From positions 27,891,430 to 27,955,429 of the forward strand of contig CM057129.1 of assembly GCA_029964075.1 (NCBI GenBank): a DNA stretch of 64,000 bases, read 5' to 3'. A program made the position numbers and the translations under genes. Below the pieces are notes generated by a model. That model did no database searches. It saw only the letters and a list, made by a program, of their open reading frames with translations, and was not told the DNA's origin. Shown here piece by piece: positions 1 through 64,000 of this stretch. Position 1 is the stretch's first letter. Each line of letters starts with the position of its first letter. This stretch comes from Patiria pectinifera. Its lineage: Eukaryota; Echinodermata; Asteroidea; Valvatida; Asterinidae.

Positions 1-83
1 CAAAGTTTGGTGAGGGTAGGTAAACTTTAGGTTAGGGTCAGTTCACTCAGTTGTCAGGATTTTTTTTTTTTTTGCAGGGGAAT

Positions 84-268
84 GCAGACGCGGATCCAGA
101 GTTGGTTTTTTTTTGGGTCGGAACCCCCCCCCCCCCCATCACCTGCTCTGACACCAAGATAATAATAACATTTACTGGTCACTGATCCAAATGTCCATTG
201 CTCCGCAACAATGTGACATAAAACAAATCTGACGGGCCTGACGCCCTGCAAAATTCCTGGATCCGCCC
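84..268. repeat. Short inverted-repeat element with GCGGATCCAG-type ends
   Basis: The stretch begins near GCGGATCCAG and ends with the opposite-strand CTGGATCCGCC, and it holds T, G and C homopolymer runs. Related end sequences recur near 16443 and 16773, so this looks like a member of a small non-autonomous repeat family. No coding capacity is seen. Confidence 0.4.
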
Positions 269-813
269 TGGAATGTCTGTGGGAATGTTTCCCAAAGGTG
301 GCATTTCAAGTAACTATTTTACAGGTATTCTTTATTCCATAATTAAACGTGGATCGATATTTCGATCGATGTTTTATATTCAAAAGTAAATAACTTTTGC
401 ACTGCTAGCAATTAAAAACCCAATTCGGGATAAAGTGGAAAACAGCTCTCACATTACATCTTTGAAGGGTCCATGCAATATGTTTTTCATTTTTAATGTG
501 GAGTCCTTGAAATGCACCTTGGAGCCTCAAAGACATTAATTACACTTAGAAATTTCCCTGAGTGTCCTTAAATCCTACTGTATTAATTTATACGACGGTA
601 TAACAAATTAATACCGAGGAACACAAATGCAAACGGGAAGACTTAATTGGGCGAAGTGTACTAGGAATGCTCTCTTCGGCTTTGAAAAAAAGGAAAATAA
701 AATATTTTCAATACTGTAGGGAAATCCAAAATATGGACTTTTCCCGCAGCGCAGATTTACAAACTCTTAATCAGTTTCGATACATAAAATGTCTCGAAAT
801 GGTTTCTCTACAG

Positions 814-3800
814 CCGAGACAAAATCTTGAAGAAAGTGAGCAAGTGCATGGTGGAGGTTCTGGTGAAACTCTGTAAGATGCCCAACGAGCTTCAGATTGT
901 TGCAGGACAAGCCTTCTCTTCAAATAGCTTTCACAAACTCAGCTGGGACGTAAGAGCAGATTTTTCCCCACTATTAAAAACAAAACACTGGCAAACCCAT
1001 ACGGCCTTCTCAGTTATACTGCATTACTTTCTTAAGTACTTGATCAAGCCAACGGTGACGCCAAAACCCCAAAACCCCAAAAACCTTTCCGTGTTTTTCT
1101 GTTGACGTGGAAAAAATGCGAAATACCACACTTATAAAACCTCAAACAAACCCGTTTTAAGTCAGTGAATCAGTTTACTCCGTACTCAAGTATTTTGTCC
1201 AACTACACATTAGCCTATTAGAGCGGCGTTTTATTTGGGCGGGGACATATTAGACGTCTTTTGGAGGACGCACGCCACGGGTTTGTCGTAGTTCGAAACA
1301 ATAGGCCTACATAGCTAGTATTGACTTCACAAAATTCTAAATGGAGAGGGTGTGTCCCTCGCGCCAACCCCCCCCCCCATTAGTTACGTCACGTACTACC
1401 AATTTAAAATATACATAGTCCAAGAAGGTCATTGATTGCTAAGAATGAAACCTTTACATCGTGAGGATAACAGCAAGGTGTGTTTGCGGTGGCACCCACG
1501 TGAAATTTTTGTCAGTATGTCATGGTTCAGAGAAGAACCGGTTTTAACTCAACGTTGAAATCAGTCTCCTGACGACAAACGGAGTGTGCTGTCCGAAACG
1601 TTGATTTAAAACTCAGAACCATCCAATACTCATTAAGAGATTGATTTCACATGGTGGCACCGCAAATGTACCTTGCTGTCATTGGTTTCCCAAATTGGGA
1701 CCACCTGTTTCTGCTGGACCAGCCTGCTGCTTGTCCTTCAAACTGACTCAATAACTGACTGAGTGAGTGACTGTTTGATCATGGTCTGACTGAATCACTG
1801 TCTGAGTCACAAAACGTCCCAAATTTAGAATTTCGTGTCCAGCTCGCTGCACCGAAACCTATTTATGTCAGAACTGTTTAGATTTTGACTTGGCACCTAC
1901 ACCTAGATAAGCGACTATATTAAGCATACACATGGGCGTCGGCAGGGAATGGGGGAACACGTTCCCCCCACCCCCTAAATCCTTGTACTTTCGCTAGCAT
2001 ATTCTAAATTTTATCACTTTTTTCAAAAGTGGGCATAGACATTTGCCCACCCCACTCCTACAGACAATTATCATAATGCAGCAAGTCGATTTGTTTCCTA
2101 TTCAAATCAATGTAACCAAAGCGAGGCTGGAAGAAAAAAATAGTCTGGTTCCTTTTTGCACAAAATAATTATCTTTCAGATCTGTTTTTTAGATACCGGG
2201 TACATGTCTGACATGGTAGCAGCATGATAAAGGTCTATTGACATGTAGACGCCCATTTTGTTAAATGTGTATTAAATAAATAGCAAATATGACTTCACAC
2301 CTCCTTTTCCATTTTGTTTTCTTCTTCCTCCAATTTTTTTTGTTTTGCTTTTTCAAGGGGGGGGGGCAAGCGTCCATCTTTGCGCCCCCCCCCCCTTGCG
2401 TCGCCCATGAGTATACGTTCTGAAACGAGACAAGATTAATAGCCAGGAATTACCCAGAAACCAAAAAATGGTTTACCTTTTCAGGGGACCGAGAAGATGC
2501 TGCCGGCACTGTACAGCAATTTGTACGAATGGATGACGTCAGGCAACGTGGATCTTGAGTCTCAATCTGATGATAAGACTCGATTCATCACTGACATGAT
2601 AAAATCATCTCTCGAGGGAGCTGGGTAATTTGTTATGCGATCCAAGTATTTATTGGCGAAAAAAACACACACCATAATTTGTAGTTTTGCGTGACCTCAA
2701 ACAGACGAAATAAAAAAGATTAAAAATATTCAACGTTTACTTAAGTAAACATATTTAATATCATAACTCTGTTCTCGGTTGCTGCTTACTAGCAGAATCA
2801 ATTTTATTTTACTTTTGATGATTTGTAATACAGCATGATTACTTTGAGCTTCTTTGAATTTACATACTCGACAAAGCACCACTCTTTATACTTATGTTAT
2901 TTCTATCCGCAGGTCACCATCAAAATATGCAAAGGAAATCTACAAGATTTATCAGTATGTACTGACACAAGATCTAGACGGCCAACCATTCTCAGGATAC
3001 GGAGCGATAGCACTAGCCATAAACTCCGGATTTGTAGTAAAGGTACATTTGTCCATTGACCTTCCTGTATGAGTTAACAATGACTTATTATTCCACGTGT
3101 TGAAAAAAAGATGAACTGAAACCTCGTTTTACCATTCTTTGTAAAGATGAAGAAATAATATAGGCCTTAGATACAATTTATCACTCCTGAAATTTACTAT
3201 GCAGGAAATGTAAACGTTGCATCATCATTTAATCTGATCCCACCGCTGACACCAATAGTCAACAATTGTCAACCATACAATTCAGATCAACGAATCTTAA
3301 AACTCACCGTTCCAAACTCCATCAACAGAACAATGGCAACCAGCGACTTATCAGAGACTTCGTGCCTGGAGTGATCAAGATGCTCAAATGTGACAACGAG
3401 CAGCTGATGATGACCGCTTCAGCCTGCATCACAAGCTTCTACCAGCAGGTTGACCTGCTGGCCCCGTGCGCAGATGACGTCATGGAAGCCTTTCTTGACG
3501 GGAAAAGTGACATGTTGGGCCGTAAGTTGTGTTTTATCTCATCTTCTGTGTTTTCCATCAGTCCTTCAGAAGTCATTACACAGGTCAACTCACTAGTCCG
3601 GTCGCAAGTAACGGAGGAAGATGAACAATAAGAAAGGATTTGTTTTTTTTGTCACAATAAAATTATATTTGAATAGCTAATTACTTAACTTTTGACTGGA
3701 TGACTCGTGCCGAACCTAGCTAGGTCTTGTGGGCATTTGTGAAGAATCGACTACGACCCTTCTTTACCAACTGTTGTACTCGTCATATTAATAGTACAAT

Positions 3801-6800
3801 GCAAATTTGAGTGACCACTATGGAATTTACTGTATTCGAATCTAGTGTGTCTGAAGCCCTTGTATGGAGTTAGCCCGGAGAAGATACTGAGCAAATTTGA
3901 TCAGCTTGCTGAGGCGATGGAAGACATGAATCAGACCAACAAGACCTACATCTACATGCTGTGGGACGACGTAGCCAAAGACAACGCAAAGGTGACTCGA
4001 ATGCTTTCATTAAATTTTCATATGTACAACTAAAAGGATAAACGTTCAGAGAATTAGGGTATTGCTGGTTCTTTCTGAAGGAATGAAAACTCAAATTATG
4101 AATGAATTAGGTCTATTCATCCACAAAACAACATCTTCTTGAAATGAATAAAGACTTTCGTAGTGTTTTGCAGATCTGGTTTCCTGCCAGGTATTAGAAG
4201 TGGACAAGCCTTGGTAGCTTTCCAAGTGATTTTCTGCAAACAAAAAGCAGGCTGCATAACTGCAGCTAAATTATGCATCAAACTTAATGAAAATACGAAG
4301 TATCTTTTCATCATCATAAATTGAGGATTCCTACTGCATAGAATTATATAAATAATCAGATTTGTTATTTCCGATTGTTGCGGACAGGTGGACATAGGTA
4401 ATTATTATTACTACAATTGTCATAATTTTTGTTGTGGTGTATTCGAATCTAGTGTTGTGTCGGAGCTTGGTTGGGTAGGGTTGTTCGAATCCCCTCCCTG
4501 GTTCCGCGCCTGATTAAGATGGTACAATGATTGAATTTGGTGATTAGTAAACAGGTTAAAAAAAAAACCCAGTGCATTCATGTGCAAGACATTACATACA
4601 CCAAGAAGTTTTGATAATTATTTACTCTAAAGATTTAGCAAAAAAATAACTGCAGAAACTGTTTTTGTAACATTACTAAAATCTCAATAGTTAATTTGAT
4701 TTTCAATGTTCCACTCAGTTACTCGTGCCTCACTTGGACCTGATGATGGATGACGTCACAAACTCTAAAATCTGCCACCAAGTGGTCTTGGTCCTGGGAA
4801 CCATGTCGATCAAGTGCCCGGGTCAGTTTGTCGACAAGATCGACAAGCTGATGAGGGTCGCAAAGCAGACACCGAACACCATCCACGCGGTGTCGAAGAT
4901 TGTGGCGAGTGTTGGTCAGATAAACGAGGTCAGACATGTATTTATAATTGTCCTCATGTGCATGGGCGTCAATCCTGGGGGGACAGAGGGACATGTCCCC
5001 CCCCCCCACACTTTTTGAAGGGTTGGGGACTCAATATCAAATGTCTCCCCCCAGATTTTTGAACTCGTGCCGCATTTACAGGGCCCTATTATGTACTACA
5101 ATGTGTCTTTTGCTATCGGTTAAAGTGGTCAGAAATTGCCTCAGAGCATTTAGAATCCACATTTGTTGGGGGCCCTCAGGCCCCGAATTCCCAGGCCTTT
5201 AGCTTAGAACATAATAGCTTATTCAATGACTTCAACCTCGACAATGATTTTAAAATTATCTTTTGCTGGGAAAATATTGGTTAAAGTGGTCAGAAATTGC
5301 CTCAGATCGCACCACAGAGCATCTAGAATCATTTTTTTTTCGGGGCCCGCTTTTTTCGGGGCCCTTAAGCGGGCCCCGAGCCCCACGCTGTAAGGGCTTC
5401 GCACTTCGCGCTCGCATTATTTCTGATCAAGGTTTGTCCCCCCCCCCACTTTTGAGAAGTGATTGACGCCCCTGCTCGTATGTCACTTTAAACAGGTTGA
5501 AGAAAAACAAACTAAACCGTAAAAAGAGAGCAAAAGAAATTAAGTTTTTCAACAAAATCAATAGATGCATGGATAATCGGTTGCAGCCCAATACTCCGAA
5601 GGTTCAATAGTCCGAAGGTTCTTTAGTCCAAAGGGTTTTTAGTCCAAAGGTTCGTTTCTCCAAAGATTCAATAGTCAAAAGGTTCGATAGTCCGAAGGGC
5701 CCATTAGTCCGAAAACAGAAAAAGGTTAATTAATCCGAAGGTTGGTTAGTCCGAATAGACGATAGGGTTCGATAGTCCGAATCGACAATAAGGTTCGAGA
5801 GTCCGAACAGATGATAAGGTTCGAAAGTCCGAATATACGGTTGGGTTCGATAGTCCGAATTTAGAATAAGGTTCGATAGTCCGAATTGAGAATAAGGTTC
5901 GATAGTCCAAATAAGGAATACGGTTCATCAGTATGACGCTTCGGACTATCGAACCTTACTGTTGATTCGGACTATCGGACCTTATCGTCGATTCGGACTA
6001 TCGGACCTTATAGTCTTTTCGGACTATCGAACCTTCGGACTCATTAACCTTATTCTAAATTCGGACTATTGAACCTTCGGATAAATGAACCTTCCGACTA
6101 ATGAACCTTCGGCCTATTGCATTAAATGTTCGGATAAACGAACCTTTTTTTTTTATTTTCGGACTAACGAACCCCCTCTTATGGAAATTTTGTGCATTCG
6201 GACTATCGAGCCTTCGGACTAAAGAACCTTCGGACTATCGGACCTTCGGACTATCGGGCGGCCCCCGGATAGGTTATGGCAAAGAGTTAGACATGTGGAT
6301 TGAAAGAGCTCAAATAATTGAAAAGAGGTTCACAAGTCCCCACATGTGAAAAATCAATCACAAACCATCCAAAGTCAAGTAAAAGTGACAAGTTAGTCAA
6401 ATGACACAGGTATCCCTTTGTCATTATTCCCGCTACTTATGCCACCTGTGGTACGATAAGTGATTGACTTTTGGTTTGACCCGTGAATGACTTGTCGATA
6501 CTTTCACACTCTAAAAAGTCCCGGTGGGATTTGATCCGGATTCCTGGTCCTATTTGACCTGATACTTTTCTGGATCAAAATGACATTCTTCTGTGCCAAA
6601 ATGACAATTTTGCCAAGGTTTCCACTCAGGTCAAATTGAGAGTGACATTTTGACGAGGAAAGTTCCATTTTGACCCACAAAGGTATAGAGTGCATGAAAA
6701 GCTCGATTAAAGCTAAACAACCAAAACTTAACCCGATGACTTGGTTTCCTAATGCAGAAACAAGCCGAACGTTGCATGAAAATACTGGTCGACAAACTGA

Positions 6801-9800
6801 AGATCATCGAGGACATGTGGGTCATTGTCATCTTGATGGATATGAAGCGGATCGGTCGCAAGCACGTGGAGGTGTTGAAGAAGTACCGGGCCGACATCGA
6901 GCCGTTCATGAAGAGCCAGGCCATGGGTGTAGCCGATATGGTGCAGAGCTTGATTGATTTCATGGAGGGACGCAGGTAATATTGTAGGTGGAAAGCAAAA
7001 AGGGATTCCATCGAGATCAAGGAGATTTGAGGGAATGGCTTGAAATTCGTTTTCGTAACGTGTACACTGTACAATTAAGCGATAACTTTAACGTTAAATT
7101 TGTCTCTACTGTTAAAATGTGTGCGATCGCACTTATTCACAGGAATAATGATTAGAAGAGATTAGAAGAGATTGATACCAAGCTTGACACTTTAAATATA
7201 ATTGTACCATTCTATCCTACAAAGCGATTATCAGCTTTGTTTGTCTGAGCCATGAAATTGATTCCTAAATGAGAAGCAATCGTCCCGTTACATTTTGCTC
7301 TTTCAATTGCAATTTCCTAATCTTGCCATAAATGTATTTTAAGATGGTAGCGCACTGCATTATATTGAGATGTTTGATTTTCATTTCTATTCGGATACGT
7401 ATGAAAATTTAATGTGCTACAACGGTTTAGTTTTTTCCCCAAATCATTTACCATTAAAAGTCTTTCAACACAGAAAGAAACAAACCAATCTCCCACGAGT
7501 GGCTTATGTCCTAAGCTTTCCCAATGGATCCGTCCAGCTTTCCATTTTCTTCAACATGAAACAGAAACAGAAAAGAAATTGAAAAGATGAATCGATATTT
7601 AATACCAAAGAAGCAGAATAGGTGAAGTCTTATGTTTTTCAAAAGCTGACGTCCAATACTCTTTAGTGTTGTTTTTAGTTGCTGAGATATGCTCCATTCC
7701 ATGCCAAATAACTCCACAGTTCTGAAAAAAAATCAAACGTGTTTCTTTTTAATGTCCACAGTTTGGAAGCTCTCGCGGATGACGTGGAAGACGTGAAGGA
7801 GGACGTCCAAAACCTTGACAATAGAGTGACTGAAACGGAGGAGAATGTCGACCGGCTCGACAAGACGGTGACTGAGCAGGGCCAGGAGATCGACAATGTC
7901 AAGAATGAGGTGACGGAGCAGGGACAACGACTGGGCGAACTGGAGGAGGTGGTTGATGATACCATCGTAAGAGTGGACGAAATAGACCGCAAAGTAAGTA
8001 CAAAAAGGTGTTGTGCCAAGAAATTTTCTTTAAAACCCCCCCAGAGATGTCCTTTCCCGAAGTACAGTCATACAACACGTCATACATCAGAAGGTTCTTG
8101 GTGTCTATATGTGTGAACTTGAACACCCTACTGATTGGTGTCAATGACAATAAGGTTTGACGAACTCCTCAAGACGAACAAAACATAGCGTTAGGAACGT
8201 CACATTGTTCCTAATTCCTACTCCGAACCACAAACCGCTCTCTTACACCTACATTACATCAACATCTACTAATTTACATCAACTAATTTACATTTCTCCT
8301 GCTAAAAAAAACCCACCGGGTTGGCAAATTCCCTTTTTTTTTTTTGTTGCGGGTTGTTCGATCAATTGAGAAGTTCAGAGCCAACGCATTCCGTGAAATC
8401 ATAATCTGTAAAACTTAATTGAACACAGTCGTAATCCCATGCAAGAACAACGTTAGACAGTTAGACAAACTTAATAAAGATGGGCGGTATTGGGGGCACG
8501 CACATAAAGAATGTGACTGACATATACTGGAGTTACCATGCATTCGTATGTCTAACAACTTGGTGTTTGATCGCGTCACAAGTTTCACATCAGTTTTTTA
8601 CTCTCCTGTAACTTATAAATAAGTAACGGTACGTTTTCGGATCAGCTTTTCCCTGGCCCAAGAGACGAAAAACGTAAGCCCACATCACTCATCATTCATT
8701 CATTTAACATTAATTTCCAACTCTGTGTACAAACGCAAATAATATACATAATATAACGCAAAAATCAACAAGAGATGAAATAATATTCAGCAAAAAGGGT
8801 CAATAAATGTACATGATATTAAGCGATAGGTATGAACTGGAAACAGAGTATGGGGGCATATGCAATCTTCATCTTCAGTTGCTATGGTTTTCAGTGTCTG
8901 CTGCAGGTAGAAATTCAAAGCTGTGAACACTAACCCATGAGATAACCCACAAGTCATAACTCGTTTCACACCAACACTTACAATACACTTTCTAAGCCCT
9001 CAACTCATTAACGGATACAATGATTCCAGCCAACAGTTTTGTTCAATCAAGACGTGAGCACTAAACAGCAGACGCAATGTCTTCCAGAATCCTTGTGTCT
9101 CCTGCAACTTGATGATGAACTACTCAGTCCATTCGAGATGTTTGTGCGCACGACTTTGCTTGATATCCAGGATAAACTGTGCAGTGTCCTCTCCAATCAG
9201 ACCAAACTCTTCCAGAACATCGCAGATATTGAGGAAAAAATACAGGGATACAGTAACCAGTAGAAATCTATTTGTAGCAAAATTCTTTTCATCTAGAAAA
9301 CCAAGAGAATGCAGCGTCGTGGTCTCTGCATAATGATGGACAATTTGCTGAATGTCGAATGTCATTTTCATAAGCGTATTGACATGATTCTCTTAAAGGA
9401 ATCGGCTGAATGCATTCAAAATGGAAAGTGGAGTTAAGTCGTTGTACAATAAGCTGACAACTCACCAATGCAATGATGGACCTGTCAAGAAAGTAAAGAA
9501 CGTCCAACGTCCATATAGAGTTTCAGTGCAGTCCATTTGAACTGGATTTATCAAAGAACAATCCGGTTCGTAAGTGACTTCGTCATACACGCGCACGCAC
9601 CACTGATTACGAGCGCCCATTGGATAAACACTCAAGTTGCGTTAACTTCCGGTTCCATTGGTGCCATGCTACACCATGTACAGTAAGTTGAGATGACGTC
9701 ACACTTACGAACCGGATAAAGACTGGTGACAGAAGAAGGAGTAACAGCTGCAAGAAACTGCCTATCGATTCTGAAAGTAAACACAAGTAAAATTACATTT

Positions 9801-12800
9801 AAAATGTACAGTTGAATCTAATAAAATACATTATTTGTAAAATCTGAATGTATTCATATTCATTGCATACAATACCATGGACAATCGCTGCCCATACAAC
9901 AAAAGTTATGATTTTTGGACATTGTTACGAATTCTACGACTCGAATTCTAAACATACGAGAGGTCAAAATCAAGTTGTCAAGAACAAAATCTGCAATGTG
10001 TGGTGAACTGAACATACTATACAGCATGCGTAACAGTGAAAATAATATATCGACATTTATATCAAAAGCCCCACTCCTGCCGTCAACTTTCGAATTAAGC
10101 ATGTCAGAAAGAACAAGTTGGGTCTTTTTTAGGAGGAGGAGGCGGATGGGGCGGGAAGGGGTTAAAATAACTGGGTGGTTTGATTCAGCTTTTGGTGTTA
10201 TGTGAAGAGAATATAAATTGTGTTTAAGTAAAATGGGGTATTTGTATAAAAAAAGACAAACATCTCGGTGGACTTCCAAATATTTAAAAAGAGCTCTGGC
10301 CAGATGTCTCCTTATAAAATCAAGCTGGCAAGCAACAAGTAAATGAGACATAGGATTGGAACATGCGATTAGAAGTACCTTTAATTGCATAAGACACCCA
10401 AGTTCGAGTTGATCACAATCAAGCCACATGCATCGATGAAGCGACCACTAATGTCTGCGGTTAATCCCAACTCACAGTGGATAATATATTCAATATTGGG
10501 GCTACGTCTCGCACGGTACTGAGTAGCCTATACAATGCATATGAAATGACGTCGTTGAAAAGCCTAAACCCAACATTCAAATCAAACTCCTTTACATTCT
10601 CAATCTGCCAGACCATTACCAATGCTCCAAAGTGGTCTCGGGACATCGCCAATCTCCTGAACCCCGAGCACGAGCACGACTGGCGTTTCCTGGCCATTCG
10701 CCTCGGCTTCACCGGCGAGGATGTCCGTAACTGGGCCCTGTCTCCGGACCCTACCATGGCCATCCTGGCCGAGTGGTACACTATTCATAAGAGTAGTGAG
10801 GCGACTTTTTCCATCTTGACGGCGCTGCAGGACATGGGGAGAGACGATGCTGCGACCATCGTGGAGGAAGCGCTACAAGCCGCTGGTACGTTTACTTTCA
10901 GTTTTCAAACGCCTAATGTATCAACAACGACTTGGAACCATTTTAATGAACTTTTTAGTTTTCCCCTGTGTAAATCACAATATAGCTCATTTTATGTCTC
11001 ACGTTATTGCACAAGCCACGTATGACTGAACACGGCATTAAATTGATCATTGCCAGCTATATGGAGTGTTTGATTGCTGTATTGTGCCTATTATAATGAA
11101 TAATTCAATCATATAAAAGGCATCAAAATATACACAGTTCATTTGATTAGCTTGTGACTTAACTTATGACTGGATGACTAGTGATTGATTTGCGATGACT
11201 TGTGATGACTTAATGATCACTGGCTTACGGGGGTCCAACTTACGGAGGCACTTAATAGGGGCCTAATTTTCTGGAGGGGACACTCACTGACATTTTTAAC
11301 AAAAAAGTAAACAAACTCATTTTGCCTGCTCTTAATTCTTAGCGCGGGGGGGGGGCGCAATAGGGGGAACAGGCCTCGAGCGGAGGGGGGGGGGGGCACG
11401 TTCCCCCGTCCTCGGTAAATGTTACGCCACTACTTGGGATGAATTATGATTGACAAAATAATGCTGACTGGTTGATACCTGTCATAACACGTCTGTAGAT
11501 AAAGTGGTTCCTAAGGCTGCCCCAGACATTTCCGAGAAGCCTCCGCGTGTCTTCATCAGCTACCAGTGGGACCATCAGCCCGAGGTCAAGGTCATCAAGG
11601 AGCATCTGGAGAAGGCAGGCTTCAACTGTTGGCTGGACATCGGTCAGATGGGGGGTGGGGACAGCCTCTTTGCCAAGATCAACGAGGGGATGAGGGCGGC
11701 CAAGGTGGTGCTGTGCATGTGCACCGAGAAGTACTCCAAGTCTGAGAACTGCAACAAGGAGGTAGGTCCTCACATGCGCGAAAATAATCACATGAGCTTT
11801 GAAAGGACCTCACCGTCGAAGGGAGTCATCGTTACATTTTGTTTCTTGGATGGGAAACAGCCATACTGGTTTTCTTAGTTACTTCCAGAAAGTTGGTGGA
11901 AAGATCGCACCATTTGCTTAAGTTTGCATAAACAACACACAGAAGAACTCATTGAAAGGATGTGAATTGTTCTTGAGATGCTTTTTCCAACCTTAACGCC
12001 GATGAATGCAAATGTATAAATTTCCATAATCAGGTGAATTTGGCCAACCTGTTGAACAAGCCCATCATACCCGTACTGATCGAGAAGATAGACTGGCCTC
12101 CATCTGGCTCCATGAGCATGCTGTTCGCCCAGCTGCTGTACATTCAATTCTTCACTGACAAGGAGTACGTGAGAGGGGAGAAGTTCTGGGAGGATGCCAA
12201 GTTTGCTGAGTTGCTGGGCCAGATCAGTTATCACGTGGCCCCCGACGAGGAAATGATTACTGATGGTAAGTAGATGTTCATTCGATGTTAGTAAAATTAT
12301 TTCGTCAATGAGAAGTAAAATGAATGTCTGAGTATCGCTTTAAAACCATGTAATGTAAACGATTAACAAATCCTGTAGGCCTCTTTACTGAACCCAGCCA
12401 GTCACTGCATCGTGGATAATAACCATGTCTTTTGTGTAAACGGGGTCAAGTTGTATTTATTGTTCAGTTATTTGAGGAAATGAAGACTTGAACAAAATAT
12501 GTGATCGAAAACTTCAAAAATGAAAAATCCGTACAATATCAAAACAAACTCAGGCTAACCGCAAGTAAAAACTACCTTATCGAGAGTTCATCTAGACTAA
12601 TAGCAGGACTGCTTGTTGATAGTTTATTGTTTTCGGCATTTGTATCTTTTCCAACGTTAATTTCAATTTGCTTCTGATTGAAACCCAGACATAGGATCAC
12701 TGACTATATTCCTTAAGATCGGTTTGTTTTCGAGAAGTGTCAAGTTTTCTATAACGACATGGAGAATTATGCATGTTCTGAAATCACAACATATGTTCTT

Positions 12801-14677
12801 TTGTCATTTCAGAATATCGTAACTGGGTACCACAGATTGATGATCTGCCGAAAGTTGTCAAGAAAGCGAACGAGAAGAAGTCCACAGACCACAACACAAA
12901 GGCTGAAAAGGCAACGGATCAGGTACAGATACATTATTTCTCTGTTTGATACAACAAACCAAAATTATTATTTGAGGAATTGGCGGCAAAATGAATTCTT
13001 AATGTGCAAAGTTCAAACAATTTCAAATTATATCGATTACCATGCTGTAACACGATAATATCATTTCTCAGGATGTTGTATCTGAAACATGTTTGAAATC
13101 CTCTCTTGATGGAAGTGTTTAGTGGAGTCAATCACAAGTAATCACAAGTCCATCACAGGACGTAAGTCAAGTCGCAAGGTATTCAAATGAACTGCACCAC
13201 TAGTATTCTTCTGTGAATGTTCATCCCCTGTTACTTGTGACTGGACTTATGAAAGGACTTGTAATTTTTGACCAGACTTGTGACGGATTCGTCATGGACT
13301 TGACTGTAGCACTGCTCATCGCTGCAGTTCATGGAACATTCTTTAAATTCTTTTTTTTGTGTCTGATCAGACCCAACAGATCATTCCCCAAGTGTTCATC
13401 TCGTACCAATGGGACAAGCAGACGGAGATCAAGACGCTGTACTCCAGACTGACTTCGCTCGGGTTCAGTTGCTGGCTGGATATCATGCAAATGGGAGGCG
13501 GTGACCCGCTCTACTCCAAGATTGACAAAGGCATTAGAAATGCCAAGGTAAGTGACTTGCAAGACTCATGGAAATTGTCATCCTTGTAGGTTTGGCGCTA
13601 CAACTCATCAGATAACTTATCTGACAGGATTTTAATTTTATGTACTTTGATTTGTTTCTGTAACATACAAACAAATCTGATATAAAAGGGTCATATGGAA
13701 TTGTAATTTTCGTTCCAATAATTGGATGTATATGTTGGACAGGAATATTCATGAAGTGTTTAACAAAAGGGACGACAAAATCTTTCTGAAAAGAAAAAAA
13801 ATTCTACTCTAAATTTTCAATTTGTTTCTTGTCGAAGGTTGTGGTCTCCATTGTGACCCCCAAGTACGCCTTGTCTGCCAACTGCCGTCGCGAGGTGAGC
13901 CTTACAGATGCTCTCCGTAAACCCATCATCCCGCTCCTCATGCAGCGGATGACGTGGCCCCCTGAGGGCCCAATGAGCATGCCCTTTGCCCAGCTCCTCT
14001 ACATCGATTGTACCGGTGAGTCCACACAGAAAGAGTTCAGGGATGCCAAATTTGACGACCTGGTGCAGAAGCTTAAAGAGCACGCAACTGTTGAGGATGC
14101 GGTAGTCCAAAGTGCGCCACCTAGAGACACTGAGAAACCTGAGATAGATGAGGCGAAACAAGTAGAAGAGAAGAGTCAAAGTCCGCCAGCTGCTGAAAAT
14201 ATCAAGACACCGGAAGCAGAGGAGAAAGAGGAGCCTGCACAACAGAACCAACCACCAAAAGAAGATGCCAAAGAAGATCAAAAGCTGCAACCAATCAGCA
14301 CTGAGGACCGAGCAAAGTTGTCAGGGTCCACGGTACCTCGACAGACCCAACCACCAAAAGAAGATGCTGAAGAAGATCAAAAGCTGGAACCAATGAGCAC
14401 CCAGGACCCAGCAAAGTTGTCAGGGTCCACGGTACCTCAACAGACCCAACCACCAAAAGAAGATACTGAAGAAGATCAAAAGCTGGAACCAGTGAGCACC
14501 GAGGACCCAGCAAAGTTGTCAGGGTCAACGGTACCAGAAGCGAGGCCTCAGTCAGAGATGGGGCCTAAGCATGCCGAGGTTATCCAGCCGGAACGGAGTG
14601 CCTCTGCCCCGAAGGAAAGAGCAAGACCTGATTCGCCAAAGAAGAAAAAGAAATCATCCATGTGTACAATACTTTAG
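814..14677 (+). CDS. Copy A: VEPH1-like / coiled-coil / Death / TIR / TIR / CaaX protein, 5' exons outside the window
   Basis: Fourteen coding exons are visible: 814-949, 2485-2624, 2913-3042, 3329(or 3286)-3521, 3846-3991, 4719-4928, 6758-6975, 7762-7993, 10612-10885, 11499-11761, 12034-12265, 12813-12922, 13371-13547, 13838-14677. Each is bounded by AG/GT and matches an exon of copy B in phase. Counterparts of the first three exons of B are not in positions 1-813, so the gene starts upstream of the window. Domains in order are a VEPH1/Melted-like helical half, coiled coil, Death domain, TIR1, TIR2, three 33-residue repeats and a K-rich CaaX end (CTIL). The likely role is a membrane-anchored innate immune or cell-death adaptor or enzyme; this is inference from domains. 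One oddity is the exon near 3286: the splice acceptor aligned with B leads to TAA at 3298-3300, and only a downstream AG (exon from 3329, 12 codons shorter) restores frame. The gene may be functional with a shifted acceptor, or decaying. Confidence 0.85.
1550..1630 (+). mobile_element. Possible Penelope-like element fragment with hammerhead-like core
   Basis: Inside the first visible intron of copy A, CTGACGA is followed 17 bases later by CGAAACG, and GACA/TGTC can pair between them. This resembles the degenerate hammerhead-type motif seen in Penelope-like retroelements. The base pair next to the core is not complementary, so activity is unlikely. Confidence 0.3.
1931..2409. mobile_element. 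MITE-like element with CATGGGCG ends
   Basis: The element starts with CATGGGCGTCG and ends with the inverted CGCCCATG. It contains long G and C runs near its right end and no reading frame. Related ends occur at 4961-5474 and 45544-45812, all in introns of the two large genes. It lies in the first visible intron of copy A. Confidence 0.5.
4961..5474. mobile_element. MITE-like element with GGGCGTCAATC ends
   Basis: The left end CATGGGCGTCAATCC faces the inverted GATTGACGCCCC at the right. The interior carries a duplicated stretch (near 5115 and 5283, AAAGTGGTCAGAAATTGCC) that recurs at 31020-31096. It lies just after the exon ending at 4928, and copy B has different sequence at the matching place, so the insertion is probably later than the gene duplication. 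Confidence 0.5.
5597..6263. repeat. Inverted array of GGTTCGATAGTCCGAA repeats
   Basis: The left arm (about 5597-5935) repeats GGTTCGATAGTCCGAA with variants. The right arm (about 5936-6263) repeats the reverse complement TTCGGACTATCGAACC. The whole is a palindromic minisatellite in an intron of copy A that would fold into a long hairpin when transcribed. Short open frames on both strands follow the repeat and are not genes. Confidence 0.8.
6505..6690. repeat. Intronic repeat shared by both gene copies (TCAAAATGACA motif)
   Basis: A stretch with repeated TCAAAATGACA and its inverted forms precedes the exon at 6758. A closely similar stretch precedes the matching exon of copy B (about 41200-41350), so it was present before the tandem duplication. 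Confidence 0.45.
7762..7993 (+). other. Copy A exon encoding the coiled coil
   Basis: The 77-residue segment is charged and heptad-like (for example [19 protein letters not shown]), with V, L and I at spaced positions and many E, D, K and Q residues. It joins the VEPH1-like half to the Death domain and probably mediates oligomerisation. The copy B exon at 42384-42615 has the same length and only a few changes. Confidence 0.8.
8000..9880. other. Extra intron sequence in copy A, absent from copy B
   Basis: The intron between the coiled-coil and Death exons is 2618 bp in A but 1106 bp in B. Sequence resembling B resumes near 9880. The extra block holds an open frame at 9039-9263 with a leucine- and glutamine-rich C-terminal part, and an inverted-repeat element at 9561-9717. 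No family was recognised for the frame. Confidence 0.55.
9561..9717. mobile_element. Short element with ATCCGGTTCGTAAGTG inverted ends
   Basis: ATCCGGTTCGTAAGTGACTTCGTCA at the left is mirrored by a slightly diverged inverted copy ending CTTACGAACCGGAT at the right. The 157-bp element has no coding capacity and sits in the A-specific part of the intron. Confidence 0.6.
10612..10885 (+). other. Copy A Death-domain exon
   Basis: The exon encodes a Death domain of about 85 residues. The recognisable core is WSRDIANLL, then [11 protein letters not shown], then AILAEWY and a final helix IVEEAL. Death domains make homotypic contacts that assemble signalling platforms. The exon differs from copy B at three nucleotides by eye, one of them changing an amino acid (S to A), and the flanking intron is also nearly identical. 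Confidence 0.88.
11219..11436. repeat. Ancestral intronic repeat with GTAA/TTACGCCAC end
   Basis: A G/C-run-rich element ends GTAAATGTTACGCCAC in front of the TIR1 exon. A similar element ends GTAAATTTTACGCCAC at the same place in copy B (about 44334-44536), so it predates the gene duplication. No coding potential is seen. Confidence 0.45.
11499..12265 (+). other. Copy A first TIR domain (two exons)
   Basis: Exons 11499-11761 and 12034-12265 encode a TIR domain: VFISYQWD (box 1), then [12 protein letters not shown] at the BB-loop region, then [16 protein letters not shown], and after the intron [15 protein letters not shown]. The Glu in NCNKE aligns by position with the catalytic Glu of NAD-cleaving TIRs such as SARM1, so NADase activity is possible but not proven. 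Its protein sequence shows no difference from copy B. Confidence 0.9.
13371..14085 (+). other. Copy A second TIR domain (two exons)
   Basis: Exon 13371-13547 and the start of exon 13838-14677 encode a second [29 protein letters not shown], then [17 protein letters not shown] and KPIIPLLM. It shares its architecture with TIR1, so it arose by internal duplication. The Glu of NCRRE keeps the putative catalytic position. A 37-residue linker exon (12813-12922, K- and T-rich) separates the two TIRs. Confidence 0.9.
14243..14539 (+). repeat. Three in-frame 99-bp repeats in the copy A tail
   Basis: Three consecutive 33-residue units start QxQPPKED and end AKLSGSTVP. They form an acidic, proline-rich, probably disordered spacer between TIR2 and the C-terminal CaaX box. 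Copy B has the same number at 47646-47942. Confidence 0.9.
14642..14677 (+). other. Copy A polybasic CaaX end (CTIL)
   Basis: The last residues read [12 protein letters not shown] and then the stop. A cysteine four from the end, aliphatic residues and a terminal Leu fit the CaaX rule for geranylgeranylation, and the adjacent lysine run is typical of membrane-bound small GTPase tails. Membrane anchoring is inferred. Confidence 0.75.
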
Positions 14678-15705
14678 ATTAAACAATTTTTGGGTACACA
14701 TGTACGTTATACTGAAATACCATCACATTATAATAAACATATTAAAATCAATATTATGTTTTGCCCTTCACCGACGTATAAACACTGCGTTACCTCTCGA
14801 GTGAAAGTTGGAGAAAAAAAAACAACTCGACTGGGACTAGAACCCACGACCTCCTGCTTTCTAGTACAGATATCTTACCACTCGACCACCGAGCTAACGG
14901 GATTGGTTGGCTGGGTTATGAATAGTTAATGCGGTACCCGCTGCTATGTACATCAGATTCGATTACACACTTCGATTACATGCAGTGTTTATACGTCGGT
15001 GAAGGGCAAAACCCTAATTTTGATTTACATCAACCCGACGCAAAAATTCAATCTTATGAAACATATTTAATTTGAAATAAGTTCTGTTTAAGTTTTGTTT
15101 ATCCCGTTTTGTCATGGTAATGAAAGTCTAGGGATTATTTAGTTTTGTATAGAAATGCTACGATTTAATACTTATAGCTAATTTATCTTAATTTCCAATC
15201 ATTTTTACGCTTAAGTGCCAGAGCAGTTTCTATGCATTAATCTATCATCATATTAATTGTTTTGTTGTACTACGGGTGTTCATTACTGTACAAGGGCTTT
15301 CACTGACATCATAAATATAGTTTGAACACATCAATGTTTTAACTGTTTATAAAAAGGATAAAATACAAATGTATAGACTTGGACACGTTTTATGCACTTT
15401 TTAAATATCGATGACACGTGGACATACAGAGTATTAATTAGTTGCTAATTTGTGGTTGGCGTGTCAGTGGACTTTGTGTTTAACATTTTGTTTGTTTCAG
15501 CTTTTGTCTTTTTAAAATTGATTAAAACCTTTGTAGCTTTTACACAACAGAAATTAAAGGGAAATCGTAATTAAGATCCGACCTTAACTTACTCAGACCG
15601 TTTAATTTAATGTCACCTTAGATTAAATGCACTCGTTTAAAGTTTTTCGAGCAAAATTAGAATTAAGTGACAGGTATATTAATAAATACATAAAATAGAT
15701 TTTCA
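14678..15705 (+). other. Copy A 3' untranslated / downstream region
   Basis: Stretches after the stop resemble the region after copy B (for example around CAGTTTCTATGCATTAATCTA), consistent with a shared 3'UTR. A candidate AATAAA lies at 15681-15686; an earlier AATAAAC occurs near 14732. The transposon-like element at 14758-15012 interrupts it in A only. Confidence 0.5.
14758..15012. mobile_element. 255-bp element with perfect 31-bp inverted ends and an internal tRNA-like segment
   Basis: Left end 14758-14788 and right end 14982-15012 are exact inverted copies (GTTTTGCCCTTCACCGACG...). On the minus strand the interior has a tRNA-like promoter pair: an A-box-like GGTGGTCGAGTGG (14878-14890) and a B-box-like GGGTTCTAGTCCC (14833-14845). 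This combines MITE ends with a SINE-like core. It is missing after the copy B stop codon. Confidence 0.8.
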
Positions 15706-15764
15706 AATAACCACATAAAGGAACTCATTCGCCAGTCCTCACTCGCCAGTCCTCGCCAACATAC

Positions 15765-15860
15765 AGGGCTTGATGGCTCAGTAGAGCGACGGAATGGAAG
15801 AATCCACAGTTTACTGGTTCAGTCCCTGCTCCAGTCAATTGCTTCGTTCAACTTTCATAT
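15765..15860 (+). mobile_element. tRNA-derived SINE-like fragment
   Basis: TGGCTCAGTAGAGCG (15774-15788) resembles an A box and GGTTCAGTCCC (15816-15826) a B box, followed by CTGCTCCAGTCAAT. A decayed match (CCCTGCTCCAGTCAATG) lies after copy B near 48885, so the insertion predates the duplication. Confidence 0.5.
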
Positions 15861-16442
15861 TGTTTCAATAAATTCAAAGTACAAACTGAATGCACTACAC
15901 TTCCGTCTTACCAGCTGTAAAACAAAAACCAAGTGATGGCATCGACGACTGTTGTATGCTGCTTGAGTTTCCACAGAAATAGATGTTTTGTGTGTACTAC
16001 AGGTTCGTTCACTTCAGATACAAAAAGTTAACGCAGTCGCTTCCAAAGAAAAACACTGAACATTAAGTACACTTGTACCGGTATAAACAAAGGCATCCAT
16101 CCACTTAGGCGTTAAAATTAAAACACTATTTTAACTATTTATTGTTGTAAGTTTTTTTTCTTCATACATTGTGATGGTGTCCCTTCCCCAAAAGTGCAAA
16201 AGCCTATACATAAAAAAAATGAAGCGACATAAATATGGTTCTTGGACAAAAAGAGAACCTGTGAAACTGATGTCAAATTTGAATATACCTCATGTTCAAG
16301 ATTTTCGAGTGACAGTTTGTTTGGTTGTGATATTGCTAGTTAGTTTGATGTGGTGTTTCCCCCACCCCCTCAAACATATTCACATTAAAACCAAAGCATG
16401 GATACGATATCTAAAACAACATGTTCAACTTATTGCCCTAAT

Positions 16443-16773
16443 CAGGGGCGGATCCAGGAATTTTCGCAGGGGGGGGGGTTTCATCAGCCCAAAAATCTGA
16501 AAATGTACACACTTTTTTTCTCTCCGGACACTTGGCCTTCGTAAAATCAAAAACGGGGGGGGGGGGTGTTCAAATTCGACGATTATTAACACTCATTACA
16601 GAATGGTGTACCGTATTGTGAACAGGCGGACATTAGACCACTATACTTTTTATGGGGGTGTCACAGCAGGGGGGGGGGGGTTTCGACTTATTTTTTAGGA
16701 ATTTGTATTGTTTGTTTGTTTTTTTGGACAGCGCTGGGGGGGGGGGTTGACCCCCCCTCTGGATCTGCGCCTG
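16443..16773. mobile_element. Repeat element with GGGGCGGATCCAGG ends
   Basis: The left end GGGGCGGATCCAGGAATTTT is answered by CTCTGGATCTGCGCCTG at the right. The interior is full of G homopolymers and has no coding capacity. It is the same family as 84-268. Confidence 0.5.
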
Positions 16774-16911
16774 CTAATCCTTTTATTATATTTATGAAAC
16801 TGAGCAAGATTAATTAATACATGGGGCAAGGTATCCATATGCACAATTTGAAATCGAGTTGTTGATTATATATAAATACAGCACTGTGTCCCCTCAATTC
16901 GTTTGAAAGTC

Positions 16912-17331
16912 AGTGGCGTAAATCTGTGCCGGTGAGTGGAGGGATGAGGGATGACTAAAATCTAAAAATTGCCCGGTTGTGGAAAAGCGGGTGTGAAAAG
17001 CGGGGTGAGGGGAGGGGAGAGGGGCTTGATTCCAATTACACTAGGGGAAACTATTCAAGATATAGATGTATATCAATACGTACACTGGCGCTGATATCAA
17101 AACGGCTCATTTTAAAAGTCTTTTTTCCCCCTTTTTCTCCACTTTTCAGTATTTGAATACATTTCTGTTGTTGGGATGTTTAAAATACCTCGAAATCCAC
17201 ATTTTTTCTCATCACAAAAAAGTGTGTGTGTGTGTGGGGGGGGGGGGGGAAGGATTCAATAGCCCACCCCCTGGTCAAAAAGTGGGGCATGTATACCCCC
17301 ATCCCCCCGCCTCCGGGGTTTACGCCCCTGA
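16912..17331. mobile_element. Repeat element with AGTGGCGTAAAT / TTTACGCCCCTG ends
   Basis: Imperfect inverted ends AGTGGCGTAAATC and GGTTTACGCCCCTG bound a stretch containing a GT run and G homopolymers (17220-17250). It belongs to the non-coding MITE-like repeats common in this window. Confidence 0.45.
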
Positions 17332-19639
17332 TGAAAGTTATTCCTACCGCGGACTTAAAATGCATTTAACTGTCTGTACAGATTCAAGGATATCCCCCTT
17401 GTTTTGCTAAAAGTCGGTTGTCTTGTCAGTAGTTCTGTCCGAACAAAATGGGTGTTAAAAGAACACTCCACAAATTAACCTGTAAGGCCCCTGAATCAGG
17501 TCTTGCATGCTCGAAACATAAGGGGCAAGACCACTACATGGACCCACGAAATCACAATTTGTTCAAGTTTTTCTTAAAACGCCACACAGACCTCGGGGAA
17601 AGCGCCACTCACTTTGGTCTTTTACCGAGTCATTTAAAACAAACCAATATGACCTTCCTAATAATTCCTAATTGAAATATATGTCAATGCTTATACAAGG
17701 GGAGCTTTGGTTTCGATGCGGTGGGCAGAGCTGACCAATTTGAATGTGTCTATAGATACATCCAATATCATTATGTAAGTAAACTTGTAAAAGTGTGAAA
17801 ATCTCGGTACACGTTATCCCCGCCCCCAACTGACTAGGCAGTCCCCGCAACCCACTTTTCAGGGGCTTGGTTGTTTTGGTTCATACGCAACGGACACCTG
17901 TCGATAGACAGTTGAGCATGGGGTTCTTAATTGAGCGGGTCACCCACTTGGCGTCCCCAACATCAGACAGTTAAGGTATTTTTTAAATGAATTTTTTTCA
18001 CAACGGCTTTCAAAATTGGATTAAACTTTAAACAAAAAGGTGAATTAAAAAAATACGGTGTGGACTAATCGACATTTTGGCAAAAGTTCGACTTTCTGAC
18101 TGAATGGCAATGGATCATACACTATGTTGTTTATCAATACATTTTTCAGTGTGCAATCTAATTTGGAAAAAAAAATAAGAAATACATTAAGAGTATCAGA
18201 ACCAGAAAATAGTATCTTTCAACTTGGAACACAAACGGGAAAACAAACACATCTTTTTTGTGTACACATCTCGAGAATATTATCAACTTTAATGAAAAAC
18301 TCGCCAAATTCGGAACAAAAACCTCACCCACCCCACGGCCCCCTATCTGCTATGTTACATCAAATTTACTCTTTTTCTGTTGTTGTTATGCCATTCCTTT
18401 CATAAATTTGTTATAACATTTTAAATTCACCCTAAAGTACCTCATTTTTGTGTTGGATTTGCTTCAAAGAATGGACCTCCCAGCTTTGTTTTTTAGGACA
18501 AAATTCTCTGTTTTCTGGGGCAAGTTCACTCAAGGTGCAGTTCTGCTTGTGTGCAGAGCAACCCGAAATGAAAACCTTTATGAGGGGTAATTATAGACGG
18601 AAACAATTGCAAAGGCGTGTTCGTTCAATGAAACTCTCAACAGGCAAAATGCAGAGGGCATTTTTTTCTAACGTTCTCTTTTGAATGAATGGACTGCTGC
18701 TGCGTATGGAAATACACACAATACAAATTGATGGCCCCATGGATAATAATACCATGTTCCCTCGCTATTCAGACATCAGAGAGGCCTCATACGTATTCTC
18801 GAGTTCATGGTAAATTATGCAAATGAGAATGGCCTTGCCTAGTCTAGATTATTGTAACGGTTGCCATTTTACGTATGTGTATGTCTGTTGCTATGGTGCT
18901 TGATCAATGGACGCCCGTACAGCGTAATACTGACATGAACACTGGGCGATAAGCGGAGCGTGTCGTTCGCCGTCGGCCATATAATAAGCCATCATCCAAC
19001 AAAACTGTAGACGATATTCATCGCCATGTTATGGACTGAGATTAATCCTGAAAAAAAAAATAGTATCTGAACGTTTTGTCATTGAACACTTAGAGATCGG
19101 AGTGAGTACAGCATTATTTGTCTATTACTGTGTCAATGTGGGGAATTCTTAAAGGGTAAGTTTTTTTTTTACATCCGATGTTTATATTTTTTTGTATTCC
19201 AGTTAGATTTTAAAATGTTAAGTGCCATTTGATGTCAATGCACGCAATATAGACCTCTTATTAAATCAACAAAAGCGAAATGGACGTAAAATTATCTGCC
19301 CAATAAAACATGGCAGTCCTATGAAAGGTTTCAAAACTCACACACCTGTGTTCGATGATATCCATGCTGGTACTACTCATACATACAATACTAGAAGTGA
19401 ATGAGATGATAAAACCTGCGACAAGTCAAAGTCCGAATTCGAGAGAAATGTTAACCTTGACCGAAGGCCACGAGCTTGTTCCCGCTACCGCACACAGCGC
19501 GCGCCGCGACAATTACTATACCTGGGCCTCAACGACCCTGGCGTGTGCTTTGTGTGCATGTACGTGAACCCCTCACACACTTCCGCAAACTATGGAACGC
19601 CAAAGAGGCATTTAATGTGATCATCGAATCGGTGATACA

Positions 19640-20035
19640 CTTTTGCAATCGGTGATGCATATTCACGATCGGTGATGGACTTTCGCGATCGGTGATTGAC
19701 TTTTACTGGTGATGCATATCCACGATCGGTGATGGACTTTCGCAATCGGTGATGGACTTTTACTGGTGATGCATATTCACGAGCGGTGATGGACTTACGC
19801 GATCGGTGATGGACTTTTACTGGTGATGCATTTTCACGATCGGTTGTGGACTTTTACTGGTGATGCATATTCACGATCGGTGATGGACTTTCGCGATCGG
19901 TGATGGACTTTTAATGGTGATGCATATTCACGATCGGTGATGGACTTTCGCGACCGGTGATCAACTTTGCAATCGGTGATGGACTTTTGCAATCGGTGAT
20001 GGACTTTTGCGACCGATGATCAACGACCCATCACC
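19640..20035 (-). repeat. Left-end array of GATCGGTGATGGACTTTCGC repeats
   Basis: Alternating GATCGGTGATGGACTTTCGC and ACTGGTGATGCATATTCAC blocks form a degenerate 57-bp period. This is the inverted counterpart of the arrays at 22085-22665 and 26230-26690 and acts as an extended subterminal repeat of the transposon. Confidence 0.85.
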
Positions 20036-22084
20036 GATTGCAAAATCCATCACCGTTCGCCAAAGTGCATCAGTTATTGAACGTGCATACCGCTGTGGCT
20101 TAGGGTCTCTCGTGTTGCCCCTGACGGTGATATTTGTTTACGGTGTTTTTGTGTTTGAAAGTGTCTTTCTCATATGTGAACTGCATTTTTTTAAATTAAT
20201 GTGCGTAAAATGTTTGTTGTTAGCGTATGCCGCTGTGGCTTTGGGCTTTGGTGGTGCCCATATTGCAACCGGTAAATGCCCAATCGATGGAATCCGGAAT
20301 AAAAACACTCCTCTGTGGATGTGGTATAAACACAATGATTTGTTTTTATCCAATAAATGGTAAAAAGTGTTTTGCATCTGATGATTGATGGGTGGGCCAT
20401 CGGAGACAGCATATGGCGGGGTTATGGGGGGCCTGACCAGGCATCCAGGGGGCACAGGAATGCAATCACATCATCATCATCATCATCATATATCCATCTA
20501 ATAGCCAGTCTTGGTATAGATATGTGGGGGCCTCTGGTCACTTAAGCACACTTAAGCGAGCACATGATGGACAGTACACAGAGGAACTTTCCTTGCAAAT
20601 GTTTTTCCACCACCACCCCTAACATCCGCCAGTTATAGTGCTCCAAGGTTTCAAGAGACTATATAAATGACAAGGATTAAAATGTTCGCAATTTTTAGGA
20701 TACAGACAGCCTGCTCCTCAAATTTATGGGGCAAATGAAACCATTCAATCCCTTGTTTTTCTATTTTGTTAGGCACATTTGATACTTGCCGTAGCGCTCT
20801 CAAGTGTCAAGAGGCTATGATGTGGGAAGTTATTTTTTTTGTAATTCAAGTATAATTTTCATTTGTTGTCATTATTGCCACATATCTCATGTTCATGTAT
20901 TTCATTTATTGTCAAGCATATTGTGTATGTCGTGGCTTTGAGTCTCCGGTGTTGCCCACTACGGTTTGGTGTTGCCGTTATTAATATAACCATAACAACT
21001 GATAAATCGACCGGTTTTCCCTATCATTGGTAATGTGGCTATAAAACACAATGATTTGTGCGTCGCCAGAATTTTTTGCAGAGGGCAAATCTTAGTTTCT
21101 CCCCGAAATACCTGGATTTTTCCAGCATATTCACGATTTATCATTTTTCGATGGTGGGCATTTTTCAAACAATATTACTTCGCGCCCCTTTTTCTGTCTA
21201 ATTCTTCCCCCAGCTTTTTTTTTTTTTTTGGGGGGGGATTTTTGGGGGTTAAGCACCCCCGTTGCCCCCCCCCCTTGTGACGCCAAATATCCCAGCCACC
21301 CCCTCCCCCAAAAAAAACCCACCACTTTCTTCAACTTAAATGTGCTGTGATTTCTGGGCGACGGAGGCTGCCGGCGTCATGGGCAGACTAAGCTTTGTTT
21401 AGGTTGTCGGTACATAGGTAACTGTTGCGGTTGTACTCCTATTGGAACATTTTAGTGTGTTTTATTATTCAATATTTTCCTTGGATATCTCCGATGTTTA
21501 AGTACCCAAAATGATTTTAAAAAGACTGTGCACACCGGTCAATCATTTATTATTCATTAGTTAAAGAATAATGTAACCAATTGGGTTAAATAGCGAATGT
21601 CTGTTCACCCAATTTGTGAGTCCCCATGTGAAAATGATTGACCTCGATCGTGCCCCAATTCCACGACTGCAAAAAAAATGGTGTTGGTAAGTGGAGACCT
21701 GGAGCACGTGTTGTTGCGAGGGCTAAAGGGACAAGGTGATTGATTGCCAAAGAAGACATGGCTGACACAAACATAGAGCTAGCTCTATTTCCCACAGTGG
21801 TCTTAGAAATAGATTGAGTTCCATGCTGCATTACAAAAATGTACACATCGAATCATTGCTATTTGAAAAAAATGATAATATTTTTCTAATAATATTTTAA
21901 CTCTTATAAAAAAAACCACCATGGTTCGAAAATTACATCGGTTACGTGGAAGTAACATTTATAAGATTTTCGCAAAAGGTATTAAAAAAACAGAAGAGCA
22001 AAATAAAGGCTCTGCGCATTTGCAATTAAATTGCTCCAGAGTAAGGAACATAGATAGGTATAATACGTGCAAATGATTAGACGC

Positions 22085-22681
22085 AACACACAGATGCGAC
22101 GGTCGCGAAAGTCTATCACCGATTCGGGGATCACATTAAATGCCTCTTTGGCGTTCCTGTTTCGCCAAAAGCGGCATTTAATCGGTGATGGACTTTGGCG
22201 ATCGGTGATGGTCTTTCGCGATCGGTGATCAAAGCTGCGATGACGCAAAAGTCCATCGCCACTCGTGAATATGCATCACCAGTAAAAGACCATCACCGAT
22301 TGCGAAAGTCCATCACCGATCGTGCATATGCATCACCAGTAAAAGTCCATCACCGATTGCGAAAGTCCATCACCGATCGTGCATATGCATCACCAGTAAA
22401 AGTCCATCACCGATTGCGAAAGTCCATCACCGATCGTGAATATGCATCACCAGTAAAAGTCGATCACCGATCGCGAAAGTCCATCACCGATCGTGAATAT
22501 GCATCACCAGTAAAAGTCGATCACCGATTGCGAAAGTCCATCACCGATCGTGAATATGCATCACCAGTAAAAGTCCATCACCGATCGCGAAAGTCCATCA
22601 CCGATCGTGAATATGCATCACCGATTGCAAAAGTGTATCACTGATTCGATGATCACATTAAATGCCTCTTTGGCGTTCCAT
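22085..22681 (+). repeat. Internal 57-bp array ending in a terminal sequence
   Basis: Units of 57 bp (AAAGTCCATCACCGATCG, then TGAATATGCATCACCAGT) run to a copy of the transposon terminus GGCGTTCCATA at 22671-22681. Because 57 is a multiple of three, a frame with a 19-residue period stays open across it; it is a repeat artefact. Confidence 0.85.
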
Positions 22682-23328
22682 AACAGCGGCATACGCTAAC
22701 AACAAACATTTTACGCACATTAATTTAAAAAAATGCAGTTCACATATGAGAAAGACACTTTCAAACACAAAAACACCGTAAACAAATATCACCGTCAGGG
22801 GCAACACGAGAGACCCTAAGCCACAGCGGTATGCACGTTCAATAACTGATGCACTTTGGCGAACGGTGATGGATTTTGCAATCGGTGATGGGTCGTTGAT
22901 CATCGGTCGCAAAAGTCCATCACCGATTGCAAAAGTCCATCACCGATTGCAAAGTTGATCACCGGTCGCGAAAGTCCATCACCGATCGTGAATATGCATC
23001 ACCATTAAAAGTCCATCACCGATCGCGAAAGTCCATCACCGATCGTGAATATGCATCACCAGTAAAAGTCCACAACCGATCGTGAAAATGCATCACCAGT
23101 AAAAGTCCATCACCGATCGCGTAAGTCCATCACCGCTCGTGAATATGCATCACCAGTAAAAGTCCATCACCGATTGCGAAAGTCCATCACCGATCGTGGA
23201 TATGCATCACCAGTAAAAGTCAATCACCGATCGCGAAAGTCCATCACCGATCGTGAATATGCATCACCGATTGCAAAAGTGTATCACCGATTCGATGATC
23301 ACATTAAATGCCTCTTTGGCGTTCCATA
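22682..23328 (-). repeat. Inverted copy of the transposon left block
   Basis: This stretch is the reverse complement of 19591-20237, including the array and the adjoining unique part, so the same small frame appears on the plus strand near 20007 and on the minus strand near 22912. It ends with the terminal sequence at 23318-23328. Confidence 0.85.
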
Positions 23329-26229
23329 CGCTGTGGCTTTGGGCTTTGGTGGTGCCCATATTGCAACCGGTAAATGCCCAATCGATGGAATCCGGAATAA
23401 AAACACTCCTCTGTGGATGTGGTATAAACACAATGATTTGTTTTTATCCAATAAATGGTAAAAAGTGTTTTGCATCTGATGATTGATGGGTGGGGTTATA
23501 TATGGCATATGGCGGGGTTATGGGGGGCCTGACCAGGCATCCAGGGGGCACAGGAATGCAATCACATCATCATCATCATCATAGTATATCCATCTAATAG
23601 CCAGTCTTGGTATAGATATGTGGGGGCCTCTGGTCACTTAAGCACACTTAAGCGAGCACATGATGGACAGTACACAGAGGAACTTTCCTTGCAAATATTT
23701 TTCCACCACCACCCCTAACATCCGCCAGTTATAGTGCTCCAAGGTTTCAAGAGACTATATAAATGACAAGGATTAAAATGTTCGCAATTTTTAGGATACA
23801 GACAGCCTGCTCCTCAAATTTATGGGGCAAATGAAACCATTCAATCCCTTGTTTTTCTATTTTGTTAGGCTTATTTGATACTTGCCGTAGCGATCTCACT
23901 GTGTCAAGAGGCTATGATGTGGGAAGTTATTTTTTTTGTAATTCAAGTATAATTTTCATTTGTTGTCATTATTGCCACATATCTCATGTTCATGTATTTC
24001 ATTTATTGTCAAGCATATTGTGTATGTCGTGGCTTTGAGTCTCCGGTGTTGCCCACTACGGTTTGGTGTTGCCGTTATTAATATAACCATAACAACTGAT
24101 AAATCGACCGGTTTTCCCTATCATTGGTAATGTGGCTATAAAACACAATGATTTGTGCGTCGCCAGAATTTTTTTGCAGAGGGGCAAATCATATTTTCTC
24201 CCCGAAATACCTGGATTTTTCCAGCATATTCACGATTTATCATTTTTCGAGGGTGGGCATTTTTCAAACAATATTACTTCGCGCCCCTTTTTCTGTCTAA
24301 TTCTTCCCCCAGCTTTTTTTTTTTTTTTTTTTGGGATTTTCGGGGGTAAGCACCCCCGTTGCCCCCCCCCCTTTTGACGCCCAAATATCCCAGCCACCCC
24401 CCCCTCCCCCCCCCCAAAAAAAATGCCCAATCGATGGAATCCGGAATAAAAACACTCCTCTGTGGATGTGGTATAAACACAATGATTTGTTTTTATCCAA
24501 TAAATGCTAAACAGTGTTTTGCATCTGATGATTGATGGGTGGGGTTATATATGGCATATGGCGGGGTTATGGGGGGCCTGACCAGGCATCCAGGGGGCAC
24601 AGGAATGCAATCACATCATCATCATCATCATAGTATATCCATCTAATAGCCAGTCTTGGTATAGATATGTGGGGGCCTCTGGTCACTTAAGCACACTTAA
24701 GCGAGCACATGATGGACAGTACACAGAGGAACTTTCCTTGCAAATGTTTTTCCACCACCACCCCTAACATCCGCCAGTTATAGTGCTCCAAGGTTTCAAG
24801 AGACTATATAAATGACAAGGATTAAAATGTTCGCAATTTTTAGGATACAGACAGCCTGCTCCTCAAATTTATGGGGCAAATGAAACCATTCAATCCCTTG
24901 TTTTTCTATTTTGTTAGGCACATTTGATACTTGCCGTAGCGCTCTCAAGTGTCAAGAGGCTATGATGTGGGAAGTTATTTTTTTTGTAATTCAAGTATAA
25001 TTTTCATTTGTTGTCATTATTGCCACATATCTCATGTTCATGTATTTCATTTATTGTCAAGCATATTGTGTATGTCGTGGCTTTGAGTCTCCGGTGTTGC
25101 CCACTACGGTTTGGTGTTGCCGTTATTAATATAACCATAACAACTGATAAATCGACCGGTTTTCCCTATCATTGGTAATGTGGCTATAAAACACAATGAT
25201 TTGTGCGTCGCCAGAATTTTTTTGCAGAGGGGCAAATCATATTTTCTCCCCGAAATACCTGGATTTTTCCAGCATATTCACGATTTATCATTTTTCGAGG
25301 GTGGGCATTTTTCAAACAATATTACTTCGCGCCCCTTTTTCTGTCTAATTCTTCCCCCAGCTTTTTTTTTTTTTTTTTTGGGGGATTTTCGGGGGTAAGC
25401 ACCCCGTTGCCCCCTTGTGACGCCCAAATATCCCAGCCACCCCCCCTCCCCCCCCCAAAAAAAAAACCCCACCACTTTCTTCAACTTAAATGTGCTGTGA
25501 TTTCTGGGCGACGGAGGCTGCCGGCGTCATGGGCAGACTAAGCTTTGTTTAGGTTGTCGGTACATAGGTAACTGTTGCGGTTGTACTCCTATTGGAACAT
25601 TTTAGTGTGTTTTATTATTCAATATTTTCCTTGGATATCTCCGATGTTTAAGTACCCAAAATGATTTTAAAAAGACTGTGCACACCGGTCAATCATTTAT
25701 TATTCATTAGTTAAAGAATAATGTAACCAATTGGGTTAAATAGCGAATGTCTGTTCACCCAATTTGTGAGTCCCCATGTGAAAATGATTGACCTCGATCG
25801 TGCCCCAATTCCACGACTGCAAAAAAAATGGTGTTGGTAAGTGGAGACCTGGAGCACGTGTTGTTGCGAGGGCTAAAGGGACAAGGTGATTGATTGCCAA
25901 AGAAGACATGGCTGACACAAACATAGAGCTAGCTCTATTTCCCACAGTGGTCTTAGAAATAGATTGAGTTCCATGCTGCATTACAAAAATGTACACATCG
26001 AATCATTGCTATTTGAAAAAAATGATAATATTTTTCTAATAATATTTTAACTCTTATAAAAAAACCACCATGGTTCGAAAATTACATCGGTTACGTGGAA
26101 GTAACATTTATAAGATTTTCGCAAAAGGTATTAAAAAAACAGAAGAGCAAAATAAAGGCTCTGCGCATTTGCAATTAAATTGCTCCAGAGTAAGGAACAT
26201 AGATAGGTATAATACGTGCAAATGATTAG

Positions 26230-26690
26230 ACGCAACACACAGATGCGACGGTCGCGAAAGTCTATCACCGATTCGGGGATCACATTAAATGCCTCTTTGG
26301 CGTTCCTGTTTCGCCAAAAGCGACATTTAATCGGCGATTGCGAAAGTCCATCACCGATCGTGCATATGCATCACCAGTAAAAGTCCATCACCGATTGCGA
26401 AAGTCCATCACCGATCGTGCATATGCATCACCAGTAAAAGTCCATCACCGATTGCGAAAGTCCATCACCGATCGTGAATATGCATCACCAGTAAAAGTCG
26501 ATCACCGATCGCGAAAGTCCATCACCGATCGTGAATATGCATCACCAGTAAAAGTCGATCACCGATTGCGAAAGTCCATCACCGATCGTGAATATGCATC
26601 ACCAGTAAAAGTCCATCACCGATCGCGAAAGTCCATCACCGATCGTGAATATGCATCACCGATTGCAAAAGTGTATCACTGATTCGATGA
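26230..26690 (+). repeat. Right-end 57-bp array
   Basis: This is a near-identical but shorter copy of the 22085-22665 array, leading into the right terminus of the composite transposon. It lacks roughly two units at its left compared with the internal array. Confidence 0.85.
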
Positions 26691-26726
26691 TCACATTAAA
26701 TGCCTCTTTGGCGTTCCATAGCAAAC

Positions 26727-27235
26727 AGCCATACAGTAAGTCGAGACAGAGCCTTAACGCAACCGTGTAGGCTCAATATGATAATTAGTACGCGCTATGG
26801 TAAATAGTCTTCGCTCATTGGATAATGGCTGCCAAAAAAATGAATATTTATTAAATTGCATAACACGACCAAAGGTTTATAAACCAGACGGCCCTGAGGT
26901 AACAATAATTATTGTAAAACACCCCCTTGAGATCTTAAATAATAGTACAATAATATTTATATAGTTATACATAGTTTGGGTCGAAAATGAAATGAAAGGG
27001 ATCAAAAATGAGACTTTTCACAAAACGGCGAACGGCCTACAATTAACCGCACGACGGCAAAAGCGGTAAGACACGCTGCGCTTTCTCGGTCAACGGCAAA
27101 AAAGCGCTCCCTTTTGGGGGGTATTTCTACTAGGCTGTCTATAGGGGATATGGGGAAAAAATTATCTTTCCTTCAGCTAACTTAAGACTGATTTTAACGT
27201 GCATGAACGACTTATATGTCGTATCATGGAGGAAG
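26727..27235. other. Spacer without recognised features
   Basis: AT-rich sequence follows the transposon target duplication, including a small GC-rich patch near 27000-27120. No gene, RNA or repeat family was recognised. Confidence 0.4.
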
Positions 27236-27740
27236 AAGAACAGTACGACTAATATATTGTACAACATAATATGTTGACAGAGTACGACTAATATACCGAC
27301 AGGGTACGACATAATTTGTCGACAGGGTTTGACATATCAAACATATGACATAATGTCGACAGGTGACGGTACGACATATATGGCGTGCGTACGATCTTAT
27401 ATGTCGAGTCGACAGGGTACGATATATGTCGCATACGACTCTGTCGTATATAAGTACGACTTAATATCTCGTGTGTACAACATATGAATTCTTATTCGTA
27501 CGTTCGACTTGTTTGTCGATTATGTCGTACATACGACATATCTTGTGAGTACGACTTGTATCTCGTACGTGCGACATGCATTGTAACTCGTATGTATGAC
27601 TTGTATTTCATACGACATATAGGTACGATTTATATGTTATACCTGCGACTTACATGTCGTACGTATGTCGTAGGTATGACATACAATTCGTACGTAGGCT
27701 TTAAAATACATGTGTCATATGTATGAGATAAATGTTGCAC
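27236..27740. repeat. Degenerate array of TACGACATAT-like words
   Basis: Words such as TACGACATAT, GTCGTACGTATG and GTCGACAGGGTACGAC recur many times in both orientations over about 500 bp. It is a diverged minisatellite upstream of gene B. The open frame at 27484-27726 is a product of the repeat. Confidence 0.7.
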
Positions 27741-28897
27741 ATGGTACGAACTCAGGGGGAGACTGTATTCACCAATTAGTCCCTATCGTATATTTCCATC
27801 CCAAAGTCAATAGCTCGTTTCTTGCAGTTAATTCATACGGTTGCGACATGACTATACGAGTTAATCTGCATTCGATAAAATGTGTATGATTTGACCTGGG
27901 TCCGAGTTGACCTGTTCCCTACATTCGCTGTCAGAATGTCACGGGAAGGCACGGGTCAGCGGCGTTGCACCGACAATAAACGTCGGCGGTACGTCTCGAA
28001 CTGTTCAATTCGCAATACATTGGAAATAGTATCATCATTTTGAAAAGTGTTCAGTCATATAGCGGCGTATTTCATTTGTTTGGAATAAAACTGGAGAAAT
28101 GGTTTAAAATCGGATTGAAATACCTGGACATTTATTTTTGAGTGTGGTGTTTACGGTAATTTGCGGGCTTCATGAATATGTATGTAGCAGGTCAAATTTT
28201 ACGGGCTTTGATTGGATATCGTGTAATATATGCGCATCAGAAATTCCCGGCAGAGTTTGGCCGAAAATATAGAAACACATAAGGAATTTGCCACGGTTGC
28301 GTCAAGGCGATCCTCCGCCTCGACTTTCTGTACGGCTGTTTGCGGGTGGGGTGTACGTACATGCACACTAATTGTAAATAAATGTAATTACTCTATCATT
28401 GTTTTAATGTGTACAGCAACTAAGAACACATTATGGATTACGGGCGCTATATAAATGTTATTACTACTATTACTGTAATAGGGCGACAGATTTTGCAAAC
28501 TCCGTCCACAATAGGGCGATACACCTTATTAGGGCGACATTTTCACTGTCGCCCTTTTATGAAAACGACCCTTAGGACAAGGAATTTTGCTGTCGAAAAC
28601 TATCTAGATCGATTCCTCATGGTCCAATTAGTATAAATACTAAATTTCGTGGAAAAAACATAAGGTAAACTTGGGTTAGGTGACAGTTTAGGTTTGTGCA
28701 CAATTCTATGGGAAAGTCACCCTATTGGGGCGAAAAGAGTAATTATTATTATTATTCTTTTTCTTCTTCTTATTATTATTACAGTGTATTATTAATTCGG
28801 GATTTTAATGAAGTGACTTCTACATTGAGCCAACGAGACCGCCGCTAAGTGTAATCTGTAAAGGAAACAAACTGACTGAACGAACGGTTTCACCAAA
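27741..28897. other. Upstream region of gene B
   Basis: This holds the presumed promoter and 5'UTR of gene B. An ATT/CTT-rich tract at 28741-28790 and a small inverted motif around AGGGCGAC / GTCGCCCTTTT (about 28522-28558) are visible. No TATA box can be assigned with confidence. The start codon context at 28898 is ACCAAAATGC. Confidence 0.4.
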
Positions 28898-31800
28898 ATG
28901 CCGAGCACCAAGGAAGTGGCGGAGCTGATCAAGAAGGATCCCACGGCCGTGGATGCTTACATGCCGCTGGTTCTTCAAGCGATACGAGACGACAAGGACC
29001 ACGCCAATTGGTGTGATGATCTGAAATTGGCTATTTCTAGACAAGTTTTCGAGGAGGTCAAATCCCAGTAAGTAGTTTGATCAATAATTTCAAGGCTAGC
29101 ATTGAATTGTGGGGAAGTGTGGCCTAGTGGATAGGGTATTGGACCCATGATGAGGAGGTCATGGGTTCGAATCCAGTTACTGGCCTGTTGTGTCCTTGGG
29201 CAAGACACTTTGCCCCCACTTGCCCCACTCCACCCAGGACAACAAAAAAGATACAACAAATAAATAAATAAAAACCGGCATTAGCTGTAACCTGCAATGG
29301 ATTGGCATCACATCTAGGGGGAATAGAAATATTCTCTGTCATTTCATGCCTAGGAAACCGGAGATAAACGCCAGCCTGATGGGCCACATTGGCTCATGAC
29401 AGACTTTACTTGCATTGAACTATATAATGACTGGGCGATATGTTGTGACACATACCAGTAAAGAGGGCGACAACTAACAAAATGGATCCGCTCGCTCATC
29501 TCGAAAAGTTCATCTGATCAATTTCTGTAAACTACAAACCTTGATATCATCTCATGACGGGCAGCTGTTTTTCCCTTTTACATCCTGTCTTAGGAGTAAT
29601 AGACATGAGCAACACATGCTGGAGCTGTGCGAGGTGTGTCTGGAGAAACGATCGGCTACTAAGTGGTACTACCTCGCGGTAGACATGTTCGAAGAGAAAC
29701 GGATCATTAACTGGAAGGTACTTTTATTAACAAAACCATACAATAATGAGTTACTTGCCCGAGTTAGGGGTCACTTGCATTTACTCGATGACAAACCTAC
29801 CTAATTATTTAAGAAAAAAAATATTTTGCTACTACAAAAATCCTGAATATTCATTTTTTGTTTTAGAAGATAGGATATTGTAGCTCTATATAGATGAAAA
29901 TTGACCTCTATTATGACTTCTAGTGCAATCTACTGTACACTGTGAAATAAAAGAGTTCCAATGTAAAAAGGTAAATGACACCATATGGAAAAATAACCCA
30001 CATTTTTGCCTATTTAAGGAACAGCAATATAATAAACTTGAAGTAGATTATTATTGCAAAATAACATGTCAAAATTTTGGCTTAGGATATACTTTTTGAG
30101 AAAACTGTGAAAATGCATCTGTATTTTTCTCGACACAATTAAAGCAAGGCCTCCTTTCCAAAATGTTCATTAAAAAAGTCTTGACTTGCGCCCTCTTGTG
30201 GTGTGACCCCCGGTTGTCGCTATCGAAAACAATTCTCTAGTCTGGTTCCCAGACCTGACAATTATTCCCGACGCTCACGTCTTAAATTGTAGGTCAGGCA
30301 GCCTAGTCCGTGGCTAAAAATAAACATGACGACATTAATGGCCCTCTTCCAAAGCGCGGCTTCGTTTCCGATTTCGCTTTATCACTTGTAGCTTTTGATG
30401 TTCTGATCAAATCTTTAAATAAATCACTTGCTTCGTAATATCATACAGTTATGATAATACAGTTTAATGTTTTTGTAAGATAACATTGAGTAATGTTGAT
30501 CTGAAATCTTCAAAATTACGGAACCAAATAGCACTGTTAGCAGGCGGAGCCGAATGAAGACCGAGTTTTGGAAAATCTTGGTAATGGTAGTCAAATTCAA
30601 AATTGTACATGACGCAGCAAAAAGTTCGCCCGTACGATCCGAGTATATTTGATGCACAAAATCGTCGTTCAATTTCAAGTTTTCTAAATAAAAAAAATGA
30701 ATATTAATTATCAACTCATTTAAAATAAAATTAATAAGCAATTACCAGATAATTAAACCTATATTATATACTCGGAAATACTCGGGCGCTATCCGATTGT
30801 CGACGAAACGACTTCGGCAAACTTCGGAAATTTTCGGAAAAAGGAGGAATTCATCCCGTTTTAGTCACGTGACGTAAATTGTAATACTTTATTTTACCGA
30901 AGGCTACCGGACCTAAAATTCACCAGGAATAGTCGGAATAAAAAAAATCTTATGCATTTAGCTGAAAAAACCTTGAAAATTATGTTTAAATTATTATCTT
31001 TTGTGCTAAGATAACTATTGGTTAAAGTGGTAAGAATTTGCCTCAGATCACACCACGGAGCATCGAGAATCCATTTTTTTTCGGGGCCCTTAAGCGGATG
31101 ATTTGTCCTTGGGATGAAATAGCTTACCCTTAGAAGTAAGCTAGATCATCCCAAGGACAAATCGCCCATAGAAGAGAGAACAGGTGTTATCTACAAGATA
31201 GCTTGCACTGATTGTGACAGTTCCTACGTTGGAGAAACAGGGAGAACATTAACCCTAAAGGGGCCGGGTTATTTTGACCTTCTCTCAGCCGGGGGGGGGG
31301 GGCGGATTCCCCCCCCCCCCCCCCCCAAAATCTCGGCCATCGAGTGACAAAAAATTTCGGAAAATGTTGAGTGACAAAAAATCACGGAAAATGTTAAGGG
31401 GGGGGCGGATTCCGCCCCCGGCCCCTTTAGGGTTAAAGGAGAGATTGAAAGAACACAAACGAGCTCATGCAGACTGAACAATCCATCTCTTTCTTCAGCA
31501 GTTGCAGAACACGCCCTTAATACTGAACACAACATTGGATGGGACAATGCCCACATTATCGACTTTGAAACACATATCTGGCCAAGAAAGGTGAAAGAAC
31601 CATCTGGATCAAAAGGATTAATCCCTCACTGAATAGGGACTCTGGTTACTCATTATCACCGACATGTATCTACGCTCCAGTGATCTCGAGACAACAGACA
31701 GCAAGAAACTGAGTGCACAATCACTTGGCTTGAGAAAGTCCACAGAAGTGGATGAAAGCTTGCCAACTAATTTTTAGGTTGGCAGAAGCTTGAAGCCCGA

Positions 31801-34800
31801 GTCCATCATTTGCAGCTATCCAAAAAAAATAACTGGCGTAATTATTGTTGAAAAAACATACTGGTTGAAAGATAGTAAGGGGACTAAACTCCCTGTGAAA
31901 TTATCCTTTCTGGCAAGCTCTCATTTTGAAGAAATCAACGAAAGAAGGCATTTCCAACGGTTCTTCTTAAGAAGCACCGTAGGAAAATTTAAATTAGTTG
32001 TTCGTTTCGTTATTCGGCGCAGCGCGCACAAGCACTGGAACGACGCACAGGCGCGCGCGGTCGCTATAGTTCGTCGGATCAGTGCGCGACATCGCGTAAA
32101 GCTGCAATTCGAAACATGATTTAGCAACTTTTGATTTTAAATTGAGATCCTAGAATGTTGTTTTTCTCGGAATATGAAGCTGAAGCTGAGCTGAAACTTC
32201 ATCAAGTATCAAATTAACAGCAATATGGCTTCGCACCTCTTTTCCCTTTTTTGTGGGGGGGGGGTGCCCCCTTTCCCCCTCCCCCCCCCCCGCGACGCCC
32301 ATAATCTCATGAATAGATAAAATTATTGCACATTTGCCTCTATTTACAAACTTTTCATAAATGTACAGGGTCAGTAAAAAAAACCGGAACCTAAACCCCC
32401 CAAAATATATTTCATATTTAAAAATAATGAAGCACCAAAAATAATTATGAGTGGAAAGCCGATTTCATAAGCTACTTCTAGATGAAAAAATACTGAAATT
32501 GCTCAATCCGTTCAAGGAAAATCGTCATTTTAACGCAATGACCCGAAAACTTGTTTTGTCCAAAAATCACCAGTCGCGAGTCAATGATGGTAATTCCTCT
32601 TTTCTTGCAAATCACAGCATAAAAAAGGTGCATGGATGTAAACGAATGCCCGATTCTATTATTTGCTTACAATCAATTGGGATATTTGATATATTATATA
32701 TATTACATTTTGGCAGTTTTGTTTTCGAATGTTTGCCAATGTTTTTCATTACCTTTAAAGAGACACGCTATGATGACAATAATACATGTCAAGTGGTGCA
32801 GTGCTGGTGGTGACAGAATTATACAAGTGGCAAAATAATGATCTTTAATCCGTAAACTGGCTCGACAGCATTACAAATCTATTTACCCACAGTCAGTACA
32901 CACCTCATTACAACCATGAAATTACCATCTATTACAATAAGGAAAAATAGTCAAAGTTTTAATTAATTATAATTATCCAATGCATAGTGCATCATAACTC
33001 CTGTGTAGGTGATATTTGGCCTAACTAAACATTTTACATATCTGAAAGGGAACGAAATTGTATGACAGCTGATTTGTTCTTTTATGTGGTCAGAATATAG
33101 TCTTAAAAAAAAAGTATTTTAGGGTGGCAGTGTTTTCTTATTTAAAAGGCCACGTAAAAAAAAACATCATATGAAAAGTATGGTGCAATCATTGAACCTA
33201 TGTATAATGACTCCTCTACAGTATAGTTGAATTAAAGAAATCATACTTGAAGTAATACAATTCCTAAACCGTCTTTATATTGTTTGAAGGATATTTTTAC
33301 GCAGACACGACGCTCCTGTTATAGTAACCAAGGTGCTTACGTGCCTTCAATGAAAAGTTACGTACAGTAGCCTTTTGATATCAGCAACTTATCATGTGTC
33401 CTCTACAGCCATCAGTTTGCCAGTGCGCGCTATACTTTCATTTATAACAATATTTCTTATGATTCAGCAACATGTCGCCTTGGCTGAAAAGTTGATCAAA
33501 ACATTCGAGGTGCCAGTGGCGCTAGTGAGATCCAAGGATGAAGTTTCTGGGCTCAGCAAGGGCTGCCGACCGAGAGAAACGGGGATGGGCGTGGCAGTGA
33601 CGAGATGCATCCATGCCATGATGGCAGGATTAGAGTAAGTGAAGAGTAACAAATTAAGTTAAACGCCAACCAAAATTTAAAATGTAAAACAGCTGTTGGT
33701 GTGGTAGGCCTAATCCGTACTGTTTGTACGGCAATCGATTTTGATTTTATACTTTTTGTGCTCTTTATCAAATTAAACATACTTTCTCCTAACGACATTT
33801 CGACCATTAAATGTCATATTTTGACGTCTGTCACCATCTGACAGCTTTATCTAATACACAAACAGATTCGCCTTGCAGTTAGACTGGTTCCCGATCCCTA
33901 CATTGACGATTGCAGTAGGGGCGGGACTCAGTATACCCTGCGACAATGGAGTTATCGTTGGGTAGAAAGTGATTCGAGATTTGTGGAATGGTTCCACATC
34001 TTATAGTTGATGTGGGTCCATTTTTGTGGTCGATATCTCAAACAACAATCGAAAATGTTTGCAATGCTAAAAACGACCAATAAAAAAATAATAAATCCGA
34101 TTTCTCTAATTTATATGAGGGTATAACAAAATAACAGCGGGAGAACATATGAAATCAATTGATTGAATTGATGGTGATTTTGTTTTTCGTTGCAAAAAAA
34201 ATAAAATTATATCGATAGTAGGCTATAGGGCAATCTATAAGGAATTTTCCACCAGCGCAGTTTCGATATGTGTAGATTAAAGGGGTTGCTTCGCAAACGG
34301 TTAATTGTTTTTTTCATTCTCGAATTGGTTTCTTTACAGCCGAGACAAAATCTTGAAGAAAGTGAGCAAGTGTATGGTAGAGGTTCTGGTGAAACTCTGC
34401 AAGATGCCGAATGAACTTCAGATTATTGCAGGGCACGCCTTCTGTACAAGTTCCAGGCACCCACTCAGCTGGGACGTAAGAGCAGATTTCTTGGGTTTTT
34501 TTCAATTGGCAAACCATATTGCCTACTTCTTTTATTACATCACTTTCTTTAATAATAATAATAATAATAATACGTGTATTATAATAATACATTGCATTGA
34601 GCAGCCACTGCCAGAAACACCGGGGCAAATGGTTCTTTAACATGCTTTACACAACACACGGGACCTACAGCTTTACGGCCCATCCGAAGGAGAAGCAATA
34701 ATGGTAAAGTGCCTTGCTCAAGTCTAGCACAAGTACCATGTTCCCACAGTCAGGATTCGAACCCATGTACTTAAGCCACCCGTGACGTCACTCCTGTCGC

Positions 34801-37800
34801 TGCTGACGGGCAAAAAAGCAAAACCCCACAACTTTCCATGTTTTTCCGTTGACTTTAGATACTAAGGCCAAAAAATGTCTCCGATTTCTGGTGTGGGGTT
34901 TGCCCCAAAAGTGGTCCGGCGACGCGGGTTTTTTGTTCTTACTTTTTTCCTTCAAATTTTGCCTGATGACTGCAAATTAATGATGCCCGACTAAATTAAG
35001 TACAAAATGTATGGGCGCCCAGAGAGGTCGTATAAAGCTTATACTCGAACGTAACCCCATCCAAAACACTTTAAAATTGTGCAACAGCAGGATTCCAGTC
35101 AAACCGGTGAGTTTTGCGGTTTGGAGACATCATCTTACATTGAAAAAAAAAAACTTTTTAGTTTTGCCGACGCGCACGGCTACGGCGACGCGCGCGCAGA
35201 CCAGAAACCGGAACCTTTTGGGGGGGAGGGGGCCTTATGCAGAACACCGCATTCATAAAACCTCAAACTAGCCATTTTTAAGTCAGTGAATCTGGCAAAG
35301 CACCGGATGGTATTATATGGAGGACTCAATGCACAGCTACGCGCTCAACAATGTGTCAAAAACACAGTAGCTTAATGGGTTTCATCGTCTGGAGAGCTGG
35401 GGAGGGGAGTGACTCCCCCTCCCCCCTTGAATCCGCGCCTAGGTTGTGTACGCGTATAAATATTGTTTTCCGGTGCCGGAACTCATGCTTGCATGAGTTT
35501 CCACAGTTACGGTGAGGAAATGTATCAATACAATACAATAGCTAACATAATAGCTAACAAAATATCTCGATTTTTTTTTTTACAAATGCTCCGTTCTTAT
35601 TCGGTAGATTATCAGTTTTATGACGTCATGTTTAACGGTCCGTAGCACGCACAATGATCGAAGCACGTGTAAAATAGGGCCAGGACTCAACGTGCATGTA
35701 CATTCGAGGATTTAATGAGGAAAGTTTTGTCGCATTTTTGAGAGTCCATAGAAGGTCATTGATTCGTTTCCCACATTAGGATCACCTGTTTTTGCTTGAC
35801 CAACCTGCTGTCTGTCATCTGAAACTGACTGACTATCTGACTGAATCACTGGGCGTTAATTATGTCCTTAACTTAGACTTTTGAGACTGTACCAAGCCTA
35901 GTCATGTCAGAAACAGACTTCATTTTGCCACCGTGGCACCTACACCTGGATAGGCTATAGGTAGCACGTTCTGAAATGAGGCAAGAACATATTTAAGATG
36001 TCTTTTCTTTTCAGGGGACCGAGAATATGCTGCCGGAACTGTACACCAATCTGTACGAATGGATGACGTCAGGCAACGTGGATCTCAAGTTTGATAATGA
36101 TGATAAGACTCGATTCATCGATAGAATGATATCATCATCTCTCGAGGGAGCTAGGTATTACATTTGTCTGAGATCATTTCATCATTTCATGTATCTAATG
36201 GCAAAAACCCTATATTGTTGTTTTGCGTAGCTTCAAACAAACGAAATTTCAATAACTACAATCGTCAACATTTGCATAAACAGGACTAAACATGTTTAAT
36301 ATTGTAACGTAAATAATCGAGATTTGCTGCTGCGGTGCAAGCGCGAGCAGGCGCCAGCAAACAATCACTGTCTAACTATTGAGGGCGCTAGAGCGCTACT
36401 GCGCAAGTTGCACACATGCAGCGCGCTATGGGCAGTGTGAGTTCAGACATCGTCGGGAACGGACGTGTGGAGTGCTGAGCTCAGGTATTGGAGGCTACAG
36501 TGTGCGCTACCTCGATTCGAGCGTGGGCCACTGTAAGGAATACTTGAGTAGGACTGCGGTGGGGTGCCGATAAGGAAACTAGGGATTAGTTTCTGGTCCG
36601 TGTACTCGGGGAAGGGAGTTAACTTACCTTTGGAAACCAAGGGCGAGGCACTCATATATAGCCTCCAGAGGCTACAACGGGAGGATCCAAACTAGTAGGA
36701 GGCGCGTCATCAATCGCTGGGAGGCGGCACAGCTGGTGCTAGGCGGATCAGAGGCGCTTATTCATTTATTTATTAGCTTATAACTGGGAGGTTCAAGCAG
36801 CAGCAATGATCGTGCGATGATACTTAAAGGTCACATCATCATTATTGTGTTGTCCCATTCACTCTTGCCCTGTGTCCTGTCGGTCCCCGAGGAGGTTTAC
36901 TGAAGGTCCAGTCATTATAGCCCTGTGCATTAGGCAGTACATATCCGCCCAACGGGCCTACTGCACCGGTCTTGGGTCTCTTGAAGGAGGTACCACACCT
37001 GCCGGGTGACCGCCGGGGGGGGGGGAGAAATCGTCCGGGGGAATTTGGTAAATCCGCTACAATATCATGACTCCGTACTCGGTTACTGCTCACTGGTAAA
37101 ATTGTATTTTACTCAAGAAGTTTTAGGATAGATATTTTGTCTTTGAATTTATATTACTCGACAAAACATCACTCTTTACACTTCTCACTTATTAATATCC
37201 GCAGGTCACCATCAAAATATGCAAAGGAAATCTATAAGATTCACCAGTATGTACTGACACAAGAATTAGACGGCGATCCATACTCAGGATACGGGTTGTT
37301 AGCGATAACTATTAACTCCAGATTTGTAGAAAAGGTAAATTTGACCATCGCCTTTCCTCTTTGAGTTTACAATTACTAATTATTCCTCATGTTGAAAACA
37401 TATCAACTTACACAATCGAACCTGATTCGTTTTACCATTCTTTGTAAAGATGAAAAAAATATAGAAACAATTTATAACTGCTGAAATGTACAATGAAGGC
37501 AATGTTCGAGCTGCATCATCAACAATATCCATTCTGATCCCACCGCTGACACCAACCAACAAGTTTCCGTTGTTAGTCATTTGCCTACAATTCAGAGCAA
37601 CGAATTTATATACCTCAAACTCGATGAACAGAATTATGGCAACCAGCGACTTGTCAGAGACTTCGTGCCTGGAGTGGTCAAGATGTTCAAACACGACAAC
37701 GAGCAGCTGATGAAAACCGCTTCATACTGCATCGCAAAACTCGACAAGCACGGTGACCTGCTGGCCCCGTACGCAGATGACATCATGGACGTTTTCCTTG

Positions 37801-40800
37801 ACGGGGAAAATGACACGTTGGGCCGTAAGTTGTGTTTTATTTCTCTTCGACAGTATTGTTGTCAAGTCCATCACAAATCCTATCACAAGTCCATTCACAA
37901 GTCCGGTCGCAAGGAAGAAATTATGAAAAATAACAAAGGAATGTGGGGGTTTTTTGGTCACAGTTTATTTCAATAGGTAACTACTTAAAACTTTTGTCTG
38001 GATGACTTTGTGACTCCTTGTGATGGACTTAGCGAGGTCTTGTGATGATTTGTGATGGACTTGACTACCACTCTTCCTTATGAAATGTTGCACTCGTCAA
38101 ATTAATGGTATAATACAAATTTTAGTGGCCACCATGGTGGTCAAACTTTACTGTATTCGTATCCAGCGTGTCTGCGGTCCTTGTATGAAGTTAGCCCGGA
38201 GAAAATACTGAGCAGATTGGATCAGCTTGTTGAGGCAATGGAAGACATGAATCAAAACAGCAAGATCTATATCTACATGCTGTGGAACGATGTAGCCAAA
38301 AATAACGCAAAGGTACATAGAATGCTATAAAGGATAAACCATTATAGAGTGATGTAAGACGAGATAATAACGCTGAAAGTTTTCACAAATTAAATATTTA
38401 CATCTAGGGCAACTTTACATAAACAAGGAGTTCCGTAGTCTTTTGGAGATGTGTGTTAACTTTCCATGCATTTATAGGAAGCGGACTAGTTAGGTCTAAT
38501 CGGTAATTCAAATTATTTGATGAAAGATTATTATTAAAAAAATATATTTGATGCACATTCAGATAACCTAACTTGCAACTTATAATACAACACACTACAG
38601 AGAAATTCGAAGTATATGTTCATTATATATTAAGGATTCCCTTTTAGAGTAGTACACAAAATCATCAGGATTTGAAAAAAAGTTGAATTGATTAAAGAGT
38701 GTATTCGTGCACAAGACACATTCACACAATGAAGTTTCGACATTTACTCCAAAGTTTTAGAAATCTAACTGCAGGAACTGTATTGTCACCAAATCGTTTT
38801 CACATTTTCTGCTCAGTTTCTCGTGCCTCACTTGGACCTGATGATGGATGACGTCACAAATGTTGAACTGTACAACTTAGTGCTCTTGGTCCTGGGAACC
38901 ATGTCGGCCAAGTTCCCGGATCAGTTTGTCGACAAGATGGACAAGCTGCTAAGTGTCGTCAAGCAGACACCGCACACCATCCAAACGTTGGTGCAGGTTG
39001 TGGCGAGTGTTGGTCAGATAAACGAGGTGAGACATGTTGTCATTAATAAATACCCAAGACAGTTAACCCCTTCCTATTGGTCGAGAGCCCGTTGCGTGGC
39101 CGGCTTTAAACGGTTGATGAAGACCGGCTGCTGGTCTGAAACACTTTTCCAGTGTCACATGAAATTTTGACTCCTTTGAACGTTTACAATGCACAAGTAG
39201 GCATGCTAAATACTACCAATGAGTCGGTTTTTCATATTACTACACCTCATAAATATTCATGATCAAATCGGAGAGCGTCATTGGCCGCTTCCGCCGCGTG
39301 TCCGGGAAGTGAACATGATACGCGCCAAGCTGACGTCATCGCGGTGAGTATCCAGCTCGCTGCCGTGCGGTAGTTTTTTTCTGGTAGTACCAAAAATTCC
39401 CTCTGGAACCTGCCTCATAGAATATGTAGTCTGTGCCATGAAATCTTTACGGAACCAGTCTATTGTTGTAGTCCTTGTAACTACTGCAGTAAAAACACAT
39501 TAAAGAGTGTTGGCACCAGACTATTCCATTGAATGACGAAGAAATTGAATATCTTGTACTGAAAAAGATGCAAAATCTACGAAGGTCAACTAAAAAGGCA
39601 GTGAAGCTACTAAATATTGATGAGGTGTAGTAAAACAAATACAGCATGGTTTATTTCTGGAAAATAGTTTGAATTACTGGTCCCTCGGTCTAGGTCAGCT
39701 TCTTCCTCCCGACGCGAATAGTCCAGCTGACCTACACCTCGGGACCACAACTTCCCTCAAACCATGCTGTATTTGTATAGTCCTAAATTCTCACTACACC
39801 GGCACAGCTGCGTTCTGCGCGACTTCGTGCATTATGCGCGACGCCAACCTTCACTGAGTTGTACGACACGGGCACTACAAAAGGAAAGCTACAGGGTTGT
39901 TTCAGAAAACATGAAGTAAAATTATTGAGAAAAAAATCGTTGGAATTTTATAATTTTTTACTTGTTTTTTTCTTTTGGACAAAAAAGTTTAGTTTTTTTT
40001 GGGCGAGAAGGTATTTATGAATGGGAATAAATACGTGCTTGGCCGGTATAAAATAACATGTTTAAGACCGTTTAGAATCTGTTTAAAGAACACCAAATTA
40101 AACTGTATACAGATAACAAAACAATGTGGTTTTTTTTCAGCAAAAGTCAATAGATGCATGGATAACTAGTTGCAAAGAGATGTGAAGGAGACATAGTTTG
40201 CTTGATAAAACGTACACAAACTAAACGAGGTGTTCCTACAAGTCAAAAATCAATCACAGTTTCATCCAGTGTAGTGGTGTGCATCGGGTCGGGTTAAACC
40301 GAATCCGAACCGAAACAGATTTGAAATCCCCAATTCCGACCCGACCCGACAAGACCCAACAACAATTTAAGGAAAATCGACTCGAAACAGAACCGACCGG
40401 AAAAACCCTAGGTCAACTGTGTCCGCTTTTTGTGCCTAAACTTACCCGCGTCGCGTAAAAATCGTCGTCTCTCAGCAACTGAATCATACTAGTACCGTAC
40501 GGCACTCACCACGTGACCTAGTGTGGGCCTACATTATTACAACCGTGCGTGATAGACCGCAAACCATTTTGGTCGTACCAGGCACAGTGACTCTGCAATA
40601 AATATTGCACTGTGTGAATTTCCAAACTGTTTTTATTTGTTTTCGGTTTATTTTTGTTTTCCCAAAATGTCTTAACCTACCCGATCCGACCCGAAAATCG
40701 CAAACGCAAAACCGAAACCGGCCCGACCCGACTGAAATGATGGACAAACGACCCGACCCAACCCGAAGTTGGTTGCGGGTCGGGTTTACACCAAACTAAT

Positions 40801-43800
40801 CAAGTAGAGTGACAAGTATGTCAAATGGCACATGTATCACAATGCCATTATTCATACCCTTCTATTTATGGTCAGGGCCCAATTTCATAGCGCTGCTTAA
40901 CAGCGGACTTTGTGCTTAACGAGCCTCCATTTATTTTATAGGGACCGTTAAGCAGTAAGCACAGCAAAAGCACACTTAACCCAAGAAGAAAACTTTGCTT
41001 AAATCAGTGACGTAACAATAGAACACAACCGTTAGCACGTTCACGGCATAAAATAGGGCTTAAGCAGCAGCATGATTTTCTGCTATAGTAAGCACAACTT
41101 TTCTGCTTACTGTTAAAGCAGTGCTATGAAATTGGGCCCAGCTGTTGTAATCGGATAAGTGATTGGCTTGTGGTTTGCCTCGTGATAACTCTCATCACAC
41201 TCTAAAAAGTACTTGGGTCAAATTTGACCCGAATTCCTGGTCATAATTGACCAGATACTTTTCTGAGTCAAAATGACAATTTTGCCAAAGTTTCCAGGTC
41301 AAATTGAGAACTGTCTTTTTTGACCTGGAAAAATGTTATTTTGACCCGATGAATTGGTGTCCTTAATGCAGAAACAAGCCGAACGTTGCATGCAAATACT
41401 GATCGACATACTGAAGACCATCGAGGACATGTTTGTCGGTTTCATGTTGATGGAGATAAAGCGGATCGGTTGCAAGCACGTGGAGGTGTTGAAGAAGTAC
41501 CGGGCCGACATCGAGCCGTTCATGAAGAGCCAGGTCATAGCTGCACCCGATCTGGCGCAGAGTTTGATTGATCTCATGGAGGGACGCAGGTGAGATTATT
41601 GGGGATACCGAGGAGGGATGCCATCGAGGATTAAAGAGGTGTGATAGAAAACAAAAAAAAATAGCTTGAAATCGAGTTCCTAACGATAATATCGTACTGT
41701 AAAGTGATAAGTTTGCGGGTTCACCTACAAATTAATCTCTTCTGTGAAGATGTGTGCAATCGGACTTCTTCACATAAGAACCACTCTTCTTGACAGAATA
41801 AATTAATTCCAGGAGAAGAAATTACTTCTAATCTTACTACTCCCTATCATCCCACCATGCACAGCTTCATGCCGCATGTTGCAATTTCCACCTCCACACA
41901 TTGAACAACTGCTTTGCATGATTTTGAGATTTGTAAATTAGGAGCTCCACCATGCAATTAGACCAAGATAGACATGTCCAACGTAGTCCCAGGTACTGAC
42001 AATCAAAATCTCCAAAGACAAAAAAGGGAGGGGGGTTGGCACATACAATCTCCAGCAAATTTGGCTGTAAGGCAGAACATATGAAAAGTAGCGCATTTGC
42101 CACCCAGCCCTGGGAATCCGTTCTATTTATCCAATATTATCACTCCCTTTACAATGAAAGAGAAAAAAACAATAGAAGAGATAAAGCGATGAATTCCAAT
42201 GAAGGCTGATAGCCTTATATCGTACTCAATTTACGCAAGACGGCTTTCAACTGCCAATGTCTAGTGCAATTTGAATCGTTTGTTGGTTCTTAAAAGTTAT
42301 TTGTAATGCTTCATCCTGTTTCTTAGTTACGTCCAAGGTTCCACTGAACAAAGTGAAATCTAGACTTCTCCCAATTTCCTCAGCTTGGAAGTTCTCGCGG
42401 GTGACGTGGAAGACGTGAAGGAGGACGTCCAGAACCTCGACGACCGAGTGACTGAAACGGAGGAGAATGTCGACCGGCTCGACAAGACGGTGACTAAGCA
42501 GGGCCAGGAGATCGACAATGTCAAGAATGAGGTGACGGAGCAGGGACAACGACTGGGCGACCTGGAGGAGGTGGTTGATGATACCATCGTGAGGGTGGAC
42601 GAAATAGACCGCAAAGTAAGTACAAAAAGATGGTATAATATGAATAGAAATAAGTTTACTCGCAAGGATAGATTGTATAAAGCTTGTTGGGACAATGGCT
42701 ACCCATACAACAAAGTTATGATTCCCGTTCATTGTTACGAATTTTCCGACTCCAATTCTTCATATACAACGAGAGGTCAAAATCAAGTTGTCAAGAACAG
42801 AATCTACAATGTGTGGTGAACTTTAAATACTATACACCATGCGTTGCCTTGACAGTAAAAATAACATTACGACCTTGATATAACATGCTCTAACTCCAAC
42901 TTCAGCTTTAAAGGGGGATCTAATTAAAATGTCAGAAAGAACAAGTTGGCTTTTTTTTTAAGGGGAAGAGGCAGGTGGGTTGGGGCGGGTTTAAAATAAC
43001 TGTGTGGTTATCTGCTATTGGTGCTATGTGAAGAGAACATAAATTGTGTTTAAGTCTAATTGGGCATTTGCATGAGAAAGACAAACATCTCGGTGGACTT
43101 CCAAATATTAAAAAAGAGCCCTGGCCAGATGTCTCCTTATAAAATCAAGCTGGCAAGCAACAAGTAAATGAGACATAGGATTGGAACATGCGATTGGAAG
43201 TACCTTTAATTGCATAAGACACCCAAATTCGAGTTCAATGATGATCATGATCAAGCCACATGCATGACGAAGCCACCAATGTCTGCGGTTAATACTAACT
43301 CACAGTGGATAATATATTCAATATTAATGACAATAAAGTTAGTTTGATATTGGATATTGGAAATTCACATTCGTTAGTACAGGGAATGTCCATGTTGCTG
43401 TTTGGATATTGGACATTGGAAATGCGCATTGGCTTGCACAATGAATGTCCATATTTTATTCAATATCCAAATAAAATATGGACATTCATTGGGCAAGCCA
43501 ATGCGCATATCCAATGTCCAATATCCAAACAGCAACATGGACATTCCCTGTGCTAACGAATGTCCAATATCCAATATAAAACTAACTTTATTGTCATTCA
43601 ATATGAGGGCTATAGGTCTCGCACGGTACTGAGTAGCCTATACAATGCATATGAAATGACGTCGTTGAAAAGCCTAAACCCAACATTCAAATCAAACACC
43701 TTTACATTCTCAATCTGCCAGACCATTACCAATGCTCCAAAGTGGTCTCGGGACATCGCCAATCTCCTGAACCCCGAGCACGAGCACGACTGGCGTTTCC

Positions 43801-46800
43801 TGGCCATTCGCCTGGGCTTCACCGGCGAGGATGTCCGTAACTGGGCCCTGTCTCCGGACCCTACCATGGCCATCCTGGCCGAATGGTACACTATTCATAA
43901 GAGTAGTGAGGCGACTTTTGCCATCTTGACGGCGCTGCAGGACATGGGGAGAGACGATGCTGCGACCATCGTGGAGGAAGCGCTACAAGCCGCTGGTACG
44001 TTTACTTTCAGTTTTCAAACGCCTGATATATCAACAACGACTTGGAAACATTAAAAAAAACACCAAAACGATAGCTAGATTTGCCTCTGTGTGGATCACA
44101 GTTTTATGTTCCCGGGACGTTAATTGCGCAAGCCATGTAGGACTGCACACGGCATTGCCATTAACTTGATTATTGCCGGTGATATGTATTGTACCTTTGA
44201 TGTGAATTATGCAATAAGCATCAAAATATACACAGTTCATTTGATTAGCTTGTGACTTGACTTATGACTGGATGACTAGTCATTGATTTGCGATGACTTG
44301 GGATGACTTGTGATGACTTAATGATCACTGGCTAACGGGGGTCCAACTTACGGAGGCACGTAATAGGGGCATCATTTTCTGGAGGGGGCACTCAGTGAAA
44401 TTTGTAACAAAATCAGCAACTCATTTTGCCTTCTCTAAATTCTCAGCGGGGGCAGGACGTAAGGGGGCACAGACCCTGGGGGGGGGGGGCACATGGGCAC
44501 ATGCCCCCATGCCCTGTAAATTTTACGCCACTGTTCGTGATGACTTGTGAAGAATTGTGATTGACAAATGATGACTGGTTGATATCTGTCATACCACGTC
44601 TGTAGATAAAGTGGTTCCTAAGGCTGCCCCAGACATTTCTGAGAAGCCTCCGCGTGTCTTCATCAGCTACCAGTGGGACCATCAGCCCGAGGTCAAGGTC
44701 ATCAAGGAGCATCTGGAGAAGGCAGGCTTCAACTGTTGGCTAGACATTGGTCAGATGGGAGGCGGGGACAGCCTGTTCGCCAAGATCAACGAGGGGATGA
44801 GGGCGGCCAAGGTGGTGCTGTGCATGTGCACCGAGAAGTACTCCAAGTCTGAGAACTGCAACAAGGAGGTAGGTCCTCACATGCGAGAAAATAATCACAT
44901 ATACATGAGATTTGAAAGGACCTCACCGTCGAGGGGAGTCATCGTTACATTTTCTTGGATGGGAAACAGCCATCCTGATTTTCTCATTCACTTCCAGAAA
45001 GTTGGTGGAAAGATCGCACCGTTTGCTTAAGTTTGCATAAACAACACACAGAAGAACTCAATGAAAGGCCGTGAATTTTTCTTGAGATGCTTTTTCCAAC
45101 CTAAACGCCTCTGAATGAAAATGTATAATTTTCCATAATCAGGTGAATTTGGCCAACCTGTTGAACAAGCCCATCATACCCGTACTGATCGAGAAGATAG
45201 ACTGGCCTCCATCTGGCTCCATGAGCATGCTGTTCGCCCAGCTGCTGTACATTCAGTTCTTCACTGACAAGGAGTACGTGAGAGGGGAGAAGTTCTGGGA
45301 GGATGCCAAGTTTGCTGAGTTGCTGGGCCAGATCAGTTATCACGTGGCCCCCGACGAGGAAATGATTACTGATGGTAAGTTTATGATGCTCATTCGATGT
45401 TAGTAAAATTGTTTCTTCAATGCGACATAGAAGGACATTTCTTAGTATCGCTTTAAAATCATGGAATGTAAACGATAAACAAAACCTGTAGGCCTCTTTA
45501 CAGAACTCAGTGTCAATCACTACATCATGGTTAATAATCATCATGGGCGTCGTCAGGATTTTTTCTAGGGGGGAAACCTATTTCCCCCCCCCAAAAAAAT
45601 AACCGTATTTCTCATCATATCCTCGATTTATCATCAACTTTAGAGGGAGCAGGGACATACTGACCCCCAACCCATGAAATTTACACCAATATGGATTCGC
45701 ATCTCTTTTTTTTTTTTTTTTTTTTTTCTTTTTTCCCCTCCTTTTTTTTTTTGGCTTTTCCCGGGGGGGGGGGGGGAGCGCCCCCTTGCCCCTCCCCCTT
45801 GCGACCCCCATGATAAAGCATGTACTTCGTGTAAACAGAGTTGTATTATTGTTCAGTTGTTTGAGGAAATGAATACGTGAGCAAATTATTGAATCGAAAA
45901 CTTAAACAGGGAATCAAGTGTGCAGAATGTCTTCGCACGAAAGCCGTACGATTTCAAAACAAACTCATATTAACGACAGTGCCGTACTTCGCGAGTTATT
46001 CTAGACTAATTGCAGGACTGCTCGTTGATAGGTTATTGTTATCCGGTTATCCGGATCACTGACGATATTCCTTAGGATAGGTTTGTTTTTGAGAAGTGTC
46101 AAGTTTTCGAAACTTTGATAATTACGCATGTTCTGTTAATCACAACATGTTCTTTTGTCATTTCAGAATATCGTAATTGGGTCCCACAGATTGATGATCT
46201 GCCGAAAGTTGTCAAGAAAGCGAACGAGAAGAAGTCCACAGACGACAACACAAAGTCTGAAAAGCCAACAGATCAGGTACAGATGCATTATTTCTCTGTT
46301 TGATACAACATACCAAAATTATTATTTGAGGAATTGGCGGCAAAATGAAATCTTAATGTGCTGACGGCAAAGTTCGCCATATTAAAATGTAACACAATGC
46401 TATAGAAGACCAGAAACTAACTTCAAACATATGGATTACCATGCATGCTGTAAAACGATGTTATCATTTCTCAGGATTTTGTATCTGAAACAAGTTTGAA
46501 ATCCTCTCTTGATGGCAGTGTTTAGTCGAGTCAATCACAAGTTATCACAAGTCCATTACCAGACTTAAGTCAAGTCGCAAACTTTTCAAATGAACTGCAA
46601 CACTAGTATTCTTCCGTGAATGTTCATCCCCTGTAACTTGTGACTGGACTTATGAAAGGACTTGTGATTTGTTACCGGACTTTGACCGGATGGATTCGTC
46701 ATGAACTCGACTGTAGCACTGCTTATCGCTGCAGTTCATGGAACATTCTTTAAACTCTTTTTTCTGTGTCTGATCAGGCCCAACAGATCATTCCCCAAGT

Positions 46801-48080
46801 GTTCATCTCGTACCAATGGGACAAGCAGACGGAGATCAAGACACTGTACTCCAGACTGACTTCGCTCGGGTTCAGTTGCTGGCTGGACATCATGCAAATG
46901 GGAGGCGGTGACCCGCTCTACTCCAAGATTGATAAAGGCATTAGAAATGCCAAGGTGAGCGACTTGCAAGACTCATGGAAATGGTCATCCTTGTAGGTTT
47001 GGCGCTACAACGCATCAGATAACTTATCTGACAGGTTTTTAATTTAATATACTGTGATTTGTTTCTATGAAATACAAACAAAACTATAAAAGGGTCAAAT
47101 AGAATTGTAATTTTCGTTCCAATAATTGGATGTATAGGTTAGACAGGAATATTCATGAAGTGTTTACCAAAAGGGAGGACAAAATCTTTCTGATAAAAAT
47201 AGAATGCTTCTCTAAATTTGCAATTTGTTTCTTGTCGAAGGTTGTGGTCTCCATTGTGACCCCCAAGTACGCCTTGTCTGCCAACTGCCGTCGCGAGGTG
47301 AGCCTTACAGATGCTCTCCGTAAACCCACCATCCCGCTCCTCATGCAGCAGATGACGTGGCCCCCGGAGGGACCCATGAGCATGCCCTTTGCCCAGCTCC
47401 TCTACATCGACTGTACCGGTGAGTCCACCCAGAAAGAGTTCAGGGATGCCAAATTTGACGAGCTGGTGCAGAAGATTAAAGAGCACGCAACTGTCGAGGA
47501 TGCGGTAGTCCAAAGTGCGCCACGTAGCGACACTGAGAAACCTGAGATAGATGAGGCGAAACAAGTAGAAGAGACGAGTCCCAGTCCGCCAGCTGCTGAA
47601 AATATCAAAACACCGGAAGCAGAGGAGAAAGAGGATCCTGCTCAACAGAACCAACCGCCAAAAGAAAATGCCAAAGCAGATCAAAAGCTGCAACCAATCA
47701 GCACTGAGGACCGAGCAAAGTTGTCAGGGTCCACGGTACCTCAACAGACCCAACCACCAAAAGAAGATGCTGAAGAAGATCAAAAGCTGGAACCAATGAG
47801 CACCCAGGACCCAGCAAAGTCTGCAGGGTCCACGGTACCTCAACAAACCCAACCACCAAAAGAAGATGCCAAAGAAAAAAAGAAGCTGGAATCAATGAGC
47901 ACGGAGGACCCAGCAAAGTTTTCAGGGTCCACGGTACCAGAAGCGAGGCCTCAGTCACAGATAGGGCCTAAGCATGTCGAGGTTATCCAGCCGGAACGGA
48001 GTGCCTCTGCCCCGAAGGAAAGAGCAAGACCTGATTCGCCAAAGAAGAAAAAGAAATCATCCGTGTGTGCAATAATTTAA
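28898..48080 (+). CDS. Copy B: complete VEPH1-like / coiled-coil / Death / TIR / TIR / CaaX protein (1265 aa)
   Basis: Seventeen coding exons: 28898-29067, 29594-29717, 33468-33634, 34340-34475, 36015-36154, 37205-37334, 37596-37824, 38167-38312, 38817-39026, 41372-41589, 42384-42615, 43722-43995, 44606-44868, 45143-45374, 46167-46276, 46778-46954, 47241-48080. All junctions have AG/GT, all phases agree and the sum is 3798 nt. Residues 1 to about 556 resemble the N-terminal helical repeats of VEPH1/Melted (for example [15 protein letters not shown], then [15 protein letters not shown] and MEIKRI). Then come a coiled coil (557-634), Death domain (about 640-725), TIR1 (about 742-890), TIR2 (about 933-1065), three 33-residue repeats (1122-1220) and a CaaX end, CAII. 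VEPH1/Melted proteins are membrane-associated signalling scaffolds ending in a PH domain; that domain is absent here. A membrane-tethered receptor-proximal or NAD-cleaving immune protein is inferred. The start is the first ATG of a frame joined in phase to the second exon. Confidence 0.88.
29109..29400 (+). mobile_element. tRNA-derived SINE in intron 1 of gene B
   Basis: TGGCCTAGTGG (29120-29130, A box) and GGTTCGAATCC (29164-29174, B box) are spaced as in a tRNA. They are followed by a SINE-type body (CTTGGGCAAGACACTTTGCC) and a short AAATAAATAAATAAA stretch. It is a SINE and not a tRNA gene, since the tRNA fold does not close. Confidence 0.75.
31018..31096. repeat. Repeat fragment shared with copy A intron
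   Basis: GGTTAAAGTGG, GCCTCAGATC, ACCAC and TTCGGGGCCCTTAAGCGG match 5278-5375 closely. It is a fragment of the same repeat family and abuts the Penelope-like remnant. Confidence 0.6.
31100..31163. repeat. Hairpin at the edge of the Penelope-like remnant
   Basis: GATTTGTCCTTGGGATGA and its inverted copy TCATCCCAAGGACAAATC bracket TAGCTTA...TAAGCTA, making a nearly continuous stem with a loop of about 10 bases. Confidence 0.75.
31157..31780 (+). pseudogene. Penelope-like retroelement remnant: GIY-YIG endonuclease end
   Basis: The translated pieces [11 protein letters not shown] and [11 protein letters not shown] are the hallmark GIY-YIG block, and [12 protein letters not shown] follows once the insertion at 31253-31432 is left out. 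Downstream reads include [13 protein letters not shown]. Premature stops show it is dead. It lies in intron 2 of gene B, on the same strand. Confidence 0.8.
31253..31432. mobile_element. 180-bp TTAA-flanked MITE inside the GIY-YIG remnant
   Basis: CCCTAAAGGGGCCGGG at the left and its inverted copy CCGGCCCCTTTAGGG at the right are flanked by TTAA on both sides (31249-31252 and 31433-31436). TTAA duplications are typical of piggyBac- and Kolobok-type transposons. Leaving the element out makes the GIY-YIG frame continuous, which proves insertion. Confidence 0.85.
32215..32306. repeat. Fragment of the GGGCGTCGC repeat family
   Basis: GGCTTCGCACCTCTTTTCC, G and C runs and a GCGACGCCCAT end resemble the right part of the element at 1931-2409. 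Only a partial copy is present. Confidence 0.4.
34552..34790. repeat. AAT microsatellite and dispersed repeat
   Basis: An AAT run (34550-34572) is followed by a stretch with GGGACCTACAGCTTTACGGCCCATCC, AGTGCCTTGCTCAAG and a tRNA-type GGATTCGAACCC. This has the look of a dispersed SINE-like family inserted in an intron of gene B. Confidence 0.5.
39085..39165 (+). mobile_element. Second hammerhead-like Penelope fragment
   Basis: TTGATGA, then AGACC / GGTCT able to pair around GGCTGCT, then GAAAC, mirror the hammerhead arrangement except that the first core C is T. The sequence lies in the intron after the exon ending at 39026. Confidence 0.35.
39237..39633. mobile_element. MITE with TTACTACACCTCAT ends
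   Basis: TTACTACACCTCATAAATATT at 39237 is matched by the inverted AATATTGATGAGGTGTAGTAA ending at 39633. No frame was recognised. A second palindrome follows immediately. Confidence 0.65.
39636..39777. repeat. Palindromic element ACAAATACAGCATGGTTT
   Basis: ACAAATACAGCATGGTTT at the left and its inverted copy at the right enclose a second inverted pair (GTCCCTCGG, AGGTCAGC / GCTGACCT, CGGGAC). It could be a solo hairpin element or part of a larger nested insertion with 39237-39633. Confidence 0.6.
40273..40794. mobile_element. Element with TGGTGTGCATCGGGTCGGG-type ends
   Basis: The left end TGGTGTGCATCGGGTCGGG and the right end CGGGTCGGGTTTACACCA are imperfect inverted copies. The interior holds many CCCGACCCGA words near both ends. 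No coding capacity is seen. Confidence 0.55.
40875..41139. mobile_element. 265-bp MITE with GGGCCCAATTTCATAG ends
   Basis: GGGCCCAATTTCATAGCGCTGC and the inverted GCAGTGCTATGAAATTGGGCCC form the ends. The interior repeats TGCTTAA and AAGCA words. Elements with these ends are familiar from marine deuterostome genomes, which supports the organism guess. Confidence 0.8.
42384..42615 (+). other. Copy B exon encoding the coiled coil
   Basis: This has the same length and heptad-like pattern as 7762-7993, with few residue changes (VLAGDVED versus ALADDVED at the start). It covers residues 557-634 of the B protein. Confidence 0.8.
43325..43598. mobile_element. 274-bp near-perfect hairpin element, absent from copy A
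   Basis: AATGACAATAAAGTTAGTTT at the left and its inverted copy at the right extend into arms of about 135 bp meeting near 43460. CAATAT flanks both sides (43319-43324 and 43599-43604). Copy A has uninterrupted sequence here (CAATATTGGGGCTA at 10492-10505), so the element entered B after the duplication. Confidence 0.88.
43722..43995 (+). other. Copy B Death-domain exon
   Basis: The Death domain is at residues about 640-725, with one amino-acid difference from A. The exon follows the hairpin element by about 120 bp. Confidence 0.88.
44606..45374 (+). other. Copy B first TIR domain (two exons)
   Basis: Exons 44606-44868 and 45143-45374 encode [26 protein letters not shown] and NCNKE; the last Glu (residue 813) is the final codon of the first exon. 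No amino-acid difference from copy A was seen, although several silent changes exist. Confidence 0.9.
45544..45812. mobile_element. MITE-like element with CATGGGCGTCGTC end
   Basis: CATGGGCGTCGTCAGG at the left, long T, G and C runs, and GCGACCCCCATGA at the right place it in the 1931-2409 family. The A copy lacks it at the matching place (after 12265). Confidence 0.5.
46778..47488 (+). other. Copy B second TIR domain (two exons)
   Basis: [26 protein letters not shown] and SANCRREV are all present; the Glu is near residue 1005. The domain differs from A at a handful of residues (for example T for I in KPTIPLLM, and Q for R shortly after). Confidence 0.9.
47646..47942 (+). repeat. Three in-frame 99-bp repeats in the copy B tail
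   Basis: These are counterparts of 14243-14539 with the same unit length and number. The third unit has become more basic ([12 protein letters not shown]). The flanking final exon is exactly 840 bp in both copies. Confidence 0.9.
48045..48080 (+). other. Copy B polybasic CaaX end (CAII)
   Basis: The protein ends [12 protein letters not shown] and then TAA. The CaaX pattern is kept even though three of the last five residues differ from A, which argues for selection on the motif. Confidence 0.75.
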
Positions 48081-48790
48081 ATATAGATTTAAACGTTTTT
48101 GTGTACGTTGTAAGGAGTACATTGTAGTGACAAATATTTAAATTGAAATACGTTGTGCTTTAGTTTGTATTTTTAAATCTCGTTTTGTCATGATGGTAAA
48201 AATCGAAGAATTCAATAGCTTTGTGGGGGAAATGCTGCTATCTAAACACTTGTATTTTATAAGTGTTTATGGAATATTCTCTAACTAAGTTGCTCTTGTT
48301 TCAAATTAGTTTAACGCTAAAGAGCCAGAAAACATAACAGTTTCTATGCATTAATCTAGAAAAACATTGTTATTGTGTTTATTACGGGTGTGTAGGGACT
48401 TTCACTGAAGCATAAATTTTGTTTGAACCTCAATGTTTTTAACTGTTTATACAAAGGATATAATACAAATGTATAAATTGGACACTTGTTATATGCATTG
48501 ATGACACGTGGAGACACGTGGAGATACAGAAGTGTTAATTGTGGTTGGCGTGTCAGTGGACTTGTGTTTTACATTTTCTTTTTGTCAGCTTTTTAGAATT
48601 AATCAAAACCTTTGTAGCTTTTACGATCGAAATTATATGGAAGCCGTTACTAAGTTTGATACCTTAATTTACTCGGGCCGTTAAATGTAATGTCACGTCG
48701 ATGGTCTCGTTTACAGTTGTGCAAGCAAGATTAGACTTTAGTTAAACGCAGACACTATTAAAGCACAATAAAAATTTTAAAAAAATATAA
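48081..48790 (+). other. Copy B 3' untranslated region
   Basis: Sequence similar to the A downstream region runs to a candidate AATAAA at 48767-48772. Shared words include CAGTTTCTATGCATTAATCTA and GTGGTTGGCGTGTCAGTGGACTT (split by small changes). Confidence 0.5.
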
Positions 48791-50867
48791 AAAAAACCAC
48801 AAGGGGGAATATCCAGCTTGGCGAACAGCCAATATGATATGATATGCCGGAACGGTAGAATCCGAAGTTTGCAGGTTATTCAGACCCTGCTCCAGTCAAT
48901 GTCTTTGTTCAACTTTAATTTGATTTAAATACGAATCTCAATGCACCACATTTACGTCTTGCCTCATTCCATTTCAAATATCAGATAAAAAAAAGTTAAT
49001 TCAGTCGTGTCCAAAGAAAAACTACTGAAAACTAATAAGTACCGGTATCAACAAGAGCCTCAATCCATGTACATCCATCCATGTACTTAGGTGTTAAGTT
49101 AAAACATCCATTCAACATTAATTTATTACCACAAATGAGGACTGCTTCCGTTTCTCACTGTATCCAAGACCATCCTTGAATGGAATCAACTTCATCCTAA
49201 CATCCGCTCTGCTACTAGCATTAAGACTTTCAAACTGGATAAAGGAGAAGACCAATGTTTCAATTGCAATGGATAATGAAGTTCTTTTATTCGGTAACAC
49301 TAATGTTATCAGCAAAATGATTAATTTAATGTTGTTGATTTGTAGATTCCATGTGTACAAAATGAAAATGAATGAGAAACACCCCTCACTTTTGGTTTTA
49401 TAAAGAGACGTGAAGAACTACTATTTGATGGAAAAACTAATGTTTTACACTAACGGAGTCTGCTTCAAATTCTATCAGAAATGGGACAAATTCTTGATAT
49501 TAGGCCAAGGTTAATTTATTTTATTAGAATTTAAGTCTGTATTTGCTTTATTTACATTGCTTGTACGTTTATTGCTTGTATGCTAAGAAAGAGAAGAGTG
49601 AACAATAAATAAGACTCCCTGGGAAAAAAAAAAGACTTTCAAACTGTCTCTGGACAACATCAACATCTAAGACTTGGTTTCTAAAACTCAAGTAAGAATT
49701 AAGTTGCTGCACACCTGACCCTGACTAACATATGTCGAGAAACTGTATACCTCTATACTTAATATATACATGTATTATAAATATACGAGAAACAATAATG
49801 AGAGACATTTTACCCCAAAAAAGTGCATGGAAATTTTTTAATCTATATGAATTGAAAAAAATGCACTTTTGTGAACGATAAGCCTATGAGGGTAACATAT
49901 AAACCAGTAATACCTTTTTCTTTCTTTTTTATTCACGTGTTTTGTTAGCTTACGGAATAAAATACGAGTGTCTTGAAAGTGTATAAATCTTGCGGACAAT
50001 GCAATTATTATTTACAGCCCCCAAGGCCCCCAAAAATCAATAGTCCGTCTCTGGTCAGACCAAAGTTCCGGTCGAATTGATGCGGCGATGCGGTTTTCTT
50101 TTTTTTTGGGGGGGGGGTCTTTTTTTCAAGTTTGGATTGTACAGACAAACTTTGACTATTTTGCCTGTTTATGTCTTCATATAAGTTGGTGCCCTCCATC
50201 ATTTGCCTTTGTGCCCTTGTGCTCCTTGGTTCGAAACTTTGAGGCGGTTTGGCAATAAAGGGCGCTGTTGTATCTACCGCGGACAATTTGGAGAAAAAAA
50301 AAACGATTGACGCGCATGATCAAAATTGACGCACGCGCTGACCAGCGACCGACTATATTTTTTTCAGTTTGGCCTAATGCTTTTATTGAGTTTTTAGTCT
50401 GTCTTCGCCAATTTTCGCATGTGGTTCCGCCTCTTAACACGCAGATCCATGAAATTTGAAGAAATAATTATGAAACATTCAAAAAATTATTTTAAATGAA
50501 GGCAATTGGAATAAATGTTGGAATTATAACTTTGGCTTGATCAATCGATCAATCTTTTTATTTTCTGCTTTATCGGTTTAGGCGAAAATATATATGACAA
50601 ATTTCTACCAGTTATTTAATTAAAGGACATGCGACACAACAAAAGCGTATATTTCAGGTCCAATAGTTCATCCAAATCGAAAGTTAAAGTTTCCCGTTGG
50701 CCATACATATGCCTACTCGTAAACAAGATGGGAAGGCCTGAATTCGTCATCGCATTCAGGAACTCCCCCGAAAAGCGATCGGGAATGCAATTTGCATAAG
50801 AAAGGCCCCCTCGCTCACAATAATAAGAAACGACAATGACAAACGGAAGGTCACCCTGCACTGCACA
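48791..50867. other. Intergenic region with LINE remnant
   Basis: This holds the LINE end at 49181-49237, a partial second match at 49632-49650 after an A run, and a G/T-run repeat near 50095-50130. No gene was recognised in the remainder. Confidence 0.4.
49181..49237 (+). pseudogene. 3'-end remnant of a LINE reverse transcriptase ORF
   Basis: The frame reads WNQLHPNIRSA...IKTFKL, the typical C-terminal signature (WN-L-P-IR-A-S-FK-L) of non-LTR retrotransposon ORF2 proteins. A stop precedes it, and only the last residues are recognisable. KTFKLSLDN recurs near 49632. Confidence 0.65.
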
Positions 50868-51484
50868 CGTACCCCGGTGTCACGGTCTCACTTCTCCGGC
50901 GTGCTAGCTTCTCCAAAACGGAAATTTCGCTTCAACACGCATGTACAAAATTGCGCAGTAGTGTACATTTTCGTCACTGTATAAGTGTGCTGAGTTTTTC
51001 GGGACTGTACTTGTGTACGTAAGATATTTGTATGCATAGAATTTTCGTGGCGCGCACTATTCACTCCCAATATTAAAGACTTGAATTTGAAATGCACATT
51101 TATTTTAAGCCGTGGTTGCAAAAATAAGGAAAAAATGGACCACGAACGAGCACGGAACACGGACCAAGGAGTTCGTTCTTAATTATTCCTCCATGAACAC
51201 ACACATGCATGACGCTGGAAACACAAATCAGAATGCTTGCAAGACCATGGAATGACTTGACCCACAGGAAGTGTTACATAACACATTCTTGGGTGTCCCT
51301 AGTCCTCACTGTGTTATTAATGGCTTGGTAGACTTCAGAAAACAGCCCGAGGAAAAGTAAGCACAGCGGACACATGAGCATGAATCGTGCTCATGTAACG
51401 TGCACTGTAACGTGCTCAGTTATCCGCCAAATCGACCCGGAGAAGCTAGCACGCCGGAGAAGTGAGACCGTGACACCGGTACGT
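50868..51484. mobile_element. 617-bp element with 39-bp perfect inverted ends
   Basis: Positions 50876-50914 (GGTGTCACGGTCTCACTTC...) and 51439-51477 are exact inverted copies. ACGTACC / GGTACGT extends the match outward after a 2-base difference. The interior has no recognised gene. It lies about 550 bp upstream of the next start codon. Confidence 0.75.
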
Positions 51485-52037
51485 TGACTAGGCGTGGTAT
51501 GAACCGCAATGCAAGTGAAACAGACACGTTGAATGGACGCAGTCAGGCGGAACAAGCGAGTTGGCGTTCAGTCATATACCATTTTCATACCGTCCGCCAT
51601 TTTGCACGTAATTGGCAAGCAGTGTGTACTACCACCTGATTATGAAAAGGCTCTAGTGAGATATAACTGATAACAACCTCTCATAAAGACAGACGCCCTT
51701 TGAAGCCTTCCATTGTGGCAGAATCGTTCTTCAACAAGCACTGTTACATGATTTCGTTGTCAATGGATGTTTCTCCTGTGGGAGAACCCTTTTGACGAGG
51801 ACATTGACGTACATTGTAGATTCAATATTTGCAGTTCATCAGGGATATCGGGTTTATATCTCCGGATAACCCCCGTCCCTGAAGAAACAATGGACGGTCA
51901 TTGAAGGAGATTCCAAACGTCAGCGAGTGTCGGAAAGCCACCAAGGTTTCTGGCCTTAGAATAGGCAACAGCTTTTCTTTGTGTTCGGTGGCATTCTTGG
52001 AAATAAAACATTGGAAAGTGTTGTGGATTTTCTAGAC
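51485..52037. other. Upstream region and 5'UTR of the tail-anchored protein gene
   Basis: No TATA box or obvious promoter motif can be assigned. The start codon at 52038 (ACATGG context) is followed six bases later by a second in-frame ATG. Confidence 0.35.
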
Positions 52038-55000
52038 ATGGCGAACATGGATAATGTTAACGGTTCGGAAGGAGACGGGGTCCAAGCTCCTGCACCGGGC
52101 CCTGGAGGCAGGAGGTACCGAAAGAGAGAGCAGAAACGCGGCAGTGCGCAGTCTGGAGATTCCTCATCCAACACGGTAAGCCATGATAATGATGACTAAC
52201 AATTTGTCTTAAAAAAAAAGACAATTTACAGACCCTCTTTCAAAGACATGGTTTACATTACAGTTGAAATCCTACCATTGGTATTGGTATTTTAGCACAG
52301 TTATTTTAGCACATTTTGGCACAGTTTTTATGAAAGATAGCCTTTACTGATGGGTAATCCGTAAAGATAACGATGTTGTAATACAAAATAATGTAAGGAG
52401 AAGTGTTATGTTGACATGAACGCAATAATTTCTTTAAATACTGCTCCCCATACGTACCGCATGGGCCCTGCATATTTTAAATCTGGACAATACACATAAT
52501 TAAATTTCAAATATTTTTTTTTTTAATTTGGGTTCGAGCGGTCAAACTCAACATTATTGTGTCATTAAGGGTAAAAGGATTGTTTCGATGACTTCGAACA
52601 AAAACAAGCATAACTAGAAATGTGTTTGTGGACAAACACTGAGCTGTTTCGATCGTTTTCTTAATGACTGCTGTAAAGGAGTTTCATCCAGGGCGATTGA
52701 ACATGTACATGCGTATTCTATACCATCAGTGTCTATCCTACGTCTCTGACTATGCATGAACATAAAATCTGTCAAAGTTAGCCGGAAATCGGCTAAAACG
52801 GTCACTGTGGACAGGATTTGACCTCAGCAACACGTGCGCTGCGCGCGGGCTGACTGACATACGATATGTACAACGTACATGCATGTACATGTACATTGTG
52901 GACTGTGCATGTTTTAAAGCAGAGTTATTGTCAACCTGAAGTTTTAAGCGTGCGCAGGGCATATCCAAGTTTGCTTATTGCCTCGAAGCTTTGAAATGTT
53001 TTAGACCTACCCTTAAATATACATTTAAAGTAAAAACTAATACAAAAACTGCCATGGTTGATTTTTCAGGAATTTTCTAAGGAAAAAGAGTCTTTTCATT
53101 ATAACTTCCGGTCTGATGACGTCATGCACCTTAAACTTCGCACACGTCTTAAGTGGGTCAAGGTCATTCTATACACCAATATTTAGGCGATTCCGACAAA
53201 CTTCGCCACAGACATCTATTCAAAATACATTTTTGAAATTTTTTAACCTGTCGCTAGAGGGCGCTCAAAGATTGCATGACGTCATCGGTAGATGATTTGA
53301 AGAATACTATCAGCCAAGAGACTAACACCGTTAAAAACAAGTTCATATCTGTTACCACTTTTAAATAATAAGCCACTTCCGGTTTGGGCCTTTTTCGACC
53401 GGAAGCAAGGGTCACGTGATTTCACGCACACTGAATGAAATAAAGACCTCAACCTACTCTACCACTTGCCGGCAACAGAATGCTGCGGACGCGTACGGTT
53501 GATTTCTTATGCATTTTTAAATATTAAAAGTGTCACAATTTAATTGACTATAAATAAACACCGGATGACGTCATCATGACGTCATCATTACACAATGTTG
53601 TTTGAATTAGAGTCTTTGCTTGGACAAAGATTGGTGTAAATGAATTACTGGCAAAGAGTCGAAAATGCCATCTGAAAATTTGACATTTTTAAAAAATCTC
53701 TGTGTACAAAGTCTATGGGAAAAATTAAATATTCAAAATTCTATAATAAATCATGTGATGACGTCAGCATGACGAAAAGTTTCGGCACACATCTTCAGAT
53801 GATGGTCTAAGTGTGTGCCAGGTTTGAAGTCGATCGGATTTGAAAAAAAGCCAAAAGTGACTTGTAGAACGAAAACACGTGTTATCCTATGAGAAAAAAG
53901 TCTGAAAAATAAAAGAGAAAAAAAAAAACTAGAAATGTGTTTGTGGACAAACACTGAGCTGTTTCGACCGTTTTATTAATGACTGCCGTAAAGGAGTTTC
54001 ATCCAGGACGAATGAACATGTACATGCGTATTCTATACAAAAAGTGTCTATGCTATGTAAAAAAAACCACATTTTTTTCATGACGTTATGATGACGGCAC
54101 ACATTTTTGAAATTTTCTGTATCTATCTACGACCTAACAAACCTTTTGCAAAAAAGAATTTCGAATTTACCACGTTCCATTGATGAAATATGAGTAAAAG
54201 GTCCAAAAATTGAATAATTCATATAAAACACATGATGACATCATCGTCACGTCACTGCAATTTTTGACTATGCATGAACATAAAATCTGTCAAAGTTAGC
54301 CGGAAATCGGCTAAAACGGTCACTGTGGACAGGATTTGACCTCAGCAACACGTACGCTGCACGCGGGCTGACTGACATACGATATGTACAATGTACGTGC
54401 ATGTACATGTACATGTAAAAGTACATACACTTCCTGTGCATGTTTTAAAGCAGAGTTATTGTCAACCTGAAGTTTTAAGCGTGCGCAGAGCATGTCCGAG
54501 TTTGCTTATTGCCTCGAAGCTTTGAAATATTTTAGACCTACCCTTAAATAAACAATTAAAGTAAAAACTAATATAAAAACTGCCATGGTTGATTTTTCAG
54601 GAATTTTCTTAGGAAAAAGGGTCTTTTTATTATAACTTCCGGTCTGATGACGTCATAAGCCTTAAACTTCGCACACGTCTTAAGTGGGTCAAGGTCATCA
54701 TATACACCAATATTTAGGCGATTCCGACAAACTTCGCCACAGACATCTATTCAAAATACATTTTTGAAAATTTTCAACCTGTCGCTAGAGGGCGCTCGAA
54801 GATTGCATGACGTCATCGGTAGATGATTTAAAGAATACTATTAGCCAAAAGACTAACACCGTTAAAAGCAAGTTCATATCTATTACCACTTTTAAATAAT
54901 AAGCCACTTCCGGTTTTGGCCTTTTTCGACCGGAAGCAAGGGTCACGTGATTTCACGCACACTGAATGAAATAAAGACCTCAACCTACTCTACCACTTGC

Positions 55001-58000
55001 CGGCAACAGAATGCTGCGGACGCGTACGGTTGATTTCTTATGCATTTTAAATATTAAAAATGTCACAATTTAATTGCCTATAAATAAACACCGGATGACG
55101 TCATCATGACATCATCATTACACAATGTTGTTTGAATTAGGGTCATTGCTTGGACAAAGATTGGTGTAAATGAATTACTGGCAAAGTGTCGAAAATGCCC
55201 TCTGAAAATTGACATTTTTTTTTAAATTTCTGTGTACAAAGTCTATGGGAAAAATTAAATATTCAAAATTCTATAATAAATCAAGTGATGACGTCAGCAT
55301 GACGAAAAGTTTCGGCATACATCTTCAGATGATAGTTTAACTGTGTGCCAGGTTTGAAGTCGATCAGATTTGAAACAAGGCAAAAAGTGACTTGTAGAAC
55401 GAAAACACGTGTTATCCTATGGGAAAAAAAGTGGAAAAAAAAAAAAGAGAAACTAGAAATTGTGGTTGTGAACAACCACAGAGCTGTTCCCAATATTAAT
55501 TATCTGTTGGACCCATAGACATATCAGTAGAGATCTATGTCTGTTTGCAACAGAAGATAGGGCTTTTCCGCATTATGATTTGTTTTTATCAATAATACGT
55601 CCCTGACTATGCATGAACATAAAATCTGTCAAAGTTAGCCGGAAATCGGCTAAAACGGTCACTGTGGACAGGATTTGACCTAAGCAACACGTGCGCTGTG
55701 CGCGGGCTGACTGACATACGATATGTACAACGTACGTGCATGTACATGTACATGTACTGTACATTGTGGACGTCCTGTGCATGTTTCAAAGCAGAGGTAT
55801 TGTCAACCTGAAGTTTTAAGCGTGCGCAGGGCATGTCCGAGTTTGCTTTTTGCCTCAGAGCTTTCAAATGTTTTAGACCTACCCTTCAATAGACATTTAA
55901 AGTAAAAACTAATATAAAAACTGCCATGGTTGATTTTTCAGGAATTTTCTAAGGAAAAAGGGTCTTTTCATTATAACTTCCGGTCTGATGACGTCATACA
56001 CCTTAAACTGCGCACACGTCTTAAGTGGGTCAAGGTCATCATATACACCAATATTTAGGTGATTCCGACAAACTTCGCTACAGACATCTATTCAAAATAC
56101 ATTTTTATAAATTTTCAACCTGTCGCTAGAGGGCGCTCGAAGATTGCATGACGTCATCGGTAGATGATTTGAAGAATACTATCAGCCAAGAGACTAACAC
56201 CGTTAAAAGCAATTTCATATCTATTACCACTTTCAAATAATAAGCCACTTCCGGTTTTGGCCTTTTTCCACCGGAAGCAAGGGTCACGTGATTTCACGCA
56301 CACTGAATGAAATAAAGACCTTAACCTACTCTACCACTTGCTGGCAACAGAATGCTGCGGACGCGTACGGTTGATTTCTTACGCATTTTTAAAAATTAAA
56401 AGTGTCACAATTTAATTGCCTATAAATAAACACCGGATGACGTCATCATGACATCATCATTACACAATGTTGTTTGAGTAAGGGTCTTTGCTTGGACAAA
56501 GATTGATTCAAATGAATTACTAGCAAAGAGTCGAAAATGCCCTCTGAAAATTGACATTTTTTTTTTAAATTCTGTGTACAAAGTCTATGGGAAAAATTAA
56601 ATATTCAAAATTCTATAATAAATCACGTGATGACGTCAGCATGACGAAAAGTTTCGGCATACATCCTCAGACGATGGTTAATAACTAAGCTGAGTTTAAA
56701 GTTGATCGGATTTAAAATAATTGCCAAAGTGGCTTGTAGAATAAAAACGTGTACAAAACCTATGGGGAAAAGTGGAAAAAGAAAAAGAAGAAAAACTAGA
56801 AATTGTGGTTGTGAACAACCACAGAGCTGTTCCCAATATTTATTATCTGTTGGACCCATAGACATATAAGTAGAGATCTATGTCTGTTTGCAACAGAAGA
56901 CAGGGCTTTCCGCATTATGATTTGTTTTAATCAACGTCCCTGACTATCACTATGCATGAACATAAAATCTGTCAAAGTTAGCCGGAAATCGGCTAAAACG
57001 GTCACTGTGGACAGGATTTGACCTCCGCAACACGTGCGCTACGCGCGGGCTGACTGACATACGATATGTACAACGTACAATGTACGTGTATGTACATGTA
57101 CATTGTGGACGTCTTGTCCATGTTTTAAAGCAGAGGTATTGTCAACCTGAAGTTTTAAGCGTGCGCGGGGAATGTACGAGTTTGCATATTGCCTCGAAGC
57201 TTTGAAATGTTTTAGACCTACCCTTAAATAGACAATTAAAGTAAAAACTAATATAAAAACTGCCATGGTTGATTTTTCAGGAATTTTCTAAGGATAAAGG
57301 GTCTTTTCATTATAACTTCCGGTCTGATGACGTCATACACCTTAAACTTCGCACACGTGTTAAGTGGGTCAAGGTCATCATATACACCGATTATTAGGCA
57401 ATTCTGACAAACTTCGCCACAGACATCTATTCAAAATACATTTTTGAAAATTTTCAACCTGTCGCTAGAGGGCGCTCGAAGATTGCATGACGTCATCGGT
57501 AGATGATTTGAAGAATACTATTAGCCAAGAGACTAACACCGTTAAAAGCAAGTTCATATCTATTACCACTTTTAAATAATAAGCCACTTCCGGTTTTGGC
57601 CTTTTTCACCCGGAAGCAAGGGTCATGTGATTTCACGCACACTGAATGAAATAAAGGCCTGAACCTACTCTACCACTTGCCGGCAACAGAATGCTGCGGA
57701 CGCGTACGGTTGATTTCTTATGCATTTTTTAATATTAAAAGTGTTACTATTCAATTGCCTATAAATAAACACCGGATGACGTCATCATGACGTCATCATT
57801 ACACAATGTTGTTTGAATTAGGGTCTTTCCTTGGACAAGGATTGGTGTAAATGAATTACTGGCAAAGAGTTGAAAATGCCCTCTGAAAATCGAGATTTTA
57901 AAAAAAAATTCTGTGTACAAAGCCTATGGGAAAAATTAAATATTCAAAATTCTATAATAAATCACGTGATGACGTCAGCATGACGAAAAGTTTCGGCATA

Positions 58001-58110
58001 CATCCTCAGATGATTGTTAATGACTATGCCAAGTTTAAAGTTGATCGGATTTAAAATAATTGCCAAAGTGGCTTGTAGAATAAAAACGTGTACAAAACCT
58101 ATGGGAAAAG

Positions 58111-58141
<31 letters not shown>

Positions 58142-61100
58142 AAAAAAAAAAACTTTAACGAAAACAAGAGCTGTTCCCAATTGAAATTGGGAACAGCTAA
58201 AAAAAAAATAACAGAAACAAGAGCTGTTTCGGCGTGTACACCGAAACAGCTAATAACAGAAACAAGAGCTGTTTCGGTGTGTACACCGAAACAGCTAAAA
58301 ATGCAGAGTTCTATAGACATTGCCCATTCATGCATTGTGAATGGCATTGGCAGTCTTATTACGATAAACCCTGACCCCGTTGAGTGATTTACTAATAACC
58401 TTCCCCACTTACAAAATCCAACACCACCTGGTAAACTCTATATACAACATGCAATAGTTTATTAAAGTGAAAGAGATCAATGTTGAAAGGATATAATTGA
58501 AGGGAATATCATTGTAATTCACTATTTCCGTTTTGTTATTATTCTATCGGACAGGCAATTTTAATATTGCATACCAATAATTACAGACCTCACCTGCTTT
58601 ACCTGATTATGCTACTTAGAAGGAAGTGGGTTGCCACGCAACGCCTTATATGCTACTCTCTTTATTTCAATATTTAAATGCAAGCTTGTGTGCGTTATCG
58701 TCATTTTTAATATTTACATGTACACACAGCCACTAATGCAAAAGTACAAATACACGAAAACAATAATACAAAAGGATAATGTATGCGTAAATGTCTATCT
58801 TGTTGTCGCTGCATAGTAATCATAAATACACATGTACATGTGTGTTTTATTGTGTTAAGTTTAATTCATTTAAAGGCAATTATCATTTGTTTTTCATGCA
58901 TTTTGTTCGTTTCTAATAATAACATCACTCAAAATATAAAGAAGAGTGTTCAAAACCTAACCTGTTGAAGTTTCAGCTCAGTACATGTTACACTTTTCCA
59001 AAAAAAAATATGCTCAACCTTTTGATCACAAAAAACAAGTTCGTCTATGGCCATCTTTATTTCCAACGATTGACTGATCGTTGGAAATCACCTACATTTC
59101 TTGATTTCTTCTAAATGACAGCAAGCCAGACGAAAACATTTCACTCTGTGTTTAGTACCAGTATGGACTTCAATTTAATCTTCGTGAGCTTTATAAAATA
59201 AAATTATATAGGGCCTTAGTTACTTTTGGGATAAATGTATAGGCCTCAATGATCTTTAAGGGCACAATCATATTGCTCCAATGTCATGGCCGTGTCAAGA
59301 ACTCATACGCTGTCGTGTTTTGGGAACATTACACAATATTGTCAGTACAGTTCGGACTACAAAATTTAAAAATAACTTTCAAAATTGCCCAAGCAGATTT
59401 TGCTCGGGCGAAAGCTACCACCGTCAAATAAATGTGCAGCTAGTCCTCTATTGATGCCGGCCTGCATTCCACGCATAGCCAAAGTGTGAGAATTTTCTCA
59501 ATGTTCAATGGACCGTTTAGGGTTGAATATCGCACTAACAAAGTTTGTTCCGGGTGTGCGTTTTAAAAATGGATTTAATTCCAGCGCGAGGTCACCGAAG
59601 CACAATCATATCCTGAACTTGCCAAGTATTTGTGACGTTTGTCGTACAGTGCAACACCAAATAAGGCATCAGTGGTACACGGTACACTGGTCTAATCTTA
59701 ACTCGCTAGATTTAAAGATTAAAGTTGTTAGATTCAAAGGAACAGACAAACTTAACCCTAACTCCCTAGGCATTTTTGCTAAGATGCAATCTCAATCCTG
59801 CAAAGTCCTTCAACTGCCTCCATGTAAAAATTGCATACAGCCATATTTCGTGAATGTGGTCCTTGGAAGGCTGACCACTGCCTCTATCCTGCAAAATCCT
59901 CCAGCAATCACTGCCAATATGCTGATGCAGAGCCAATGGTATCCTGGAGCTGCAGTGCGGAGGATTTCAAGTATAACCTAATGGGAAGGTTAGGGTTAAT
60001 TGAAGACAACATCGCTCATTAGAAATTGTGCCCCTAAATGTATTTAAAGAGGTACTGCATCTACATTCTCTTACCAGCGGTCAAACGGTACATAATCTTG
60101 TGTTCTGTGTACATGTCGAAGAAGAGTTCCTCTTGCTATTTTCGAGTTTCACTTTTAAACAAAAAACATAGTTGTTTTTTTCAATTACTATTTTCCTAGC
60201 CCGATAAAAAGGTATTCACTTTTTAATGAGAAATCGAACGAACTCAAAATCCACTGACATTCACAAAATTTGAATTGTTGGCTGCCAGACAATAATTCGA
60301 CTCACGCTGGGCAGGTTAATTTGCGCACAAAATGAAAACGGAGTTGCAGATGCCCAAATCGAAATGAAGTAGATTTTTCGTAAAAACTAACAAAACAAAC
60401 AAATCGAGAAGTCATTAGGAGAAGGATTTTTTTTTAAGAGCACGGGGTTTAAGATCTTTAAATAGAATCACATATGCATGCGTTTTATTGTGACTCGATG
60501 TTAAGCTGTGTGTGGATCTTGTAGTATTTGGAGAAAACTTCGAGTTGTATTCTCAGAAAATCATGAATTAAAATGAAGAACTTAGTAAACCGTAAATACA
60601 TCTTGCACTAACCTTCTCTGCTGCATCTTTGGTATACATTTGTACTTCTCCCGGTCATGACTCGGGCAGACGTGATATTGCACGTATTATTATAGCAAAG
60701 GATAGTGAATGTCTACAGATTTACTAACACTATACACACAGCGGGGTCTACCCGATGTTCCCTAATACCTATGTTACCCAAAATCCTTAGGGTAAGGATT
60801 AGGGTTAGGAAACTTCTGAAGTTATTGGTGAACATACATTGTAGGTATGCACCCACACACAGCATCCTGATTGAGCAATGTGTTCAATGCTAGTGTAGTC
60901 AACGTGTGTCAACAATTTCAGATTAAATCATAATCTGCCGAGACCAGTAAAACATTTTTTTGGCAGAACGTTTGATTAACGTTTTGGGAAATAAATTTGG
61001 GGGAAAATGTTGATTTTATACTTCGATGATATACGTATACAGATGGTTAAAAGAGCTACTTCGTTTTGTCTTTGTTTCAGTCTCAGAAAGGTGCGGACAG

Positions 61101-63280
61101 GGACGAACCTTCAACTGAAAGTGATGTCGAAATACAGGTAACCACGTTGCATTCATTTCTATCTTATCGTTGAATACTGTAGACTCACGTATCGGGGTAG
61201 ATTGACTACGTATAATTCTTAAAGGGCCCATGTAATGTAATTTTTAAACGCTATCCTTAAATATGCAGCTTTGTGTCCCATTTAACCTTAATTTATTATT
61301 TGTTTTACCAAAATCGGCCAGAATTTTGGATAGTTTGCTGTCGTTAATATGCTTTTCTTTGGTGATTCGTTGTTGATGCGGTACATGACAGTAAGCCAAT
61401 GAGCAAATCTTCTCAGAAAATAATGTTTTCAATGAGCAAAGTTTGGGTTCACAATAATTTCCTAAAATTATAGGAAAGTGAACACGTCCTTTGAAGCTAA
61501 ATTAGAAACGTCGTTTACATTTTAAATACACTATGGGACCATGTTTCTTCTAACTATCAGAGGATAAAACTCAATCGCCTGAGCGACTACGAAGTAGACA
61601 ATGTCAAGATGGCCAATGTCTTCGGCAGTCCTCCTGAGAGTGGCCCAAAGCCGGTCAGCAGCTCCATGCGACTCAATCCTCTCTACGACCAGAACGGGAC
61701 CGTAGAGGTGACAGCCGACCAGGCACAGGTAGCCAAGCTCCCGGATAACTCGAGCCAAGACTCGGTCGGCCAGGAGGCATCAAGCAGGGGCAAGAAGGGA
61801 ACCTACAAGCGGCCCAAGAAAGGAGCCGACGAGGAGGAGGAATCACACGAGGAGAGGCCTCCAGAGACCAAGATTAACTACAGCAAGAACTTCAGGTTCG
61901 GGAAGCGGTCTGCGGACGGGGAGAACGGCGCGGCGAACGGCGTCAAGAAACTGGTAAGTGCAGTCGGCATCTTTTTAAGATTGGGTCAAGTTTTACAATG
62001 TGGTACCATATTCAATTGTACCTATTGTGGCTTATTGAAGTGTTAATTATAACAAGAAAGTGAATAAATCCAGTATAGATGAAGATTAAAGGCGAAGGAT
62101 TGTGTACCTTCAATCGAACAAGTTGATGCCAAGTGCGGTATCATGTACTGAAGTATTGACGCCGCTTTTAGGCAAAACTGCTCAAGAACCTAAGGTTATT
62201 GGGAAGCGAGAATTAGCGTTGCGATTACCCTTTTATAATGGTGTCGATAATACATGTGTGAATGCTAAATCAACCTTTTGCTATGCACGCTCAATTTAAC
62301 TAAGGCCACTTGATAAGTATGAGTGTAAATATGACGTGTACAAGCAAACGTCAATCGTCATTTATCCTTCACCTCTCAAGAAAACTCCTTTGGTAAGGCA
62401 AACATTTGTGAAAACAAAGCAAAGATATTCCTTCGCCAATAACGAAACTGTATGTCTAGCCTTCGCATTTCTGTTTATTTTGGGCAATTGTTGGAGTTGC
62501 AGTTTATTGGAAGTTGTTTACAAAAAAACTGCATGCATATTGTTGTTTCAAATGTGCGTCCCTCATTGTATTCTCTCTCTCTTCCTCCCTTTTTTTCTTT
62601 ATTAGACTTCCTTTGGAGTCGTCATGCCTTCAAGAGTGAAACAGGTAGGTAGACATTAAGTGTTTTTGAAGAAAAAATGTTATTAACCAACTTGGTTGTA
62701 TAATTATTTAAGTTGAGGGAAAGAGGAATGCCGAGAAAGTATTGTGTGCATGTGTTTGACTGTGATCTACATGTACACCATTTTGATCCTCCATTCATTT
62801 ATAAGATTAAGTAAGCAACACGAATCGTCACATTCTCGTTTTGTAAGAATGAGGATCCAATTATATGGACAACCGTCATAAAGACGTCATAAATATATTT
62901 TCGAAATCAGTGTTCATAGATTGTCAAAGTTTCATTGTTCCTTTGGTAACATTTTCGGTGATGACCTTTTGGCGTTAGTGCAGTAAAGTGTGAACCAATA
63001 TACTTTATTCTAACTAGTTGGTTCAGTTATAAGGAACATACATTTTTGGTTGACTTTTCAGAACACCATACCCAAGGATCAGTTAGTAGCGGCCGGAAGC
63101 GGGCCGAGCCAGTACGCTCTGGGGGCACAGAGTGGCAAAAGCAAGGCCGACATCGAGGCAGCCATTCGACGACACGAGATGCGAAGACGATGGAGATATG
63201 TCATCATTCTCATTCTTATCATTCTTGTCTTTGGTCTCATTCTTACTGTGGTCTTATACTTTGCCACAAGGGCTTCATAA
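52038..63280 (+). CDS. Predicted tail-anchored membrane protein (281 aa), family not recognised
   Basis: Five exons join in phase 0: 52038-52175, 61081-61137, 61561-61953, 62606-62644, 63062-63280. The N-terminal 254 residues are hydrophilic and low-complexity: a GPGGRRYRKR basic patch, an NPLY motif (residues 104-107, of the NPxY class bound by PTB domains or endocytic adaptors), a basic run RGKKGTYKRPKK (141-152) and an acidic stretch. A single hydrophobic helix (about 255-277, WRYVIILILIILVFGLILTV) lies four residues from the C-terminus and follows RHEMRRRWR, so the protein should be inserted post-translationally with its bulk in the cytosol. Function is unknown. The 13-codon exon at 62606 is the least certain, but its splice signals and phase fit. 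Confidence 0.8.
52614..58140. repeat. Four tandem units of about 1.3-1.5 kb in intron 1
   Basis: Units start at CTAGAAA: 52614, 53929, 55453 and 56796, each ending in an A-rich tail. Units 1-2 open with a GTTTGTGGACAAAC stem and GAGCTGTTTCG. Units 3-4 open with a GGTTGTGAACAACC stem and GAGCTGTTCCC. All share blocks with TGACGTCA palindromes, GTCGCTAGAGGGCGCTC and CCACTTCCGGTTT. Minus-strand open frames ending AETFRHADVIT recur in several units but decay between them, so they are not treated as genes. Confidence 0.88.
58141..61080. other. Remainder of intron 1 of the tail-anchored gene
   Basis: After the hairpins at 58169-58296 the intron is AT-rich. One open frame of 157 codons (59508-59981) has no recognised domain and no splice links; a cysteine-rich reading in another frame near 59831-60022 is equally unassigned. 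Confidence 0.4.
58169..58296. repeat. Three perfect 30-bp hairpins in tandem
   Basis: The palindromes at 58169-58198 (AGCTGTTCCCAATT stem), 58222-58251 and 58267-58296 (AGCTGTTTCGG stems) are each preceded by ACAAG. Their stems copy the two head variants of the adjacent large tandem units. Confidence 0.85.
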
Positions 63281-63665
63281 GATTTATATACGCATTTCAG
63301 TTTTTGTACTTTGTACATCTCAGCGACATGCAGCATGTAACACGTACGAAATACTCGGAGAATACTGCAAAGCAAAATTGACTGCAACGAAATTTGAGAT
63401 CGTTGTACATGTATATTAAATCTCATTTTTCTTCCTATTTGCATGCATGATAACGCGATACTTCCCTTCGCTTCATCATTTCATCATCGTAAACGTTTTT
63501 GTTGTTAAGTCTGAAACTAGAATGGGAAAAGGAAGTTACATGTATATTGGTTATTGTTGATATACGGAGTTGTTTTCTCATGAGTTTCATGGCAGAGATA
63601 CATGCAGCCACGCCTTATTGTAAATGCATTCGTCACATACATTGTAACGCAGTGAATAAAGTCGA
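63281..63665 (+). other. 3'UTR of the tail-anchored gene with candidate poly(A) signal
   Basis: The first canonical AATAAA after the stop is at 63655-63660. Nothing else was recognised between it and the window end. Confidence 0.45.
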
Positions 63666-64000
63666 ATTGCCGAGTTCATGCCTACGACTGCTATGTTTGA
63701 TCTACTTAATCTTTGTTATGGAGAGCGTGTCAAATGAATAGTCTTTTTTAATAATATATGAATCATCATGTACATGTAAATTTGAATCGCCATCATCACT
63801 GTAGAACGTGAGGGTAAAAAGATGTTTGTAATCGTGTTTTTACTTGTGAACAATAGTTTGTAAAGGCGATTCTTAAAAATACTTTACAAACCAAAATGTG
63901 AAATCCATTTAACTTTAACTGTTTTATTTACACAAGTTATACACTTAGTCATTTACCTTTAGTAAGAATCGTGATTTTTCACTTAGCATCCAGTATGTAC

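Follow-up and report, generated by a model that had tools for sequence, protein, structure and literature searches.

The question raised by this locus of Patiria pectinifera is whether one gene joins a VEPH1-like N-terminal half to Death and TIR domains, and what the ancestry of that half may be. The window, that is, the whole stretch of DNA analysed, comprises 64,000 nucleotides of contig CM057129.1 (C1 below). The gene was rebuilt from the sequence as 17 phase-consistent exons on the + strand, from an ATG at 28898 to a TAA at 48080, with GT-AG borders in all introns (Table 1); the ends and the exon number are those proposed in an earlier, sequence-only reading. The succession of helical N-terminus, coiled coil, Death, TIR and TIR within one gene was likewise confirmed, with exons that recur in the same order in neighboring copies. 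The draft exons 7 and 8 (37596-37816 and 38126-38312), which belonged to a model of 1276 aa, were rejected because they alone called for a weak donor, gttggg, and strong sites keep the frame in six of six copies. A strong donor (gtaagt, or gtgagt in copy C) lies 8 bases beyond the draft donor of exon 7, and the downstream acceptor of exon 8 (..atc[ct]ag) preserves the frame in all six modelled copies; the exon 7 acceptor placed 36 bases further in is also common to the six. After this correction from the tandem copies, the protein has 1253 aa.

Table 1. Exons of the gene and related coding features of the window (positions in the window).
Feature	Position	Strand	Content
Exon 1, start codon	28898-29067	+	Helical-looking, no family match, aa 1-57
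Exon 2	29594-29717	+	No family match
Exon 3	33468-33634	+	No family match
Exon 4	34340-34475	+	No family match, to aa 199
Exon 5	36015-36154	+	VEPH1-like region starts; pairs with VEPH1 exon 1, less firmly, by global alignment and intron
Exon 6	37205-37334	+	VEPH1-like; aligns with VEPH1 exon 2
Exon 7 (corrected)	37632-37824	+	VEPH1-like; aligns with VEPH1 exon 3
Exon 8 (corrected)	38167-38312	+	VEPH1-like; aligns with VEPH1 exon 4
Exon 9	38817-39026	+	VEPH1-like; aligns with VEPH1 exon 5
Exon 10	41372-41589	+	VEPH1-like; aligns with VEPH1 exon 6; VEPH1 homology ends here
Exon 11	42384-42615	+	Coiled coil; many weak coiled-coil-type Pfam matches
Exon 12	43722-43995	+	Death domain, Pfam PF00531
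Exon 13	44606-44868	+	TIR1 first part, including NCNKE (glutamate aligned with SARM1 HKE)
Exon 14	45143-45374	+	TIR1 second part
Exon 15	46167-46276	+	Linker
Exon 16	46778-46954	+	TIR2 first part
Exon 17	47241-48080	+	TIR2 second part (NCRRE), 33-aa tail repeats, polybasic and CaaX ending, stop
99-bp (33-aa) tail repeat, 3 copies	47641-47938	+	Within exon 17
Tail repeat sites	47641-47938; 14240-14535
Copy E, next array copy upstream, complete, exons 4-17	814-14677 (C1:27892243-27906106)	+	Ends in CTIL

The domain content was evaluated with a Pfam scan of the uncorrected 1276-aa model, in which TIR_2 was found twice (E 1.6e-47) and Death once (E 1.1e-10), together with weak coiled-coil-type matches at about residues 564-657. 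The 22 families reported at E<=1 for the whole of this protein included neither PH nor SAM. The sole Pfam match of the N-terminus was Adaptin_N, below threshold (E 0.0018), and its best match in the PDB was coatomer (E 0.039). Exons 1-4 (residues 1-199), compared with Pfam and the PDB by sequence profile, gave chance-level matches only. The nearest PDB sequences of the Death exon were p75NTR and NRADD. The fold predicted for this exon alone was poor (pLDDT 60.5, single-sequence input); its best matches were death domains, but none of the 109 reached E 0.001 (best 0.089).

The ancestry of the N-terminal half was studied with a profile made from residues 1-552 of six array copies. Against human VEPH1 (residues 1-369, a query sequence not taken from a database record), this profile scored 58.0 bits, the best of 1000 shuffles being 3.7. 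The genome's own VEPH1 was located with the same query sequence on contig C6, where five colinear exons (13994556-14000823) were found with identities of 68, 51, 48, 38 and 27%; its PH exons lie at 14009765-14011918, and a VEPH1 PH-region query gave two matches in the genome at E<=1, both on C6. The use of this genomic VEPH1 freed the test of descent from that human query sequence, and the profile scored 82.2 bits against its exons 1-6 (E 1.6e-24 with 1002 sequences searched; the highest-scoring of 1000 shuffles reached 4.3). The local hhalign match pairs VEPH1 67-369 with exons 6-10 of the window gene over 299 columns, and exon 5 is linked to VEPH1 by the global alignment and its intron, outside that match. 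Identity of the window gene to the genome's own VEPH1 was 80 of 339 residues; for comparison, the latter shares 168 of 368 with the human VEPH1 query sequence. The introns agree as well: in a MAFFT alignment, window introns 5/6 to 10/11 have phases 2, 0, 1, 0, 0 and 2, exactly as in VEPH1, with offsets of 3, 1, 7, 0, 0 and about 1 column. All six therefore fall within 7 columns of a VEPH1 intron of the same phase, and four within 1, with the sixth VEPH1 intron set manually to the last position of exon 6 because its split codon was untranslated; when this intron was set aside, the counts were five of five and three of five, respectively. Random placement of six introns in 200,000 draws never gave six within 7 columns or four within 1, and gave three within 1 column in 0.0035% of the draws.

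These sequence comparisons show that exons 5-10 and the N-terminal ARM region of VEPH1/Melted have a common origin, and the presumed ARM nature of the N-terminal region rests on this homology. The earlier claim that residues 1-556 are VEPH1-like stands, by profile and introns, for about residues 200-545 (exons 5-10, firmly 6-10), but not for residues 1-199, for which profile searches of Pfam and the PDB gave no relative; similarly, the profile comparison with VEPH1/Melted that had been put forward as its check was positive, with a match covering exons 6-10 and not the full 1-556. The window gene and VEPH1/Melted thus have in common a homologous N-terminal ARM-like region, in which window exons 5-10 align with VEPH1 exons 1-6 and the introns match. 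They differ in that the former has no C-terminal PH domain in the Pfam scan of the whole protein, carries 199 additional residues in front, and continues behind into a coiled coil, Death and twin TIRs. Exons 5-10 are now joined on the 5' side to the four exons with no family match, and on the 3' side to coiled-coil, Death and TIR-TIR exons. Since the resemblance to VEPH1 ends with exon 10, at the 10/11 intron, the joint with the coiled-coil, Death and TIR exons would fall in an intron, a manner of joining that resembles exon shuffling.

Such a joint could also be produced by a gene model that merges two adjoining genes, one VEPH1-like and one encoding Death-TIR-TIR, and introns 10 (794 bp) and 9 (2.3 kb) leave room for a hidden boundary. 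The tandem copies of the gene speak against this. With the N-terminal query, nine exon-1 matches were found on C1 (27788720-28104826), all on the + strand and to be taken as a lower bound. The Death exons on C1 are also nine in number (99-100% identity), as are the first-half exons of TIR1 and of TIR2, so the array holds nine or more tandem copies. Of the six for which models were built, five (A, B, D, E and the window copy) are complete, and copy C is broken in exon 17. The exon order was the same in six of the six copies compared, and this recurring order of exon matches is independent support for the gene beyond chance. In five of the six modelled copies, the 17 exons form one open frame with a single stop at the end; since the models were restricted to AG-GT exons in the reference phase, the agreement in phase between copies is partly built in and is no independent test. 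Additionally, a clam unigene with an ARM-like region, Death and two TIRs has been reported (in a passage of PMC6836662). A merger of two genes is accordingly regarded as very improbable.

Several features of individual copies were observed within the array. The exons 1-3 of copy E sit immediately before the window. The frame break of copy C lies in its TIR2 exon (C1:27855832-27856694) and represents either a decayed copy or an assembly error. In one array copy, exons 5-8 occur twice, about 5.85 kb apart (C1:28073295-28083985), as an internal or an assembly duplication. Between two array copies, satellite arrays of a 57-bp unit were found in both orientations (19627-20020, 22248-23291 and 26335-26660); these leave long open frames that are not gene-like.

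The rate of change along the gene was compared between the window copy and the other four fully modelled copies, A, B, D and E, over the protein as far as residue 1060 apart from the linker (exon 15). Copy C, whose exon 17 has no model, and the incompletely retrieved copies F, G and H did not enter this comparison; exons 7-11 of copy H were used in a separate one. The VEPH1-like exons 5-10 had dN of 0.133-0.160, dS of 0.125-0.151 and ratios of 0.94-1.26; dN/dS was 0.67-0.75 in exons 1-4 and 0.19-0.74 in the coiled coil. The Death domain showed a dN of 0-0.005 (0-1 nonsynonymous vs 0-6 synonymous changes) and TIR1 a dN of 0-0.003 with dS of 0.070-0.103 (0-1 vs 7-10), so that Death and TIR1, at a dN/dS of 0-0.15, stand beside a VEPH1-like region at about 0.9-1.3; the values for TIR2 were 0.08-0.15. 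Fisher tests of the VEPH1-like region against the summed Death, TIR1 and TIR2 counts gave p values of 5e-8, 6e-10, 7e-10 and 4e-8 in the four comparisons, which are not independent because all share the window copy sequence. In the A-B pair, dN was 0.032 and dS 0.096 over exons 7-10; the arm is more constrained among copies A-E, and the fast change therefore falls between two groups of copies. Between these two main groups, the VEPH1-like region has evidently changed fast and the Death and TIR domains have been nearly constant. When aligned pieces longer than 150 columns were compared, introns included, DNA identity was 81-94% in the 3' half and 70-88% across most of the 5' half, so gene conversion or a mosaic or younger duplication partly explains the uniform output half.

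Significant positive selection on the VEPH1-like arm was considered and rejected, as the bootstrap gave no support for dN>dS: exons 5-10 were not significantly above a dN/dS of 1 (P(dN<=dS) 0.15-0.62). This is what would be expected if the VEPH1-like half simply drifts under relaxed constraint, with no selection for diversity, and the broken exon 17 of copy C points the same way. Nevertheless, exons 1-10 are open with splice sites preserved in six of the six modelled copies. The comparison of the window copy with copy H (98-99% alike in exons 7-10) also argues, weakly, against drift, with seven nonsynonymous and no synonymous changes in those exons (chance of 0/7, 0.18). Relaxed constraint is considered plausible, at somewhat less than an even chance.

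The relation of the gene to known systems was assessed by its domain order. SARM1 carries two SAM domains between ARM and TIR. The window gene shares with SARM1 the helical repeats, an oligomerisation part and a TIR with the catalytic glutamate aligned (in TIR1 by alignment, in TIR2 by motif only), but the Pfam scan of its protein found no SAM between ARM and TIR, and it has Death, a coiled coil, two TIRs and a VEPH1-type ARM; the SARM1-like layout may be read as an analogy. MyD88 consists of Death followed by a single TIR, with no long helical front. The pairing of Death and TIR is shared with the window gene, which differs in its twin TIRs, its VEPH1-like front of 545 residues and its CaaX tail. 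In Aplysia, MyD88-like genes that also carry an Armadillo-type fold have been reported (PMC9334734). The closest published system is ecTIR-DC family 6, a family set that goes back to Gerdol et al. 2017 as described in a passage of PMC6836662, where a clam member is presented and the family is otherwise reported only in invertebrates. Like the members of that family, the window gene is from an invertebrate and has a long N-terminal ARM-like region, a central Death domain and two TIRs, in the same order. The earlier statement that no described system has this order was therefore mistaken. The same passage of PMC6836662 makes no mention of VEPH1 descent, a CaaX ending or a tandem array, all three of which are found here. 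Among the matches listed in a literature search, no paper paired 'TIR domain' with VEPH1, and the search turned up no account of a descent from VEPH1, of an array with nine or more copies, of the CaaX ending, or of a fast arm beside a fixed Death/TIR output; the domain order is known, and the VEPH1 descent and the fast-changing front half look new.

The activity of the twin TIRs was approached through their nearest solved relatives. For TIR1 these were bacterial TIR proteins, Cat1, SARM1 and AbTIR (E 1.6e-4 to 4.6e-4), and the alignment with SARM1 (E 0.0003 over 98 residues) places the NKE glutamate on SARM1 HKE with the WP motif in register. For TIR2 they were bacterial TIRs (E 3.9e-5 to 9.5e-5), in alignments printed only to a point before the glutamate, which was identified by the motif NCRRE only; the match to SARM1 was weak (E 0.024). 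Both glutamates are kept in all five complete modelled copies. These properties would suit a SARM1-like NADase, in which the helical N-terminus keeps the twin TIRs inactive and assembly leads to NAD+ cleavage and cell death. The missing SAM, the weak TIR2 match and the VEPH1-type ARM region argue otherwise, as does a survey (PMC7075850) in which the glutamate occurs in over 70% of TIRs and need not track reported activity, many glutamate-bearing TIRs having none reported. This enzyme reading is rather unlikely, and since the glutamate is common in TIRs with no known activity, NAD cleavage by the window protein is graded as possible.

In a different reading, the TIRs are enzymatically inactive and the protein is a pure adaptor, a long MyD88-like bridge between TLR/IL-1R-type TIRs and Death-domain proteins. 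The pairing of Death with TIR as in MyD88 favors this, as do the speculation of the Loripes authors that the ecTIR-DC family 6 gene transduces TLR signals (passage of PMC6836662) and the position of SARM1, in that 2020 survey, as the only metazoan TIR protein with known NADase activity (PMC7075850). On the other hand, TIR1 is nearest to bacterial TIRs, Cat1 and SARM1, MyD88 appears among the PDB relatives only via the Death domain and above E 0.1, and the glutamate kept in both TIRs is rare in MyD88 according to the same survey (PMC7075850). An adaptor of this kind is a credible candidate, held with less than even confidence.

The C-terminal tail bears on the location of the protein. The ending KKKSS-[VM]-C-[AT]-I-[LI], of CaaX type, was found in nine of nine copies, and these recently related copies are the only setting in which the CaaX was seen. 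Five lysines are present in eight of the nine, with KNKKK in copy C. This polybasic and CaaX ending is a putative prenylation signal of the array proteins. The number of 33-aa tail repeats varies by copy, the open frames of the last exon being 254, 287 and 386 aa in three copies.

On this evidence, the window gene is probably a member of the ecTIR-DC family 6 type with a VEPH1-derived ARM region, a CaaX ending, an array setting, and a variable arm combined with a conserved Death-TIR output. Its product would most likely serve as a lipid-anchored scaffold of cytosolic immunity, in which the variable arm senses or regulates and the Death/TIR output is conserved. It would be prenylated at the CaaX and placed on the cytosolic membrane face, where the helical N-terminus may sense or restrain; upon activation, the coiled coil and Death domain would assemble and bring the twin TIRs together, and the paired TIRs could signal by recruiting other Death/TIR proteins and perhaps by cleaving NAD+. 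If the CaaX is used, the link to the membrane would have passed from the lost PH domain to a lipid anchor. This scaffold reading points to a line of descent for an orphan immune family of invertebrates, the ecTIR-DC 6 type, whose ARM part, here at least, would come from the VEPH1/Melted scaffold; the array would then derive from a gene that a passage of a 2019 review (PMC6734325) describes as having no paralogue in any species. As fast and fixed parts are separate in at least nine natural copies, a sensing half and a signalling half can be tested against each other directly. A bolder proposal, that VEPH1/Melted gave rise to an invertebrate family of lipid-anchored intracellular immune receptors, in which the VEPH1-derived ARM solenoid diversifies between tandem copies for recognition and execution falls to the conserved Death/twin-TIR part, through NAD+ cleavage or assembly, is speculative and improbable; if true, it would mean that a developmental scaffold became a sensor and that animals possess an equivalent, in layout, of the TIR receptor arrays of plants.

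Other features were noted in the window and the genome. A tRNA-like sequence at 14822-14896 on the - strand matched the Rfam tRNA family (34 bits), with no clear anticodon in ARAGORN, and a stretch at about 29105-29180 in intron 1 resembles it and looks, by eye, like a SINE. Two further runs of TIR-domain matches lie on C10 (2290279-2369973 and 10900165-11190793), one of them with open frames of 805-989 aa. Downstream of the window gene, a different possible coding exon (..VKMANVFGSPPESGPKPVSSSMRLNPLYDQNG..) was observed at 61501-62046.
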